Assembly: GCF_000153125.2 (NCBI RefSeq)
Contig: NZ_CM002299.1
Span: forward strand, 2,479,075 to 2,543,074
Length of the DNA: 64,000 bases
DNA from: Congregibacter litoralis KT71
GTDB taxonomy: Bacteria; Pseudomonadota; Gammaproteobacteria; Pseudomonadales; Halieaceae
Direction: 5' to 3'
The translations under genes and the position numbers were made by a program. Below the pieces are notes generated by a model, which worked only from the letters and a program-made list of their open reading frames with translations, ran no database searches and was not told the origin of the DNA. Each line of letters starts with the position of its first letter. The stretch's first letter is position 1. Below, one piece after another: positions 1-64,000 of this stretch.

Positions 1-2
1 TC

Positions 3-1241
3 TTCATCTCCTCCAATCCGGAGCAGCCCTCCCCGGCCTTCGGCAAAGTGGTTGCCGTGGCCCGTGACAAGCGGGCCCGCGACGCGATCATGGCTGCGGT
101 GCGCGAGCAGGTGACCGCCGGCGCCTTCGCACAGGCGCGGGTGCGTGTGTCGCGGCTGCTTTACGGACCGCCGGTGGTGTGGCCTCTGGCCTTCCGCATC
201 GTCGGCCCCGACCCGGTCGTATTGCGGAACATCGGCCGTGAACTGGTGGTCCTCATGAACGCCAACCCGCACATCAAAGACCCTCACCTCGAGTGGGACG
301 AACGCATCCCGATACAGCGGCTGATCTACGACGAGCACGCACTGGCCCGCTACGGCCTTACGCCGGCCTCAGTGGCCCGCTCCCTTCAGGTCAACCTCCA
401 CGGTGAAGCTGTCGGCGAGCTGCGCCAGGGAATCCGCACGGTCCCTATCTGGCTACGCGGCCGAGACCGCGGCGGGCTCGAACCGGGTGACGCATCGCGG
501 CACGAGTTACGTGCGGCAGACGGTGGCAAGGTGTCGCTTGCGCAGATCGGCCGGCTGGCAGTGGAATACGAGGAGCCAGTGATCATGCGTTATAACCGCG
601 AGCGCTTCCTGCCCGTCGTTGCGAACATCCGCAGCGGGCAGCCGAACAGCGTCACCGACGAGGTATGGGAGGCCGCCGCGGGACTTCGCGAAGAGCTGCC
701 TCCCGGCTACCGGATAGATATCGGCGGCTCGGTGGAGAAATCAGGCAAGGCGAACGCCTCCCTATCGGCCCTCCAGCCGGTGATGGTCGCTCTCATGCTG
801 ATCTTCGTGATGCTGCAGATGCGCAGCTTCCGCGGCACCTTCATGGTGGTGGCAACGGCGCCCCTGGGGCTGATCGGGGCCGTCGCGGCACTGCTCCTGT
901 TCAACCAGCCCTTCGGCTTCGTGGCGCTTCTCGGGCTCATCGGCCTCGCCGGGATCCTCATGCGCAACACGCTGATCCTGGCGCAGCAGGTGGAAGACAA
1001 CCGCGCCGACGGCATGGACGGCGCCGAGGCGGTCATCGAGGCCACGGTGCGCCGGGCGCGGCCAGTCATCCTGACGGCACTGGCAGCAGTCTTCGCCTTC
1101 GTCCCCCTGACTCTCGACGGCTTCTGGGGTCCAATGGCCTATGTGCTCATCGGCGGTCTGGCCGTGGGCACGGCGATCACCCTCCTGTTCGTGCCGGCGC
1201 TCTATGCGCTCTGGTATCGCCTGCCGCCGCTGGCTCGGTGA
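3..1241 (+). CDS. RND efflux transporter permease, C-terminal part
   Basis: This is the C-terminal half of an inner-membrane RND (AcrB/MexB/CzcA type) proton-driven pump. The reading frame is open to the left edge of the window, so the true start is outside. A GTG at 48 is only an internal codon. What remains is a large periplasmic porter segment followed by the last transmembrane helices: hydrophobic runs start near VMVALMLIFVMLQMRSF and recur in FGFVALLGLIGLAGILMRN, ILTALAAVFAFVPL and YVLIGGLAVGTAITLLFV. The motif GLAGILMRNTLIL matches the conserved GxxxxN-type segment in TM11 of these pumps. The substrate cannot be told from this part. It is the only visible cargo of the tRNA-Asp island, and the matching membrane-fusion protein would lie upstream. 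Confidence 0.88.
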   Translation, partial: FISSNPEQPSPAFGKVVAVARDKRARDAIMAAVREQVTAGAFAQARVRVSRLLYGPPVVWPLAFRIVGPDPVVLRNIGRELVVLMNANPHIKDPHLEWDERIPIQRLIYDEHALARYGLTPASVARSLQVNLHGEAVGELRQGIRTVPIWLRGRDRGGLEPGDASRHELRAADGGKVSLAQIGRLAVEYEEPVIMRYNRERFLPVVANIRSGQPNSVTDEVWEAAAGLREELPPGYRIDIGGSVEKSGKANASLSALQPVMVALMLIFVMLQMRSFRGTFMVVATAPLGLIGAVAALLLFNQPFGFVALLGLIGLAGILMRNTLILAQQVEDNRADGMDGAEAVIEATVRRARPVILTALAAVFAFVPLTLDGFWGPMAYVLIGGLAVGTAITLLFVPALYALWYRLPPLAR

Positions 1242-1632
1242 CGGGCCGCCTGAGGTATTCCGCATTTTTGGCTGCCAATGTTCGGCTGGGCTGTAGATCA
1301 TGCAGTGAGATCCGGATCAGCTTTTGACGACGCAATGGCTTTTAGACAGGTGAGGAAGTCATCGGGCAACTTTGTCCAAAAACGGCGGGAGACAAGCCGA
1401 TCTGGGCGAACCTCACGAATAGTTAAGTTGAGGTATTCACATGACGCCGCTTAGGTCGCGCGCTGACGCATTGCTACCAACACGCCCGGCACTTGTTCGA
1501 TCCGAGACTCCATGTCTGATGACATATCGCTACCGCCCCAACCGCGATCCGGTAGCCGGCGCCATGCAGCTCACGTCTCGGTCACCATCGAAAGAACCAA
1601 AGAGGCCGAGCATGTCGGTTGACGGCGTGACA
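1242..1632. other. Intergenic region without a recognisable gene
   Basis: About 390 bp between the RND permease and the 3' end of the integrase gene. A 68-codon open frame at 1441-1647 on the plus strand runs into the integrase gene, has low-complexity Ser/Pro/Arg composition and no good ribosome binding site, so I do not call it. I see no RNA gene or clear terminator. Confidence 0.5.
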
Positions 1633-2871
1633 CTAGGCAACAACTGAATCACATCCGAGGAATGCGGCCCACTCATTCATCATCTCTCGCCGCTGCTCCA
1701 TAAGGTCGGCGCGAAAATAGGCCGCCTGAACTTTGTCGGTAAGTTGATGCGCTAGCGCCACCTCGGCCATGCGTTCGGGGTAGCGTGTCTTCTCACCCAC
1801 CCAGTCACGAAAGGTGCTTCGAAGGCCGTGGACACTCGTTCGTTCCAGCCAGTCCGTACGCTTCAGCACATTCGTCATGGCCATATTGCTCAGGCATTTA
1901 CCGCGCTTTTGTCCGGGGAAGACCCAGTCTCCCCTCTCGCCCTGATGAACTGACTGGGTCTTCAGCACGGCAACGGCTGCATCACAGAGCGGTATGCGGT
2001 GCTCCTTGCCCGCTTTCATGCGCACAGCGGGAATACGCCATTCCTTCCGATCAAGGTCGATTTCCGACCAGGTCGCTTCCAGGGTTTCACTGGTCCGGGT
2101 CGCACACAGTAGTGTCAGCAGAAGAGCGCGACCCGCGGCGGTATCGACATCCGTGAGTTTCGCCGCGAGCTCGGGGGCCTCTAGATATGGCAGCGCCCGC
2201 TGGTGCTCCACGCGGTGAACCTTGCCGGGCCTGGGCAGCACGTTGTCGAGGTGCCCCCGCCAGCGAGCAGGATTATCACCCTCACGATGGCCCTTTGTCG
2301 TCGCGTAGTCCAGAACGCGTTCGATGCGGCCCTGCAACCGTTTCGCGGTTTCGGTCTTCTCGGTCCAGATGGGGGTGAGCACCTGCAGCACCTGATCCGT
2401 GGTGACTTCACCTACGGGCACGACACCCAATATCGGAAAGGCATACGTCTTCAGCGTATTGCGCCACTGCTGCCCGTGCTTCCGGTTCGTCCAACCCGCC
2501 GCGTTGTTGTCGATAAACTCATCGGCGACGCGCAGGAAGGTCATGGCGGCACGCTCTCGCTCTGCCGTTTCAGCAGCCATCTGCGCGCGTAGCTGGGCCC
2601 TCTGACGATCGCGGACCTCAAGCGGGTCGTGGCCTTGCTGGCGCTGATCCCGCGCTGCGTCTCGGCGCATCCGCGCCTTGGCCAAACTCACCGCCGGATA
2701 GCCGCCTAACCCAAGCTCTCGCCGACGCCCTTCATGTTGGTAGCGATAGATCCAGTTTTTGCTGCCGCCTCTGGCAACCAGGAGGTACAGTCCTTCAGCA
2801 TCCAGATGTCGCCCGCGACGGGTGATGCGGTCACAGTCTGCCGGTGTCAGCGCCACGCTCTTACCCCCCAT
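1633..2871 (-). CDS. Tyrosine-type site-specific integrase (P4/DUF4102 type)
   Basis: A 412-residue integrase that should catalyse integration and excision of the left island at tRNA-Asp. Residues 1-90 form the arm-DNA-binding DUF4102 domain, with the typical GLYLLV...KNWIYRY and LGLGGYPAVSLAKAR segments. Residues about 110-205 are a SAM-like core-binding domain. The C-terminal catalytic domain shows Arg259 (CATRTSE), His348-x-x-Arg351 (HGLRS), His375 and the probable nucleophile Tyr385 (AAYFRADL). Full length for the family, with no visible defect. The start at 2871 lies next to the 3' end of tRNA-Asp (3010), so the gene reads away from its attachment site. Confidence 0.93.
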   Translation of the reverse strand: MGGKSVALTPADCDRITRRGRHLDAEGLYLLVARGGSKNWIYRYQHEGRRRELGLGGYPAVSLAKARMRRDAARDQRQQGHDPLEVRDRQRAQLRAQMAAETAERERAAMTFLRVADEFIDNNAAGWTNRKHGQQWRNTLKTYAFPILGVVPVGEVTTDQVLQVLTPIWTEKTETAKRLQGRIERVLDYATTKGHREGDNPARWRGHLDNVLPRPGKVHRVEHQRALPYLEAPELAAKLTDVDTAAGRALLLTLLCATRTSETLEATWSEIDLDRKEWRIPAVRMKAGKEHRIPLCDAAVAVLKTQSVHQGERGDWVFPGQKRGKCLSNMAMTNVLKRTDWLERTSVHGLRSTFRDWVGEKTRYPERMAEVALAHQLTDKVQAAYFRADLMEQRREMMNEWAAFLGCDSVVA

Positions 2872-3009
2872 TTACCCCCCACTCCAAACGAAGCGTAGCG
2901 CAACGGGATGAAACAGTCGAGGTGAGATGTCGCGTGTTTTGAGGCTTTACTAGCAGGTAATTGCGCTATTTCAGCGTGTTGCGCAATGTTTCACTACAAT
3001 ACAAAAAGG

Positions 3010-3086
3010 TGGCGGAGCGGACGGGACTCGAACCCGCGACCCCCGGCGTGACAGGCCGGTATTCTAACCAACTGAACTACCGCTCC
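3010..3086 (-). tRNA. tRNA-Asp(GTC)
   Basis: On the minus strand this folds as a complete tRNA: acceptor stem GGAGCGG/CCGCTCC, T-arm GCGGGTTCGAGTCCCGT and anticodon GTC in the loop CCTGTCAC. CCA is encoded at 3012-3010. It lies about 70 bp downstream of tRNA-Val on the same strand and is probably co-transcribed with it. Its 3' end borders the integrase-bearing island to the left and is the likely attachment site, leaving the tRNA gene intact. Confidence 0.96.
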
Positions 3087-3158
3087 AGGGTAGACAACGC
3101 GCAATCCACGATCCTCATTTCGGTCAGGAAATGCAGCCGGTAAAGGCCAGAGGCAACG

Positions 3159-3234
3159 TGGTGGGTGATGACGGGATCGAACCGCCGACCCTCTGCTTGT
3201 AAGGCAGATGCTCTCCCAGCTGAGCTAATCACCC
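3159..3234 (-). tRNA. tRNA-Val(TAC)
   Basis: Complete cloverleaf on the minus strand: acceptor stem GGGTGAT/ATCACCC, D-arm TTAGCTCAGCTGGGAGAG, anticodon TAC in CCTTACAAG, T-loop GTTCGATC and encoded CCA (3161-3159). It is the first gene of a Val-Asp tRNA operon, an arrangement common in gammaproteobacteria. A strong promoter lies immediately upstream. Confidence 0.96.
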
Positions 3235-3249
3235 GCGTTGGAGGGGCGC

Positions 3250-3277
3250 ATTATAGAGCCTTGCCTTTGCCTGTCAA
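3250..3277 (-). promoter_or_regulatory. Sigma-70 promoter of the tRNA-Val/tRNA-Asp operon
   Basis: Reading the minus strand, a perfect -35 TTGACA (3277-3272) is followed after exactly 16 bp by a perfect -10 TATAAT (3255-3250). Transcription would start about 8 bp upstream of tRNA-Val. The segment after the -10 is very GC-rich (GCGCCCCTCC), typical of stringently controlled stable-RNA promoters. That control is inferred from the discriminator. Confidence 0.88.
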
Positions 3278-3283
3278 CGGATT

Positions 3284-3616
3284 TTACCAGGGCTGAGTAA
3301 AATCCCGATCGGCACCTCGATCCCGGCGATTTTCCGCTACGTCCCTCCGGTTTTCCCTTCGATCCATACGGTCCTCCGCAAGGTCACGAGGACCCACGGT
3401 GACAGCACGATCCCGTCTATCCTCGCGGCGATCTGCACGATCTTCAAGCCGATCTATACGGTCCTCAAATCGATCTCCTTTGCTTCCCTGCTCCCAGGCA
3501 CCACTGTTTTCTGCAGCCCCCAAACGTTTATCGAGACGTCCGAGTCGATCAGCTGGCCCTGCGAGGACTGCACCAGAAGTCAGTACACTGACTACGAGCA
3601 CTAGAAGTTTTTTCAT
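3284..3616 (-). CDS. Small exported Asp/Arg-rich repeat protein, unknown function
   Basis: 110 residues. A clear Sec signal peptide (MKKLLVLVVSVLTSGAVLAG, probable cleavage after Ala19) is followed by a highly charged body in which Asp-Arg dipeptides recur every three or four residues (for example RIDRLEDRADRREDRRDR). The mature part contains almost no hydrophobic residues and would form a charged helix or be disordered. The start at 3616 has an AAGGAAG-type ribosome binding site about 7 nt upstream. I do not recognise a named family. The spacing of opposite charges suggests salt-bridged helices, perhaps for ion, nucleic-acid or envelope binding; that is a guess. Confidence 0.75.
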   Translation of the reverse strand: MKKLLVLVVSVLTSGAVLAGPADRLGRLDKRLGAAENSGAWEQGSKGDRFEDRIDRLEDRADRREDRRDRAVTVGPRDLAEDRMDRRENRRDVAENRRDRGADRDFTQPW

Positions 3617-3774
3617 TGTCTATCTTCCTTATACGCACCAAACCGCACTTACCTCTACGCCGGATCTTCCGTAATCCGTCGCAAGAACTGGTCCTTGGAA
3701 AAATTGCCGCTTCAAAGTCTTTCTATTGAACACGCATACATCGAAAATAGAGCGCTTTATTTGGGAGAGCAGTA

Positions 3775-4143
3775 ATGGAGATCTTTAAGGACTTCCACTT
3801 CGAGGCAGCACATCGGCTGCCGCAGGTGCCGCCGGGCCACAAGTGTGAGCGCCTGCACGGGCATTCCTTTCAGCTGCGCGTCTATGTAGAGGGTGAGCCC
3901 GGCGCGACAAGCGGATGGATCATGGACTTCGGTGACATCAAAGCAGCCTGCAAGCCGGTCATCGAACAACTCGACCACTATTATCTGAATGACATTGAGG
4001 GACTGGAAAATCCCACAAGCGAAAACCTTTGTCGCTGGATATGGGATCGCGTGCTCCCCGCCTTACCAGAGCTATCGGCGATTGAGATTCGCGAAACCTG
4101 CACCTCAGGCTGTATCTACCGAGGAAACCGCAGCGCTGTGTGA
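3775..4143 (+). CDS. queD: 6-carboxy-5,6,7,8-tetrahydropterin synthase (QueD)
   Basis: 122 residues, typical QueD length. It converts 7,8-dihydroneopterin triphosphate to 6-carboxytetrahydropterin in queuosine/preQ0 synthesis in the cytoplasm. The zinc ligands are visible as His13 (EAAHRL) and His28/His30 (ERLHGH), with the catalytic Cys24 just before them and an Asp67-His68 pair in QLDHYYLND. The C-terminal [12 protein letters not shown] segment provides the pterin-binding glutamate. The start has a GGGAGAG ribosome binding site 6 nt upstream. It stands alone; other queuosine genes are not in the window. Confidence 0.93.
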
Positions 4144-4545
4144 CAGCGGGGTGACCGTAACGTTACATAAGCCTTGCGTGTTACCGCCAAAAAGGTTACC
4201 GGCCGTAGCACTTGAGAATTGTTATGCACAGCGTTGGGGCGGCACCGCAAACAATCGAAGTTACGCAGCATCGCGCAGCATTACTCTGAATAAATGCCTT
4301 CAAGCCTTTGATTTTAAACTATATTATAGACTTGCTCGATTTTTAACCAAGGTAACAAAAGAGCCGTAACATAAAGGATTACGGGCATGCTAAACAAATT
4401 GTGCACTGCTTTATCCACAGGTTTTGTGGACAACCCGGACAAAATCGATGATTGGCGCTAAGTTTTCCCAGAACGGGTCTAAGGTCACAACCCTGTCACA
4501 GACATCGACGGCATCACAGACAGCGACGCAGAGCAAAGTCGCTCC
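4144..4545. other. Intergenic region, AT-rich with DnaA boxes
   Basis: About 400 bp between queD and the LysE-type exporter with no convincing gene. It holds an AT-rich stretch (about 4295-4345, including TTTTAAACTATATTATAGA) and three sequences that match or nearly match the DnaA box. No dnaA, gidA/mnmG or parAB gene is nearby and no GATC cluster is visible. Confidence 0.6.
4222..4433. promoter_or_regulatory. DnaA-box cluster
   Basis: TTATGCACA (4222-4230) and TTATCCACA (4411-4419) both fit the DnaA box consensus TTATNCACA exactly. TGTGGACAA (4425-4433) is the inverted near-consensus box TTGTCCACA, only 5 bp from the second. The close inverted pair and the AT-rich DNA between the boxes resemble a DnaA-binding regulatory or unwinding site. 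Which process it serves cannot be told from sequence; genome position and binding data would decide. Confidence 0.5.
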
Positions 4546-5166
4546 ATGACGTTCTGGGTGTGGCTCAGTCTCTCCGGTCTATGTCTGGCCGGTGCCGCCT
4601 CCCCCGGTCCGAGCCTGGCCGTGGTGATCAGCGCGAGTCTCGGTGGCGGAAGAGCCAGGGGCCTCGCGGCTGCCTGGGCTCATGCCCTCGGCGTAGGGCT
4701 GTATGCCGCACTCACCGTGTTCGGACTGAGCGCAATCATAGCCACCAGTGACCGCCTGTTTGTTGCCCTGCAAACCCTTGGCGCCCTCTACCTGCTCTGG
4801 CTTGCCCTCGGACTGTGGCGCAGTGCCGACGCAGCGCCAACGCAGGAAGATGGCACCGCCGGCGCCCGCACCGCGGCTCGTGATGGCTTTGCCATCGCTT
4901 TTCTCAACCCGAAACTCGCGGTGTTCATGCTCGCCCTGTTCAGCCAGTTCGTGCATCCCGAAGCCAGCGGGGCAACCCAGGCGGCTATGGTTCTCACTGC
5001 GTTCTTTGTTGATGGCTTGTGGTACACGGTAATTACACTGGCGGTTACGCGGGAAAACTGGGTCCGCAGGCTTCGCAGCCACGCTGGCACAATCGACCGT
5101 ATCTTTGCGGTTCTCCTGACACTGGTGGCAATAGCCATTCTTGCGCGGGTGATTATCGAGCTGTAA
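4546..5166 (+). CDS. LysE/RhtB-family amino-acid exporter
   Basis: 206 residues, the usual size for LysE/RhtB translocators, with about six hydrophobic membrane segments. Family marks are the N-terminal SPGPSLAVVIS motif after the first helix, a short charged loop in the middle, and the FLNPKLAVFMLALFSQF motif (about residue 124) at the fourth helix. It should export a small amino acid or a related metabolite across the inner membrane. The substrate is not predictable. It follows a 400-bp gene-free stretch and is transcribed alone. Confidence 0.88.
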   Translation: MTFWVWLSLSGLCLAGAASPGPSLAVVISASLGGGRARGLAAAWAHALGVGLYAALTVFGLSAIIATSDRLFVALQTLGALYLLWLALGLWRSADAAPTQEDGTAGARTAARDGFAIAFLNPKLAVFMLALFSQFVHPEASGATQAAMVLTAFFVDGLWYTVITLAVTRENWVRRLRSHAGTIDRIFAVLLTLVAIAILARVIIEL

Positions 5167-5220
5167 TCCACCCAAGGCAGAGCATAGCGAAGGCGCAACA
5201 GAGAAGTCCTTTCGGGAGAC

Positions 5221-5259
5221 CTCGGGGGCTAAGCTCAGGGGCTAAGCTCAGGGGCTACG
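5221..5259. repeat. 13-bp tandem repeat, three copies
   Basis: Three head-to-tail copies of CTCAGGGGCTAAG at 5221-5233, 5234-5246 and 5247-5259. The first copy differs by one base (A to G at its fourth position) and the last by one (A to C at its twelfth). They lie between the convergent LysE-type gene and the DUF3301 gene and code for nothing recognisable. Confidence 0.85.
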
Positions 5260-5275
5260 GGACCACGCACAGGGG

Positions 5276-5599
5276 TCAGTGAAGCGTGGGCGACTCTGCT
5301 ACCAGCACAGCCTGCAAACGAGGCCCGAGCATAATGATGTGGCCGACCTCGCGACCCACACCGTCGCGACTGTATTCAAAGCGATATTGGCGCCAGATCC
5401 GCCACATACCTTTGCCGTCACGACTGAGAGAGGTACGGGAAAGCGCCACGGACTGATCCAGCATTTGCACGTCTGCCAGCTCCGATGACCGTTTTGCCGC
5501 CGCCACCGCAAGCTCCCGCACCCGGGTGCCGCTAAAGAAGTACCAGGCGAGACCGCCAAACACCCCTACAAACACCAGATCCCAGATAGTCAGTGTCAT
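5276..5599 (-). CDS. DUF3301 family membrane-anchored protein
   Basis: 107 residues with one N-terminal transmembrane helix (LVFVGVFGGLAWYFFSG), then a soluble part with the signature RRxxSRDGKGMWRIWRQYRFEYSRDGVGREVGHIIMLG, shortened here, that marks DUF3301 proteins of gammaproteobacteria. The function of the family is not established. The start overlaps the stop of the upstream alpha/beta hydrolase gene by 4 nt (ATGA at 5599-5596), so the two are translationally coupled. Confidence 0.82.
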   Translation of the reverse strand: MTLTIWDLVFVGVFGGLAWYFFSGTRVRELAVAAAKRSSELADVQMLDQSVALSRTSLSRDGKGMWRIWRQYRFEYSRDGVGREVGHIIMLGPRLQAVLVAESPTLH

Positions 5600-6465
5600 C
5601 GCCGATTGTCCCGTTGCGAGCTTTTTCTGCGTCGTAAAAAGTCCAACACCGCTGCGTTAAATTCCGTCGGCTTCTCTGCATGCAGCCAGTGTCCCGTATC
5701 GGCGATCCCTGCAAACTCCGCCCCGGGGAACAGCCCCAGCGCCGCTGCCATACCCGCTTCATCAACGTAGCTTGAATTCTGACCGTAAACAAACAGCGCA
5801 GGTACGGGGGATGGCGCTCCCCTGGGCGGAGCGCGAAACGCCGCATAATTCTCCCGCAGGGCCTCCACATTGAAGCGCCAGACATACACCCCCGCTTCAT
5901 TGCGGTGCAAACTCAGAGAAAGAAAGGGAATCAGAGCAGGTTCTTTAAGCAGTTTGCCCATGATTTCTCCTGCCTGCGCTCGCGAGGTGGGCTGTGCAGA
6001 CTCCACCGCGCCAAGGGCCGCAAACACCGCATCATGGGACGAGGGATAAACCACCGGTGCGATATCGGCAACAACGAGCGCCGACACTGCCCGGGGATGG
6101 GTCAAGGCCAGCTGCATGGCCACCTTGCCTCCCAGGGAGTGCCCGACCAGCGCCGCGGCACCCAGATCCTTACTTTGAATATAGCTTCCAACACTGGCTG
6201 CAAGATCATCGAGACTGCTGCGTGCCTGCCAGGGCGACCGCCCGTGGTTGGGAAGATCCAGCTGATGCACTTCGAACTCCGGCGCCAGCGCCCGGGCAAG
6301 GCCGCCCAGATTACTGCCCATGCCAAAAAGACCGTGAAGCAAGACCACGGGAGTACCTTCTCCTCTTACGGAAGCGTGCAAGTTAGCCGTCGATGACGCA
6401 TCGCTCCCGGACGCTTCTTCGTTCTCTGCCAAGTTTGTTACCATGCGCGCCTCTTGAACATTCAC
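5596..6465 (-). CDS. Alpha/beta hydrolase (YbfF-like esterase)
   Basis: 289 residues with an alpha/beta-hydrolase fold. The oxyanion and entry motif VVLLHGLFGMGSN is followed by the nucleophile elbow GHSLGGK (Ser near residue 110), a late acid residue and the catalytic His in DTGHWLHAEKP. The sequence resembles the YbfF acyl-CoA or short-chain esterases. The first Met may not be the start; an internal ATG at 6444 (MVTNLAENEE) is equally possible and would lessen the crowding with the divergent lipoprotein gene. It is coupled to the downstream DUF3301 gene through an ATGA overlap. Confidence 0.87.
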   Translation of the reverse strand: MNVQEARMVTNLAENEEASGSDASSTANLHASVRGEGTPVVLLHGLFGMGSNLGGLARALAPEFEVHQLDLPNHGRSPWQARSSLDDLAASVGSYIQSKDLGAAALVGHSLGGKVAMQLALTHPRAVSALVVADIAPVVYPSSHDAVFAALGAVESAQPTSRAQAGEIMGKLLKEPALIPFLSLSLHRNEAGVYVWRFNVEALRENYAAFRAPPRGAPSPVPALFVYGQNSSYVDEAGMAAALGLFPGAEFAGIADTGHWLHAEKPTEFNAAVLDFLRRRKSSQRDNRR

Positions 6466-6486
6466 CCCGACATGTTACCTAAGACT

Positions 6487-7272
6487 ATGCCAAAAAAGCT
6501 GATATTCCTTACCTTAACAACGCTCTCAACACTCGCATTCATCACCGCTTGTGCCACGGGCGGCGGCTACAACCCCACGGTGTTTCCCTTTGAAATAGAA
6601 AGCGATCAGCTGGCGGCCTCGCCGATAAAAACCGTGGTCATTCCTCATGTGAATCTGGGCATTCCATCGCGAAACCACCTTGAGGATGTGGCTCCCCGCG
6701 TCGACGCGCGCATCAGCAGCTACCTCAAGGCCAATGGCTACAAAGTGCTGCCCCAACGGCAGTTCAAGCAACACTGGAATACCGCCGTACGTGCCTTCGG
6801 AGACCCCGTGGACCCCACAACGGGCCGAGTCAATATGAAGACCTTTTCCCAGATTATGCAAAGCGTCCGCGACCGCTTTACCGAGACCACGGAGCTGGAC
6901 GCATTCGTCTTCACGGATCTTGTGGAACTGGAAGTGCCCTTTAACATCGGTCTGAAGCACTTGGGCCGCTGGGATGGCGTGTCGCGGCGCCCTTCCATGC
7001 AAGGCCCGGGCACCGGGGTGAGCGCAGAGTTTGACTGGTCCATGCCCGCTGCCGTAGCGTCGTTGCAGGTCACTATTTTTGATACGGAACTCAAGCGCGT
7101 GTTTGTCAGCCGTGGCGGCCTTGATGCGACGGATGCGATCGATGCCCGTTCGTCGACAGGTCGCTACATCCGACGACGCGCCATTCTCGAAAACAATAGC
7201 TTTGTTGATGAGGGCATAGCGCTGGCGCTACACCCCTTTATCGAAATGGATAAGTATCCGGGCAACCCCTGA
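6487..7272 (+). CDS. Putative outer-membrane lipoprotein, unknown function
   Basis: About 261 residues from the ATG at 6487. This start puts a positively charged MPKK directly before a lipoprotein signal peptide (LIFLTLTTLSTLAF) ending in the lipobox ITAC. Upstream in-frame ATGs at 6454 and 6472 would add unneeded residues and overlap the divergent hydrolase. The mature protein has mixed alpha/beta character, including an early segment with HVNLGIPSRNHLEDVAPRVD and a later EFDWSMPAAVASLQVTIFDTE strand region that recalls envelope-associated lipoproteins. I do not recognise a named family. The following gene is convergent. Confidence 0.8.
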   Translation: MPKKLIFLTLTTLSTLAFITACATGGGYNPTVFPFEIESDQLAASPIKTVVIPHVNLGIPSRNHLEDVAPRVDARISSYLKANGYKVLPQRQFKQHWNTAVRAFGDPVDPTTGRVNMKTFSQIMQSVRDRFTETTELDAFVFTDLVELEVPFNIGLKHLGRWDGVSRRPSMQGPGTGVSAEFDWSMPAAVASLQVTIFDTELKRVFVSRGGLDATDAIDARSSTGRYIRRRAILENNSFVDEGIALALHPFIEMDKYPGNP

Positions 7273-7329
7273 GATGGAGTTGGTAAGCCCTCTCTAAAGC
7301 TCCCCAAGCCTTTCCATGCTTCTTTAAGA

Positions 7330-7346
7330 CGGGGCGCCCTGCCCCG
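7330..7346. terminator. GC-rich hairpin between convergent genes, possible terminator
   Basis: A perfect 6-bp stem CGGGGC/GCCCCG with a 5-nt loop between the convergent lipoprotein and crotonase genes. No good run of T follows it on either strand, so its role as an intrinsic terminator is uncertain. Confidence 0.35.
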
Positions 7347-7354
7347 CACTCATA

Positions 7355-8206
7355 TCAGTTGTCATAATTCGCGGCCCGCTTTTCCATTTGGGCGGCGAGC
7401 CCCTCCTCCAGATCCTGGGCGCTGAGCATGCCGGCGTTCCATGTGGCGATGTAGTTCAGCCCCTCCTGGACGCTGTGATCCCGGCTGTACTGGAGCATTT
7501 CTTTACTACCTCGCACGGCCAGGGGCGCTTTAGTTGCGATCATCGCGGCAATCTCCCGAACGCCCGCTAAAAGCGCGTCACGATCGGCAAACACTTTGTT
7601 TACCAGGCCGATCTGCTGCGCCTCATCGGCGGTCACGTTTCTACCCGTATAGGCAAGCTCGCAGGCAACGCCATAGGGAATGATCTTCGGGAGGCGCTGC
7701 AAGGTACCCACATCGGCGGTCATACCGATATCGATTTCACGAATGGAGAACCATGCATCCTCGGAGGCATAGCGCATATCCGCGCAGGTCACCATATCCA
7801 TCGCGCCACCAATACAGGTGTTGTGAATCGCCGCCAGCACGGGCTTACGACACTTTTCCATAGCGGACAGGTTATCCTGCATCCCAAGAATATTGCGACG
7901 CAGGGCCTCGGCGCGGCGCGCGCGATCTTCGTGCTGCCCCTGCACTTCCATCAGCATTTTGAGATCGATACCCGCGCAAAAGTGCTTGCCGTGAGCAGCG
8001 AGAATTACCGCACGCACCATGGGTTCACTGTCCAACCATTCAAAACAGGCCTGAAGCTCTCTCCACATGGTGGTATTCATGGAGTTTGCCTTGTCGCCAC
8101 GGTTCAAAAACACCTCAGCGACGTGATCGTTGACCGTGAGCTCCAAAGTTTCAAAGGTAGGTTGCGTTATCTGTTCCTGCTGCATGTCTGCTTCCTGCGT
8201 TATCAA
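7355..8206 (-). CDS. Crotonase-family dienoyl-CoA isomerase
   Basis: 283 residues in the enoyl-CoA hydratase/isomerase fold. The oxyanion-hole segments are HGKHFCAGIDLK (about 73-83) and AIHNTCIGGAMD (about 127-138). The segment REIDIGMTADVGTLQRLP (about 156-173) is the hallmark of delta3,5-delta2,4-dienoyl-CoA isomerase (ECH1 type), with the acidic pair Glu157 and Asp165 at the positions expected for catalysis. It should move double bonds in polyunsaturated acyl-CoA during beta-oxidation. A start at the internal ATG at 8185 (MQQEQITQ) is possible. A plain enoyl-CoA hydratase is the alternative. Confidence 0.88.
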   Translation of the reverse strand: MITQEADMQQEQITQPTFETLELTVNDHVAEVFLNRGDKANSMNTTMWRELQACFEWLDSEPMVRAVILAAHGKHFCAGIDLKMLMEVQGQHEDRARRAEALRRNILGMQDNLSAMEKCRKPVLAAIHNTCIGGAMDMVTCADMRYASEDAWFSIREIDIGMTADVGTLQRLPKIIPYGVACELAYTGRNVTADEAQQIGLVNKVFADRDALLAGVREIAAMIATKAPLAVRGSKEMLQYSRDHSVQEGLNYIATWNAGMLSAQDLEEGLAAQMEKRAANYDN

Positions 8207-8254
8207 AAGTTGGTATTTTTCATAGGTTTTGTGGGCGTCACTCGAGAATCGCCG

Positions 8255-8821
8255 CTACCAGGCGCGGTGAAATTCTTCGCTCACCATAGTGGGCACGGGT
8301 TTGGCGTTGCAGTCGGGTCGGCCAACATAAATAAATCCGACAAACTCCTCGTTATCCGCGCCCCCAAGGTCGCGGAGTAACTGCTTGTCCTCGGCGACAG
8401 CGCCCGTGCGCCAAATCGCGCCATAGTTCAGCGCCTCTGCCGCGAGAATCAGACTGAAAGCTGCACAACCCGCCGAAATGCGCTGCTCCCAGGCAGGCAC
8501 CTTGGGATGCTCCTTCAGAGACACCAGAACGGCGATAACCAGGGGCGCACGAAGCGGCGCGTTACGTGCTTTTTCCTGGGCAGCGTCATCCGCATCGGGA
8601 TCCCGTCGCAACAGGGATGCGCGGAGCAACTCGCCGAAGTCCTTGCGTCGATCGCCTTGAATACTGATAAACCGCCAGGGCCGCAGCCGGGCATGGTCGG
8701 GGCTCCGCAGGGCGCATTGGAGCATTTGTTCGAGCTCCGCAGCATCGGGCCCCGGACCCGTAAGTTTGGGCATGGAATTGCGCTGCTGGAGAAAGCTCAG
8801 GCCGTTAAATACCGTCGCCAT
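8255..8821 (-). CDS. Nitroreductase family protein (YdjA-like)
   Basis: 188 residues, a single-domain FMN-dependent nitroreductase fold. The N-terminal motif LRSPDHARLRPWRFISIQG (about 38-55) is the phosphate- and FMN-binding pattern of the short YdjA/TdsD branch. The hydrophobic helix SAGCAAFSLILAAEALNYGAIWRTG and the C-terminal FVGFIYVGRPD strand complete the fold. It reduces nitro compounds or quinones with NAD(P)H; the natural substrate is unknown. It lies between the crotonase gene and the FkbM gene on the same strand. Confidence 0.88.
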   Translation of the reverse strand: MATVFNGLSFLQQRNSMPKLTGPGPDAAELEQMLQCALRSPDHARLRPWRFISIQGDRRKDFGELLRASLLRRDPDADDAAQEKARNAPLRAPLVIAVLVSLKEHPKVPAWEQRISAGCAAFSLILAAEALNYGAIWRTGAVAEDKQLLRDLGGADNEEFVGFIYVGRPDCNAKPVPTMVSEEFHRAW

Positions 8822-8888
8822 GAATTACCTGTCGATCAAAGTGAAAGTCCATGATAACAGCGATATTCCGAGCATTTACAGGCGATGC

Positions 8889-9704
8889 CTAGAGAAGCTC
8901 TTGAGGCGGCACTCCCGCGTAGATGTTCATGAACCCACGATCATCCGCAACCGCGTCCACATTGTCTGACCATTGGCACAGCGCTGCAGCGTCCGAAGCG
9001 ACGAGGCGGTGCTCCACATGATCGACGATCCAGAGCGGCAGGCCCAGCGCCGCGATCAGGGTGACGAGCACTCTGCCACTGCTACCGGCCAAGCGCAGGG
9101 AGTAAGGGGTCAGCTCTACCAGCATGCGCAAATTGTCAGCGCTTTTGTGTAAAAGCGGCAGCAGACCCTGCATCACCGCCTGCTCACTGCCCTGGGTATC
9201 CACCTTAAGAAGATCAATGCGGTCGATGCGCGGTGACAACAGCCCGGCACCGTGACGAACGGTGATCATTTCCTGCGAACGGGGTCCGTCACCGGCATAG
9301 ATCTGATGATCACCCCGGTTGTCTTCGTTGCGATAGAGGGCGCATTGCCCGTCGTCGTCACCCAGGGCAATGGGAACAATCTCAACATCCCGTTCACACC
9401 GGTTCCATCGAAGGTTTTTCTGGAGAAGCAGGACATTGTCCGCGGCAGGCTCAAAGGCGAATATGCGGGACGCTATCGCTGGGTTAAGCGCACTGAGAAT
9501 ACTGAAGTAACCCAGGTTCGCGCCCACATCGACCACGATATCGCCGGGACGTTGGGAGGCGATCCAGAGCCGGGTTTCAAACGGCTCCCAGGCGCCTTCA
9601 TCGTGAAGCTTTCGCGATACCAGGTCACCCTTGGGGTTATGAGTCCTCAAGGTGATCGTTTGCTGCAACCCGTTGACGGGATGCAGCGTGACTCGATGGT
9701 TCAA
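8889..9704 (-). CDS. FkbM family SAM-dependent methyltransferase
   Basis: 271 residues. A Rossmann-fold SAM-binding motif I is visible (DIVVDVGANLGYFSI, about 54-68), followed by an acidic loop (FAFEPAADN) and the family motif IDLLKVDTQGSEQAVMQGL near residue 165. FkbM proteins are O-methyltransferases acting on sugars or natural products, often on extracellular polysaccharide. No polysaccharide cluster is visible around it, so the substrate is unknown. It is downstream of fabY on the same strand, about 65 bp after its stop. Confidence 0.88.
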   Translation of the reverse strand: MNHRVTLHPVNGLQQTITLRTHNPKGDLVSRKLHDEGAWEPFETRLWIASQRPGDIVVDVGANLGYFSILSALNPAIASRIFAFEPAADNVLLLQKNLRWNRCERDVEIVPIALGDDDGQCALYRNEDNRGDHQIYAGDGPRSQEMITVRHGAGLLSPRIDRIDLLKVDTQGSEQAVMQGLLPLLHKSADNLRMLVELTPYSLRLAGSSGRVLVTLIAALGLPLWIVDHVEHRLVASDAAALCQWSDNVDAVADDRGFMNIYAGVPPQELL

Positions 9705-9769
9705 ATCAACCCCGACTGTACTCAGATAGGTTTCAGAGTCTGGGGGCTACGGGCGGCTAAACCGAGCCC

Positions 9770-11635
9770 CTAATCCTCAAAGGGGTTGGACTGTACTAGG
9801 GACACGCGCTGATTCGCAACGGCAATGCTCTCGCCGTCGAAGCTCACGGCCTCGTCGCCCAGAACATTGTTGTCAAAGAGGTACCGGGGAGATTCCTCTC
9901 CGGCAAGGACGCGGGCCTCACGTGCTTCCTGCGCCTGTTGCACAGATTCCTGCGCCTTTTCCCATCGCGATATGGCCGTGGCGCCATGGCGGGCTTTGAG
10001 CATATCCAGGGTCTGAAGCGGGCTCAGGATTGCTGCGGATGCGTTGTTGCCACCAAAACCCTTGGCGTTGATCAGCGCATAGCGCTGCCTGGATAAATCC
10101 AGTTCCTGATGCTTCAGATTGAAGCTGAGGTTTTCCGTTGCCACGTCATCGGCAAGGGCTGCCGTGGTGCTGATACCCGGCATCCAGCCCTCGGCCCAGA
10201 TCCCCAGGGTTGCTGCGATCTGATCCCCGGAGGCCGCGGCGAGGGAGTGACCCACATAACTTTTAATGGCGCCTACGGGCCAGTCCTCGATACCAAAGGC
10301 ACCGGCGACCCTGCTGAGAATCACAGACTCGGTTACGCGGTTCTGCGGCGTGCCCGTGCCGTGGGCCTGCACCAAACCGCCCTCGCGGAGCCCTTCCTCG
10401 CCAACAATCGCGCGGGCGCACGCGGCGGCTCTGGCCATGGTCAGATAGTTGCCGACGCCCGGGCCGGAAATGGATTTTTTAAATCCGTCAGCGTTGATGA
10501 ACACATCGGCGGCCGAGCCAAGAATATTGGCGCCGGTCTCCAGGGCCAGACGATCATCAAAAAGAACCAGAAACTGCGCGGACTCGCCAATGGTAAATCC
10601 GCAGTTCTCCCCGAAGGGCCGGCAGGCCCTGCGATGGTCCGGCTCCGCATCGTCACCGAGGCCGTCCAGGTGACGGAGCCCCTTGTCCGTTGCCAGGGCG
10701 CCCATGGCCGCATAACCCTCCATGACCTCCGGCGTGACGGGTGCTTCCGCGGCGCCTACAAAGGCGACCCTAGCGCGGCCCGAGCGAATGTCGTGGACAG
10801 CATGGCGCAGGTTGTACAGAAAGGATGCGCAGGCACCGAGGGTTGCCCCCGTCGAACCCGCGGCCCCAAGCACGTAGGCGTTGACGAAATCCGCGGGCAT
10901 TTCCGCCAGACCCAGGGGGCAGAATTTAGAGGTAATGCGACTGCCGCGGTAGCGCGCCTTCAGCATGCCGCCGGTGCCGTTATCGTCCAATTGCCCCATG
11001 GCGCTGCCCGCATAGACACTGATTTGATCCGGCGCCAGAGTTGTTAGCAGTGCATCCCAATCCAATCCCAGATTTCCCAGCGCGTCACTGGCGGCATACA
11101 CCGACATGGCAAGACCCCGGGGATGGTTCCGCGACGGATAAAGGGCCGCCGGATCAAAGCCATCAGGCAGCTGACTGGCCGCCTTTACCTCAAATTCGCG
11201 GTGCGTGGGCAAGAGGAACTGCTGCTCTCCCACAATCTGTACGCGCACGTGCTCATCATCTTCACCGGGGAGCAGTTGCCAATCATCGGGCACGGGAACA
11301 GGGAGATACCGCCGGTGGAGCTCAAAGCTCACGGGGGCACCATTGCTGCGGGTGGGAAGACGCTGATTCCAGGAGACACGGCTGGGATCAAAATGCTGCG
11401 GTCCGATGCGCCGAATCAGCGTGCGATCCAGAAGGGATCCGTCGCTGTCCTCGACAGCGCCTGTTAACTGGCGCAGGGACCTCAGCATCTTGTCGCGCCG
11501 ATCAGCACTCAGGGCAGTCTCAACCATGCGCGCGTAAGCGTGATGCATGGAGCTGCGGCCGGCGCTGTTAACACCACCAAAACTGACGATAACGGGTAGA
11601 GCTTGTCCCACGGGTGTCCCTGCATGCAAAGGCAA
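9770..11635 (-). CDS. fabY: Beta-ketoacyl synthase (FabY-like)
   Basis: 621 residues, close to the size of Pseudomonas aeruginosa FabY (about 634), a condensing enzyme that starts fatty-acid synthesis from acetyl-CoA and malonyl-ACP. It has the thiolase fold with the active-site triad Cys269 (LGACASFLYN), His425 (QAHGTGTPQN) and His463 (SYVGHSLAAASG). A long N-terminal extension (about 1-170) and an insert rich in acidic residues set it apart from FabF/FabB. The C-terminal tail is also long. The gene is divergent from an AraC-family regulator, from which it may receive control; that is inference. Other KAS enzymes are the alternative. Confidence 0.87.
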   Translation of the reverse strand: MPLHAGTPVGQALPVIVSFGGVNSAGRSSMHHAYARMVETALSADRRDKMLRSLRQLTGAVEDSDGSLLDRTLIRRIGPQHFDPSRVSWNQRLPTRSNGAPVSFELHRRYLPVPVPDDWQLLPGEDDEHVRVQIVGEQQFLLPTHREFEVKAASQLPDGFDPAALYPSRNHPRGLAMSVYAASDALGNLGLDWDALLTTLAPDQISVYAGSAMGQLDDNGTGGMLKARYRGSRITSKFCPLGLAEMPADFVNAYVLGAAGSTGATLGACASFLYNLRHAVHDIRSGRARVAFVGAAEAPVTPEVMEGYAAMGALATDKGLRHLDGLGDDAEPDHRRACRPFGENCGFTIGESAQFLVLFDDRLALETGANILGSAADVFINADGFKKSISGPGVGNYLTMARAAACARAIVGEEGLREGGLVQAHGTGTPQNRVTESVILSRVAGAFGIEDWPVGAIKSYVGHSLAAASGDQIAATLGIWAEGWMPGISTTAALADDVATENLSFNLKHQELDLSRQRYALINAKGFGGNNASAAILSPLQTLDMLKARHGATAISRWEKAQESVQQAQEAREARVLAGEESPRYLFDNNVLGDEAVSFDGESIAVANQRVSLVQSNPFED

Positions 11636-11736
11636 TGAACGCAGTGTAGGCAGCCCTACCCCTTTATCTGTATCCTATAAACGTCAATTTATTTATATAA
11701 ACAGCCATAATCGACCACGAACGGCCATACAACGCC

Positions 11737-12765
11737 ATGCCCACCGCCGCCCTGATTCTCTACCCCGAAGCTCTGGCCACCAGCGTCACCCTGCCGGCGG
11801 AGATACTTCGCGCTGCCGCTCAGATGTCGCGAACAGTACGCGGGCGCGGTTTGGACGCCGACATTCAGCTCCTGGGGCTCCACGGCGAGTCATCGGTCAC
11901 CCTCGATTCGGGACTTTGCCTGGGCCTCGACGGAGACCTGTCGGATCTGAAGTTTTGCGACCTCCTGATTCTGCCGGCAATCTGGCGACACCCCCGTCGC
12001 GTGCTACGGCGTGCCGCAGACTGGTTACCCCGGGTGCAGGAGCTCCATGCGCGGGGCAGCAGTATCTGCAGCGTAGGCACGGCCAGCGCGCTCCTCGCGG
12101 AGACAGGGCTTTTAGACGGAAGACCAGCGACGACGCACTGGCATGACTTCGATCGCTTTGAGCGAAGCTATCCTCTCGTGGACCTCAAACGCCGACATCT
12201 GATTACCCAGAGTGAGCGCCTGTACTGCGTGGGCAGCGTCAACTCCATCGGTGACTTTATGGTGCACTACGTGGAACAGCATTACGGCGAGCGCATCGCC
12301 CGCGCCGTGGAGACGCAGTTCTCACCCGAGGCCCGCCAGTCCTTTGAGACGGCCGCGTTTCTTCAGGAGTCCTCCGGCGCCCATCACGATGCACTGATCC
12401 GCGATGCTCAGGATCATATGCAGATGCACCCTGGCGCGCCCCACAGCGTGGAGAGTCTGGCGGCCCTGAGCGGCTTATCCCCCCGCAGTTTTGGCCGTCG
12501 GTTTCGCAAGGCCACGGGAGAAACACCCATTCGCTACCTCCAGAACCTGCGTATCCGCGAGGCCCGCGCACTGCTGCAGCACTCGGACCTCCCCCTGGCG
12601 GACATTGCCTGGCGCTGCGGATTCAGCTCCCCGAGCCGTTTTTCTCAGGCATTTCGTAGCACTACGGATTTGAGTCCCCGAGCGTTCCGGGAAGCCGTAA
12701 GAGGCAAGCGATTCGTCACCACAACGGCAGTTTCACCTCCCCGAACGACGGGAGATCAAACTTGA
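11737..12765 (+). CDS. GlxA/AraC family transcriptional regulator
   Basis: 342 residues with two domains. Residues about 1-170 form a DJ-1/PfpI (class I glutamine amidotransferase-like) domain, seen in the LILYPEALATSVTLPAEILRAA opening and the GSSICSVGTASALLAETG nucleophile-elbow region. Residues about 235-330 are a double helix-turn-helix AraC domain, with LSGLSPRSFGRRFRKATGETPIRYLQ and DIAWRCGFSSPSRFSQAFR. It lies 101 bp from the divergent fabY and upstream of a thiolase gene, so acyl metabolism is a plausible target. The ligand is unknown. Confidence 0.9.
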   Translation: MPTAALILYPEALATSVTLPAEILRAAAQMSRTVRGRGLDADIQLLGLHGESSVTLDSGLCLGLDGDLSDLKFCDLLILPAIWRHPRRVLRRAADWLPRVQELHARGSSICSVGTASALLAETGLLDGRPATTHWHDFDRFERSYPLVDLKRRHLITQSERLYCVGSVNSIGDFMVHYVEQHYGERIARAVETQFSPEARQSFETAAFLQESSGAHHDALIRDAQDHMQMHPGAPHSVESLAALSGLSPRSFGRRFRKATGETPIRYLQNLRIREARALLQHSDLPLADIAWRCGFSSPSRFSQAFRSTTDLSPRAFREAVRGKRFVTTTAVSPPRTTGDQT

Positions 12766-12826
12766 GGCGCGAGAGACACTGTGGCTAAATCACGCCCCCG
12801 CCGAATACCAAGCCAAGGAAACAACC

Positions 12827-14008
12827 ATGAGCGAAGAAAGCGTCCTGATTATTGATGGTGCCCGCACCCCCATGGGTGGACTTCAGGGCGCGCTCTCGAG
12901 CGTCCCCGCACCCCAGCTGGCCGCCGTCGCGGCAAAATCCGCCCTGGATAAAAGCGGCGTGGAGCCCGAAGCGGTCAATGAAGTGTTTATGGGCTGCGTA
13001 CTCCCTGCGGGTCTTAAACAGTGTCCAGCCCGTCAGACATCCATCGCGGCAGGGATACCGGTGAGCACCGGCGCCGTGACGGTCAACAAAGCCTGCGGCA
13101 GCGGCATGCAGGCCACAATATTCGGCTATGACAGCATCATGGCGGGTACCAACAACATCGTGCTGGCCGGTGGCATGGAGAGCATGAGCAATGCTCCTCA
13201 CCTGCTGATGGGTGCACGCAGTGGATTCCGGCTGGGCTCTGCCACAGCCTTTGACCATATGATGATGGACGGACTCGAAGATGCCTACGAGGGTTGCTCC
13301 ATGGGGACTTTCGCCCAGGCAACGGCGGATCGCGAGGGCGTCAGTCGCGAAGATATGGATGCCTTTGCCATTGAATCCCTGCGCCGGGCCAAGGCCGCCA
13401 TCGACGATGGATCCCTGGCACCGGAAATAGCCCCCGTCACCGTCAGCAGTCGCAAGGGCGACACCGTGGTCAGCGACGATGAACAGCCCCACAAGGCTAA
13501 CGTGGATCGCATACCCGCCATGCGCGCTGCCTTTGCCAAAGACGGCACCATCACTGCAGCCACCGCCAGCTCCATTTCTGACGGCGGCAGCGCCCTCCTG
13601 TTGATGTCCGGCACCGAAGCAGCGCGGCGCGGTGTTTCCGGCATGGCGCGTATCGTCGCCCACAGTCGCCACAGCCAGGATCCTTCGGAATTCACCACGG
13701 CCCCGGGCGGCGCTATCCAGAAGCTCTTCGACAAAACCGGTTGGAGTGTTGCTGACGTAGATCTCTTCGAGATTAACGAAGCCTTTGCCATGGTCACGAT
13801 GCTCGCCATGCGCGAACACGGTCTCGATCACGCCAGGGTCAATATTCACGGCGGTGCCTGCGCTCAGGGTCATCCCATTGGCTCCACGGGCTCACGCATT
13901 ATCGTCAGCCTCATGTATGCCCTGCGTAAAACCGGAGGCAAGCGCGGCGTTGCGGCGCTGTGTATTGGTGGTGGCGAAGCGACAGCCGTCGGGATCGAAA
14001 TGATCTAG
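12827..14008 (+). CDS. Acetyl-CoA C-acyltransferase (thiolase)
   Basis: 393 residues, the standard thiolase length. Active-site residues are Cys90 (NKACGSGMQA), His349 (CAQGHPIGSTGSR) and Cys379 (CIGGGEATAVG). It catalyses reversible condensation or cleavage of acyl-CoA with acetyl-CoA, either acetoacetyl-CoA thiolase or 3-ketoacyl-CoA thiolase; the sequence alone does not decide. The start has an AAGGAAA ribosome binding site. It follows the GlxA-type regulator at 61 bp on the same strand and precedes ribB. Confidence 0.93.
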   Translation: MSEESVLIIDGARTPMGGLQGALSSVPAPQLAAVAAKSALDKSGVEPEAVNEVFMGCVLPAGLKQCPARQTSIAAGIPVSTGAVTVNKACGSGMQATIFGYDSIMAGTNNIVLAGGMESMSNAPHLLMGARSGFRLGSATAFDHMMMDGLEDAYEGCSMGTFAQATADREGVSREDMDAFAIESLRRAKAAIDDGSLAPEIAPVTVSSRKGDTVVSDDEQPHKANVDRIPAMRAAFAKDGTITAATASSISDGGSALLLMSGTEAARRGVSGMARIVAHSRHSQDPSEFTTAPGGAIQKLFDKTGWSVADVDLFEINEAFAMVTMLAMREHGLDHARVNIHGGACAQGHPIGSTGSRIIVSLMYALRKTGGKRGVAALCIGGGEATAVGIEMI

Positions 14009-14066
14009 CGGTGGCGCACCGGGCTCACGGCAATTCGCCTTCATTCAAATAGCAGGACAGGCAGTT

Positions 14067-15179
14067 ATGGCTCTTAGCAGCGTTCCCGATCTTATCGAAG
14101 CCATCCGTCAGGGACGGATGGTGATTCTCATGGATGACGAGGATCGGGAAAACGAGGGGGATCTCATTATCGCCGCCGAGGCCGTGACCCCGGAAATCAT
14201 CAACTTCTTTGCCAGTGAGGCCTGCGGGCTGATTTGCATGCCTCTTACGGAGAAGCGGGCGCGGCAACTCCAGCTACCCCTGATGGTGCGAGACAATCGT
14301 TCCCAGCACGAAACCAACTTCACCGTATCCATTGACGCTGCGGAAAAGCTCGGCCCGGGCATCAGCGCCATCCAGCGCGCCCACACGGTGAAAGTCGCGG
14401 CAGGCGTCGATGCCGGCCCCACGGACATCTGCCAGCCGGGCCATATTTTTCCCCTGGTCGCAAAAGAAGGCGGCGTGCTTCGACGTGCAGGCCATACGGA
14501 GGCCGGCGTGGATCTGGCGCGCATGGCAGGTTTTGAACCCGCTGCGCTCATTGTGGAGATCATGAACGAAGATGGCACCATGGCGAGACGGCCGGAACTC
14601 GAGCTCTTCGCCGAGAAGCATCAACTTCCCATGGGCACCATCGCCGATCTGATCACCTACCGCTCCCTCCACGAGCAGTCCGTAGAACTCGTCGCGCAGA
14701 AACCGGTACAGACGGACTACGGAGATTTCGAACTGCATACCTTCCGAGACCTGGTGGACGACGCCCTGCACTACGCCCTCACCAAGGGCGAGCTTTCAGC
14801 GGATGCCGACACCCTGACCCGGGTGCAGCCTCTGGACATGCTTCGCGATGTGTTTCATACCCAGATCCCCGACCGTGAGGGATGGTCCCTGAGCCGCGCC
14901 ATGGCCCGCATTGCCGAGGAAGGCGCTGGAGCCCTCATCCTCATCGGTCAGAACCGCTCTATCGAAAGTCAGATCGCAGACATTGAAGCGTTCCCCGATA
15001 GCCCCGCTACCGTATCCGGTGATGGCTCTGAGGGACTGCAGAATTATCGTTTTATCGGCACCGGCGCACAGATACTCCAACGTCTCGATATTCACCGCAT
15101 GCGTCTCATGTCGGCGCCCCTACGCTTCAACGCACTGTCAGGGTTTAACCTGGAAGTGGTGGATTTCGTCTCTCCCTGA
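14067..15179 (+). CDS. ribB: 3,4-dihydroxy-2-butanone-4-phosphate synthase with degenerate GTP cyclohydrolase II-like tail
   Basis: 370 residues. Residues 1-205 are a complete RibB domain, which makes the four-carbon unit of riboflavin from ribulose 5-phosphate. The acidic metal-binding loop DDEDRENEGDLI (about 23-34) and the RRAGHTEAGVDLA segment (about 140-152) are intact. Residues 206-370 align in outline with GTP cyclohydrolase II (GDFELHTFRD...) but lack the zinc-binding cysteines C-x10-C-x-C, with RVQPLDMLRDVF where SECLTGDVF is expected. This is the RibBX-type architecture seen in several gammaproteobacteria, so a separate ribA is needed. I see no FMN riboswitch in the 58 bp upstream. 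Confidence 0.92.
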   Translation: MALSSVPDLIEAIRQGRMVILMDDEDRENEGDLIIAAEAVTPEIINFFASEACGLICMPLTEKRARQLQLPLMVRDNRSQHETNFTVSIDAAEKLGPGISAIQRAHTVKVAAGVDAGPTDICQPGHIFPLVAKEGGVLRRAGHTEAGVDLARMAGFEPAALIVEIMNEDGTMARRPELELFAEKHQLPMGTIADLITYRSLHEQSVELVAQKPVQTDYGDFELHTFRDLVDDALHYALTKGELSADADTLTRVQPLDMLRDVFHTQIPDREGWSLSRAMARIAEEGAGALILIGQNRSIESQIADIEAFPDSPATVSGDGSEGLQNYRFIGTGAQILQRLDIHRMRLMSAPLRFNALSGFNLEVVDFVSP

Positions 15180-15190
15180 GACTCCTCTGA

Positions 15191-15224
15191 GCCTGACTTA
15201 AGCCTGACCTAAACCTGACTTAGT
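15191..15224. repeat. Short tandem repeat (CCTGACNTAA type, three copies)
   Basis: Three imperfect copies of the unit GCCTGACTTAA follow the ribB stop with a period of 11 or 12 bp, ending near TTAG. A 5-bp hairpin CGGGC/GCCCG lies about 15 bp further on (15239-15252). Neither has a clear T-run, so terminator function is only possible. Confidence 0.55.
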
Positions 15225-15270
15225 AAGGTCAACCTGGCCGGGCTAACGCCCGAGGGGTGGGCAGGCATCC

Positions 15271-15948
15271 CTATCGATGCAGGGAGATAAGCTCGTTCAC
15301 GTCAGCCCGGTCCGTGACACAGCGATTAGCTGGTGCGTCCGTATCCGGGTAACCAAAGGACAGTCCGAACATCAAACGCTGATGCTGCGGTACCGATAGC
15401 TCTTCGCGAACGGAATCCGACAAAAAGCTCAGTGCCGTCTGGGGGCAGCTGGCCAGACCCGCGTCTTCCAGAAGCAGCATCACAGACTGGGCAAACATAC
15501 CCAGATCGCAGGCCTCGCGCTCGGAGAATCCCTCGGGGAGAAAAAAGAAACCCGCGTGGGGCGCATCGAAAAACCTAAAGTTACGCATGAAGGCCTCCTG
15601 CCGGCCATCGCGGTCCTCCCGGGCAATCCCCATCGCGCCGTAAAGCGCCTGCGCCGACGCGTGCTGACGCTCCTTAAAGACGCCCTCATACTTACCGTCA
15701 AAGGGGAAATCCAGCTTTATGCGGCCCGCCAAAAAATCCTCGGGCAAGCGCTTGCGCAGCTTTTCCAGCACCGGGCCCGACGCTACATGAAAGTACCAAG
15801 GCTGGGTATTGCAGTTACTGGGAGCTCGAAGACTGGGCGCCAGGAGATTCCGAAGCGCCTCATCCGACAGGGAATCGGGCAAGAATGCCCGACAGGAACG
15901 ACGATTTTCGAGGATGCCACGAAGGGAGCGCGAATCTGCTGATGCCAT
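15271..15948 (-). CDS. Nitroreductase family protein
   Basis: About 226 residues from the ATG at 15948 (MASADSRSLRGILENRR). Longer in-frame starts add 94 residues that do not resemble the family and crowd the divergent purK. The FMN-binding RRSCRAFLPD motif at the N-terminus, the APSNCNTQPWYFHV segment and the C-terminal GLSFGYPDTDAPAN are typical of oxygen-insensitive nitroreductases. It should reduce nitro or quinone compounds with NAD(P)H. It is unrelated in sequence detail to the YdjA-like gene at 8255 and belongs to the longer branch. Confidence 0.88.
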   Translation of the reverse strand: MASADSRSLRGILENRRSCRAFLPDSLSDEALRNLLAPSLRAPSNCNTQPWYFHVASGPVLEKLRKRLPEDFLAGRIKLDFPFDGKYEGVFKERQHASAQALYGAMGIAREDRDGRQEAFMRNFRFFDAPHAGFFFLPEGFSEREACDLGMFAQSVMLLLEDAGLASCPQTALSFLSDSVREELSVPQHQRLMFGLSFGYPDTDAPANRCVTDRADVNELISLHR

Positions 15949-16120
15949 GGTGTCTGCCTTTTTGTCGGGCGGGGGAGCATAGCGATTTGCATCCCCCATC
16001 GCCAGCCGCACAGGTGATCGCCACAGAGGGAGCCAAACACAGTAAACTACGCGGCTTTTTAGGGCCTGGCGGTCCGCGGACAAGCACGCCGCCATGCTTA
16101 TGTAGTGGCAGAACGAATTT

Positions 16121-17302
16121 ATGGCAGAGACATTCTCTTCAGGAAAAACAGCGAAAACCGTGGGTATCATCGGTGATGGCCAGCTGGGCATGCTGCTCTG
16201 CGAAGCCGCGCCGGCATTACATCTTGCCACGGTGATGTTGACGACGGACCGTCACTGCGCCGCCGCGCAAAAAGCCACCCAGGCCATTGAGGGGACCATG
16301 GATGCTGCCGACGCCGTCGCCATGCTCATCGAAAAGTGCGACGTCATTACCTACGAACGGGAAGATATCCCCGAGGCCACCGTGGCACAACTCCGGGCAG
16401 CAGAAAATGCCGGACTCGTCTCCTGCTATCCCCCGCTGTCGGCTATCGAAATACTCCAGGACAAGGCCAGGCAGAAACGCTGGCTGGCGGAGAACGATCT
16501 GGCCACCCTCCCCTTTGTGATTACGGACGAGGATGGGAGGCAGCTGCGAGAGGCCGGCGAAACCCTGGGTTATCCCTTTGTGCAGAAGGCCCTCCGCGGC
16601 GGCTTTGATGGCCGTGGGGTACAGCTGATACGCAAAGAGGAGGATCTCAAAAAAGCCTGGCCCGGGAGCACCCTCCTGGAGCAGTTCGCCGGTGAGTTTC
16701 GTGAAATCGCGGTGCTGGTGGTCCGGGGACGCGATGGGCAGACCACGCACTTCGGGCCCGTGGATATGCGCTTTGAAACGGATTACTCCGTGCTCGACAC
16801 GGTGAGTGCCCCGGCCGATGTCAGTGCGGAAATAGAGCAAGCCGCGATCAGTCTTGCCTACGGGGCCGTCGAGGCGCTGCAGGGTGTGGGCGTGTTCGGC
16901 GTCGAGATGTTTCTGCTGGCCGACCATCGGGTGCTGATCAATGAAATTGCGCCCCGGGTGCACAACTCCGGGCACTACACGATCGAGGCCTGCGCCAGCT
17001 CGCAATTCGAGCAGCATCTCCGGGCAGTAGCGGGCATGGATCTGGGCGACAGCAGCTTGCAAACCCCCGCCGCCATGCGCAACCTCCTCTGCACACGGGC
17101 CCTCAAGGAAGAGGCCATCCACCGCGCATCAGGTACCGAGGCCGGTACGGATGAGGCGACGGTCTACTGGTACGGAAAAAGCCCCGCGCGGCTCATGCGA
17201 AAACTCGGGCATATAACGGCGGTAGCATCCACGGCCGACCAGGCACTCTTGGCAACGCACAGCAACTGGGACAGGATTCAGGACGAGGCACGATCGCTAT
17301 GA
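16121..17302 (+). CDS. purK: 5-(carboxyamino)imidazole ribonucleotide synthase (PurK)
   Basis: 393 residues. An ATP-grasp enzyme that carboxylates AIR to N5-CAIR with ATP and bicarbonate in purine synthesis. The N-terminal pre-ATP-grasp domain begins with [12 protein letters not shown], followed by [20 protein letters not shown] in the ATP-grasp subdomain and [18 protein letters not shown] near residue 280, the PurK signature. It overlaps purE by 4 nt (ATGA at 17299-17302), so both are translated together. Confidence 0.96.
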
Positions 17303-17772
17303 CAGTACGCGTAGGCATCATTATGGGCAGCGACTCGGATCTTCCGGTGATGCGTGCTGCCAGGGATATTCTGGATATGCTTGAGGTGGCGTGCGAAATG
17401 GAGATCGTGTCCGCGCATCGCACACCGGACAAGTTGTACACCTACGCCCGGGAAGCCGAGGAGCGGGGACTGCGCGTCATTATCGCCGGTGCCGGCGGCG
17501 CCGCGCACCTGCCGGGCATGGTGGCGTCCCTGTCGGTGCTCCCCGTGATTGGCGTACCCGTGGCTGCAACCAAGCTCCAGGGTCAGGACAGTCTCTTATC
17601 CATCGTACAGATGCCCGCCGGTGTGCCTGTGGCCACGGTCGCCATCGACAACGCAGCGAATGCGGGCATTCTCGCTGCCCAAATGCTCGCCACCGGCGAC
17701 GAGGCGCTGCGCGAGCGACTCAGGCGCTACAAGGAAAATCTGCGGGACAAGGTGCTGGCAAAAACGGTTTGA
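17299..17772 (+). CDS. purE: N5-CAIR mutase (PurE)
   Basis: 157 residues, class I PurE size. It converts N5-CAIR to CAIR. The phosphate-binding [13 protein letters not shown] motif, [13 protein letters not shown] and [15 protein letters not shown] motifs are all present in order, including the catalytic His of SAHRT. The start lies within the purK stop, giving translational coupling. The stop at 17772 is followed by a convergent TRIC-type gene. Confidence 0.96.
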
Positions 17773-17773
17773 G

Positions 17774-18403
17774 CTAGGAACCATCACCCAGACGACGATA
17801 GCTGGGCAGACGCCATCCCGCATAAATCGCTCCAGCGCGGAGGATAAACGCGGGAATCATGGCGAGGAGTAACGCCGTACTCGGCGATACCACAGCGCTC
17901 GCCACCAATGCGACATAGGTGCCCGCGCCGACCAGGGCCGCAGTCACATAGATTTCCGCGCCGAGAAGCACGGACTCACGCCCCAGGAGCGTATCCCGAA
18001 TCAAACCGCCAAAGCTTGCGGACATCACACCCATCACCACAGCCACGATCCATGGCGCATCGTATTGCAGCGCCTTCGCACAGCCCAGCACAGAGAACAG
18101 CGCCAGCCCCATGGCATCGGCCCAGAGCAGGATTTTGCGACGGACCGACAACATGGGCGCGATGTACCAGGTCAGCGCCGACACGGTGATACATACCCAG
18201 AGATAGCGGACATCGCTGATCCAGAACACCGGCAGCTGGAGCAGCAGGTCCCGCAGGGTGCCTCCGCCCACTCCGGTAATCGTGCCAAACAGCACAAAGC
18301 CCAGCACGTCCAATCGTTTTTCTGCGGCGGCGAGGGCTCCCGATGCAGCAAACACGCCCACCGCCAGTAGATCGCAGTAGGCGATAACGCCGGCGAGGGT
18401 CAT
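17774..18403 (-). CDS. TRIC/UPF0126 family membrane protein (YicG-like)
   Basis: 209 residues with about six or seven hydrophobic segments arranged as two homologous halves. The repeated family motifs GVGGGTLRDLLL (about 45-56) and SASFGGLIRDTLLG (about 127-140) mark UPF0126, whose members are trimeric intracellular cation (TRIC) channels; a role in glycine import has been reported for relatives. The gene is convergent with purE, with the two stops 1 bp apart. Confidence 0.88.
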   Translation of the reverse strand: MTLAGVIAYCDLLAVGVFAASGALAAAEKRLDVLGFVLFGTITGVGGGTLRDLLLQLPVFWISDVRYLWVCITVSALTWYIAPMLSVRRKILLWADAMGLALFSVLGCAKALQYDAPWIVAVVMGVMSASFGGLIRDTLLGRESVLLGAEIYVTAALVGAGTYVALVASAVVSPSTALLLAMIPAFILRAGAIYAGWRLPSYRRLGDGS

Positions 18404-18445
18404 AGATGACGACTACGGAGCGCGGGCAAAGCCGGTAGAAACAGC

Positions 18446-20128
18446 TTAGTCCTCATACAGATCCAGCACCGCGCCGCGGCTTGCGGTGGCTGCATTTTTT
18501 GCAAACTTGGCGAGGACGCCCCGGGTGTAGCGTGGCTCGGGCTTTACCCAGGCGCCGCGCCGGCGAGCAATTTCTTTGTCGTCGACATTGAGTTCCAGAC
18601 TCAGGGTATGGGCATCGATGGTGATGGAGTCCCCCTCCTCTATCAGGGCAATGAGACCACCCGCATAGGCTTCGGGTGCCACATGCCCCACAACCATCCC
18701 CCAGGTGCCCCCGGAAAATCGGCCGTCGGTAATCAGGCCTACGGACTCCCCGAGACCCTGCCCCACCAGAGCACTGGTGGGTGCCAGCATCTCGGGCATA
18801 CCCGGTCCGCCCTGGGGCCCTAGATACCGCAGTACCACCACGTCACCGGCTTTGACCTTGCCCGCGAGAATGGCATCAAGGGCCGACTGTTCATCATCAA
18901 ACACTTTCGCAGGTCCCGTGATCACGGGGTTTTTCAGACCCGTGATTTTGGCTACGGCGCCCTCTTCGGCGAGATTGCCGCGAAGAATCGCCAGATGCCC
19001 CTTGGCATACATGGGGTTATCCAGAGGACGAATGACCTTGGGGTCCACGGGCGTCGAAGGCACATCCGCCAGGGATTCCGCAATAGTCTTGCCCGTTACG
19101 GTCATGCAGTCGCCGTGGAGCAAGCCCCCGTCCAAGAGAATTTTCATCACCTGGGGAATGCCGCCAGCACGGTGCAGATCAATGGCCAGATACTCCCCGC
19201 TGGGCTTGAGATCGCAGAGCACCGGTACTTTTTGTCGGATTCGCTCAAAGTCGTCGATACTCCAGTCAATCTCCGCGGCGTGGGCAATCGCCAGAAAGTG
19301 TAATACCGCATTGGTCGATCCCCCGGTCGCCATAATCACCGCAACGGCATTTTCCAGGGACTCGCGGGTCACAATATCCCTGGGCTTAAGATCCAGGCGA
19401 ATCGCCTCCACCAGAGCCAGCGCGCTCGCCTTGGCTGATTCTTTGATTTCGGACTCGACGTTTGCCATGGTCGAGGAATAAGGAAGGCTCATGCCCAGGG
19501 CCTCAAAGGCCGAGCTCATGGTGTTTGCGGTATACATACCGCCGCAGGAGCCCGTTCCCGGAATCGCATTGCGTTCGATAGCCAGTAAATCCTCGTCCCT
19601 GATACGCCCCGCCGCATGCTCACCGACCGCCTCAAACACGCTGACGATGTTCAGATCCTGACCATTGTGACGCCCGGGAAGAATGGTCCCGCCGTATACA
19701 AAAATCGAGGGGACGTTTGCGCGGAGCATGCCCATCATGCCGCCGGGCATGTTTTTGTCACAGCCACCGATCACCAGCACGCCGTCCATCCACTGACCGC
19801 CCACGCAGGTTTCGATGCAGTCAGCGATAACTTCCCGGGATACCAGGGAGTACTTCATGCCCTCGGTACCCATGGACATGCCGTCGGATATGGTCGGCGT
19901 GCCAAACACCTGAGGATTGGCCCCGGCTTCTTTCAGGCCTTCCTGAGCGGCATCAGCCAGGGGCTGGAGTCCCGCATTACAGGGCGTGATCGTCGAGTGA
20001 GAGTTGGCAATGCCCACCATGGGCTTCCTAAAATCGCCCTCCTCATAGCCCATGCCGTAGTACATGGAGCGATTGGGCGCACGTTGGACGCCCTCGGTGA
20101 TGTTTTTGGAGCGACGATTGAGCGCCAT
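18446..20128 (-). CDS. ilvD: Dihydroxy-acid dehydratase
   Basis: 560 residues, full length. It dehydrates 2,3-dihydroxyisovalerate and 2,3-dihydroxy-3-methylvalerate to 2-oxo acids in branched-chain amino-acid synthesis and carries an iron-sulphur cluster. The conserved early [42 protein letters not shown] (about 108-135, cluster Cys) and [15 protein letters not shown] segments are all visible, and the C-terminal [19 protein letters not shown] supports the call. Divergent from the ThDP-enzyme gene, with 137 bp between starts. Confidence 0.95.
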
Positions 20129-20265
20129 AGACCAGGTCTCTGTTGATGGTGAAACGGGGGGCGGATTTTAAGTGACTGTAAGCTTTACGACAAACATTCC
20201 GCCCCTTTGTCGCTTATCATAGGCGCCTCGCAAATTCTAAAAATCCGCAACCGGGAGATGTCCTT

Positions 20266-21810
20266 ATGAATGGTGCAGAAGCCTTATTGAAAACGCTGGT
20301 GGAGAGCGAAGTAGAAATCTGCTTCGCCAACCCCGGCACCTCAGAAATGCAGCTTGTGTCGGCCATCGGCCAGACTGACGCCATGCGACCGGTGCTGTGC
20401 CTGTTCGAAGGCGTGGTTTCCGGCGCCGCTGACGGCTACGCGCGCATGGCGGATAAGCCCGCGGCGACGCTCCTGCATCTGGGTTCGGGTTTTTCCAACA
20501 GTCTCGCCAACATGCACAATGCCCGCCGGGCAGGCTCGCCCATCGTCAATATCGTAGGCGATCATGCAAGCTACCACATCCAGTTTGATGCACCGCTCAC
20601 CTCGGACCTCCCAGCCATCACGCGCTGGGGATCTCAGTGGACGGAGATTGCCCATTCTCCCGAGGAGCTCTCCGCCGCCGGCGCCCGTGCCGTACAGGCA
20701 TCCATGAAAGGCAGCGGCCAGATTGCAACGGTGATCGCCCCCGCGGACCACGCCTGGAACGAGGCCAGCGAGGCTGCGCCGGCACTGCCGAAAGCGGAAC
20801 CTCTGATGGTGGCCGGCGAGCGCGTCCAACGCATTGCCGACGCGATTAGCAATGGGAAAAAGACGGTGATCATGCTCGGCGGAATGGCCCTGCGCGAAGA
20901 TAACCTCGCGCAACTCGGCGCTATCGCGGACGCTCACGACGTCACCCTCATGTGCGCCACCTTCCCCACGCGTCTCCAACGGGGTGCGGGACGTGCCGTT
21001 GTGCAGCGCCTTCCCTATTTCGCGGAGCAGGCAGCCGATGCTCTTGAGCCTTTCGAACAATTGATTCTTTTGGGCACCGCTGCGCCCGTGAGCTTTTTTG
21101 CCTATCCCGGTAAAGAGGGCTGGCTGACTCCGGAACACTGCGAACTGCTGACACTCGCAGAGCCCAGCGAAGACATCGACACCACGGTAGCCGCCCTCCT
21201 GAATGCGCTGGACATTCAAGACCGCGCCAAGACGCTTCACGAGCGGCAGATCCACAAAGTTGCCGACGACAGCCTCAATCCCCTGACTATCGGGCAGATC
21301 ATGAGCAACGAAATGCCCGAACACGCGGTCGTCTCTGATGAAGGCGCGACCTGCGGCCTGGCGATGTTTATGTGTACCGAAAATGCGCCGGCGCACGACT
21401 GGCTGACGCTCACCGGCGGCGCCATCGGCCAGGGTCTTCCCGTTGCATTGGGCGCAGCCCTTGCCTGCCCGGATCGCAAGGTCATTGCTCTCCAGGCGGA
21501 CGGATCGGCCATGTACACGATTCAGGCGCTGTGGAGCATGGCCCGGGAAAACGTCGACGTCACCGTGGTGCTTCTCAACAATAAAAGCTATGCGATTCTT
21601 AATATTGAACTGGCGAGAGTGGGCGCCGGCGAACCCAACGAAAAGACCCTGTCCATGCTTGACCTCTCCCGGCCGGATATGGATTTTGCCAGCATGGCCA
21701 AAGGACTCGGCGTCAAAGCAAGCCAGGCACGCAGCAGCAGTGAGTTCCAGGTACAGTTTGCGGAGGCTATGGCCACACCGGGGCCCTGTCTCATCGAGGC
21801 TATTCTGTAA
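20266..21810 (+). CDS. Acetolactate synthase large-subunit-like ThDP enzyme
   Basis: 514 residues, a thiamine-diphosphate-dependent decarboxylase or ligase of the acetolactate synthase/benzoylformate decarboxylase family. The PYR domain has the catalytic Glu48 in CLFEGVVSGAADGYARM. The PP domain has the ThDP-binding motif ADGSAMYTIQALWSM ... LNNKSYAILN, with ADG in place of the more usual GDG. It is shorter than true IlvB (about 570) and has no small-subunit gene beside it, so it may act on other 2-oxo acids. The neighbouring divergent ilvD suggests, but does not show, a link to branched-chain synthesis. Confidence 0.86.
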   Translation: MNGAEALLKTLVESEVEICFANPGTSEMQLVSAIGQTDAMRPVLCLFEGVVSGAADGYARMADKPAATLLHLGSGFSNSLANMHNARRAGSPIVNIVGDHASYHIQFDAPLTSDLPAITRWGSQWTEIAHSPEELSAAGARAVQASMKGSGQIATVIAPADHAWNEASEAAPALPKAEPLMVAGERVQRIADAISNGKKTVIMLGGMALREDNLAQLGAIADAHDVTLMCATFPTRLQRGAGRAVVQRLPYFAEQAADALEPFEQLILLGTAAPVSFFAYPGKEGWLTPEHCELLTLAEPSEDIDTTVAALLNALDIQDRAKTLHERQIHKVADDSLNPLTIGQIMSNEMPEHAVVSDEGATCGLAMFMCTENAPAHDWLTLTGGAIGQGLPVALGAALACPDRKVIALQADGSAMYTIQALWSMARENVDVTVVLLNNKSYAILNIELARVGAGEPNEKTLSMLDLSRPDMDFASMAKGLGVKASQARSSSEFQVQFAEAMATPGPCLIEAIL

Positions 21811-21869
21811 TGCCCAGGGCCGGTATGCTTTTTATCGCAGCCTAGGGTCAGCAACAAAAGAGAATCGTA

Positions 21870-22703
21870 ATGTCGAATATCGTGATCACCGGAGCCACCG
21901 CGGGTATTGGCCGCGCTGCGGCTATACTCCTGGCCAGCAAGAAACACCGGGTCTTCGCCGCGGGCCGCGATGAGGCCGCCCTGGCGGAACTCGATGCGGG
22001 CTACGAGAACATTACCGCGCTGGCGATGGATGTCACCGACGGGGACTCCGTCACTGCAGCGGCGGCCAGGGTGTTTGACGCGCTCGACGGCAAGGCTCCC
22101 GACGTTCTCGTCAACAACGCCGGTTACGCCGTGGTGGGTCCGCTGGAGGCGGTTCCTGACGCTGAGTGGGAGCGACAATTCAGTACCAATGTGTTGGGCT
22201 TAGTGCGTGTTACCCGTGCCTTTGTCCCAGGAATGCGCGAACGTCGGCGGGGCCGGATCATCAATGTGTCCTCCGTCGCAGGCCGCGTCACCCTGCCCTT
22301 CTTTGGTCCCTACAACTCCACTAAACACGCCGTGGAGTCAATTTCCGATTCCCTGCGCCACGAACTCAGACCCCATGGCGTTGACGTGGTGGTTATTGAA
22401 CCCGGTGCGGTAAAGACGCGTTTTGGCTCACTGGAGCAGGAGCAGATTGCGCACTGGATAGAAGCAGCCCCAGCTTACGCAGAGCAGCTACGTACGCTCA
22501 AGCGCTTTCATCACGAGTTGCACAGCAAAGGGGCGGACCCCATCACCGTGGCGGGGAGCATTGTGGCGGCCTGCGAAAGCCACAATCCCACACCGCGGAG
22601 CGTGGTGCCTTTTTTGCCGGGGAGTGCCTTTATCGCGATCAAGGCCCTGCTACCAACCCGCGTATCCGACTGGATCATCCAGAAGCTTACAGGCTTGCCC
22701 TAG
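21870..22703 (+). CDS. SDR family oxidoreductase
   Basis: 277 residues, a classical short-chain dehydrogenase/reductase. The NAD(P)-binding TGATAGIG motif is at residues 7-14, NNAGYAVVG near 86-94, the catalytic Ser in NVSSVAG (about 132-138) and Tyr148-x3-Lys152 in YNSTK. The C-terminal helix-rich part fits membrane-associated SDRs. The substrate is unknown. It follows the ThDP enzyme at 59 bp on the same strand and may share its transcript. Confidence 0.9.
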   Translation: MSNIVITGATAGIGRAAAILLASKKHRVFAAGRDEAALAELDAGYENITALAMDVTDGDSVTAAAARVFDALDGKAPDVLVNNAGYAVVGPLEAVPDAEWERQFSTNVLGLVRVTRAFVPGMRERRRGRIINVSSVAGRVTLPFFGPYNSTKHAVESISDSLRHELRPHGVDVVVIEPGAVKTRFGSLEQEQIAHWIEAAPAYAEQLRTLKRFHHELHSKGADPITVAGSIVAACESHNPTPRSVVPFLPGSAFIAIKALLPTRVSDWIIQKLTGLP

Positions 22704-22731
22704 GGTCCCGTCCGACCTGAGAAAACCCCTC

Positions 22732-22750
22732 GGGCGCTTGCCTAGCGCCC
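22732..22750 (-). terminator. Hairpin at the end of the MFS gene, probable terminator
   Basis: A perfect 7-bp stem GGGCGCT/AGCGCCC with a 5-nt loop, overlapping the last codons of the MFS gene. On the minus strand it is followed by GAGGGGTTTTC, a short T-run. The converging SDR gene ends at 22703. Confidence 0.45.
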
Positions 22751-24235
22751 CATATCGCGTTGCAGGGTCTTGCTACCCAGATAAAAATGCAGCGCTGCCC
22801 AGAGGTAGAGACACTTAAAGAAAATCATAGACCATTGAAGACCCCTGGCGTTTGCTTCGCCACAGGCGGCCCGCGCGGTCTCGCTAAGGGACACGCTCTT
22901 ACAGGCCTCCAAAGACAGCGCCGGGTCGATTCCGGAAAGAAAGCCCGCGTTCAGGATGGTCGATAAACCGCCGATCAAAGGCGGACCCAGTCCGTAACCC
23001 AGCAGGTTCACGATAAACAGCGTAACAGCGACGGACGTGGCCCGCATACGACTATCTACAACGCCACCGGGCACCGCGTAGAGGGGGCACAGGTAGGTGT
23101 ACAGCAGCATCTGACCCACCATGAGCACGGGTATGGCAATCCACAGGGAGTCCACCAGATACCCCGCGATAAACATCGGGGTGGAGCCCAAAAGGGCAAT
23201 CATGGGAATCCAGGCCAGCGCCTTGGGATAGCGAACAGAGAAACGGTCCGCCAGATAGCCGGACATAAAGGTACCAATGGAGGCCATCACCGACAGCACC
23301 ATCGCAACCTTCACCGCGGCATCGAAGATGGACATCTCATGGGTTCGAATGAGGAAAGAAACAAAGAACTGCGCGACGCCGTAGTTCACAAAGGAGGCGA
23401 TGGTGACGCCCAGGGTGATGTGCCAGTAAGACGGTTTTTTTGCGAGGATCTTTAAAACCTCAGCAAAGCTGACCTGCGCCTTTCCCTGCATGGCCGCGGG
23501 GTCCGTGTAGCCTCTGGGAGGCTCCTTGATCGTCAGCTTCACTAAGAGCGCGACGATGATTCCCGGAAAGCCCACCACGGCGAAGGCAATACGCCAGCCT
23601 TCAATATTTTGCCAGTCCAGGGCGTTGACGGCCCACATCCAGCCCCAGGAAGAAAACAGCTCCGCCACCGCCGGGCCATCGAGGCTGCCCACGATAAAAC
23701 CACCAAACACGTAAGCCACCATGCCCCCCAGGGGGATGCCCAGGGCATAGGTGGACACCGCCGTGGAGCGCTGGGCCGGAATAAAGTAGTCGGCAATAAT
23801 GGAATTTGCCGGCGGCGAACAGCCCGCCTCTCCAATACTCACGCCAATTCGAAAAATAAACAGGGCGATGAAGCTCGTGGCAAAGCCACACAGCACGGTC
23901 ATGAGGCTCCAGAGGGCTACGGACGCGGCAATGATCCACACGCGGTGGTTCTTCTCGGAAAAGCGGGCGATGGGTATGCCGATAAAGGTATAGAGCACGG
24001 CAAATGCAGGGCCGCCCAGCATGCCCATCTGCCAGTCCTCCAGACCAAAGGACTCCTTAATGGGTTCCGTAAGAATATTGATGATCGTGCGATCAATAAA
24101 ATTTAAGACGTATACCGTGAGCAGCGCGCCCAACACATACTTCCGGTAGCCCGGCGTACCAAAGCCGGTGTCCGGGTGACTTCCCTTGGCGCGGCTGGCT
24201 CCGGCGTTTACCGCCGTTGTCCCTGTCTCCTGCAT
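22742..24235 (-). CDS. MFS transporter (spinster-like)
   Basis: 497 residues with twelve expected transmembrane helices and the major-facilitator fold. The opening LNFIDRTIINILTEPIKESFGLEDWQMGML, shortened, matches spinster-type MFS proteins, and the first cytoplasmic loop carries the conserved ARFSEKNHR segment. An extra loop of about 30 residues appears between helices 5 and 6 (GSLDGPAVAELFSSWGWMW...). The substrate is unknown; relatives move lipids, sugars or organic acids. It converges with the SDR gene and is followed by a probable terminator. Confidence 0.9.
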   Translation of the reverse strand: MQETGTTAVNAGASRAKGSHPDTGFGTPGYRKYVLGALLTVYVLNFIDRTIINILTEPIKESFGLEDWQMGMLGGPAFAVLYTFIGIPIARFSEKNHRVWIIAASVALWSLMTVLCGFATSFIALFIFRIGVSIGEAGCSPPANSIIADYFIPAQRSTAVSTYALGIPLGGMVAYVFGGFIVGSLDGPAVAELFSSWGWMWAVNALDWQNIEGWRIAFAVVGFPGIIVALLVKLTIKEPPRGYTDPAAMQGKAQVSFAEVLKILAKKPSYWHITLGVTIASFVNYGVAQFFVSFLIRTHEMSIFDAAVKVAMVLSVMASIGTFMSGYLADRFSVRYPKALAWIPMIALLGSTPMFIAGYLVDSLWIAIPVLMVGQMLLYTYLCPLYAVPGGVVDSRMRATSVAVTLFIVNLLGYGLGPPLIGGLSTILNAGFLSGIDPALSLEACKSVSLSETARAACGEANARGLQWSMIFFKCLYLWAALHFYLGSKTLQRDMGR

Positions 24236-24327
24236 AGATCCCTTTGTGCTTTGCGCACTGTTATTTTCTGAATCAGCTTAACAGCATGTTTTTTGGGGAG
24301 GTACCAAAAACAGAAAATAATTAGTGC

Positions 24328-26202
24328 TCACCAGCCAACAGCCTGAGCAGCCCGCCGCGGATCAGCACCTGCAGTGACGGTCCCCAGCTCCGTATCTTTG
24401 AGAATTGCCTGAATGCTGCCCAGAGAGAATGAGGGCGCGAGCGTCAAAGCGTGTCCCAGAGCCTTGAGCCCGTCGTGCTGTTGCTGCGTGAGCCGGTCCT
24501 CAAAACGCACGGTAATATCCGCGCCCTCGCGATAGAAGTTTGGCGTCGCAAATACGCTGAAGCGCGGCGCTTCGATAGCCGCCTGCACGGGCATAGCAAA
24601 ATCCAGCACGTTCACCAGCACCTGAAACTGGGTCTGCCCGATGGTCTCGCCCCCCGGGGTACCGAGGGCCATCACAAACTCCCCGTCCTTCATCACAATG
24701 ATGGGCGAGTTGTTCAGAATGGGCACCTGACCGCCACGGGCGTAATTCATATCTTCCGGATAGGGTGATGTGGAGCCCACACGGGTGCCGTTATTAAAGG
24801 TAAGACCGGTGTTGCCCACCACAACGCCCGTACCGAAGGCGCCGCCATGCGTGGGTGTTGCGGCCATCACGTTGCCGCTCTTATCCCGGATAGAAAAGCT
24901 CGTCGTGCTCCCCGGGACACTCTTCTCGTCCAGGGGTCTCTTATGGGTGCCTGAGCTGAGAGTGTCCATGGCCAGCGTCAATAGCTCCCCGGGCTTGCCC
25001 CACGCTGGGAATCCCATCGCTGCCTGCTTGTTGATGAGTGCTCGCCGGCGTTGCAAATAGTCTTCGGCCAGCATTCCCTCCACGGGAACGTCGTGGAGTC
25101 GTGGATCCGCGACGTAGTGATAGATGTCCGCTTTGGCAAGCTTGATGGCCTCTATGAGCAGGTGCTGCGTCACGGGGCTTTCCCATCCCAGACCCTCGAG
25201 ATCAAAGCCCTCCACCAGTTTGAGCTGCATGAGCACCTCCAGTCCCCCGCGGGATGTCGGTGGTGAGGTATAGATGTCATAGCCTCGATAGCGCGCGTGG
25301 ATCGGCTCACCCCAGAGGGGTTCATAACGGACGAAATCCTCCTGAGTGAAACCCCCCCCGTTCTCGCTATAAAAGGCAGCCATTTCTTCGGCGATCTCGC
25401 CGCGATAGAAAAGATCGAAAGCAGCCTGCAGGGCCTCCTGTCGACTGGCTCCGCTGTCCAGTGCACGCCGTTCAGCCGCTATGAGACGCTCAAAAGTTCT
25501 CGCCAGATCCGGCATGGTGAAGTTTTCACCGGTGATGGGCAGCCGCTCTTCCGGCAGAAAAACCCCGCTGCTACTGGGAAGCGTTTCAAACAAAGCCTGC
25601 GATGAAGCAATAGAGCGGACCACGGAGGCCTCGATGGGGTGGCCCTGACGAGCGTAAGCAATTGCCGGCTCCAGCACGTCTTCAAGGGAGAGCGTGCCAA
25701 ACTTCTGCAGCAGGGACACCCACCCGCCGAAGAGACCCGGCACGACACCCGCCTTGATGCCCTTGTTGAGCTCCTCAGCGTCCAGGGTGCCGGCATCCAG
25801 TGCCAGGGGTGCTGCCCCGGTAGCACTGAGCGCATGCAGCGTTTTGCTGTTGTTGTCGTAGTAGGTGAAAAACCCATTACCACCGGCACCGGACATTTGC
25901 GGGCGCACCACGTTCAAGGTTGCCAACACCGCCACGGAGGCATCTGCCGCGTTGCCACCGGCCATGAGGATCCGAAGACCCGCCATGGATGCCAGGGGAT
26001 GGCCCGCCGTGACCAGCCCATTGGGGCCCGGCACCTCTGGTCGATGGCTTGTGCGGCTGCTGCTCATTTGCAGGGGGTAGGCATTTTCCTGGGCGCTGGG
26101 CTGCAGCGCAACCAGCGGAGCCAAGACCGTAGCGAAGGCAATTAGCAACAGACGATAGAGTTTCATAAGCGGACCCCGGGTAAACAAGTAGCGAATCATC
26201 AT
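24328..26202 (-). CDS. ggt: Gamma-glutamyltransferase
   Basis: Up to 624 residues. A periplasmic Ntn-hydrolase of the gamma-glutamyltranspeptidase family. The internal ATG at 26166 (MKLYRLLLIAFATVLAPLVAL) gives a normal Sec signal peptide and is the likelier start. The small subunit would begin at the catalytic Thr in the GSTTSFSIRDKSGNVMAATP segment (about residue 435 of the long form), where the precursor cleaves itself. Other marks are the NGTRVGSTSPYPEDMN loop and AGGNGFFTYYD. It hydrolyses or transfers gamma-glutamyl groups of glutathione or related substrates. Transcribed alone. Confidence 0.9.
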   Translation of the reverse strand: MMIRYLFTRGPLMKLYRLLLIAFATVLAPLVALQPSAQENAYPLQMSSSRTSHRPEVPGPNGLVTAGHPLASMAGLRILMAGGNAADASVAVLATLNVVRPQMSGAGGNGFFTYYDNNSKTLHALSATGAAPLALDAGTLDAEELNKGIKAGVVPGLFGGWVSLLQKFGTLSLEDVLEPAIAYARQGHPIEASVVRSIASSQALFETLPSSSGVFLPEERLPITGENFTMPDLARTFERLIAAERRALDSGASRQEALQAAFDLFYRGEIAEEMAAFYSENGGGFTQEDFVRYEPLWGEPIHARYRGYDIYTSPPTSRGGLEVLMQLKLVEGFDLEGLGWESPVTQHLLIEAIKLAKADIYHYVADPRLHDVPVEGMLAEDYLQRRRALINKQAAMGFPAWGKPGELLTLAMDTLSSGTHKRPLDEKSVPGSTTSFSIRDKSGNVMAATPTHGGAFGTGVVVGNTGLTFNNGTRVGSTSPYPEDMNYARGGQVPILNNSPIIVMKDGEFVMALGTPGGETIGQTQFQVLVNVLDFAMPVQAAIEAPRFSVFATPNFYREGADITVRFEDRLTQQQHDGLKALGHALTLAPSFSLGSIQAILKDTELGTVTAGADPRRAAQAVGW

Positions 26203-26344
26203 CTACGCCGAGAACGGGCAAAGACGAATGAGTTGTGCCTCTATCCTAAGCCATGAGAGCATCAGGTAAAGCGGGAGAGGATATTTCGATCCTCCCTCGG
26301 TCTCGTCCCGGGGCGGGACCGTGGGTAACAGAGGCGCTTACGTT

Positions 26345-28849
26345 ATGGATGCAGGTGACGCTCATTACAATGCGTTAACTTCTGCGCTCTATTGGGTTCT
26401 TGTAATCCTGTGGCTCGCGATTCTGAGCCTGTACGTCAATCATCTTCTGCGCGCGCAACGCTCCGACAAAGCCGTTAGCGTCCTTCTTGTTATCCTTGCC
26501 CTGGACGCATTCCGGTCGCTTATTGAAAGCACCTACTTCGGTTTTTTCTTTAACTCCCTGTACGGATTTCTTCCGGCGGGAATACACGATCAACTCTCGC
26601 AGCCTCACCTCGTCATCATCCCGAAGCTCCTTAATGTTGCCGTGGCTCTGGTCATTCTGGCGTTGCTTATTCGCTACTGGATCCCCCGAGAGCTGAAGCA
26701 GCGAGCGCAACAAACCGCTGATCTGGAATCCGCCCGGCAAGACGCCGACATCAAGCGTCGTCGTGCCGAACAAGAGAGCCTGAAACGACAATCCATCCTC
26801 AACGCAATCAGTGATGGGATTGTCATTTCTGACAATGAAGGACGCATTGCGGCGGTAAACGATGGCATGCAACGGGTTTTCGGCTACGACATCGAGTTTT
26901 TACGCGGCAAGGAAACGCTCCTGCTCCACAACAGCGAGGAAGAGTTTCCACCCATCACACCCTTGCTGGACGGGGAAGGGCCCACAGCGCCAAAACGAGC
27001 TTATGAAGCTTGCTATCGGCGTGGGGATGGATCGCTCTTCACGGGTGAGACCATACGCTCACTTGTCCGCGATCCCGACGGAAACGTAACAGGCTTCGTC
27101 ACCGTCATCCGGGACATATCGCAGCGAAAACTCAATGAAAGGCGCCTCACGATGGCTGCCCAGGTATTTACCCACGCCCGTGAGGGCATTCTGATAACCG
27201 ACGACGCCGGCAAAATCATTGAGGTAAACGAGGCCTTTGAGGACATTACGGGCTTTTCCCGTGACGAGGCGATGGGCAAAAACCCCAGCTTCCTGAGCTC
27301 GGGGCAGCACAGCGCAGAGTTCTACGCCGCCATGTGGGATGAGCTGAAGAAAAATGACTACTGGAGCGGTGAGTTTTTTAATCGCCGCAAGGATGGCTCA
27401 CTATTTGTCGAGCTCATCACCATCAGCGCGATACGCGATGCCAACGAAGCCGTGCAGCAATACGTGGGTTTGTTTACTGACATCACCCGGATGAAGGAAC
27501 ATCAGAAACAGCTGGAGCACGCGGCAAAATTTGATTCTCTCACGGACTTGCCCAATCGCATTTTGCTGGGTGATCGTCTCTCCATGGCGCTCTCTCAGAG
27601 CCAAAGAAGAGGTTCGAAGGTCGCCATTGCCTATATCGATTTGGATAAATTCAAGGCGATCAATGACCGCCTGGGGCATGCAGCCGGCGATCTGTTCCTG
27701 GTACAACTCTCCCGGCAGATGAAAACCGCGCTGCGTGAAACCGATACCCTGGCTCGTATTGGCGGGGACGAGTTTGTCGCGTTGATCGGCGATGTTGCGG
27801 ACAAAACTGAGTGCGCGGTACTCCTGCGACGATTGTCTGAAGCCATTAAGACACCCGTCACAATTAACGGTGAAGCACTCAGCGTGTCAGCAAGCATCGG
27901 CGTCACTCTTTACCCTGAAGACAGTTGCGACGCTGACCAACTGCTGCGACATGCAGATCAAGCCATGTATGCAGCAAAACAGAACTCGTCGCATGACCTT
28001 GAATTTTTCGATGTAAGTGAGGGTTATAACCTGGATCTGCGCCGAGCGCTGCTTTCGGAGGTCAGGCAGGCACTACTCAGACAGGAGTTTCGCCTCTTCT
28101 ATCAACCCAAGGTTCATCTCCCTTCGGGGGAGCTCCTGGGTGCGGAGGCGCTAATCCGCTGGGAGCACCCGGAGCGCGGCCTGCTCAAACCCGCAGAATT
28201 CCTGCCTGATGTTGAGACGAGTCCCCTATCTGTTGAGATCGGCGACTGGGTGATTGCTGAGGCACTCTCGCAGATGAATGAATGGCTTGAGACAGGCCTT
28301 CGAGTACCCGTGAGCGTTAATGTTGGCGCCATGCAATTGCAGGCTCCGGACTTTACCGAGAAACTGACCCTGGCCCTGGCGCGCCACGAGGCGTTAGACC
28401 CCTCGTGCCTGGAGTTGGAGATACTGGAAACCCGAGCCCTGGCGGACCTTGAGGCAACATCCCGGATAATGAAGGCCTGTCGTCGTCTCGGTGTGCGTAT
28501 GGCCCTCGATGATTTTGGCACGGGTTACTCGTCCCTGCGTTACCTCAAGTTTTTACCCGCTGAAGTCCTTAAAATTGATCAGAGCTTTGTGAAAGGCATG
28601 CTGAGCGATCGGGATGACAAAACGATCGTTATGGCAATCATAGGCCTTGGAGAAACCTTCGATCGTGAGGTGATTGCCGAGGGGGTTGAGACTGCCGAGC
28701 ACGCCCGGGAGCTTTTACGATTGGGCTGCGGTCGCGCTCAGGGGTACGCGATTGCGCATCCTATCCCCGCTTCAGACTTTGCCGCATGGGTAGACGGCTG
28801 GAACAACGGCGGAGCCGCGTTATTTACCGCCCTCAAGCAAGGCAACTGA
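26345..28849 (+). CDS. Membrane PAS-PAS-GGDEF-EAL signalling protein
   Basis: 834 residues from the ATG at 26345, chosen because a GAGGCG ribosome binding site precedes it; a GTG at 26321 also reads in frame. The N-terminus has two or three transmembrane segments, then a coiled coil (about 115-145), two PAS domains (about 145-400), a GGDEF domain with an intact IGGDEFVALIG signature (near residue 472) and an EAL domain with EALIRWEHP (near residue 600), DDFGTGYSSL and LKIDQSFV. Both the diguanylate cyclase and c-di-GMP phosphodiesterase motifs look complete, so it may both make and break c-di-GMP. The signal is unknown. Confidence 0.93.
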   Translation: MDAGDAHYNALTSALYWVLVILWLAILSLYVNHLLRAQRSDKAVSVLLVILALDAFRSLIESTYFGFFFNSLYGFLPAGIHDQLSQPHLVIIPKLLNVAVALVILALLIRYWIPRELKQRAQQTADLESARQDADIKRRRAEQESLKRQSILNAISDGIVISDNEGRIAAVNDGMQRVFGYDIEFLRGKETLLLHNSEEEFPPITPLLDGEGPTAPKRAYEACYRRGDGSLFTGETIRSLVRDPDGNVTGFVTVIRDISQRKLNERRLTMAAQVFTHAREGILITDDAGKIIEVNEAFEDITGFSRDEAMGKNPSFLSSGQHSAEFYAAMWDELKKNDYWSGEFFNRRKDGSLFVELITISAIRDANEAVQQYVGLFTDITRMKEHQKQLEHAAKFDSLTDLPNRILLGDRLSMALSQSQRRGSKVAIAYIDLDKFKAINDRLGHAAGDLFLVQLSRQMKTALRETDTLARIGGDEFVALIGDVADKTECAVLLRRLSEAIKTPVTINGEALSVSASIGVTLYPEDSCDADQLLRHADQAMYAAKQNSSHDLEFFDVSEGYNLDLRRALLSEVRQALLRQEFRLFYQPKVHLPSGELLGAEALIRWEHPERGLLKPAEFLPDVETSPLSVEIGDWVIAEALSQMNEWLETGLRVPVSVNVGAMQLQAPDFTEKLTLALARHEALDPSCLELEILETRALADLEATSRIMKACRRLGVRMALDDFGTGYSSLRYLKFLPAEVLKIDQSFVKGMLSDRDDKTIVMAIIGLGETFDREVIAEGVETAEHARELLRLGCGRAQGYAIAHPIPASDFAAWVDGWNNGGAALFTALKQGN

Positions 28850-28885
28850 TATCACAATTCATCAAGGCTCGGGTCGTTCAGACGA

Positions 28886-30205
28886 CACGAACCGGCTCTT
28901 CATCATTAACGGGGGACACCGGGGCTCATTAAACTGAATTTGCGGAAACGGTTTAATGGAGAACACCCGATGTCCCACGCAGGATTAATACTAGGGCTTC
29001 CAGAGCTGGAGGTCGAACACGTCGATCGCAATGATGCGATCTCGGTCTACGCCAAACCCAAGAAGCGGCCCTGCTGCCTTCACTGCCAGCACCCGAGAGT
29101 GCGGATCAAAGCCACCTACCAGCGGCCCCTAAAGCATACACGCCAAGGCAACCAGCTCATCACTCTGCATCTCAGAGCACCGAAGTATCACTGCCCGCGC
29201 TGCGGTCGCTATTTCCGCCATCGATTCAAAGGCGTACGGCCGCGCTATCGAGCCTCCGAGGCGTTTCGCCACGAGGTCTTCGAGACCCACGATGGCGGGG
29301 TCACCCAGGCCAAGCTCACACGCACCCATGGCATCAGCGCAGCCACTACTGAACGCTGGTACCACGGCCACTGTGAGCGACGCGTCTCGGAGATGTCGAA
29401 CCGCCCCTGCCCCAAGGTCCTCGGGATTGATGAGCACTTCTTCACCCGCAAGCGCGGCTTCGCGACCACATTGGTCGACCTGCGGCGCCACAAAGTCTTC
29501 GATGTGCGCCTGGGACGCTCCCAGGCCAGCCTGGACAGCTATCTGCGGCGTTTGCCGGGCAAAGACAACGTCAAGCTCGTGGTGATGGATCTGTCCGAGA
29601 CCTATCGCAGCATCGCCCGCCAGTACTTTCCCGGCGCCACGATCGTCGCTGATCGATTCCACGTCATTCGCCTGGTCAATCAGCACTTCCTCAACGCCTG
29701 GAAAGACGTGCACCCCGAGGGTCGCAGAAACCGCGGCCTGCTAAGTCTCATGCGGCGCCATGCCTGGCGCTTGAAGCCGGAGCAGCGAGAGAATCTGCGG
29801 CGCTACCTGAGCGACTACCCCGGCCTCGCCGCACTCTATGACGCCAAGCAACACCTCAACGAGCTGATGCTACTCAAGAATCTGAGGAAGAAAACGGCCC
29901 AAAAGAAGCTACCTGAACTGCTGGCGTTGATCGAGCAGCTGCGCCACAGTCCGCTGAGACGGCTGGCGAAAACCCTGAAGTCTTGGCTTGAGCCCATCGT
30001 CATGATGTGGCGATTCAGTAAGAGCAACGGGCCCACGGAGGGCTTCCACACGAAGATGGAGATGATGACGCGAAGAGCGTACGGATTTAGAAATTTTGAA
30101 AACTATCGATTGAGGGTCTTAACCCACTGCGGGTGGGATGGCATCATCAATCGTGTTTAGTGAGAAACGGTCCATCCCCCGTTAATTGGGGAGAGCCCAC
30201 GAACC
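28886..30205. mobile_element. ISL3-family insertion sequence with target duplication
   Basis: The element proper runs from 28894 to 30197 (1304 bp). Its ends are imperfect inverted repeats of about 24 bp: the left begins GGCTCTTCATCATTAACGGG (28894) and the right, read on the minus strand, begins GGCTCTCCCCAATTAACGGG (30197). Both sides carry the perfect 8-bp direct repeat CACGAACC (28886-28893 and 30198-30205), the duplication size known for the ISL3 family. It holds one intact transposase gene. It inserted 21 bp outside the tRNA-Ala fragment that marks the element junction. Confidence 0.93.
28970..30160 (+). CDS. ISL3-family transposase
   Basis: About 396 residues from the ATG at 28970 (MSHAGLILGLPELEV), which follows a GGAG ribosome binding site; an in-frame TTG at 28940 is less likely. 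The N-terminus has a zinc-ribbon (CCLHCQHPR ... CPRCGRYFR). The DDE catalytic acids fall in KVLGIDEHFFTRK, VVADRFHVIR region and SNGPTEGFHTKM, in the order and spacing of ISL3 transposases. Full length with no visible frameshift, so the element may still be active. Confidence 0.93.
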   Translation: MSHAGLILGLPELEVEHVDRNDAISVYAKPKKRPCCLHCQHPRVRIKATYQRPLKHTRQGNQLITLHLRAPKYHCPRCGRYFRHRFKGVRPRYRASEAFRHEVFETHDGGVTQAKLTRTHGISAATTERWYHGHCERRVSEMSNRPCPKVLGIDEHFFTRKRGFATTLVDLRRHKVFDVRLGRSQASLDSYLRRLPGKDNVKLVVMDLSETYRSIARQYFPGATIVADRFHVIRLVNQHFLNAWKDVHPEGRRNRGLLSLMRRHAWRLKPEQRENLRRYLSDYPGLAALYDAKQHLNELMLLKNLRKKTAQKKLPELLALIEQLRHSPLRRLAKTLKSWLEPIVMMWRFSKSNGPTEGFHTKMEMMTRRAYGFRNFENYRLRVLTHCGWDGIINRV

Positions 30206-30226
30206 AGTAAACTGATGCAAGGATAT

Positions 30227-30260
30227 TGGTGGAGCCAGGCGGGATCGAACCGCCGACCTC
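30227..30260 (-). other. tRNA-Ala 3'-end fragment (attachment site)
   Basis: On the minus strand this is the last 34 nt of a tRNA-Ala gene: GAGGTC, T-stem GGCGG with loop TTCGATC and CCGCC, acceptor 3' strand TGGCTCC, A and CCA. The D-arm, anticodon arm and acceptor 5' strand are absent, so it is not a functional tRNA. Its CCA end points left, away from the integrase, which fits the distal att site of an element that lies to its right and ends at an intact tRNA-Ala outside the window. Confidence 0.9.
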
Positions 30261-30469
30261 AACACTGCCAGTCTCCTACCCCACCATTTCGTACCGTTGC
30301 ATAGCATTAACCTATGTTGTGCTCTCTGCTATTTTTGTTCTATTTATTTCGTGCATTTCTGCAAATAGGTACCTAATATTGTTTCAGACCGTTACATCGC
30401 GTACCGCGGCTTTTTTGGTACCTATGGGGGTCAGTGGAACCTAAAAGTACCTAAATTGGAGAGCACAAC

Positions 30470-31702
30470 ATGCCAAGAGTTAAGCTCACCGCCACCTCCG
30501 TACCGCACCTTAAGACCGACCGCACACAGGTCGACTACTTTGATTCTTACTTGCCCGGATTCGGTGTCCGGGTGACTCGGGGCGGAACCCGCACGTACAT
30601 TGTAATGACGCGCGAGCTCGCGAATGGGCACTGGCGAAAGCGCCGTGTCAAACTCGGACGCACGTCAGAGCTCACACTCGCAGACGCCAGGGTAAGAGCT
30701 CGCGCGATACTGACTGCCGCGTCAGAGGGCAAGCACCTGGATGACGTGGCTCCCCCTACACCACGTGACTTGCTCGTTGAGCAGTCGAAACAGACCTTTG
30801 CAAAGGAGAGAGAGCGCTTTCTTTCGTCGTACCGCGGCCGCGGTGGCCGTCGACCAGTCGAGTCCACGCTTGGCGAATATCGCCGATGCTTACAACATAA
30901 CGTGCTCGAGTCATGGACAGACGTACCAGTCCAGGAAATCACTCACGACGATGTGAAGACCGCATTACAGACGGTTATGGACGACGGTCACGAATCGAGG
31001 GCCGTGAAGATTTACACAGTACTAAAACTGCTTTTCGGCTGGCTTTGCGATGAAAATCTGATTTCGATTTCTCCTCTTAGCCAGGTAAAACGCCCAGCCC
31101 ATATCGGAGTCAGAGAACGCGTCCTGAGCGAAGAGGAACTCATACTGATCTGGAATCACGCAGGAGAAGGAATTTACGCAAACATTGTCAGAATTATGAT
31201 GCTAACCGGTCAGCGTCGCCAGGAAGTTGCTGGCATGTGTTGGTCTGAAATCAACTTGGACAAACGAAGGTGGGACATTCCGGGCCAACGCACGAAGAAC
31301 CACCGTCCTCATGTGGTTCCACTCAGCTCGGCTGTGATTAGCATCTTGCACTATCATCGATCGCTGCAGGCGTCGACAAACATGCAGACAGATCTGGTCT
31401 TCACCACTAACGGAAAGGCAGTGTTCGCCGGATGGTCCAAATCGAAAGAACGGCTTGACCGACGTGTCGCCTCAGCCGATTGGCAGCTCCGCGACCTGCG
31501 GAGATCGTTCGCAACGCACGCCAACGAGCTGGGTTACGAGCCTCATGTTATAGAGTCAGCCCTTAACCATGTATCGGGCTCCGCCAAAAGGGGCATCGCC
31601 GGTGTATACAATCGAGCCACATACATCAGGCAGCGGATTCGACTGATACAGCGTTGGTCGAGGCATCTACTTCTGCTCGTAGCGCAGGCGCGCAGATCTT
31701 AG
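30470..31702 (+). CDS. Tyrosine-type site-specific integrase of the conjugative element
   Basis: 410 residues. Residues 1-90 are the DUF4102-type arm-binding domain (VTRGGTRTYIVMTREL and RKRRVKLGRTSELTLADAR). The core-binding and catalytic domains follow, with Arg249 (TGQRRQEV), Arg344 in LRDLRRSF, His367 (ALNHVSG) and the probable nucleophile Tyr380 (GVYNRAT). The first His of the H-x-x-R box is replaced by Arg341 (LRDLRR), a variation seen in some family members. It lies about 210 bp inside the tRNA-Ala fragment and reads into the element. It should drive integration and excision at tRNA-Ala. Confidence 0.92.
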   Translation: MPRVKLTATSVPHLKTDRTQVDYFDSYLPGFGVRVTRGGTRTYIVMTRELANGHWRKRRVKLGRTSELTLADARVRARAILTAASEGKHLDDVAPPTPRDLLVEQSKQTFAKERERFLSSYRGRGGRRPVESTLGEYRRCLQHNVLESWTDVPVQEITHDDVKTALQTVMDDGHESRAVKIYTVLKLLFGWLCDENLISISPLSQVKRPAHIGVRERVLSEEELILIWNHAGEGIYANIVRIMMLTGQRRQEVAGMCWSEINLDKRRWDIPGQRTKNHRPHVVPLSSAVISILHYHRSLQASTNMQTDLVFTTNGKAVFAGWSKSKERLDRRVASADWQLRDLRRSFATHANELGYEPHVIESALNHVSGSAKRGIAGVYNRATYIRQRIRLIQRWSRHLLLLVAQARRS

Positions 31703-32154
31703 ATTTCAGCGTCTGTCATCAAAATCAAGCAACGACTGGTTGTGTTCTCCCCGTAACTCGACGGTCATCTTATCTGGACCACGAGCACCTCAGTTCGCCC
31801 TCGGCGGGCAGCGAGGGAGCCCGCTTACGATGCTTTACTTAATGACCTCCAGAGGTCACATGTTATTTTGCCCTTCATTTACCCATGCTCCAGCAACTTG
31901 AGGTTGTGTGCTTACCTTGGAAGCAGTCCATAAACACCAAACGGATTCTGCTGCGGCATGGAATCAAAGCTTGGGATTGGTCGTCAGCAACCTTCCCACA
32001 AGGATCTTCTCATGAGGGTGGCAAGATACAGATTGGGAAACGCTAACCGAGAAACCACAACCGACCCTGCCGGATTTTCTGAGGCTGCGCCGACGGGTCA
32101 CGTGAAATAATACGCTCCTCTCGGAACTGAATATAACTCAAGGATGAGTGGAGC
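31703..32154. other. Intergenic region without a recognisable gene
   Basis: About 450 bp between the integrase and the small HTH gene. I see no coding frame with a plausible start and ribosome binding site and no RNA gene. It may hold the promoter of the excisionase-like gene; no site stands out. Confidence 0.4.
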
Positions 32155-32370
32155 ATGCAACAACAGCAGAGTTCAGACAGCTTGATTCGAGCAGCGATCG
32201 TAGCCAATGAGTTCGGCGTTTCACGCGTCACCCTATGGCGGTGGGAACGGGACGGATTACTACCTAGAGCACATCGAATAAACAATCAGAAGTATTATCC
32301 TCGCGCCGCTGTAGAGACGTTGAAAACTTCTGCCGCAAGGCCGGGAGGAGTTCGATCCTTGTGCAATTAA
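32155..32370 (+). CDS. Excisionase-like small HTH DNA-binding protein
   Basis: 71 residues with a MerR/AlpA-like winged helix-turn-helix: AAIVANEFGVSRVTLWRWERDGLLPRAHRINNQ, with the typical Trp-Arg-Trp-Glu at the recognition helix. A strong ribosome binding site (AAGGATGAGTGGAG) precedes the ATG. Its place just downstream of the integrase fits a recombination directionality factor (Xis) that helps excise the element, or an AlpA-type activator. The role is inferred from size, fold and neighbourhood. Confidence 0.75.
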   Translation: MQQQQSSDSLIRAAIVANEFGVSRVTLWRWERDGLLPRAHRINNQKYYPRAAVETLKTSAARPGGVRSLCN

Positions 32371-33032
32371 TACCAGGCGGGACAACGGCCAGAAGCCGAG
32401 TCCTGCTTTGATGGAAAACACTGGCTGGGTGCTTTCGGCGCTGCACAAGCTGTTGACATGTCGTTAAACTGCATCGTGGCAATCAATCCGGTGCCGGAAC
32501 CGGCCTTCGGTACCATATATCGTTATTTATCAATAACTTAGATTACATGTAAGCAACGTTCCCCCATAATATCCCCCATTTTGTTTGCCCAGGTTCATTT
32601 CAGCGATAAGGCTGAAGAGCCCGGCTGCTCACCAGGTCCTGGTAAGAATCCCGACCCATGGAACTGGCCTAAGCCTAACTGCTAACGTGGCACGAGCATC
32701 ACTCTCACGAGATTGTTTTAGCCGCTCGCCCTAGACTTAGCGCTAACACTAGGTTTTAACTTGGTCGTACCAAGGGATTCAGATGCGACGAGAGACAGTA
32801 TAGGCTAGTGGAAACCAGCTAGCGCCTTAACTGAATCTTAAACCTTTGAATACAAATGCTTTTTGGGGAACCACGTTCCGGCAGATCGCCAAAGACCCGA
32901 TACAGAGGTTAAACTCTCGCCGGCGCGCGCAGCAAACAAAAGCAACGTGTTGTTCTGACCCATGTCGTCAGAGCCTACGTACCCGAAAAGCATGTATTGC
33001 GATTTAGTCGATATCAGGAGATGTTTACAACC
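32371..33032. other. Gene-free AT-rich stretch upstream of the HipA-like kinase
   Basis: About 660 bp with many stop codons in all frames, visibly richer in A and T than the flanking core genome. I see no gene, tRNA or CRISPR repeat. A promoter for the HipA-like pair is expected in its right part, but no clear -35/-10 stands out. Confidence 0.4.
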
Positions 33033-33083
33033 ATGCTTCTCTACAAGATCAAGGCTCTAAATGCCACTAAGCCTGCTAACTGA
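33033..33083 (+). CDS. Possible 16-codon leader peptide overlapping the kinase start
   Basis: An ATG at 33033 with a strong ribosome binding site (CAGGAGATG, about 6 nt before it) opens a 16-codon frame (MLLYKIKALNATKPAN) ending in TGA at 33081-33083. It overlaps the first codons of the HipA-like kinase in another frame. It could couple translation to the kinase, or be the true N-terminus of the kinase cut off by a frameshift. Too short to support a function. Confidence 0.3.
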   Translation: MLLYKIKALNATKPAN

Positions 33084-33882
33084 AGAGCGCTTCATAGCGC
33101 AACAACCGATGACAAATAGCGAGGGCGATTCTGGTTTCACCGTTATAGCGGAGATAGACGTACCAGGCGCCCCCTGCATGTGCTACCTCAAGTTTTATCC
33201 GCCAGGACAACCCCGCGCACTGATCAATGAGTGTGCTGGCTACATATTGGCTGAGACTTTTGGGTTTTCGGTACCGAAATACGGCGGACTCATAACTCTT
33301 CCAGGGCGCTATCTTTCAAATGCACCATCCTGGATCCCCAAAACCCATACAGTTGGATGGTTCACGACAGACACTTCACACCCGAGCATAAAAAGATCTA
33401 TCAATTGGGTCGCTAGTGCAGGTGCAGGAAGGCAAAAACGCTACCATGCCAAGATAATTGAGATCCTCACCAGCTACCCATCCATTACTCAGAAGATCGT
33501 AGCTTTTGACGAACTAATCGCCAATGCCGATAGAAACATAGGTAATTTACTAGTGAAGGCTGGTGGCTTTGAACTCATAGACCATGGACTCATATTTGGA
33601 GGCGCAGACTGGAAAGCCCCTGACTTAGCGAACCAATTCAATCTGAGTACCCCTAACATCGTTTGGCAGGTTCTTGGTGCAGAAGCAGCTAAGTTACCAT
33701 TCAAACAAGGAACGATAATGGCATACACAAAGCTAATAATAGCGCTTCAAACTGCAGTCGACGAATTGGATTTTGAGTTGTCTAAAGTTTTTGGCGACCA
33801 GGAAATAGATGCTACGAAGCAATTCTTGATCGCAAGATCCACCTGGATAGACATGCCACAGAAGATGGGCTTGCTGGTATGA
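33061..33882 (+). CDS. HipA-like kinase
   Basis: 273 residues, resembling the short HipA-family (HipA_2 type) protein kinases. Kinase-fold marks are a possible ATP-binding Lys44 (CYLKFYPP), a helix with Glu57 (LINECAGYILA), and the catalytic loop ELIANADRNIGNLL, with Asp157 as catalytic base and Asn162 as metal ligand, followed by the metal-binding Asp174 in LIDHGL. HipA kinases phosphorylate proteins such as tRNA synthetases and act as toxins or stress switches. It overlaps the next gene by 4 nt (ATGA at 33879). The AT-rich codons suggest a recent arrival. The target is unknown and no classical HipB antitoxin is adjacent. Confidence 0.72.
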   Translation: MPLSLLTEERFIAQQPMTNSEGDSGFTVIAEIDVPGAPCMCYLKFYPPGQPRALINECAGYILAETFGFSVPKYGGLITLPGRYLSNAPSWIPKTHTVGWFTTDTSHPSIKRSINWVASAGAGRQKRYHAKIIEILTSYPSITQKIVAFDELIANADRNIGNLLVKAGGFELIDHGLIFGGADWKAPDLANQFNLSTPNIVWQVLGAEAAKLPFKQGTIMAYTKLIIALQTAVDELDFELSKVFGDQEIDATKQFLIARSTWIDMPQKMGLLV

Positions 33883-34769
33883 GTCTCGCAAGTAAGATAC
33901 TTCAGAAAGCAGACAAAACTGGGGTTATTGCAAATCCGGTGCGAGGAAAATGGTTTGCAATCAAGTTCACACCCGATCTCTTTGCTGGGGATTCTATTTC
34001 TATAGGCGTCGGGTTTATAAATTCTGCGGGTGTTATAAGAACACGGCTTGCAGATGACTACCAAAGGCTCGCATGCTTCTATGACGACCGCCTAAACATA
34101 TCAGATGTAGAGTTTCTTGCTGGCCTGCTCGACGAAGCCTTGGCGGGGCTGCATGAAGAAGAGTGGCTTAAAAGCAATTTTGGGCCCTCCGTTACTTTTA
34201 CTGATGCAAGCTATGCAGCTGGTAGAAGCGAAACCGAGATCATCGACTCTCTCTTTTTCAACGCCGTCCCGATCGCGCGAACAAAGGTGACTGAGAGAGA
34301 CAAGCAACCAAGGCAACGATTTGAACAAGAATCAACCACGTGTAACAAAATAGGTAAGAGCCTTGGTGACAGATACAAGAACATTGCATCAAAGTTCCAC
34401 CCCAATGGACAGGCTTATGACATAGACAATCAAGGCCACCGGCTCAAGCTTCATTTCAGAGATGAGGGGCGCGCTGCGGGCTATGTAGCGTCAGCATTGA
34501 TTGCCGACGTCTGGAAAGCCGAGGTCAGAGTACGTCGCGGAGTAGATTCACTTCGAACACTTCGAAATTGTGTGCCCGAAGAGCGATGTGGCCTTTTTGT
34601 CGTCCGCCCAGGCGAGACTCATGGCTTAAATGACAGCTTTCTAAACCAATTTGATGATCTTCTTGAGGAGATTCGTTGGCGCTTAGACCGCGAACAGATC
34701 GACCTCCGAGACGCTGACGACACTGACCTGATGGCGGATCAGATAGCCGATTGGTACAACGTAGCATGA
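33879..34769 (+). CDS. Partner protein of the HipA-like kinase, unknown function
   Basis: 296 residues, coupled to the kinase by an ATGA overlap, so the two are made together. The N-terminal segment NPVRGKWFAIKFTPDLFAGDSISIGVGFI resembles the opening of DUF3037 proteins, which are known neighbours of HipA_2-type kinases, but the gene is more than twice the usual DUF3037 length and the rest has no recognisable motif. No signal peptide or membrane helix. It may be an antitoxin, substrate or regulator of the kinase; that is inference from gene pairing only. It is converging on the hsdR gene. Confidence 0.6.
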   Translation: MSLASKILQKADKTGVIANPVRGKWFAIKFTPDLFAGDSISIGVGFINSAGVIRTRLADDYQRLACFYDDRLNISDVEFLAGLLDEALAGLHEEEWLKSNFGPSVTFTDASYAAGRSETEIIDSLFFNAVPIARTKVTERDKQPRQRFEQESTTCNKIGKSLGDRYKNIASKFHPNGQAYDIDNQGHRLKLHFRDEGRAAGYVASALIADVWKAEVRVRRGVDSLRTLRNCVPEERCGLFVVRPGETHGLNDSFLNQFDDLLEEIRWRLDREQIDLRDADDTDLMADQIADWYNVA

Positions 34770-34826
34770 GCACTAATAAGAGTTACCGATAACATTCGGC
34801 CCCTGTAAACACCGGAATAACCAACG

Positions 34827-37792
34827 TCAGTAGTACTCCCGGATGTACCCATAGGCCTTTTCAAACAGGTCTACGTCCTGGTGCAGTTTGTATCTAAACA
34901 AGGTCTTCCTTAGCGCCATTTTCACCTCTCGCTCACCCGCATTAGTACTCTGCCAGCCATCGAAGCGAACCATACGTACGATTTCATCAATGTCAGTCAC
35001 CACCCGCTCGACAATGATTGGTGTGTCTTCAGTCCGAGCCTCCTCAAACAGCTCGGTAAGAGCAGCTTTGCCGCGCTCGTCATCCTCTATCGGCGGCACC
35101 TCTCTTTCTGTCGCCACCACATCCTGAGCGAGCTTGAGCATTTCCTTCAGAAATTCGACGCTGACCAGAAGACCTTGCTCGTGGCGGTTCTTTAGATCTT
35201 CCAATCGTTCCGCAAGAGCCTTGAATCGAGAGTCATGCTGGTGACTCCGCAGCCTCTTGGAGACTTTGATCTCTATCTCCTTCGACTGCTTCCCGGGATC
35301 GGGAGCTCCAAGCACAGCCTCAAGCAGCTCAGCATCAACCACCAATGTGTCTAGGTCGTCTCGCACCGCGTCCACGTGGACGTTTTCATGAATTAGCTCA
35401 ATGGTCTTCGCGCCCAACTGATGCCATAGCAGCTTGCCTGTAGTGGAGACGGGTTTAACGGATTCGTACACTTGAACGAGCCAACGGTAATCCGCCTCAT
35501 AGCCACCCAACATAGAGTCCGGAGAAATAGCTTCCCACAAACGTGCCATATAGCTCACGTCCTGTGCGAAGCGATCACGAATGTCGTTATTTGGCAGGCA
35601 CTCCTGAGCAACCATAAGACCCTCGTAACCGGCCAGTGTTCTATCTATGCCCGGGAAGTACTCCAAACACTTTTGGATAGCCGGAAGCAGCGAATCCTTG
35701 AGCTCAGATATATTGGAAACTACGCGTGTGATGCCCTCCTCATCGAACTGGATGGCCTGTGCCACATCGTCAAAAATTCCAAGGTAATCGACTATCAGTC
35801 CGTGAGTCTTTTGCTGCCCATACGGACGGTTAGTGCGACAGATCGCCTGTAGCAGGGTGTGATCCCTCAATGGGCGATCGAGGTACATAGTCTGCAATAT
35901 TGGTGCATCAAAGCCCGTGAGCAGCTTGGAGGTGACAATAACAATCTTCAACGGGTCGGTTGGGTCTCGAAACCGATCAAGTAGTTTCCCCTCCGCATCC
36001 CGATCCCGCCGATATGGTGCGTACTCATCTTCACCGCTATTTACTGACATTACGACGTCAGAGGCCTCTGGCGGGAGATATTGGTCAAGCGCCTCTTGTA
36101 GAGGAGGCAACTCTCACGATCGAAGGTAACAACCTGCGCACCAAAGCCGTTTGGGGACACCTTCTCCTGAAAGTGCTGAGCGATGTCGGCACACACCGCT
36201 TGAACGCGGTCAGGAGATTTGAGCAATATCGCCATCTTTGCTGCGTGTTTACCGAGCTGATCTCGCTCCTCGTCGGTGAGGTGAGCGGTTAGCGCCCCAA
36301 ACTCCTCGTCAATTTGTTCTTGATCAACATGAAGATCAACCAGTCTTGGCTCAAAATGCAGCTCCTTGGTAGCGCCGTCTCGAATGGAGTCCTCGAAACC
36401 ATAGCGGCTCATGTAGCCGTTGGCATCTTCATCAGCCCCGAAGGCGTAGAAGGTGTTTTTATCAGCTCGGTTAATCGGTGTACCTGTTAGGCCAAAGAGA
36501 AATGCATTGGGCAGAGCGTCGCGCATTTTGCGCCCAAGGTCCCCCTCTTGAGTTCGATGAGCCTCGTCTACTAACACCACGATATTGTCTCGATCGTTTA
36601 GTACACCATCTGCCTCACCGAACTTGTGGATCGTGGTGATGATAATTTTACGCACGTCCTTACCAAGGAGATCCCGCAGATTCTCACGGCTATCGGCCTT
36701 TACGAGATTTGCGGCGTCATTGGCATAGAAAGTCCCACTGATCTGACTATCAAGATCGATACGGTCAACAACGATCATCACCGTCGGATTCTTAAGTGCT
36801 GGATGCAGGCGCAGTTTGCGGGAAGCGAACAGCATTAGAAGAGATTTTCCAGATCCCTGAAAATGCCAGATCAGGCCCTTTTTTGTACGTCCCCCCACCA
36901 CGCGTTCGACGAGCTTGTTCGTGCCTTCGTACTGCTGATAGCGCGCGATGATCTTGATGCGCTGCTTGCCTTTGTGCGTCGCATACGAACTGAAGTTCGC
37001 CAGCAAGTCGAGGATGACCTGCGGTCGCAGCATCGAGATGACGGCCTTTTCGACCCCTCCCATCGAAGGTAGAGACTCTTCATCCTCCAGCCGCCACGGG
37101 CCCCAGAATTCTACAGGCATCCGAATCGAGCCGTAACGGTACTCCTTACCCTCGGTGGCGATAGAGAATGCGTTCGGCACGAAAAGCTCAGGCACGTTGC
37201 GCTCGTAGTCATCGTGTACCTGCAGCGCCCCATCGAGCCAGCTCTGGCTGGAACGGACAGGGGTCTTCGCCTCGATCAGCACCAATGGCATTCCGTTAAT
37301 GAGAAGGATGAGGTCGGGACGTTTCTCAGTCTTGCCGGCACGGAAGGTGTATTGCTGGGTGACAACGTAATGGTTCTGCTCGAGGTCATCGAAATCGATG
37401 AGCTTGATGGTGACGTGCTCGCCATTCTCGCCGAAGGGCATCGACTTTTCACCCGTGAGCCAGGCAGCGAACTCCTCATTGGCCTTGACTAGGCCGTCGC
37501 TGCGGACGCCCATGATGATCGCCCGCAGCCGATAGAGCACGTCGTCGACGCGATCGGGCTGGGCGGCGATGGTGGGGTTCAGGCGGATAAGGGCCTCGCT
37601 GAGATAATCCTCGACAAGTGCTTCCTGGGGCTGGCGGGGGAGGTTCTCGTAGGAGAGGTAGTGCCAGCCGAGGCCGGAGATTTGGCCGGAACGGCGAGCG
37701 AGGCCGGGACCGACTGCGGTGTGATGCGTAACTCCACCGCAGAGCAGGTCGCGGATAAAGGCTTCGACGGTGTTGGCTTCGTTGAATGTCAT
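34827..37792 (-). pseudogene. hsdR: Type I restriction endonuclease subunit HsdR, frameshifted
   Basis: The frame from the ATG at 37792 (MTFNEANTVEAF) and a second frame starting near 36110 together give one HsdR of about 988 residues. They join at about 36094, where one base appears missing after Lys (TACAAGAGGCG read against the expected TACAAG-GAGGCG). The N-terminal part holds the nuclease motif RPDLILL...VLIEAK (Asp160, Glu174, Lys176), the Walker A FQGSGKS (311-318), the DEAH box VDEAHR (409-412) and LTGTP. The C-terminal helicase part and a helical tail are intact in the second frame. The start overlaps the hsdS stop by 4 nt. The restriction subunit is probably inactive unless the indel is a sequence error. 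Confidence 0.9.
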
Positions 37793-38985
37793 CGCGCCAA
37801 GCTTCCGTAAACTACCTGCCCAGCAAGTTCCCTTGCTACCTGCAGTCGCGCAATGGCCCATCTCCGGGAGGAATCGGCCACGGTAAGTAGTTCTACGACT
37901 TCTTTCTGATAGCCAATGGGAGGGAGCGGCACTAACACTCGTTTTAGATTTGATGCATTGATGTTGGCTTGGCTCACCCCTCGGGTCGCGAACGACATGA
38001 CCTGACGCCTTCCGATAGGTGCTCGCAGGAAGGCAGAGAGATACTCAGGCGACAAACGGTCAATATCGGTTTTCAGACGAATCAGGTAGGAAGCGAAAAC
38101 GAAATCGCCGGGCAAGTCATAGACGCCGGTACGACCGACCAGCTCATAGCTGTTCGTTCGATTAAAGAGCACATCACCGGAAACGAGCCGGTAGGTCTCG
38201 AAGTCAGAATCTGACAGGTCCAGATACTTCAGGTCATCAGCAGTTGCTTTGCCATCCTCGAGGTTCATCATGCGAAGAATCGGATACTGCCCTTTACCGT
38301 GCAGGCTCTCCGAAAGACCGTACTGCGCAGCGGTCAGAAGCTCGCCGAGAGGAACTAGGTTCCAGCCATTAAAATAGCGACCAACACGCTCATGGTAGGT
38401 AGTTGCTCCAAGTGTGGCACCCCTCATCCGGTGGTCAACGAGCGAGTCACGGCTTGAGGTGCCGCGTTCCGAGAGATCGTAGAGAGCGTTCTGGTATCGC
38501 TCTGCGGCGCTCAGCAACTGTACAATCCGCCGCTGCTCCTGCAGGGGTGGGAGGGCGAACTCTTCCTTCGCAAGATCGCGCCAGTTGATGGTCGGTGATA
38601 GACCTCCAACCGAGATCTTAACGGCACGATTCATGAAAATTTCGCTCTGCATAAAGAATGGTAGAAAATCTTCCAGGACTACGTCCGTCTTGGGTCGCAG
38701 GACCATCGCGTGCGCAGAGCAAATCCCGTCAAAGTCCGCTACGCAGAGCTTTCGTTGATAAGCGCGCCGCTTCCCAAAGATGATGTCGCCAGACTTGAAG
38801 AGGATCTTGCTGGACTCAACTTCACTTGTTTCACCCCAGCGCCGAATCTTCAGTGACTCGGGATCAATGTGCTCAAGACCGACATACCGATCCACGTCCG
38901 CCTCGGCGGGGTCGACCTTTTCCTTGACCTGAACAGCCATCTGGTCGAAGCGGAACAACTGGGTTTGCTCGAATGTCTCAAGCAT
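37789..38985 (-). CDS. hsdS: Type I restriction-modification specificity subunit HsdS
   Basis: 398 residues. Two target-recognition domains, each followed by a conserved helical region: LPPLQEQRRIVQLLSAAERYQ (about 150-170) and LPPIGYQKEVVELLTVADSS (about 356-375). It recognises the two halves of the split target site for the MTase and the nuclease. The start at 38985 overlaps the hsdM2 stop by 8 nt, and the stop overlaps the hsdR start by 4 nt. The target sequence cannot be read from the protein. Confidence 0.92.
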   Translation of the reverse strand: MLETFEQTQLFRFDQMAVQVKEKVDPAEADVDRYVGLEHIDPESLKIRRWGETSEVESSKILFKSGDIIFGKRRAYQRKLCVADFDGICSAHAMVLRPKTDVVLEDFLPFFMQSEIFMNRAVKISVGGLSPTINWRDLAKEEFALPPLQEQRRIVQLLSAAERYQNALYDLSERGTSSRDSLVDHRMRGATLGATTYHERVGRYFNGWNLVPLGELLTAAQYGLSESLHGKGQYPILRMMNLEDGKATADDLKYLDLSDSDFETYRLVSGDVLFNRTNSYELVGRTGVYDLPGDFVFASYLIRLKTDIDRLSPEYLSAFLRAPIGRRQVMSFATRGVSQANINASNLKRVLVPLPPIGYQKEVVELLTVADSSRRWAIARLQVARELAGQVVYGSLAR

Positions 38986-40483
38986 CGCGAGCCTCCTCGG
39001 CTATAACGCCATCGAGCAACTCGACGAGGGAGTCCATCTCAGCCCAGAAGTCCCGACCATTGGCTTCGAATGACGCCCATGATGCAGGCAGATCCGCTCT
39101 ACCTTTCCCAACGTCATGCGGGGTGACCTTCTCGACGTACTTGGGAATCGAGAGGTCGCCGTTCTTGGCTAGTACCTCCTCGGTTGTCGCTACAAAGGTG
39201 AAGCCGGGGTTATCTGCGAAATCTCGGTATGCTCAAGGATTCTGGCTTGGTGTTCCGGTTTCAGAAAGCTCTGGGCTTCTCGCGGGCCACGTCATTGAGC
39301 GCATTGATGAAGAGGATCTTTCCTCTTCGCTCAGAGAGTTTCGACGTGCGGCAAATCAGCACGCAGGCTTCCATTGGCGAGTTGTAGAACAGGTTTGGTC
39401 CAAGCCCGAGAACACACTCCAGCAGGTCTGCCTCGATGAGCTTAGTCCGCATATCGGCCTCTTCGTTCCGGAAAAGCACGCCGTGCGGAAAGAGAATCGC
39501 GCAGCGCCCTGTCTGGGGGTCCATGCTCTTCAGGATGTGCTGGAAGAAGGCGTAGTCGGCGCGGCCCTGCGGCGGCGTGCCGAGGAAGTTGCGGCCCCAT
39601 TGATCGCTCTGCCAGGCTACGCGATTCCACTTCTTGATGGAGTACGGCGGATTGGCGAGGACTACATCGAAGGTCTTGAGCCGATCGCCCTCGATCAGAG
39701 CCGGTTCGTGCAGCGTGTTGCCGCTGCGGATGTCGAAATCGGACACGCCATGCAGCACCAGGTTCATGCGAGCGATGGCCGCGGTAATGTTGATGAGCTC
39801 CTGCCCGTAGAGGCCCATGGTGCGGGTATCGCCGCTGGTACGTTTCACCTCGGCCAGGCAGGAAATGAGCATGCCGCCGGTGCCGCAGGTCGGGTCGTAG
39901 ATGATCTCGCCCGCCTTGGGCTCGAGCATCTGCGCCATCAGGTGCACGAGCGTACGGTTGGTGTAGAACTCCTGCGCAGTGTGGCCGCTGTCGTCGGCGA
40001 ACTGCTTGATGAGGTACTCGTAGCCGTTGCCGAGCTCATCCTCGGGCACATTGGCGAGGCTCAGCGTGTGCTTTGAGAAATGCTCGATAAGGTTTTTGAG
40101 CGTCTCGTCAGGCATCTGGGCCTTGTCGGTCCAGGCGGCGTTGCCGAAGACGCCCTCCAGCCGCTGCGGGTTGGCGGCCTCGATGGCCTGGTAGGCGTTC
40201 AGCAGGGCCCGGCCGACATCGCGTGAGGCATTGCGGGCGCCTTTCCAATGAGCGCCTTCGGGAATCGTGAAACGGTCGTTGGCGGTGGCTGTCGCATAGC
40301 CTTCGTCCTGGGAGTCCTCGAAGGCTTCGCGGTAGTCCTCATCCCAGACATCCGAGAGACGCTTGAAGAAGAGCAGCGGGAAGATGTACTGCTGTAGTCG
40401 CTGGCATCAATCAGTCCGCGCAGCAACGTGGCAGCGTCCCAGAGGTAGGACTCGAGCTCCTTCTGTAAGAGGTGGTGGCTCAT
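38978..40483 (-). pseudogene. hsdM: Second type I methyltransferase subunit HsdM2, three frameshifts
   Basis: Conceptually a 502-residue N6-adenine methyltransferase subunit, starting MSHHLLQKELESYLWDAATL (ATG at 40483) and ending EEARDA just before hsdS. The frame is broken three times by single missing bases: about 40393 (TACAGCAG for TACAAGCAG), about 39275 (AAGCCCAG for AAGGCCCAG) and about 39232 (GAGCATAC for GAGGCATAC). The total length returns to a multiple of three. The SAM-binding DPTCGTGGM and catalytic NPPY (VLANPPYSIKKW) motifs are intact in the middle frame. It differs clearly from HsdM1 (40965). Inactive as written unless the indels are errors. Confidence 0.88.
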
Positions 40484-40974
40484 CAATCGCTCCGTTCCTT
40501 TATTCGTGTTTTGAGGCGTGAATCCAAATCGTCACCATTCTTTAGGGTGAATTCGCGTAGCTTCTCTCCGCTGGTTAGAAATAACTCAATCGCCTCGTGA
40601 GCTTTTCCATCGCTAACGGTCCCATTGCCATGTACAACTCGACCACGTACTGCCATAGCGTTGTCTTTAATCGAGGTTAGCTTGCCGAGAACCGTCCCAA
40701 GTGCGGCTTGCCTGAATCGTGGCTGGACCTCTCTCCTCCAAATTGAAAGATAACCCTCGCGGTTACCTCGATCACTTATCGAGTAAACCTGTTCAAGCTG
40801 CTCACGAAGGGCGCTAGTTGGAGATTGACCAAGTTTCAATATCGTCCGTTTAAGCATCCACTCAAAAGGAACAGCAGCAATAATGACTGCCGTTGTCGGA
40901 TCTTTCTCGCCGATTTTGCGGATCTTGGCTTCACGCCTTTCGCTGCCGAAGCTAACGGAAAACATCAGATCCAA
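40483..40974 (-). CDS. HEPN-like protein between two hsdM genes, unknown function
   Basis: 163 residues, alpha-helical, without signal or membrane segment. It has the R-x4-H pattern of HEPN ribonucleases near residue 110 (Arg110-Gly-Arg-Val-Val-His115 in VRGRVVHGNG), in a helical context like abortive-infection HEPN proteins. It overlaps the hsdM1 stop by 10 nt and meets the hsdM2 start at its stop (TGATG), so it is translated as part of the RM operon. HEPN RNases inside type I RM operons are known, for example the PrrC anticodon nuclease, which is unlike this protein in size. The family is not certain; it could be a non-enzymatic HEPN antitoxin or regulator. Confidence 0.6.
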   Translation of the reverse strand: MDLMFSVSFGSERREAKIRKIGEKDPTTAVIIAAVPFEWMLKRTILKLGQSPTSALREQLEQVYSISDRGNREGYLSIWRREVQPRFRQAALGTVLGKLTSIKDNAMAVRGRVVHGNGTVSDGKAHEAIELFLTSGEKLREFTLKNGDDLDSRLKTRIKERSD

Positions 40975-42458
40975 CCACCGTCATTGAGAACGTTCCGAAG
41001 ATGGTCTTCGGCGGAGCGCGCTTCGGTGAGTGCTTCCTTGAACGCAGCGACGGCCTCGGGCAGTAGCGGAATGTCCTCGCCGATTGGCGGCAGGACGTAG
41101 CGGGAGATGTTGAGCGTCCAGCCTTCGTCCTTAATCTCATCGACAGCGACGACTTTCGCGCGGTCCTCGACATCCTCAAAGGCCTGGAACCACTTGACGA
41201 TCTGCTCGCCGTGCTTCGAGTCGAGGAAGTTCTGGGCGCGGCCCTTTCGGAAGAGGCTCGAAGCGTCGATGATGAGCACCTTATTCTTTCGCTCGGCGGG
41301 CTTCTTGCGGCGGAGGATCACGACGCAGCCGGCGAGACCAGTGCCGTAGAAGAGGTTCGGCGCGAGGCCTATGACAGCTTCGATCAGGTCCTCCCTGAGC
41401 AAGACTTCGCGAATCTTGCCTTCGGCGCTCTTGCGAAAGAGCGCGCCCTGCGGGAGGACAACGGCCATTCGGCTGCCTCTGCCCTGGGCCATCGATGCGA
41501 TCATGTGCTGGACGAAGGCGTAATCACCGTAGCTGTCCGGGGGCATGCCGTACTGCGCTCGGCCCCAGGGGTCGTTCTCCCAGACCTCGCGTCCCCATTC
41601 CTTGAGCGAGAACGGTGGATTGGCGATCACGCAGTCGAAGGTAGCGAGGCCGCCAGCACCGTCGGTGAAGGCGGGATCGCGGAGAGTGTCCTCGCGTGCG
41701 ACCTGAAAGTCCTCGATGCCATGGAGGACGAGGTTCATCCGGGCGACCGAGGAGGTCGTGAGGTTCTTCTCCTGGCCGTAGATCTTGCCGAAGAAAGTGC
41801 GCGGATCGCCGCCGTTTCTCTTCACATGGTCGATGGCGGCGAGCAGCATGCCGCCGGTGCCGCAGGCAGGGTCGTAGATCGACTCGCCTTCTTTGGGGTC
41901 GAGGATCTCGACCATCATGCGAACCACGCTACGGGGCGTGTAGAATTCTCCGGCCTTGTTGCGTCGGTTGACGTCGGCGAACTTGCCGACGAGGTGCTCG
42001 TAGGCATCACCGAGGATGTCGGTGTCTACAGAGTTATTGCCGAGTTTTATCGAAGAGAAACCCTCGATCAGGTCCTTGAGGAGCTCGTCGGTGAACTTCT
42101 CCTTGTTGCCCCAGTCGGCGGCACCGAAGATGCGGTAGAGCGTGTCGGGGTTGGCGCGCTCGATCTCCTGCATGGCGTGTTTGAGGGCGGCTCCGACATT
42201 CTGAGCGGTGCCGCGAACGTCGTTCCAGTGACACCCCTCGGGGACCTGGAAACGATGCATTTCTTGATAGAGACTGGGGTCGGGGTCTCCGAAAAGCTCA
42301 GATGCCTCGGCAGTCTCTTCGTCCCAGCAGTCGCTAATTCGCTTGAAGAATAGGAGTGGTAGGATGTAGCCCTTCCAGTCTGTCCGGTCAACTGCAGAGC
42401 CGCGGAGGGTATTGGCGGCCTCCCAGAGCGTGGATTTTAGATTTGAAGATTGACTCAT
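40965..42458 (-). CDS. hsdM: Type I restriction-modification methyltransferase subunit HsdM1
   Basis: 497 residues, intact. The N-terminal helical domain (MSQSSNLKSTLWEAANTLRG) is followed by the catalytic N6-adenine methyltransferase domain with the SAM motif DPACGTGGM (about 196-204) and catalytic NPPF (280-283). The C-terminal helices are complete. It starts the operon hsdM1 - HEPN-like - hsdM2 - hsdS - hsdR. Since hsdM2 is broken, this is the only full methyltransferase subunit for the single HsdS; whether it pairs with it is unknown. Confidence 0.93.
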   Translation of the reverse strand: MSQSSNLKSTLWEAANTLRGSAVDRTDWKGYILPLLFFKRISDCWDEETAEASELFGDPDPSLYQEMHRFQVPEGCHWNDVRGTAQNVGAALKHAMQEIERANPDTLYRIFGAADWGNKEKFTDELLKDLIEGFSSIKLGNNSVDTDILGDAYEHLVGKFADVNRRNKAGEFYTPRSVVRMMVEILDPKEGESIYDPACGTGGMLLAAIDHVKRNGGDPRTFFGKIYGQEKNLTTSSVARMNLVLHGIEDFQVAREDTLRDPAFTDGAGGLATFDCVIANPPFSLKEWGREVWENDPWGRAQYGMPPDSYGDYAFVQHMIASMAQGRGSRMAVVLPQGALFRKSAEGKIREVLLREDLIEAVIGLAPNLFYGTGLAGCVVILRRKKPAERKNKVLIIDASSLFRKGRAQNFLDSKHGEQIVKWFQAFEDVEDRAKVVAVDEIKDEGWTLNISRYVLPPIGEDIPLLPEAVAAFKEALTEARSAEDHLRNVLNDGGWI

Positions 42459-42975
42459 TCGTTATAACTGGCCCCAAAGCTAGACCTAGAACCTGGGTGG
42501 CAGGTTCCAACAAGCTGAATTTTATAGAATTTTCGGACACATAATACATCTTTGTACCCCCCGGGAATGCACAGCGAAGCTTTAAAATCAGCAATTACTA
42601 TCCAGAGTATCAGCCACGAACTAGGGTAGGTGTAGGGTCAGGAGCCCGTTACCCTTATATTGAGGCCGCCCTACGATGCAATTAAGTTCACTGGACGCGG
42701 CGTGCGCTAATACCCTTGGTATGCCTGAAAGGCAGTGCCAGCGACGTCCCTTGTGCTCCCGGGGGCGCTATTGGGGGTACATGAAACAACCGCTGAATGG
42801 AATTTTTATACCTATCGATACGATAGCGTTATTTTTCAGTTGACGCCGCCAGAACGCACCTTCTGCCGGCGCAAGCTTCACTCCAGATCAGACAATAATG
42901 CAGAGTTGTTCTCGATACTCCGACATGGCTTAATAAAGATCGATCCCTTTCAAGCGCCTGCGTTTTGGAGCGGCC
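42459..42975. other. Intergenic region upstream of the hsd operon
   Basis: About 515 bp between the hsdM1 start and the small plus-strand gene. It must hold the promoter of the hsd operon in its left part; an AT-rich stretch reading TATAAAAT on the minus strand (about 42515-42525) is a possible -10 but no clear -35 pairs with it. Nothing else is recognised. Confidence 0.35.
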
Positions 42976-43194
42976 ATGAACCAAGTCATCAGGAATACGC
43001 TAGTCGGCACATTAACCGTCATTCGCCTAGGCTTTGACCTGCTACGTGAGGGTCTCGCGCTGCTCGCCAGCGTACCAGAGTCCACACTTGGGCAAGACGC
43101 CCTGAGCAGCGCGGTGCGCGGTGGCGAGTTAAATTACCGAACCGGCGAACTAGACGACGGTACCGATGCTGCCGGCTGGTACGAAAGAGACTAA
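42976..43194 (+). CDS. Small hypothetical protein
   Basis: 72 residues from an ATG with a GGAG ribosome binding site 6 nt upstream. The N-terminal third is weakly hydrophobic (TVIRLGFDLLREGLALLA) and could be a membrane-associated amphipathic helix; the rest is acidic. It converges on and overlaps the traG stop by 4 nt. I do not recognise it; a small element protein is likely. It is the only plus-strand gene in the right part of the element. Confidence 0.45.
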   Translation: MNQVIRNTLVGTLTVIRLGFDLLREGLALLASVPESTLGQDALSSAVRGGELNYRTGELDDGTDAAGWYERD

Positions 43195-44758
43195 CGTGCC
43201 TTCCCTTTTGTTAGCGCCATCTTACCGATACTTCCTCCCTGGTTTCCCGCATCCTGCGCGGGAGCCTTAATGGGATTCGATGCAGATTCGATCGACCTGC
43301 CCACTTGTACCCCCGCCCACGCCATCATTCCGCTCCACAACAATGGCAACCCTAAATACAGGCTTGTGGTGATCATGTTGAGCAGCATGCGCTTTGCATC
43401 GTGTTCGCCGGGGTTAGCGAAGATCTGAAGGAAGGTGTTCGCGTCTGGGTACATCGACAAAATCAGGTTCTGATCCACCCACAGGGCCAAATACCACAGC
43501 ACGCTCCAGAACTTGACCGTGCAGATTGCCATGGCACCCACGACCATCATTGATAGCGAGTAGCGGGACAGCACTACTATCATCGGTAGCAAGGCGTAAA
43601 TGCCGAGCAACATCAACGCCTGAACCATCGGCAGCGACTGCAGGACAGCGGTCATGGTTACTGAGAAGAGCGCCGAAGCAGTCACCACCCCTCCCCCGGC
43701 TAAACCGCCCTTGATCATGTTCTGGACGGAGCCGAACCAGGCGGTACTCGTCGTATTACGCGCAACAAGCTCATTGCTTGACCACGACGGCGGCGCACTG
43801 GCCAGCACAGCTCGTACCACGGCATCTTCCTGTTGTTCGCTTGCCAGCGTCGGAGCTACGGCGACCACAAGACCGGATAAGCCGGCCGAAGTCGCATCGG
43901 CCTCGTCGATCAACTTCAGGCGAAGGCCTTGGGTATTGTCTTCCCACCACTGCTTGCATACAGGCTTTCCCCAGGTGGGCGGCGAGGCAGGGTCGTACTC
44001 GGTGTCGCGGACTGGATCGTAGGCCCAACCAGATATCTGTCTCGACGGACGCTGAGTGTCGTAATAGCCGGGCGTCTTGCGATAAACGTGCGAGCCCATC
44101 CAGTCGGGGTCATCATTCCCATAGTTAGTGAGAATTGCGGCCACCGACGGTATTGCTGGCCTTTCTGCCTGATATTTCGATCGCGCAGGGACATAGCACT
44201 CACTGAAGAAGTCGCTAACCTCCTGACGAAGGCGCGGGTCGGCGATTGTGGCAAGTCGCGCCTGTTGCTCGTAGGTCCGCAGGTCGCTGGCCGTGGGCAA
44301 TCCCTCGACCACCGCGTGAGTAAATCCCGAACTCATCGCCAACACGGCATACCACCACACTGGAATGTTGACGGTCGCGGGTGACCCGGTGAATCCGGTT
44401 ACACCGTAGGTACTTTCTGGCGCAGCGACTGTCGCAGTCCCAGGCGTCGGAGCAACCAGCGTAGGGTGTGGGTCGTAGCTCAGGGTGCCGGCATTAAGCG
44501 GTGTCAGCGCCGCCGGCTGCCCCGCCAGTACGACGACAAACAGCGCGAGGAACAGTTCTATCTCCATACGTCGCAAGGAGAGAGGCCCGTGACCGTACCG
44601 AACTCGCCGCCCTCCGCAGGTTCACGCCAGTTATCGATCAGGATCCCCAGAAACGGCAAATAGACAATCCCGGTGCCGACAAGTACGTCCCACAGCACGC
44701 CGTAGAAGGCCCAACCGAACAAGGTCGTGAACAGCTCTAGATAGCTGTCGACACTCAC
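43191..44758 (-). pseudogene. TraG-like conjugation mating-pair protein, frameshifted
   Basis: Conceptually a membrane protein of about 522 residues, homologous to the TraG N-terminal domain proteins that end the transfer operon of GI/MPF-G elements. The N-terminal piece (GTG at 44758, MSVDSYLELFTTLFGWAFYGVLWDVLVGTG) ends at a TAG near 44558. The rest of the protein is in another frame from about 44576 (LRRMEIELFLALFVVVLAG). One base must be added or removed near 44577-44583. The C-terminal half has the hydrophobic segments typical of TraG. The start overlaps the stop of the small gene cut by IS3 (GTGA), so both were coupled. Confidence 0.8.
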
Positions 44759-44796
44759 GTACTGTCGCCCGAGATCACAGCTTGAAACTGACTAAG
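44755..44796 (-). pseudogene. C-terminal remnant of the small membrane protein cut by the IS3 element
   Basis: If the IS3 element and one AAG duplication are removed, the frame entering from 46068 continues here as SQFQAVISGDST and stops at TGA (44757-44755), which overlaps the traG GTG start. This shows the gene was whole before the insertion. The fragment alone is not expressed as a protein. Confidence 0.75.
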
Positions 44797-44829
44797 TGGG
44801 GTCGGTCGGTTTTCGTAGAGTCCACCGGC

Positions 44830-45705
44830 TCAATATGCCACCTGACTGTGGCGGTGCTGCGTAGCGTACTGTACCGGGGATAGGTAACCGAGGCGCGCTT
44901 GTTTCCGAGTCCGGTTGTAGAAGATCTCAATATACTCCCGGATCGCTGCTCTCGCCTGCGCACGCGTCTCAAAGCGTTCATGGTGAATGAGCTCCGACTT
45001 CAGGATTCCCCAAACGCTCTCCATCGGCGCGTTGTCCCAACAGTTTCCTTTGCGGCTCATGGACGACAGCATCTGGTGCTGCCGTAGCAGCTGCTGATAG
45101 CTCCTCGCACAGTACTGACTGCCGCGATCGGAATGATGAAGAAGCCCAGGACCTGGTTGCCTGACATCGATCGCACGGCGCAGTGCCGTCTCCGTCAGGT
45201 TAACCGTCATCCGTTCCGACATCGCGTATCCGACAAGCTCCCCGTTGAACAGGTCTTTGATGCCTGCCAGGTACAGCCAGCCCTCGGCGGTGTCGACGTA
45301 GGTGAGATCCGTCAGCCACACCTTGTTCGGCACATCGACGGAGAACTGTCTGGCAAGCCGGTTCGGCGCCACAGGCAGCCTGTGCTTCGAGTCCGTGGTC
45401 ACACGGAACCGCCGCTTCTGCTTGCAGCGAAGGCCCTGCTCGCGGCGAATACGCTTGATGCGGTGTACGCCGACACGAATACCGTTGTCGGCAAGATCGG
45501 ACTGAAGTCGCTCGGGACCATACGTCCTGCGCGTGCGCTCGTGAGCCGCCTTGATCTCCAGCGTCAAACGCGCGTTCGCCTTCGACCGTGGTGACGGCGG
45601 CCGCTTGCGCCAGGCGTAGTAGCCGCTCTCGGATACGTCCAGCAGACGGCACATCGCGGCGACAGAGTGCTCGTGCCGTAGCCGGTGAATCTGCGCGTAC
45701 CTCAC
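44830..45705 (-). CDS. IS3-family transposase OrfB
   Basis: 291 residues with an rve integrase core. The DDE acids are in VWLTDLTYVD, LLHHSDRGSQY and GNCWDNAPMESVWG. It starts with a GTG that overlaps the orfA stop by 4 nt. In IS3 elements the active transposase is an OrfAB fusion made by -1 frameshifting, and the slippery AAAAAAG on the minus strand (45741-45735) lies in the right place near the end of orfA. Confidence 0.93.
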   Translation of the reverse strand: MRYAQIHRLRHEHSVAAMCRLLDVSESGYYAWRKRPPSPRSKANARLTLEIKAAHERTRRTYGPERLQSDLADNGIRVGVHRIKRIRREQGLRCKQKRRFRVTTDSKHRLPVAPNRLARQFSVDVPNKVWLTDLTYVDTAEGWLYLAGIKDLFNGELVGYAMSERMTVNLTETALRRAIDVRQPGPGLLHHSDRGSQYCARSYQQLLRQHQMLSSMSRKGNCWDNAPMESVWGILKSELIHHERFETRAQARAAIREYIEIFYNRTRKQARLGYLSPVQYATQHRHSQVAY

Positions 45706-46004
45706 CGGGATTCCTTCGCGAAGTACGCCGCAAACTTTTTTAGCAGATCGCGCTCCTGCTTGACCTCAGCGAGCTCACGCCGGGCACGGGCCAGCTCCAT
45801 CTCAAGCTCTGTGGGTGCGCGCTGATGCTCACCCACCTGCTTCAGCTTTCCTGCCCGGGCTGCACGCACCCAGTTACTGAGACTGCTCTTGGGGATCGAC
45901 AGCCGCTCTGCCGCCTTCGCCACCGACATGCCGGTCGACTCAACCAGCTTCACGGCCTCAGCCCGGAACTCCGGCGTGTAAGATGCCTTGGGGATTCTTT
46001 CCAT
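45702..46004 (-). CDS. IS3-family transposase OrfA
   Basis: About 100 residues from the ATG at 46004 (MERIPKASYTPEFRAEAVKL), which follows a GGAGG ribosome binding site; the longer frame to 46049 is not needed. It has a helix-turn-helix (SVAKAAERLSIPKSSLSNWVR) and a C-terminal leucine-zipper-like coiled coil (LEMELARARRELAEVKQERDLLKK). It binds the IS ends. An AAAAAAG slippery heptamer near its 3' end (45741-45735) should allow -1 frameshifting into orfB. Confidence 0.92.
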   Translation of the reverse strand: MERIPKASYTPEFRAEAVKLVESTGMSVAKAAERLSIPKSSLSNWVRAARAGKLKQVGEHQRAPTELEMELARARRELAEVKQERDLLKKFAAYFAKESR

Positions 46005-46064
46005 CGTTGTCCTCCAGATCGTAAAGATAAACGATCCGATGGACTCCACGAATTCCGACCGACC

Positions 46065-46406
46065 TCAAAGTATGTTTTGACCGAGGACCAGTTCAACAGT
46101 GATTAGCCAACCGACGACCCGCCAGCGCAACGCCATCCAATGACCAGGCTCAATACCATGATCATGGCCGGTTATTCCCCAAAATGCCGGTAACTGCGAC
46201 CAGCTAATCGCTAGTACGGCTATAAAAATAAAGCGCAGGCCGCTTAAAACAGGTTTAGCGTCGGCGACTCGGTCTGCCACGCTCGATAACGAGCTAAGAC
46301 CAACTGCCTTCCAAAGAACAAGGCCAATCGTAATCATGCCGATCGCCGCGATCAGTGAAAGCAGCACGAACCAGCGGCGATGTAAGGGTTTGTTACTACT
46401 GAACAC
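46065..46406 (-). pseudogene. Small conjugation membrane protein, cut by IS3 insertion
   Basis: Starting at GTG 46406 (MFSSNKPLHRRWFVLLSLIAAIG), overlapping the end of the PFL_4711-like gene, a frame of 113 codons runs to a TGA made by the IS3 inverted repeat (46067-46065). Its missing 12 residues lie beyond the IS at 44755-44796. It has two or three hydrophobic segments. A small membrane protein at this place, just before TraG, is a usual element gene; its exact role is not known. Likely inactive or only slightly shortened, since only the last 12 residues are lost. Confidence 0.72.
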
Positions 46407-47748
46407 GGCCGTTACTGAGGGGCCGAGGATCAATAGGACCGCCCTCGGGCACGTTCATTGATGCACGCCGCCGGACAGCTGCTCGCTCTAGCAACACCTT
46501 CACCGTGTCGGACACGACTTCACGCCGCACGCGTGTTTCGAACAATAGGCTTTCGATCCCATTATCGAGCTCGGCGATAGCTGTGTCGGCATGCTCTCGC
46601 GCCACCTCGGTCGCATACACTTCCGGCACCTGGCGGCCCGAAAGCAGCATTCTTCGGGCAAGCAGCGCTTTTTCTATCGTACGCCCGGTACTGATCTCAG
46701 ACACTAACCGGCCAATGATGAGCCCCTGCTCGGTGTTTGGCATTCCACGAATCGCCTCAATGACCTGGCGCGTAACGGCTACGCCGGGCGCCGTGATCAT
46801 TTCCAGGTTGGCAAGCGTGGGCGGCGTAGCGCCGCTGACCAAGCTTGCGAGTTCCGTCGTTATCAATGCGGACTCTCGGTAGAGCTGTGGCAGCAGACCC
46901 GTTCCGGGGATACTGTCTTTCCGGCAGGTATCGCAGGTAGTAACAATATTCTCACCCACAACATCGACTACCCAGTCTCTTGCGGCTGCCGGTGTCGACC
47001 AGATGTCAGAAAGCCGAGTTGCTGAAGCCGAAGGTACCGCTGCAGTCTCGGTAGTGGGCCGATTCATCGTGATGTTGTAACCCGCTTCGACGATATCGCC
47101 CGTAAAACGCAGCTCCGGCTGTCCGGCACCGCCGGCCGGACCACCGATCCAGGGCACACCGTTATCGCCATTCGAGGCCTCCACCGCGTCTTTGGCAGCA
47201 ACCGCATCGTTGCCGCCGATACCCATTTGTACCTTCCAGTCGTTACCCTTGGAGAGCACGACAAGATCGGCGTAGGGGTTTTTGCCTTGCGCAATCTCCG
47301 CCTCCATCTGCTCACAGCTCTTGGTGGCTAGCCGCACCGTCTCTTCGGCTTTTAAAAGCGCATTCTGAAAAAGATCGTAAAGTCCGGGGTTTGCCCGCTG
47401 AAGAATCAGCGCGGGTAGCGCGGCAATGGCGGAGGATGCTGCCGCCGTCATGGCATTCATCATGTCATCAGCACCGGATTTGATGTTGTTCAGGGTATGG
47501 GTCACTGCGGCGACGGGATCGAACTTGGCACAGCTATAACCCAAGCCCAGTTGCGCGGAGCCGCCCAGGGTGACGGATACGACTGAGGGGTTGGCCGGCG
47601 CTGATATCGGTTGGGCGCCGCCGATTTGGTAGTACCAAAAGCTGTCTTCCGTTGGGCCTTGCGCTCCGTACGTTGGGGATATGCTCAGTACCGCTAAAAA
47701 CAACGACTGAGCGGGAAGCTTAGCAATGATTTGATAGAGGCCTCTCAC
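46396..47748 (-). CDS. Integrating conjugative element protein, PFL_4711-like (TIGR03755)
   Basis: About 450 residues from the GTG at 47748, chosen because it forms a GTGA overlap with the stop of the upstream TraU-like gene; longer frames reach 47871. A signal peptide (YQIIAKLPAQSLFLAVLSIS...YGAQG) is followed by a helical mature protein with a GCAKFDP-like and CTTCDTCRKDSIPGTGLL Cys motif. The family accompanies the TraU-like protein in GI/MPF-G transfer regions and is probably a periplasmic mating-channel factor. A TraH-like role is possible. Confidence 0.85.
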   Translation of the reverse strand: MRGLYQIIAKLPAQSLFLAVLSISPTYGAQGPTEDSFWYYQIGGAQPISAPANPSVVSVTLGGSAQLGLGYSCAKFDPVAAVTHTLNNIKSGADDMMNAMTAAASSAIAALPALILQRANPGLYDLFQNALLKAEETVRLATKSCEQMEAEIAQGKNPYADLVVLSKGNDWKVQMGIGGNDAVAAKDAVEASNGDNGVPWIGGPAGGAGQPELRFTGDIVEAGYNITMNRPTTETAAVPSASATRLSDIWSTPAAARDWVVDVVGENIVTTCDTCRKDSIPGTGLLPQLYRESALITTELASLVSGATPPTLANLEMITAPGVAVTRQVIEAIRGMPNTEQGLIIGRLVSEISTGRTIEKALLARRMLLSGRQVPEVYATEVAREHADTAIAELDNGIESLLFETRVRREVVSDTVKVLLERAAVRRRASMNVPEGGPIDPRPLSNGRVQ

Positions 47749-48881
47749 GGCGGATACGCCATCCAGTTGATGCTGTGCAGAAAGACCTGACCTCGGCGGC
47801 GGCAGCATTGATACGGACGCCATAAGTTCCAAACGTAATCCCCTGCCCCATCGACTTTTCCGCCGCCCCATCCCGAGACGCTCGCGAGATCATTGACGCC
47901 AAAGACGTTGCACGTACTTTCGGCCCTGGGTGCGAGCATTTGCCACATACCCGTGCGGGCATCCTTTTCACGGATAGGGCCTGCCGGCCATACCCGCTGC
48001 CCAGAAAACGAGGGCTCCCACTGGTTGACGGGCTCACCGTCCTCATTCTCAACCCAGTTGTCGACGATGCTCGTGTGGTAATTGCTGACGTAGGACGAAG
48101 CCGACAATGGTAGGTAAACGTGCGGCTGGCTTGCGCGCGTGACAATGTCAGCCGCCCGCTGCGCGTTGATCGCTGCGGCCTTGGGTTCTTCGGCCTGCGT
48201 GGTCCAGCCCGTTCGAGGATGCACGCTTCCCCAGGTTTGCAACGGCCAGCTGCCGATTTCCCGAAGACCCGGCACCCAGCTAGCGGCATAAAAAATCTCT
48301 GGGATTTCTTGTCGCCAAGCGAGCGCATCCAGTGCTGACTGAAAATACGGTACGAACGCCGTGGTCTGCGATGCGCACAGCAGACCCGTCGTCGCGCCCG
48401 TGAGTGAGGTTATCGGGTGCCCGATCGCGTCGGTCTCTCGGAACACGAGGTTGCGGTGATCCCGTGGGCCACCCGCGCCCTCCGTACGATTACCGGCACT
48501 ACCCACAGGAATCGGTAACAACGAACCCAACACGCCTTGTGCGGCCGTTCGCTGGGCTAATCCCAGCGCAGCCCGAATCGCAACCCAGGGGTTGTTGCCA
48601 AGGTCGTTATAGGCGCTGACCACCAGATCAGGATTGTAGTGTCCGACCTTGAGTGACGTCTCAATAGAGCAGCCTGTCCAAGAACAGCGCAACCAGAAAC
48701 ATGCGCCAACCGGCATCCAGCGCGTGCATCCTAGCGCTCCCGTCGTTGTCTGCGAAATGATTTCGGCGGTGGTCATGGTCGCTGCGTGGCTTGTGATGTG
48801 CGTCCCGATCAGCGTGACTAGAACAAGCACCAGGCGTCGGTGCAGCTGGGTGCAGTAGCGTTTCGGCGACGGGGACTTCAT
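47745..48881 (-). CDS. TraU-like integrating conjugative element protein, PFL_4710-like (TIGR03756)
   Basis: About 378 residues from the ATG at 48881, which overlaps the stop of the DUF1525 gene by 4 nt (ATGA). It is exported (signal in RLVLVLVTLIGTHITSHAA) and has the TraU hallmark LGCTRWMPVGACFWLRCSWTGCSIETSLKVGHYNPDLVVSAYN, shortened, with many Cys for disulphides. TraU proteins are needed for DNA transfer in F-like and GI-type systems, in the periplasm. The neighbours are the DUF1525 and PFL_4711 genes in the normal order. Confidence 0.88.
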   Translation of the reverse strand: MKSPSPKRYCTQLHRRLVLVLVTLIGTHITSHAATMTTAEIISQTTTGALGCTRWMPVGACFWLRCSWTGCSIETSLKVGHYNPDLVVSAYNDLGNNPWVAIRAALGLAQRTAAQGVLGSLLPIPVGSAGNRTEGAGGPRDHRNLVFRETDAIGHPITSLTGATTGLLCASQTTAFVPYFQSALDALAWRQEIPEIFYAASWVPGLREIGSWPLQTWGSVHPRTGWTTQAEEPKAAAINAQRAADIVTRASQPHVYLPLSASSYVSNYHTSIVDNWVENEDGEPVNQWEPSFSGQRVWPAGPIREKDARTGMWQMLAPRAESTCNVFGVNDLASVSGWGGGKVDGAGDYVWNLWRPYQCCRRRGQVFLHSINWMAYPP

Positions 48882-49348
48882 CGTGCGGGCACCCGCCGCC
48901 ACGCATAGTATCGCTCCAGCGCCTCGGCGAAGTCCTTCGCGCCATAAACAACGGCGTGACCATCGAAAACGATTGCCGGGTATCGATCAATGCCGTACTG
49001 CATGGCCTCGGCCAAACCAACAGCGGCTTGCCGAGCCTGCACCATATTGCCGGCAGTTAACTGCTGAATTCGACGAAGTGCTTCCGACCGGGCTTGTGTT
49101 GGATGCCGCGGTAATCTGCTCGACAACTGCGCTTCAAAGCGCTCTAGACCATCGACCAGGTAGACAGTGACGTTGGTTGCCTCGCTAAGCGCATGATCAA
49201 TCCCGATAACGGGGCGATCAGAGGTCGTAAAGACTTCGATTGACTGCATCTCAGGAGCATCCGCGCATACCGCTTGCGCCATAACGCCAATCGCGGCGAT
49301 GGCCAGCCACCTAACGGTGTCCGTGTGCCTTTTGAGTGTTTGGGTCAT
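48878..49348 (-). CDS. DUF1525 integrating conjugative element protein, PFL_4709-like (TIGR03757)
   Basis: About 156 residues from the ATG at 49348 (MTQTLKRHTD). It has an N-terminal signal segment (RWLAIAAIGVMAQAVCA) and the DUF1525 pattern SIEVFTTSDRPVIG ... VTVYLVDGLERFEAQLSSRLP ... AVGLAEAMQYGIDRYPAIVFDGHAVVYG, shortened. The C-terminal half looks like a thioredoxin-like fold (TraW/TrbC-related). It is a periplasmic factor of the GI-type transfer system, and it is translationally coupled to the TraU-like gene. Confidence 0.88.
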   Translation of the reverse strand: MTQTLKRHTDTVRWLAIAAIGVMAQAVCADAPEMQSIEVFTTSDRPVIGIDHALSEATNVTVYLVDGLERFEAQLSSRLPRHPTQARSEALRRIQQLTAGNMVQARQAAVGLAEAMQYGIDRYPAIVFDGHAVVYGAKDFAEALERYYAWRRVPAR

Positions 49349-49455
49349 ACGTGGCGCGCCGAGCAATCGTTACCCCTATGATCTCTATGCCGGACTGCGT
49401 ATGACAGCGTAAAGCCCACCCAAGGGTGATGGGGTTTACGTCCGCTCGTCGTGCC

Positions 49456-52218
49456 TCACCCGCCTCGGTCGGCCGCAATGCGCTCCGCGACGACATGAAC
49501 CGCTTCCAGTTCGGTGCAGCCGCGCTCGCGCATGATGTGCGCGCGCTCGGCTTTTTCATGTTTTTCTGTCATCGCGAGTGCTAGCGCCAGTGGGGGCGGC
49601 ACGCTGCGAAACAGTGCTTCGAGATTATCGGACAACACAACGCCTTCCACATATTTGCCAGGCTCTTTACGGGCAGATAGAAGTAGGCTGCGTTGCTCGG
49701 CGTTGAGGTCTTTAAATCGGGCGATCTGCTCAACCTCTTCCTTGGGCATCACGAGGCAGAGCCACCATTCCATCATGTTCAGCATCTTGCGGCTCGCGTC
49801 CGGAAAATCCTCAAGATTCTGCGTCGCTATCCAGAACCAGGCACCGAGCTTGCGCCACATCTTGGTGATTTTGACAACGTAGCGGGCCAGCAGTGGATTC
49901 GTGGTGATGATATGGCCTTCATCGGTAACCACTAGCGTGGGTCGGGCATCATTCTGATGTCGCTCCACCAGCGCATTGATATGGCTCATCATGGAAATGT
50001 ACGCAACCGTTAGCTGATCTTCATAACCCTCGCGCGCCAGGATCCCCATTTCAAGAATGGTGACGTCTGCTTCGGGCCATGGCGTACCGGGCCGATCAAA
50101 GAAATCACCCGCCAGACCAGAACAAAAGAGCGCCATGCCGTCACTCATCTCCAGCGCGCGGTTGCGCCGATACTCGGGCAGCGCTGGGTCACGGCCGATG
50201 CCGTTGAGTGCGGCGACGACATCGCGCGTTAGCACCTGATCACGGCCTGCATCATTGACGGACTTTGCAGCCAGCAAAATGGCGTTGCGGATCACTAGCC
50301 GATCAGCCCTAGTCATGCGAGCGTCTTCTCGCTCATCGCCCCCAGTGATCATGATACGGGCAGCGATCTCCATCTCGCCAAGGATGTCACGCCCAGCGCC
50401 GTCAGTTTCATCATCCTCTTCTCCTGTGTCCGCCAATGCGCTTTCATCTGTGATCAACCGGACTCGCTTATCTTTTTCCAATAACCGCAGGGCATCACCA
50501 AAGGGCGGCAGGCTTACGTCGGCGCCAGGGTTTAGGCTGACTTGATTAACAGTGAGTCCGTGACCGGCAAAGTGCTGTCCAAGCAGTGAAAATGACCCGC
50601 CGGCCTCGATGATGAACATACGTGGTCGGTGGACCGCGGCCATCTGCTGGAGCAAATACACCAGCAAAGCCGACTTGCCGGCGCCCGTGGGGCCCAAAAT
50701 CAGCATATGCGCGTTTTTCTTACGATCAGCGCTGTGCAGGGGATCGAAGACCAGTGGTTCAGCCCCGCGATTAAAAAAAACAAAGCCGGGGTTGCCGGTA
50801 CCGCGAGACCGGCCATAGACCGGCAGCAGGTTGGCGATATGTTTTGAAAAGACGAGTCGCGAGCGGCGGGACGTTCGATCAAGCCGGGTGTCATACGCCA
50901 TCGGCAGGTTACGAAGATAACTGTCCAGTGCCAGAAGGTCGGCCTCGCGTGTAATGGGCTGCAGGGCATTCGGCAGTAACAAGGCATTGAGCTGATTGAC
51001 GTTCTTTTGAAGAGACCCCATATCTTGGCCGCGCACATAGAACGCCAGTTGCATCGGGTACAGCTTGTTGCCAGACGCCATCTCGCGCTCGACGGCGCTG
51101 GCATCTTCCCGGGTCAGCTCCGCCTCGGCGGAATCCCCCGCAGCGGCCCGTCTTACCAGGCCCACCTGATTACGCATTTGGTCCTGTGGTTTTACGGTGA
51201 TCGTCAGCGCCATCACCGTGTGCTCAGGAAGTCGGTCAAAAAGTGAAAAAACATGATCGCCCGCGGCACGCTCTGCCGTCATGTGACCGATGTCCGGCGC
51301 CCGGCGCAGGCCCTGTATGGTCACCACTGTATGGGGCAATCCGTCGAACCACCAAGTACCGGTCGCGTTATCAGACCGCGGAGACGCGAGGGTCAGTGAT
51401 TCCGCAAAGTCTGCCCCAAAAGGTAAGGTGTCATCGTCAGGGTACGGCGCGACCTTACGCAACTGCTCGACATCTCCATCGACACACCCGGGTCGCGGGT
51501 TGAACCACGGCAGTAGCCAGCGATACAAGTCCGCCCCGCTTCCGCATCGGCACTGAATGTTTGCGGCGCCCAACGCCGCCGTCAATTGGGTGGCCACGTC
51601 ACTCAGCTCGGCCTCGACTTCCAGTGCGCCGGGCATTCGGCCACGGGCATTTAAACGCCGGTAAAGCACCGCGCGTACGCGGCGCATCTGCCCCCGCCAA
51701 CTCGTACCGGTCAGAGCGGTGTCTTCGAATAGACCGCCCGCCCGACTGATACGTGCGCAATGCGTTTTAAAGAGTTCAAGGTACTCGCGCGTGTACGCTC
51801 TGTTATTTACGTGTGCGGGTAGGTAATCCTCCACGTCGCGCACAAAGCCCGACAGACTCGGCTCATCCTGCACATACAGCTGTAGTATCCACGGCGTATC
51901 ACTACACTCAGGAATGGCTTCGGTGATCGCGGTTTGAATCGCGTCGCGCAGTGTTTCCATAAAAGCGGGTGTACGCGCCTCAGTCCCCACTGGGGTGAGC
52001 TCAAACAGTGCGCCGACGCTGATTCCGTCTTCCAGCAAAAAGCTTTGACTCTCGGGAAGGTACTCGACCCACGGCAAATAATCGGTAAACGAGGGCGGAC
52101 GATCGTACAGATCGTTGACATCCTGCGTCGTGAGCGGGCACGGGCACGGCGAAAATGCTGCAGACTGGGACGAGGATGTCGACGAGTTTGTCCGGCTAGG
52201 CTTTTCGCGTCTCGACAT
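49456..52218 (-). CDS. Conjugative transfer ATPase VirB4/TraC, PFL_4706-like (TIGR03744)
   Basis: 920 residues, full length. The Walker A motif LGPTGAGKSALL is at 509-517 and a Walker B-type segment RPTLVVTDEGHI lies near 800. It powers pilus assembly and DNA transfer at the inner membrane. The N-terminal domain, including NHLF-like sections up to residue 460, is intact. It begins 2 bp after the stop of the lipoprotein gene and is 107 bp from the next gene. The reading frame shows no defect, in contrast to hsd and traG. Confidence 0.93.
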   Translation of the reverse strand: MSRREKPSRTNSSTSSSQSAAFSPCPCPLTTQDVNDLYDRPPSFTDYLPWVEYLPESQSFLLEDGISVGALFELTPVGTEARTPAFMETLRDAIQTAITEAIPECSDTPWILQLYVQDEPSLSGFVRDVEDYLPAHVNNRAYTREYLELFKTHCARISRAGGLFEDTALTGTSWRGQMRRVRAVLYRRLNARGRMPGALEVEAELSDVATQLTAALGAANIQCRCGSGADLYRWLLPWFNPRPGCVDGDVEQLRKVAPYPDDDTLPFGADFAESLTLASPRSDNATGTWWFDGLPHTVVTIQGLRRAPDIGHMTAERAAGDHVFSLFDRLPEHTVMALTITVKPQDQMRNQVGLVRRAAAGDSAEAELTREDASAVEREMASGNKLYPMQLAFYVRGQDMGSLQKNVNQLNALLLPNALQPITREADLLALDSYLRNLPMAYDTRLDRTSRRSRLVFSKHIANLLPVYGRSRGTGNPGFVFFNRGAEPLVFDPLHSADRKKNAHMLILGPTGAGKSALLVYLLQQMAAVHRPRMFIIEAGGSFSLLGQHFAGHGLTVNQVSLNPGADVSLPPFGDALRLLEKDKRVRLITDESALADTGEEDDETDGAGRDILGEMEIAARIMITGGDEREDARMTRADRLVIRNAILLAAKSVNDAGRDQVLTRDVVAALNGIGRDPALPEYRRNRALEMSDGMALFCSGLAGDFFDRPGTPWPEADVTILEMGILAREGYEDQLTVAYISMMSHINALVERHQNDARPTLVVTDEGHIITTNPLLARYVVKITKMWRKLGAWFWIATQNLEDFPDASRKMLNMMEWWLCLVMPKEEVEQIARFKDLNAEQRSLLLSARKEPGKYVEGVVLSDNLEALFRSVPPPLALALAMTEKHEKAERAHIMRERGCTELEAVHVVAERIAADRGG

Positions 52219-52220
52219 CC

Positions 52221-52658
52221 TCAGCGCTGCCCGCTGGGGGTCTCGCTCGATACTTCGCCCGGGAGCGCGTACTCGACTCGCTCATAGAGCGTGAAGGTCG
52301 TGGCGTAGCCCGGCACTGGCGTACGCTGTGTCCCCGCGAGGTGCGGAAAAATGTACATAACCAGAGTCGGATTGGGGAGCCGCGGAAACAGCGTGTCGAG
52401 TTCAGTGTGCGCTGTGCGCGAATAACCCGCGAGATCCGCCTCGGCATTTCCGATGGGACGCCCGCCGAGGGCGTGTTTTACCTGCGTCGGGTCATCAGCG
52501 CCCATGCCCGTAAAGTGCGCGTCGTAAATCGCCTTCATGGACGGTCCGTTCTGGGGCAGCACCGTGTCCTTGGTGCTGGTACAGCCACTTAGCAGAATGA
52601 AAGCCGCCGCGAGACTAATCCAGGCGAGAGTAGCGGGTGAATGGGGTAGCGAGTGCAT
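52221..52658 (-). CDS. Conjugation lipoprotein, TIGR03751-like
   Basis: About 145 residues from the ATG at 52658. It has a lipoprotein signal peptide with lipobox LLSGC (ISLAAAFILLSGCTSTKD), then the family segment NGPSMKAIYDAHFTGMG. It is the small outer-membrane lipoprotein (TraV/VirB7-like place) of GI-type transfer regions. It overlaps the end of the PFL_4705-like gene by 44 nt. The longer frame upstream to 52742 is not the start. Confidence 0.87.
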   Translation of the reverse strand: MHSLPHSPATLAWISLAAAFILLSGCTSTKDTVLPQNGPSMKAIYDAHFTGMGADDPTQVKHALGGRPIGNAEADLAGYSRTAHTELDTLFPRLPNPTLVMYIFPHLAGTQRTPVPGYATTFTLYERVEYALPGEVSSETPSGQR

Positions 52659-54027
52659 GGTCAAGTTTCCTGCCTTGGTAATCAAAATCGATGGCGAGCT
52701 CACGATCAACGTGAATAGCGAGCGTGGTACCCGCCGGTACAAACACAGCGTCGAAGTTTTGGGACTGGCGTTCGATCAACCACTTCGCGATTTCCTCACT
52801 GCCGCCACTGGCTGTTCGGCCCAGAACAAACCGTCCAACATCACCCGTCACGCTATCCGTGATGTTTCCGGCGTTGCCGATCACTGAGGTCGTCTGCGAT
52901 GCCGCCGCCGCATCGGCCGCCGCCTGTATGGCCTGAACACCGATGCGTTGACTTAAAAACGCTGCTGCATTGGATTTACGATCACCGCTAATGCAAGGCA
53001 CGCCTTGGGCATCGGACACCCACCCCAATGACAAGTCACGCCCGCCCTGCCCGCTCGCTTGCATACTGCGATCATCGCTGGAGAGCGTGCGGATAGTACC
53101 GTCATCAAAAACGAACGTGACCGACTCAAGCCGTCCGGTGACACAGGAGAGCGTCCAGTCGCCGACGGCGGTACCGCTCCAGATCATGCCTTGTACACCC
53201 GGCACGCTCAGCCCATTCGCTGCGAGGTTTTCCGGGCCGGTGATCACCTTAAAAGGCATGGGGTCACGTACCTGCCCCTGAACGGGTATGCGGCCGATCA
53301 TGGCGGTCATCGCCGTAGAGCCGATCAATGTGGCGTTGCGCGGAACGGTGTAGGCGGGCTTGGCTTGCAGCACCGCAACCTGCGTCCGTGCATCAGCGGT
53401 GACCTGGCGAGTCTGCGTGGTGGCCCGCCCCAGATAGCCGTCCATTGCCTGATCAGCGCGATCGAGACTGCCGGAGTGGGTGGCCATTGTGTTTCTGCTG
53501 CCCAAAGGCTCAATCCATAGCAGCTCTGTAGACGGGCTCCGGCCATCACTCATACCGTCGAAACCAAACCCGACTGGGAAATCATTCCGGCTACCGGGCT
53601 GCACCTGCTCAATCGATGCAGCAAGCCCATCAATGCGACTTGTGAGCGACGCCAACACACCAGAATCGATGCGGTCCCGGTTATCGGCATCCTTTTCGCG
53701 AGACAGCAGTTCTCGGCGCAACTGAGTAGTCACGTTCTGCTCAATCTGCGTGCGACTATTGATGAAGGTTTTATTATCGCGTGCTAATCCTGCGTTCTCG
53801 CGGCGCAGCGCCTCGACCTCGGCGGTCATTCCTGCGACGTTCGCCGTCAGCGTCTTGATGGTATCGGCCGGCGTATCAGCGTCGGGTGCCGGCGCAATGG
53901 GAACTTTGTCCATCGACAGGCCTGTGCTCGTTTCCGTCCCACAGGATTTCAGCGTCACGACCGTCAATAGCAGGAGCGATGCGGCACCAAAAATGGGCAA
54001 AAGGCGGTTGGCTCTGACAGTGGGCAC
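52615..54027 (-). CDS. TraB/VirB10-like conjugation protein, PFL_4705-like (TIGR03752)
   Basis: 470 residues from GTG at 54027. An N-terminal inner-membrane helix (FGAASLLLLTVVTLKSCG) is followed by a coiled coil (about 60-115), a linker and a C-terminal beta-rich domain, with PAYTVPRNATLIGSTAMTAMIGRIPV and FVPAGTTLAIHVDRELAID near the end. This is the energy-sensing scaffold that spans the periplasm between inner and outer membrane in type IV secretion channels. The C-terminal part overlaps the lipoprotein gene by 44 nt. Confidence 0.88.
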   Translation of the reverse strand: MPTVRANRLLPIFGAASLLLLTVVTLKSCGTETSTGLSMDKVPIAPAPDADTPADTIKTLTANVAGMTAEVEALRRENAGLARDNKTFINSRTQIEQNVTTQLRRELLSREKDADNRDRIDSGVLASLTSRIDGLAASIEQVQPGSRNDFPVGFGFDGMSDGRSPSTELLWIEPLGSRNTMATHSGSLDRADQAMDGYLGRATTQTRQVTADARTQVAVLQAKPAYTVPRNATLIGSTAMTAMIGRIPVQGQVRDPMPFKVITGPENLAANGLSVPGVQGMIWSGTAVGDWTLSCVTGRLESVTFVFDDGTIRTLSSDDRSMQASGQGGRDLSLGWVSDAQGVPCISGDRKSNAAAFLSQRIGVQAIQAAADAAAASQTTSVIGNAGNITDSVTGDVGRFVLGRTASGGSEEIAKWLIERQSQNFDAVFVPAGTTLAIHVDRELAIDFDYQGRKLDHALATPFTRYSRLD

Positions 54028-54036
54028 GATATCGTC

Positions 54037-54852
54037 CTAAAACGCGTCGGCGAAGGGCCGATCGGAGATCAAGTACACGACCGTCCGGTCTGCCTCGCTG
54101 CCCGAACCCAGTAGCCGATTGTGCTGAAAAGTTGCGCTCAACCACTGTCCACGCAGTGTGCGTGGATCGAGCGTTAGCGGATTCGCTGTCTGATTGGTTA
54201 CTTTTACGGCCGTCAGGTGAAGAGGACCTGCGCGCCAAGCGATGAGCGGTTCTGCAACAACAGCGCCGCCACGAACCAAGGCAACGGTCTCACGGGTAAT
54301 CGGGGCGCGTACAACGCCCACGAGCGGATTGAGCAGCCGCGCGGGAGCATACAATTGCTGCGCCGCGAAACGGGTCAATGATACATAGCCGTACTCTGCT
54401 AAACCGTTATTGGACGAGGCAACATCCGATGCCTCCGTTTCATCCGGTCGATAGATCATGACCGACGTTTGTTCGACGTCGTCTTCTAAATCTGCTTCGG
54501 TTGCCGATAGGTCCAAAACATAGATTTGCGTATCATCAAGAGCACTGACGATGACACGGGTCGCATCGAAAGGCTCACGAGCCAGCAGGTACAGTGTGCC
54601 AGCGATGCTTTGCACCCTGACACTGGTCTGCAAGTGCGGAGGAAGCCCAACCTTCACCGTCTCGGGAAAGGACACGAGTCGCTCCGCGCCCACCGATAAG
54701 GAAATGGTGATCGGCACCTTGCGCCAGGCAATGCGTTCAGGTGGTTGATCGGCACTTGCATTAAGCGCTCCTAGCAATCCAAACAAAACGACAATGAACA
54801 TCCCGTAGCCTGAGTCGACTGTAGGTTGCCTATAGAGACGTTTGCGGGTCAT
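54037..54852 (-). CDS. TraK-like conjugation protein, PFL_4704-like (TIGR03749)
   Basis: 271 residues with an N-terminal signal (MFIVVLFGLLGALNASA) and a beta-rich mature part. The pattern ERIAWRKVPITISLSVGAERLVSFPE near residue 40 is typical of the family, which takes the TraK/VirB9 place in GI-type channels. Its stop is 9 nt before the TraB-like gene, and its start overlaps the stop of the TraE-like gene by 1 nt (TAATG). Confidence 0.87.
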   Translation of the reverse strand: MTRKRLYRQPTVDSGYGMFIVVLFGLLGALNASADQPPERIAWRKVPITISLSVGAERLVSFPETVKVGLPPHLQTSVRVQSIAGTLYLLAREPFDATRVIVSALDDTQIYVLDLSATEADLEDDVEQTSVMIYRPDETEASDVASSNNGLAEYGYVSLTRFAAQQLYAPARLLNPLVGVVRAPITRETVALVRGGAVVAEPLIAWRAGPLHLTAVKVTNQTANPLTLDPRTLRGQWLSATFQHNRLLGSGSEADRTVVYLISDRPFADAF

Positions 54853-55499
54853 TAGACGCCCTCCTCGCCCTGTTTATCGTGTTCGTGAAGTCGGCGAGGC
54901 CCGTCACCGTGAAAACCATCAAGCGCCAAACCCCAGGGATTGGCTTCTAGGTCAACGGCGTAGCGAACAACCCGCAGCGGATAGCGAATCGCGGTGTGTT
55001 TCACGGTCATACCCTTGACCGACTCCTGCAGGTCTAGATCGAGCCATACCACCCAGGCCCCATCATCAATAACATCGACGCGCCTTTCTTCGTAGCCCTC
55101 CCCAGGCACTTCTTGTACACCCCGGACGCGATACGCGAGCTCGCCCTGACGACCCTTTTGTTCGAGGTCGCTAATAAGTTCAGCCCTAAACCGTGGCGTG
55201 AGGTAAGGCGCTACTCGAAAAATGGCGTGGCCGTAGTCCTTGGCGCCGTCTTGCGACCAGCGGTTGAGCTGCTGAAAAATATAAAAAGAGAAGGCGTAGA
55301 CGTTGGCGGGTGAAATATCGCTGACGGACAGCACCGCACCAGAGCGAAGATCGGGGGGGATATGCACTGTTAGGCGATCGGGAGCCCGCGCCCAGCCCGC
55401 CCAGAGTCCTGTGATGATCACGACCTGGATGGCGATCACCGCCCACAGCGAACGCAGGTGCGCACGCACGTTATCGATTTCGTTGCGGTAACGACGCAT
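54852..55499 (-). CDS. TraE/VirB8-like conjugation protein, PFL_4703-like (TIGR03746)
   Basis: About 215 residues from the ATG at 55499 (MRRYRNEIDNVRAHLRSL). Longer frames to 55568 run into the upstream gene. It has one N-terminal membrane helix (WAVIAIQVVIITGLWAGW) and a periplasmic domain with ISPANVYAFSFYIFQQLNRW and AKDYGHAIFRVAPYLTPRF, typical of this family. It overlaps the end of the TraL-like gene by 29 nt. Confidence 0.87.
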   Translation of the reverse strand: MRRYRNEIDNVRAHLRSLWAVIAIQVVIITGLWAGWARAPDRLTVHIPPDLRSGAVLSVSDISPANVYAFSFYIFQQLNRWSQDGAKDYGHAIFRVAPYLTPRFRAELISDLEQKGRQGELAYRVRGVQEVPGEGYEERRVDVIDDGAWVVWLDLDLQESVKGMTVKHTAIRYPLRVVRYAVDLEANPWGLALDGFHGDGPRRLHEHDKQGEEGV

Positions 55500-55851
55500 G
55501 CACTGTCCTGCCGATATCCCATGCACCGCTTCGTCGAACGAATGGCGAGCGCTTGATGCCATGGCCATCGAACCAGATCACCATGCGCTGCTGATAGTAG
55601 CCGTCAGGACGATTCCGTTTTAGGCGCTGTAGCAGGCTGGCTGTCAAAAGCACCGTGGCGACCACACCGATACCGGCCAGGCCAAACCCCATGGTGACCG
55701 CACCTGCAATGCCGGCAAGCATTAGACTGACCGGCAACCACACCAAGGCGGACACGCCCACGATAACCCCGAGTTCGCTTGAAGAGCAGCCCTTGAAGAT
55801 CGCGGGTTCTGCGTTTAAGCGTTCAGCGAGTATGTCGTCACGCGCTGCCAT
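55471..55851 (-). CDS. TraL-like conjugation protein, TIGR03750-like
   Basis: 126 residues with an N-terminal RLNAEPAIFKGCSSSELGVI segment, two transmembrane helices (VGVSALVWLPVSLMLAGI and MGFGLAGIGVVATVLLTASLL) and a basic C-terminus. It is the small inner-membrane protein that follows the pilin-like gene in GI-type operons (VirB3/TraL place). It is 6 nt from the pilin-like stop. Confidence 0.87.
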   Translation of the reverse strand: MAARDDILAERLNAEPAIFKGCSSSELGVIVGVSALVWLPVSLMLAGIAGAVTMGFGLAGIGVVATVLLTASLLQRLKRNRPDGYYQQRMVIWFDGHGIKRSPFVRRSGAWDIGRTVHASLPQRNR

Positions 55852-55857
55852 ACGGGC

Positions 55858-56220
55858 TTAGATAACGCCGGCGGCTTCAGTGAGCAGAAAGCTCGCGAAG
55901 ATCAATACGATCGCGCCGACGATGCCGAGTACCCCGACCTCGGCCCACTCCGCCTTACCCTGGCGTGCTTCGTTGAACTTAGCGAACGCGAGGTATGCCA
56001 CCCAAAGAAAGCCTAAGACTGCGATCGCGAGACCCAGAACCAGACCGCCATCTTTGATGTAGCCTTCAATCAGACCGATCCAATCACCCGCGGGGGGCGC
56101 TGTACTGGGAGCTACGGGTGTTGGCAGTACCGCCCATACGGAGGGCGCTGTAAGCAGACCCAACGTGCCCAGCGAGGTTAATGCCTTTGGTTTATTGCTT
56201 CGATGTAAAAACATGAACAT
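55858..56220 (-). CDS. Pilin-like conjugation membrane protein, TIGR03745-like
   Basis: 120 residues with a long signal segment (SLGTLGLLTAPSVWAV), a Pro-rich region and two hydrophobic helices (GLVLGLAIAVLGFLWVAYLA and VLGIVGAIVLIFASFLL). This arrangement fits TraA/VirB2-type pilin subunits of GI-type elements. It precedes the TraL-like gene. Confidence 0.86.
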   Translation of the reverse strand: MFMFLHRSNKPKALTSLGTLGLLTAPSVWAVLPTPVAPSTAPPAGDWIGLIEGYIKDGGLVLGLAIAVLGFLWVAYLAFAKFNEARQGKAEWAEVGVLGIVGAIVLIFASFLLTEAAGVI

Positions 56221-56307
56221 TGTCGTTTCTCCGACGTGGTTGGGGGTTACCCTTAAACAGTAAATTCCTGGCCTTGCCCGGCTCTAACCTCGGCTATGGC
56301 AAGCCGT

Positions 56308-56538
56308 TCACCGCAAATAGAAACCCAACACCATCAGGACAATGCTGGCTCGCAGTGCAGCCCAGATGAGGTCGAACAGGGGGATTTGACCGTCGTGCCA
56401 CGCACGAAAACTGCCGAGGGTTACCCACATGACCCATACAAGCGCCACTACGAGCGTAATGCTCGCGATGCTTGTCAGCAGTACCGCGGGTATAACACCG
56501 GAACCGGCCTGAAACGCCGCTATCTGTGCGGGACTCAT
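56308..56538 (-). CDS. Conjugation membrane protein, PFL_4701-like (TIGR03758)
   Basis: 76 residues starting MSPAQIAAFQAGSGVIPAVLL, a highly conserved opening in this family, followed by two transmembrane helices and the linker SFRAWHDGQIPLFDLIW. It is one of the two small membrane proteins between RAQPRD and TraL-like genes in GI-type elements. Confidence 0.88.
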   Translation of the reverse strand: MSPAQIAAFQAGSGVIPAVLLTSIASITLVVALVWVMWVTLGSFRAWHDGQIPLFDLIWAALRASIVLMVLGFYLR

Positions 56539-56547
56539 CGACGTTCA

Positions 56548-56874
56548 TCACTGACGGTAGTCACCCCGCAATGGCGGACCGATCCGCGGCTCGTTGCGCG
56601 GCGCATCGATATGATCCTGAATGCCGGAACGTATTTTTTTGAGATCTTCCCTTAGCCACGCGTAGCGAAAACGAATACACGTGTCAGAGTTTGCTTGAGA
56701 CTCAGCTTCACTAACAAGTGGCTCGAGAATCGCAATTTCATGAACCAAACGTGCGAGGACCTCGCGCTCGGCGTCGGAGTTAGCGGAGGCACCCGCCATG
56801 TAGAAGAACGTGACAATCGCAATAACGGTCGTGTAAAGCGAGGGATGATTTAAAGATGGGCCTTGGGTCTGCAT
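56548..56874 (-). CDS. RAQPRD-family integrating conjugative element protein
   Basis: 108 residues, an exported protein (signal in TTVIAIVTFFYMAGASA). The C-terminal half has the family segment CIRFRYAWLREDLKKIRSGIQDHIDAPRN ... LRGDYRQ, with RNEPRIGP in the place of the RAQPRD motif. It is the first gene of the short operon after the cargo and probably a periplasmic factor for conjugation. Confidence 0.87.
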   Translation of the reverse strand: MQTQGPSLNHPSLYTTVIAIVTFFYMAGASANSDAEREVLARLVHEIAILEPLVSEAESQANSDTCIRFRYAWLREDLKKIRSGIQDHIDAPRNEPRIGPPLRGDYRQ

Positions 56875-57862
56875 GGCCGCTATGTTCGAGCTAACAGTCG
56901 GTTGTCGCTACGAGAAACTACGTCAGGTGAAGGCGTGGTTTCCCTACCATCACGAATTGTGTGGCACAGATGGGCAAAAGACTATTGTGATAACGCGCCT
57001 GACGCTCTCAGTGCTGGAGAGATCACGCGCAGCCCGGAAGCTAGAGCCGCTTCAGGCGATACCCCAACAGAATAACTCGCATAAGCTAGGTTTCAACACG
57101 CTCGGGCATTGATCGCGACGTTATTTCCGCAGTCGATACGTGTGTTAGCTTGAGCGTATAAGCAGCGTCAGATTTGTTCCAAAGCAGACGTACGATAAGA
57201 ACACCTCTAATTATGATCCAACTCAGATAGAGGACATTATCATTAGTGACCGCGCTATCAAGCACAAGTATCAACGCGCTTCAGCCGGTGTCCCCGGATG
57301 GTACAAGATGGGTTTGCTGGACGCTTACCGACAAACTAGCCCACCCACGTACCAGCGCGAGCGATACGAAGGCGAAAGCAGGTCCCACAACAGGCTCAGG
57401 TAGTTGGCTACCGAGTTAGGAATGAACCGCTGAATGTTTAGGACACTAGCAGTGTTAGCGAGCTGTAATTCACTTAGCCACCCTCCATTGTTGCAAGTGC
57501 CGTGCTCCAAGTTCTCGCAGTATTTTTGCTTTAAACAATCATCTGATGCACTGCGATAAACACAGAGGCATTCGACCCAGCAATAGTGTTTGACACGCCA
57601 GTCGCCGCACCTTCTTGTCTAGCCGGGTTATGAGACACCAGATTCTGTTGAATACTATGGCGAAAAAACCGCATAAGCTGAGCAACCCGCGGTGTTCTCT
57701 ATGCTCATCTGCGAAGATCAGGTTAAGCTAGGAAACGTGTGGCAGACGCAAGACTGCGCTGTTTATAAAGTCGCTTCCTGAGCTCTCCGATAGCCTATCC
57801 TACAAGTAAAACGCCCAAAAATTATGGACGGTTAGTTATCGATCCTAGGGCTGGTCGCTATA
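56875..57862. other. Gene-free stretch on the left side of the metalloprotease
   Basis: About 990 bp without a convincing reading frame. Several short open frames lack ribosome binding sites and look unlike proteins. No RNA gene, IS end or repeat was recognised. It probably includes the promoter of the RAQPRD operon and remnants of cargo. Confidence 0.45.
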
Positions 57863-60283
57863 TCAAATACAGCTATTGATCCGCGTCCCAGTCGAACCGG
57901 AAAAGTTACAAGCGTAAGCGTTACCAGGCCCAAATGGATTGGGACCAATAACACGACATGCCAAACCTCGGTAGTACGTGGTTTGTAGCCGATTAAATAG
58001 ATAATACTGATTCGGATTAACTGTTGTGCTGTACCAATCAAACGGATCATCACTCAATCCTGATACGTTAGAGTTGCTAGCGGTGAGGTAGTACAATGGC
58101 GCCCCCGACGCGAAGCCCACGCCTAATTCCACGCTACCTATACCGCCCAAACATGTCGCATTCCTAAATATGATGTTGAACGTACTGATTGGGTCGGTAT
58201 CCATCTGATTTACGACTGTGTCGACCGCAGACTCCAGACTAGAGTTGTGCGAGGAAGCGTCTTCGACCGCAGCGATAAAATCATCTGTATCAAAGCTGCT
58301 ACTTCCGAGCTGGCCCCCGGTAGGAGAAAGGAACGCAATAGCTCGAAATATTACTTCGCTTTGCTGATTCCTGCTCACTCCAGGCTGCTGACTCAGTCGA
58401 TAAAAAAAATTTCCAACCACCTGTCTCGCTCTGCTCGCATTCCCATACGCTTCGTAGAACCTCCTAGGAACAGTCATATCGATATTGGTAACCGTAGCGG
58501 TGCGATTGAATAGAACATGTGAGGAAGAATCATATCCACGCCGTAATGACATCAAACCGGCAAGAGCGTCTGCAAAACCCTCTTGCATATCAAATCCAAC
58601 ACCCCCATTTGTCACAAAAAAAGGCTGGTTAATTCCACTAACCGCAGCATGCCCGAACTCATGCCCAATCACTTCTTCATCAGATGATGTGTTGCCTGGT
58701 AAGTAGATAACCGAATTGTCACTCGAGTAAGACGGTCCAAAAACGTTAGGATCTGTATCAATTACAGCGCCAATTCGGTTATCACCGCCGCCCGCTGACG
58801 CACAGCAATTGCTGCCGTTGCCAACGGCCCACTCAACAATTGCCTCACGTAGGACATCAAATACCAAACGATGCGTCGCATTGCAGTTAGATCCACCTAG
58901 GCACTGTCTAGTGTTAGGTGCGTTTTCCCTGTAAACGTGAGGTGATTGAGCAGATGGGCAAAGTTCTGGGGTTCTACTGGACACAAACCGACAGGTGTCT
59001 CTGAATAGAGTATTTGCAACTGCAAACTTTTTATCCTCACGAAAGGTCACAACGCCATCACTACGAATCAGAATGGTTCCACCCGTAGGCATTCGATATG
59101 AAAACTCCATGACGAGTGAGTCTTTCCCATCCTGCACCAACCACATATCGGGACGAACGTCCTCTAGCGCAAATTTTTCTAACTCATGGCTTTCGAGAGT
59201 GTCCTCTAGTGCCTGTCCTGCAAGAGCTTTCGCTTCTGTTTCATCCAGCATCACACCACCGCCAAGATTTTCCAAGAATTTAACGGGGTAAATAGAAGCC
59301 ATTACCGCCCGGACCTTCCCAGTGACAGCGTCGACCTGGATTAAATTTTGCGCGCGAATAGGCACCCCTCGGAAAACTTGGCTGAAATATACAGTGTAAC
59401 CTTCAGCCTGAGAGCCACGCACGTTGATATGGCTGAACAACTCATCACCATCGGCACCAGAGATCGCACTTAGCTCCACCAGGTAACGTGAGATGTCGTC
59501 GCTAGAGGCACCCTCAATTGCAGATAGGTCCCACAACCCTAAATCTCCACCAACGAGACGAAAGAAAACGCTTTGTCCGGTTCGGAAAAAGCGATGCTTG
59601 TTTGGGGACAGGTGGGAAATAAGGTTATAGCGCGCATTCTCCGCCTCAAGTTGTGCTGCGGTGTAATTCGTAGATATTTCTTTGTCTGCATGAAGAACGT
59701 TCGCACTACGACCATCCTTAGTGCTTGGCGACCAAAAAACCGCGGCCTCCATGAAAGAACCACTTTTCTCTTCCGATATCAGTTTGTAAGCTCCGTCGTC
59801 TGTCGCGATCGTCGCGACAAATCTTGTGAGGTCGGTGTTAAAAGTAAAGTTGGCGTAGCCATCACGACCCTCGAGCATTGCGGGATAGTTACGTAAGTCA
59901 AAATTCGGATCGAAAGTGGTTTTAGCAATGATGGGCTCACCGAAGATTAATGTAAATTGATCTCCAAACAGGCTTAGCGCACCGGTTGCCGGCATAAACT
60001 TACCGGCGCTATCGTCGTCTTCAACCGTTGGTACCATTCCCAACCTAATACCTATTACCTCGGTATTAACAACCACAACGCCTAAAGGCGTTTGATCTGC
60101 ACTAAGTTGCTCTTGATCCACAAAGTCGTAGATTTCCGAAGTCGGTTCTTTGTCTATCAGAATTGAAAACGCAAGCTCGTCGCTTTCAATGGCTGCGACG
60201 GATGTGGCGATAGGAAGCTGCAAAACGGCAAACACTGTCGCGATCAGCCAGCGCTTGCCCGTACCATCGTATTTGAACAGCAT
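57863..60283 (-). CDS. Secreted zinc metalloprotease (thermolysin/fungalysin-like)
   Basis: 806 residues with a signal peptide (WLIATVFAVLQLPIATSVAA). After a long pro-region with FTP/PepSY-like segments (about 220-410) comes a gluzincin domain with the zinc motif HEFGH (541-545) and the third ligand Glu568 in MQEGFADALAG. A Cys-rich segment (CLGGSNCN ... CCASAGGG) suggests disulphides. It should cleave proteins outside the cell. It sits as a cargo gene in the conjugative element between transfer genes that are normally adjacent, and its codons are visibly AT-richer than theirs. M4 versus M36 family is not settled. Confidence 0.86.
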   Translation of the reverse strand: MLFKYDGTGKRWLIATVFAVLQLPIATSVAAIESDELAFSILIDKEPTSEIYDFVDQEQLSADQTPLGVVVVNTEVIGIRLGMVPTVEDDDSAGKFMPATGALSLFGDQFTLIFGEPIIAKTTFDPNFDLRNYPAMLEGRDGYANFTFNTDLTRFVATIATDDGAYKLISEEKSGSFMEAAVFWSPSTKDGRSANVLHADKEISTNYTAAQLEAENARYNLISHLSPNKHRFFRTGQSVFFRLVGGDLGLWDLSAIEGASSDDISRYLVELSAISGADGDELFSHINVRGSQAEGYTVYFSQVFRGVPIRAQNLIQVDAVTGKVRAVMASIYPVKFLENLGGGVMLDETEAKALAGQALEDTLESHELEKFALEDVRPDMWLVQDGKDSLVMEFSYRMPTGGTILIRSDGVVTFREDKKFAVANTLFRDTCRFVSSRTPELCPSAQSPHVYRENAPNTRQCLGGSNCNATHRLVFDVLREAIVEWAVGNGSNCCASAGGGDNRIGAVIDTDPNVFGPSYSSDNSVIYLPGNTSSDEEVIGHEFGHAAVSGINQPFFVTNGGVGFDMQEGFADALAGLMSLRRGYDSSSHVLFNRTATVTNIDMTVPRRFYEAYGNASRARQVVGNFFYRLSQQPGVSRNQQSEVIFRAIAFLSPTGGQLGSSSFDTDDFIAAVEDASSHNSSLESAVDTVVNQMDTDPISTFNIIFRNATCLGGIGSVELGVGFASGAPLYYLTASNSNVSGLSDDPFDWYSTTVNPNQYYLFNRLQTTYYRGLACRVIGPNPFGPGNAYACNFSGSTGTRINSCI

Positions 60284-61290
60284 ATCAATTTCCTTTTCCG
60301 CAAAGAACGTATCTAGTCGTATGAAAGATTAATACACACAAACTGAGCTTCGCTCGCTGACGTAAAAATCCAAATAACGATTTTTTATATCGTTTAGCTA
60401 GCTACACTTACTTTTGCTATAAGTAATCACGCCCCTCAGTTGGGAGAGCCCTTTCAATTGACGGGCTATGGTCGGGTAGTATCGGGAGGCGGTAGTGGTT
60501 GCTTGTTGGAAGGTGAACTCAAGCAGGAAGGATTGTCGATCGCAAAATCCTCATGTCTACTAACCAGCGCCTAGAAGAGACCTCAAGTGTGAATGCAAGC
60601 ACGGACAGCGCAAGCGCGATGCTGGACGTGACAGCGCGCGACACAAGCAACGAGACGATTACACTCACGATGGACGATGAATACGCGCTCGCTGACGAGC
60701 GAATGCGCTCAGGCGATCAAGTCACAGTCGTCACGCTTAGAGCGAAGCCCATTCTTGTAAGAGACGCTACAAGCGGACGAAGTGATCAATATCACCGCAC
60801 GACCGTCAGGGAATCACTGTATCTCTTCTGTGGTACTCCTTGACTCACAGGAAGACTGAACACTACTTTTTTGGGATGCGATTGTTACAAGACCCTGAAT
60901 TGGCGGTTCTACCTTACGGGGCCCTCAGGGTTTTAAAAAAGCTATTCAGCCCAAACACAAACCGTTATGCAGGAGGGAGCTCCGCGCACCGCAGTAGGTA
61001 AAAGTACGGAAGCGCTTTCACAGTCACACGAAAGGCGCTCGGCGCGGACACACATCTCTGCGCGTGCTGCACATGCACGCAAAAGAGAATGGCCCAAGTC
61101 TGCTCTATGAACGCGTGAAAGCCCAGGTGCTACAACGAAAAGCGTGCCCGCTGCCATCTGCTTACCTCACCGTTTATTTCTAGTTGTTCCTTCTAATCGG
61201 TCTTAGACACTCTAGGTACACATCAGGATTTTTCTCGTGCTAGGTAGCGTCTGCATTGCCGTACCTACACGGTAAAGAGCCAACTGCGCG
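60284..61290. other. Gene-free stretch on the right side of the metalloprotease
   Basis: About 1 kb between the metalloprotease and the PFL_4697-like gene. A plus-strand frame of 96 codons (60553-60843) lacks a clear ribosome binding site and shows no similarity I can recognise; I leave it uncalled. Nothing else is seen. Confidence 0.45.
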
Positions 61291-62025
61291 CTACAGGTAT
61301 TTCTTAAAACTACTTACCGTAACTGCAACACCTAGCGCAAAAAGGGTCGCAAACGGCAAAACGACTAAACTCGGATGCACACTGAATGGCAACGAAAGGT
61401 AAATCACCCAGCTGAGCACCAAAAATGGTAACGCAGTGCGCTTGGCCCAGTGATACACAAAGGAGCTTTCGCGCCCGCCACCCCACCGGCGCAGATCACG
61501 CTTGACGAGACCATCGACGATAGCTACCAGACTGAACATCACAAACACCGGCATCGCGAGCAACAACACTGCCAGCCGCACTGAGAAGACTTGGGTAACT
61601 TGCATTGCCGCGAGCACATACTTGGCCACTGGCTCAAACGCGTCATGCAACCTAGAGCGGAGCCCGGATTGCCCGGCTCTCGGTGTCATGCCCGCCCAAT
61701 CAACGAAATCAACAATCCGAGTCGCTTCGAACAGCCCGTGGTAGGCGTAGCCAGCCAGCGTCTTGGTAAACCGTGCGGGGTCCTCACTGATGAGACTCTG
61801 GCGGAAATCTGTCTTTAAAAAGTCAATTTCGGCGGCGAGCATATCGCGGCTGTGGTTGAGTCCTTCATCGGGCCACCAGAACACCATCCCCAACCACTCA
61901 ATCAGAATCGAAAAAACCAAGGACAGAACGAGCCACTTAAATCCCTGTGCCAGCGTGGTAAGTAGACGGCCAATCAGGCCCTGGCGAAAGTCCTGTGACC
62001 GATTGTCCGTCCTACTCTCAGACAT
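61291..62025 (-). CDS. Integrating conjugative element membrane protein, PFL_4697-like (TIGR03747)
   Basis: About 244 residues from the ATG at 62025 (MSESRTDNRSQDFRQG), which overlaps the TraD stop by 8 nt. It has about four hydrophobic segments and the family signatures LVLSLVFSILIEWLGMVFWWPDEG and WGGGRESSFVYHWAKR, shortened. It normally follows TraD in GI-type elements, as here, and is probably an inner-membrane partner of the coupling protein. Confidence 0.88.
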   Translation of the reverse strand: MSESRTDNRSQDFRQGLIGRLLTTLAQGFKWLVLSLVFSILIEWLGMVFWWPDEGLNHSRDMLAAEIDFLKTDFRQSLISEDPARFTKTLAGYAYHGLFEATRIVDFVDWAGMTPRAGQSGLRSRLHDAFEPVAKYVLAAMQVTQVFSVRLAVLLLAMPVFVMFSLVAIVDGLVKRDLRRWGGGRESSFVYHWAKRTALPFLVLSWVIYLSLPFSVHPSLVVLPFATLFALGVAVTVSSFKKYL

Positions 62026-64000
62026 CGTCCGCGTTCTCTGATGACGTGCGCACAGCCGTATCAGCCGACTCATGCCACCACGTGTCATTCACTCGATACC
62101 AGTGGTCGTTGGTGATGTACGTTCGCTCCATGGCCGCAGCGATGGAGGCCAGACTATCTGGCATGGCGGGATCTCCGCGATCATCGGGCAGGGGCATACG
62201 CACCTTCCATAGACAGCCGCCCTCGAGTAGAGCAAAAGCCTGCCCTTTCGGGAGCCGCACGAGCTCAGCAGGCGTCAGCATCGGCACCTCGGAGACGCTG
62301 ATACGATCCTCATTACGCGATTGAAAATCGACGCCCGACAAGGGATCAGACGAGTCACTGACACCGGACACGCTCATGAGCGTTAAGACCTCCACCCGCG
62401 ACAATTGATCGGTCAGCATTTCGGCCGTCGCGAGCTCTTTTACGCGCAGCATGATCATTGTGTTGAAGTTGCCAGCCACCTGCCCGGCCTTTGCCCGGTT
62501 GCCAATCTTTGCTTCGACATCAGACCAGGTCTGGGTATAGGCCGTGACCTGAAAGCCCGCGCCACCGGCCTTGTTGAGCAGCGGCACGAACTCATCACCG
62601 ATCAACTCATTAAACTCATCGGCATGCATCGAGATGGTCGGGAGACTGGCCTGGGGCTGCACCCCTGGCTCTGCGTTCGGATCGGTGACTCCATGTTTGT
62701 AGATGTGCCCTGCCACCGAGACTAAATCCGCAAACATGGAGTTGCCGACAGCGCTGGCCACTGTGGTATCCGTGAGGGCATCCAATCCGACGTAAACGAT
62801 CCCACCGCGGCGGATAACGTCTAACCATTCAAAGATCGGACGGTTATCGTTATCGCTTAAGTAATCGGGTGAGATCAACTCGGCAATCTTGCCGGTGGTC
62901 AGCTTTTCCATGAGAGGACCCACCGAGCTGACGATTTTATCGAAATAGGTCTTGTCATACTTAAACGCCGACAAGAGACCATCCATCACGGGATCATAAA
63001 GATCCTGCGCCTGCAGATAGCGCATCAGGGCAATCGCCTTACGATCACGTCCCCTCAGGGCCGTAGACAGGTTGCGCTCACTGATGTTGCCGGCGATCTC
63101 CTCAACATCGCTCGCCCAATCCGGCGCGCCTTCACGCAGAAGGTACGCCTGGGCATATTCGATAAACAGCGGCTCGATATCATTGATGTAACGGCGAATA
63201 TGCTGATAATCGGGTCGACGCCTCAACGCCACCAGTGCTCGAGCAACGATGTTAACGAAGCGCCAGGCAAACTCTTTAAACGCCGCCGAGTTGCCTTCGC
63301 TGGGCAGTTGATTCGCAATGCGCGTCGCCACCTCGGTGATGCGCGAAAAATTGCCGATCGCGTTGTAGCGTGCGGACATTTCCGGGAAACCAAGATGAAA
63401 CAGATAGAATTCACTATCGCGGCCTGCACGCTTTGCCTCTGCATAGATACGGCGCAGTAAATCGGCATCGCCCTTGGGGTCGAAGACGATCACCACATCA
63501 CCACGACGGATGTCTTGGGTGATCAGTATCTCCGCGAGCCGGGTCTTACCAACGCGAGTGGTTCCGAGTACGAGGGTATGACCGACGCGTTCACCTAGAT
63601 TCATCCAGACATCTTCTTCATCAGGTTCTACCGCATGTAGCGCCGGTGTGCCGCCAACAGAGGGAAGCGGTTTTAGCGGATTCCACCACGCACTGTGGCG
63701 GAGCAAGTGCGCGGCCTGCTTGAGACCCGGGGTCGACTCCCAAGCCACCTCTTTTCGGCGGGCCCAGTGGTACAAGGGACTGGGCTGCACATAACGCTGC
63801 ACGTCAGGCCGGAGGGTGTCGCGCAAGCGCTGTGTATGCCGCTGGGTCCAGCGAAAGCCTTTACCCAAAAACAACTTATGACGACTGAGGGGAATTCGCT
63901 CGGCGCGCAGCTGGTACCGCGGCAGGCGCCGCATGTTTCGTTGGTAGCGCAGGACACGCAGGGCCTGACGAGCACGAACCAGGGCGAGCGAAAACAGCAC
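62018..64000 (-). CDS. traD: Conjugative coupling factor TraD, SXT/TOL type (5' end missing)
   Basis: 660 residues are visible; the N-terminal membrane part (about 60 residues) lies beyond the right edge and the frame is open there. The Walker A motif VLGTTRVGKTRLA lies near residue 144, followed by VIVFDPKGDADLL and, further on, HADEFNELIGDEFVPLLNK and AYTQTWSDVEAK, the pattern of SXT-type TraD. It is the ATPase that brings the DNA-relaxase complex to the type IV channel. It is the first transfer gene of the operon in view. Confidence 0.92.
   Translation of the reverse strand: MLFSLALVRARQALRVLRYQRNMRRLPRYQLRAERIPLSRHKLFLGKGFRWTQRHTQRLRDTLRPDVQRYVQPSPLYHWARRKEVAWESTPGLKQAAHLLRHSAWWNPLKPLPSVGGTPALHAVEPDEEDVWMNLGERVGHTLVLGTTRVGKTRLAEILITQDIRRGDVVIVFDPKGDADLLRRIYAEAKRAGRDSEFYLFHLGFPEMSARYNAIGNFSRITEVATRIANQLPSEGNSAAFKEFAWRFVNIVARALVALRRRPDYQHIRRYINDIEPLFIEYAQAYLLREGAPDWASDVEEIAGNISERNLSTALRGRDRKAIALMRYLQAQDLYDPVMDGLLSAFKYDKTYFDKIVSSVGPLMEKLTTGKIAELISPDYLSDNDNRPIFEWLDVIRRGGIVYVGLDALTDTTVASAVGNSMFADLVSVAGHIYKHGVTDPNAEPGVQPQASLPTISMHADEFNELIGDEFVPLLNKAGGAGFQVTAYTQTWSDVEAKIGNRAKAGQVAGNFNTMIMLRVKELATAEMLTDQLSRVEVLTLMSVSGVSDSSDPLSGVDFQSRNEDRISVSEVPMLTPAELVRLPKGQAFALLEGGCLWKVRMPLPDDRGDPAMPDSLASIAAAMERTYITNDHWYRVNDTWWHESADTAVRTSSENADDV

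What the first reader, a model, noticed from the sequence alone, without database searches (positions are those of the whole stretch)
34827..42458. Type I RM operon with two hsdM genes and a HEPN-like gene between them
The order hsdM1 - small helical protein - hsdM2 - hsdS - hsdR is joined by overlapping starts and stops throughout (10 nt; TGATG; 8 nt; 4 nt), so all five are one translation unit. A type I system normally has one hsdM. The inserted 163-residue protein carries an R-x4-H pattern (Arg110, His115) like HEPN ribonucleases, which occur as back-up toxins in RM operons (PrrC is the known case, though unlike in size). A possible logic is a modification complex with a built-in RNase that kills the cell when restriction is blocked. 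The HEPN assignment is inference from one motif and helical content.
Basis: partly seen in the sequence, partly recalled or inferred. Interest (0 to 1): 0.72.

Follow-up and report, generated by a model that had tools for sequence, protein, structure and literature searches.

The report
RNase-like gene inside restriction operon
A DNA-restriction operon of a known two-methylase type carries, at the junction between its two methylase genes, a small unnamed gene that looks like an RNA-cutting suicide protein; related operons have the same gene, other genes or nothing at that spot, which suggests an exchangeable weapon slot.

Summary
The layout is real: hsdM1, small gene, hsdM2, hsdS, hsdR, joined by 1-, 1-, 8- and 4-nt overlaps. 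Two hsdM genes are not odd: M1 (NPPF) and M2 (NPPY) match the two subunits of the PacII-type m6A/m4C methylase. The small protein is the new part. Five members were kept, all between M1 and M2, with no credible Pfam, NCBIfam, PADLOC, PHROG or PDB sequence match. Both HEPN signatures, Arg-x4-His and Glu-x3-[Lys/Arg], are invariant. Low-confidence models have HEPN-T structures as most probable fold matches, not significantly. HEPN is likely, not shown. In 19 genomes with M1 and M2 the junction holds this gene in 3, other genes in 5, nothing in 10, unclear in 1. Two operons about 94% identical in M1 and M2 differ in having the gene. Most likely it is an exchangeable accessory effector, perhaps an RNase released when restriction is blocked (PrrC-like, untested). 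New variant of a known kind.

The parts
40965..42458 (-). hsdM1, 497 aa, catalytic motif NPPF (m6A-type M1 subunit), intact
   Evidence: Pfam N6_Mtase 5e-95, HsdM_N 3e-20; best PDB match 7vru_A, PacII, 3e-151
40483..40965 (-). small accessory gene, 160 aa from ATG (163 aa from TTG 40974), intact; HEPN-like, motifs E35-x3-K39 and R107-x4-H112-G
   Evidence: ORF; four relatives at the same junction elsewhere; motifs invariant; fold comparison; no credible family-library match
38978..40483 (-). hsdM2, motif NPPY (m4C-type M2 subunit), reading frame interrupted (three frame changes)
   Evidence: tblastn pieces in three frames spanning residues 4-500 of the 504-aa Rhodoferax M2; best PDB match of its 284-aa ATG-started piece is 7vru_B, PacII, 1e-112
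37789..38985 (-). hsdS, 398 aa, two specificity-domain stretches, intact
   Evidence: Pfam Methylase_S, 2 stretches, 2.8e-20
34827..37792 (-). hsdR, split over two frames (one frame change near 36080)
   Evidence: Pfam HSDR_N 4e-32, SWI2_SNF2 1e-72; tblastn pieces 37792-36077 and 36089-34830

Best explanation
The operon is a PacII-type (non-canonical, M1/M2 heterodimer) type I restriction-modification system, probably carried on a conjugative-type mobile element. The small gene is an exchangeable accessory effector fitted tightly into the M1|M2 junction (start/stop overlaps on both sides in the window and in G1031; directly abutting, within 2 nt, in L007 and L008), so it is probably made in step with the modification enzyme without breaking it. 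The protein is most likely a small HEPN-fold, metal-independent RNase with R107/H112 (and E35) as active site. Proposed working, inferred and not shown: it is kept silent by the assembled RM complex or by M1/M2, and cuts host or phage RNA when that complex is blocked or missing, giving a second line of defence and/or addiction. Shown by sequence: the operon type, the conserved position, purifying selection on the small gene in three members, invariant motifs, repeated gain or loss. Inferred: RNase activity, inhibition by the RM subunits, trigger.
For: M1 and M2 pair with the two PacII chains; NPPF/NPPY as in PMC9613975. Five kept members, all between M1 and M2; intact M1-small-M2-S-R frames in the Rhodoferax MAG. 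E-x3-[KR] and R-x4-H invariant; column-shuffle chance 0.043 for Rx4H and 0.015 for Rx4-6H plus an upstream Ex3[KR]. Model of the Rhodoferax member (pLDDT 64): helices 6-17, 24-45 (with the E), insert 50-64 and 66-85, 92-110 (ending in the R), loop with the H, 119-154, the HEPN layout described in PMC3710099. Foldseek PDB: ranks 1 and 2 are 2q00 (probability 0.95) and 2hsb (0.92), both listed as HEPN-T in PMC3710099; for the window protein's own model the most probable of the 50 rows shown is again 2q00 (0.66, TM 0.60 by target). dN/dS 0.05-0.10. At least 5 gains or losses on the M2 tree, as many as there are carriers. GC of the small gene is below both M1 and M2 in 5 of 5 loci. The pair G1031/G1107: M1 93.5% (293 aa compared) and M2 93.7% identical, gene present versus absent, with an ATGA overlap at each junction.
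Against: No credible match in Pfam, NCBIfam, PADLOC, PHROGs or PDB sequences. Foldseek E-values are not significant (0.34, 0.61; none at or below 0.001), the models have pLDDT 64 and 55, and by E-value the window model's first ten hits are other helical proteins, 2q00 being 11th. Profile comparison with five HEPN_RiboL-PSP segments gives E 0.024 but probability only 2%; with five PF05168 segments E 0.34 (that comparison also failed to join those two HEPN sets to each other, E 0.85, so it is insensitive). The residue after R is G in four of five members, not the typical N/D/H. In the window hsdM2 and hsdR are interrupted while the small gene stays open, hard to square with a toxin needing a full RM complex for restraint, unless M1 and S suffice or the breaks are sequencing errors. 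The tree behind the gain/loss count is partly unresolved (12 of 20 inner branches well supported). No activity data exist.
Confidence: 0.5

Rival explanations
1. The small protein is a HEPN-type toxin that works as a stand-alone addiction or abortive-infection module, neutralised by M1 or M2 rather than by the whole RM complex; it stabilises the mobile element and reacts to loss of the operon, not to anti-restriction proteins.
For: Mobile-element context (integrase, TraG_N, TraC_F_IV, TraG-D_C); small gene, M1 and S open while M2 and R are interrupted; lower GC than M1 and M2; an XRE/M78 (ImmA-like) gene follows M2 in two related operons.
Against: Position is M1|M2 in 5 of 5 kept members; a free TA pair would be expected elsewhere too, yet the searches made gave elsewhere only two weak hits that I rejected (L003, L009).
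Confidence: 0.25
2. The small protein is a non-toxic helical subunit or assembly/regulatory factor of the M1M2S methylase, and the Arg-x4-His pattern is coincidental.
For: No HMM match to any HEPN family; Rx4H alone has a 4% column-shuffle chance; tight junctions with M1 and M2.
Against: A system about 94% identical in M1 and M2 does without it; 10 of 19 genomes have nothing at the junction; the most probable fold matches are HEPN-T.
Confidence: 0.15
3. The protein is a HEPN RNase that directly degrades phage transcripts or tRNA during infection as part of the restriction response, without killing the cell.
For: PMC3710099 describes HEPN domains attacking viral RNA directly as well as suicidal ones (abstract passage).
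Against: No evidence on target or timing.
Confidence: 0.1

Closest known systems
PacII-type non-canonical type I RM (M1M2S, m6A/m4C; PMC9613975, PDB 7vru/7vs4)
   Same: Two M subunits, M1 NPPF and M2 NPPY, one S, one R; M1 and the 284-aa M2 piece have the two PacII chains as best PDB matches.
   Different: The parts read of PMC9613975 (passages and Introduction) mention no gene between M1 and M2; here a 160-aa gene sits there, and M2 and R are frame-interrupted in this genome.
PrrC with EcoPrrI (type IC RM with an embedded HEPN anticodon nuclease)
   Same: A (predicted) HEPN RNase gene embedded in a type I hsd operon; possible guard logic.
   Different: PrrC has an N-terminal ABC NTPase domain and responds to nucleotide and Stp signals (PMC3710099); this protein is 160 aa with no other recognised domain, and the RM class differs.
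HEPN-T proteins 2q00 (Parep1/8) and 2hsb (AF0298)
   Same: Most probable fold matches.
   Different: Per PMC3710099 these families lack R or, typically, H of the motif, whereas the small protein keeps both; 10-15% identity and E-values not significant.
HEPN_RiboL-PSP (PF18735)
   Same: Similar motif segment (RNHVAHG against RGRVVHG in the profile comparison).
   Different: Not matched by the Pfam model; profile comparison weak.

Membership tests
PacII-type (M1M2S) type I RM | Two different M subunits, one NPPF and one NPPY | tested here: met
   Read in the translations; best PDB matches 7vru_A and 7vru_B
PacII-type (M1M2S) type I RM | One S subunit and one R subunit in the operon | tested here: met
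   Methylase_S; HSDR_N and SWI2_SNF2; R is split over two frames
PacII-type (M1M2S) type I RM | Intact M2 and R frames in this genome | tested here: not met
   Three frame changes in M2, one in R
PacII-type (M1M2S) type I RM | m6A on one strand and m4C on the other | not testable with these tools
   Needs methylome data
HEPN superfamily | Conserved R-x4-6-H | tested here: met
   R107 and H112 invariant in 5 of 5 kept members; column-shuffle chance 0.043 for Rx4H, 0.126 for Rx4-6H
HEPN superfamily | Upstream E-x3-[KR] (many families) | tested here: met
   E35 invariant, K or R at +4 in 5 of 5
HEPN superfamily | Polar N/D/H after the motif R (typical, not universal) | tested here: not met
   G in four members, H in one
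HEPN superfamily | Four-helix fold with insert between helices 2 and 3, motif at the end of helix 3 | tested here: inconclusive
   Layout agrees in the models and the most probable fold matches shown are HEPN-T, but models are low-confidence and E-values not significant
HEPN superfamily | Match to a curated HEPN HMM | tested here: not met
   No HEPN family matched in Pfam, NCBIfam, PADLOC or PHROGs
HEPN superfamily | Metal-independent RNase activity | not testable with these tools
   Needs an assay
PrrC/RloC | N-terminal ABC NTPase domain fused to HEPN | tested here: not met
   160-aa protein, no Pfam domain

The most novel reading that the evidence does not exclude
In M1M2S type I systems the M1|M2 boundary (and the one after M2) works as an exchange slot: effector genes are gained, lost or swapped there while the genes stay tightly joined, so the restriction enzyme is a sensor platform for interchangeable abortive weapons. 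The M1|M2 slot held a HEPN-like gene in 3, DUF4062 plus Schlafen-AlbA_2 in 1, other small proteins in 4 and nothing in 10 of 19 genomes (1 unclear); after M2 came XRE/M78 in two loci and AAA plus subtilase in one. The small HEPN-like family would then be a new class of RM-guarding RNase specific to this slot.
Probability: 0.4. Interest if true: 0.72.

Novelty: new variant of a known kind. Interest (0 to 1): 0.5.

Why it matters
RM systems with built-in suicide proteins that have been worked out at the bench are few (PrrC is the model; my knowledge and PMC12707154 passages). A compact predicted RNase in the M1M2S class, with two natural operons about 94% identical in M1 and M2 of which one has the gene and one lacks it, would let one test directly whether a restriction enzyme holds a toxin in check and what releases it. 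If the slot reading holds, it also tells where to look for unnamed defence effectors: at the junctions of two-methylase type I operons. Linkage of HEPN proteins with RM operons and repeated replacement of toxins in RM loci are already in print (PMC3710099, PMC3506569), so the general idea is not new.

Tried and rejected
Rejected: 'two hsdM genes are anomalous' (known M1M2S class). Rejected: 'unique chance insertion' (five loci). Dropped as spurious: L003 (E 5.9e-4; the match lies inside a 699-aa ORF that I recognise from memory as polynucleotide phosphorylase, no hsdM seen by eye in the ORF list) and L009 (E 5e-5, 34% over residues 15-75; the match lies antisense inside an 861-aa ORF, no hsdM seen by eye in the list; not searched further). 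The two Halocatena plasmid records (E 7e-3) are annotated universal stress protein there; one was viewed (no RM gene) and both were dropped.

Gave nothing: three viral-contig scans; phage records with two members; plasmid records with the window and G1031 members; PDB sequence profiles (none; one unrelated hit at E 1.1); viral fold library (none at or below E 0.001; the 50 of 115 rows shown name no HEPN protein, many have no name). Profile comparison with HEPN sets was weak and its positive control (two HEPN sets against each other) also failed, E 0.85. No paper title or abstract start describing a gene between M1 and M2 was seen in searches (15 of 288 listed; 20 of 162; 4 of 4; 15 of 96; 20 of 31); the library is open-licence PMC only. 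The founding M1M2 paper (Morgan et al. 2016, recalled) is not held, so its gene maps were not checked and the gene may be drawn there unnamed.

I only saw that greedy ORFs cover 90% of the window; the rest of the window was not tested frame by frame against relatives.
Full report
What is there. On the minus strand, 42458 down to 34827, lie hsdM1, a small gene, hsdM2, hsdS and hsdR. The junctions read from the sequence are: TGATG between hsdM1 and the small gene if its ATG at 40965 is used (10 nt with the upstream TTG), TGATG between the small gene and hsdM2, 8 nt between hsdM2 and hsdS, 4 nt between hsdS and hsdR. It did not see that hsdM2 homology runs through four pieces in three frames and hsdR through two pieces in two frames, while hsdM1, the small gene and hsdS are open. 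Homology to the Rhodoferax M2 spans residues 4-500 of 504, so little is lost except the frame. Intact copies exist elsewhere (L008). Whether this is decay or sequencing error could not be settled; greedy ORFs cover 90% of the window.

The two hsdM genes. M1 carries NPPF and M2 NPPY. M1's best PDB match is chain A and that of the 284-aa M2 piece is chain B of 7vru, the PacII M1M2S methylase (3e-151 and 1e-112). PMC9613975 (passages and Introduction read) describes this class: M1 with NPPF makes m6A, M2 with NPPY makes m4C. So the second hsdM is no anomaly. The discovery paper (Morgan et al. 2016, recalled) is not held.

The small gene is a family. It had no match in Pfam, PADLOC or PHROGs and only far sub-threshold ones in NCBIfam (best E 0.037, unrelated), and none in plasmids or phages (65 and 66 for the G1031 member; 38 for the Rhodoferax member gave only two records at E 7e-3, annotated universal stress protein). 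Searches of whole genomes gave: 3 of 274 (own, G107, and L003, which I drop), 1 of 140 in its own family (itself), 2 of 398 in its phylum, 2 of 250 in the order of G107 (G107 and G1031), 1 of 180 (G107), 1 of 4 (G1031). These samples overlap. The genome-contig scan gave three loci: a Propionivibrio MAG (L007), a Rhodoferax MAG (L008), and L009, which I drop. That leaves five members: window, G107, L007, L008, G1031. All five lie between an M1 and an M2 (window). In G1031, M1 matches only from about residue 188 on. The junctions are overlaps in the window and G1031; in L007 and L008 the small gene's ATG lies 2 nt after the M1 stop and M2's GTG directly after its own stop.

Conservation. The window protein is 33-34% identical to the others. 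Among L007, L008 and G107 the gene is 84-90% identical with dN/dS 0.05-0.10, like M1 and M2 (0.05-0.09), so it is under purifying selection. G1031's copy is only 41-44% identical to those, although its M1 (292 aa compared) is 84-92% and its M2 82-87% identical to theirs, which fits exchange of the gene within a conserved frame. Its GC is below that of both M1 and M2 in 5 of 5 loci; hsdS of L008 is lower still.

Is it HEPN? For: E35-x3-[KR] and R107-x4-H112-G are invariant. Shuffling alignment columns gives Rx4H by chance in 4.3%, Rx4-6H in 12.6%, and Rx4-6H with an upstream Ex3[KR] in 1.5%, so motifs alone are suggestive only. PMC3710099 (sections 6 and 10 read, other passages; [quoted passage not shown] The model of the Rhodoferax member (pLDDT 63.8, pTM 0.62) shows that order. 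Foldseek's first two PDB hits are 2q00 and 2hsb (probabilities 0.95 and 0.92), both HEPN-T in PMC3710099's table; the second 2q00 chain (0.69), 2jpu, whose title names the same target SsR10 (0.30), Csm6 (0.21) and two MntA-HepT-type toxin-antitoxin entries (0.08, 0.07) also appear among the 50 of 81 rows shown. The window protein's own model (pLDDT 54.9) has 2q00 as the most probable of the 50 of 299 rows shown (0.66; TM 0.60 by target), though at rank 11 by E-value. Against: no E-value at or below 0.001 in either search, low model confidence, G instead of N/D/H after R in four members, no HMM match, and profile comparison at best E 0.024 with probability 2% (reversed controls E 0.63; two HEPN sets against each other E 0.85, so the method is insensitive). 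I put HEPN at about 0.75, a judgement.

The junction as a slot. With the Rhodoferax M2 as query I found M1M2 systems in 9 of 369 genomes of the class (E at or below 1e-135) and 12 of 250 of the order of G107 (E at or below 1e-165); two are shared, so 19 genomes and 20 loci. The query favours relatives of that M2. Contents between M1 and M2: this gene in 3 (G000, G107, G1031); other genes in 5 (G210: DUF4062 plus SLFN_AlbA_2; G890: 120 aa; G242 and G1099: a shared 75-aa protein; G084: 77 aa with sub-threshold zinc-ribbon hits); nothing in 10; unclear in 1 (G038, a 973-nt gap with no ORF over 67 aa). Plasmid systems of Streptomyces and Exiguobacterium have nothing there. After M2, L007 and G224 have an XRE/M78 gene (in G224 the window's S found no hsdS in the 12 kb fetched) and G242 an AAA ATPase and a subtilase before hsdS; that side was not surveyed in the rest. 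On an M2 tree of 24 rows (window by its open piece; L007 and L008 added because found through the gene, L010 and L011 from plasmids) presence of the HEPN-like gene needs at least 5 changes, as many as there are carriers, and slot states at least 9, G038 left out. The tree has 12 of 20 inner branches well supported, and the only shuffle control run set carriers against other-cargo rows alone: 2 changes, reached by 39 of 500 shuffles. G1031 and G1107 are 93.5% identical in M1 (293 aa compared) and 93.7% in M2; one has the gene, the other has M1 and M2 joined directly, with ATGA overlaps at each junction. Their S and R were not compared.

Mechanism. Described for PrrC (PMC3710099 section 10, PMC3506569 and PMC12707154 passages): an RM complex holds a HEPN nuclease silent until anti-restriction releases it. 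The anatomy here fits a similar logic with a far smaller protein, but nothing was shown on activity, partner or trigger. Tension: in the window the partners M2 and R appear broken while the small gene is open; either M1 and S suffice for restraint, or the protein is not toxic by itself, or the breaks are errors.

Context. The operon lies near a tyrosine-recombinase integrase (30470-31702) and F-type-like conjugation genes (TraG_N, TraC_F_IV, TraG-D_C), so it is probably cargo of an integrative conjugative element.

Verdict. Linkage of HEPN with RM and toxin replacement in RM loci are in print; this family and this slot were not seen in the listings of searches.

Noticed in passing
window 34827-37792 and 38978-40483: hsdR and hsdM2 change reading frame (one and three times) while hsdM1, the small gene and hsdS are open; decay or sequencing error.
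   Followed up: partly
window 33061-34769 (+): A 273-aa protein with weak, sub-cutoff HipA_2/PI3-kinase hits overlapping a 296-aa protein without confident Pfam match, convergent with the RM operon; possibly a second small defence or toxin module.
   Followed up: no
window 30470-31702, 43191-44576, 49456-52218, 62018-64000: Integrase and F-type-like conjugation genes (TraG_N, TraC, TraD/TraG C-terminus): the RM operon is probably cargo of an integrative conjugative element. An IS3-like transposase pair (44830-46049) lies beside the TraG_N gene.
   Followed up: partly
L031 9168-9797 and 7697-9175 (G210): DUF4062 and SLFN_AlbA_2 proteins sit between M1 and M2 of a PacII-type operon.
   Followed up: partly
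L018 2988-3215 and L051 1262-1489 (G242, G1099): A nearly identical 75-aa protein of no Pfam family (one copy scanned) sits between M1 and M2 in two genomes of different families.
   Followed up: partly
L035 4035-7385 (G242); L007 3938-5191; L033 3935-5083 (G224): Genes after M2: AAA ATPase plus subtilase before hsdS in one operon, XRE/M78 peptidase genes in two (in G224 no hsdS was found by the window's S within the 12 kb fetched).
   Followed up: partly
G1100:C1:1197916-1199421 and 1265347-1266852 (L043, L052): Two copies of the M1-M2 pair about 67 kb apart in one single-contig genome, with identical M2 rows in the tree; S and R not checked.
   Followed up: no
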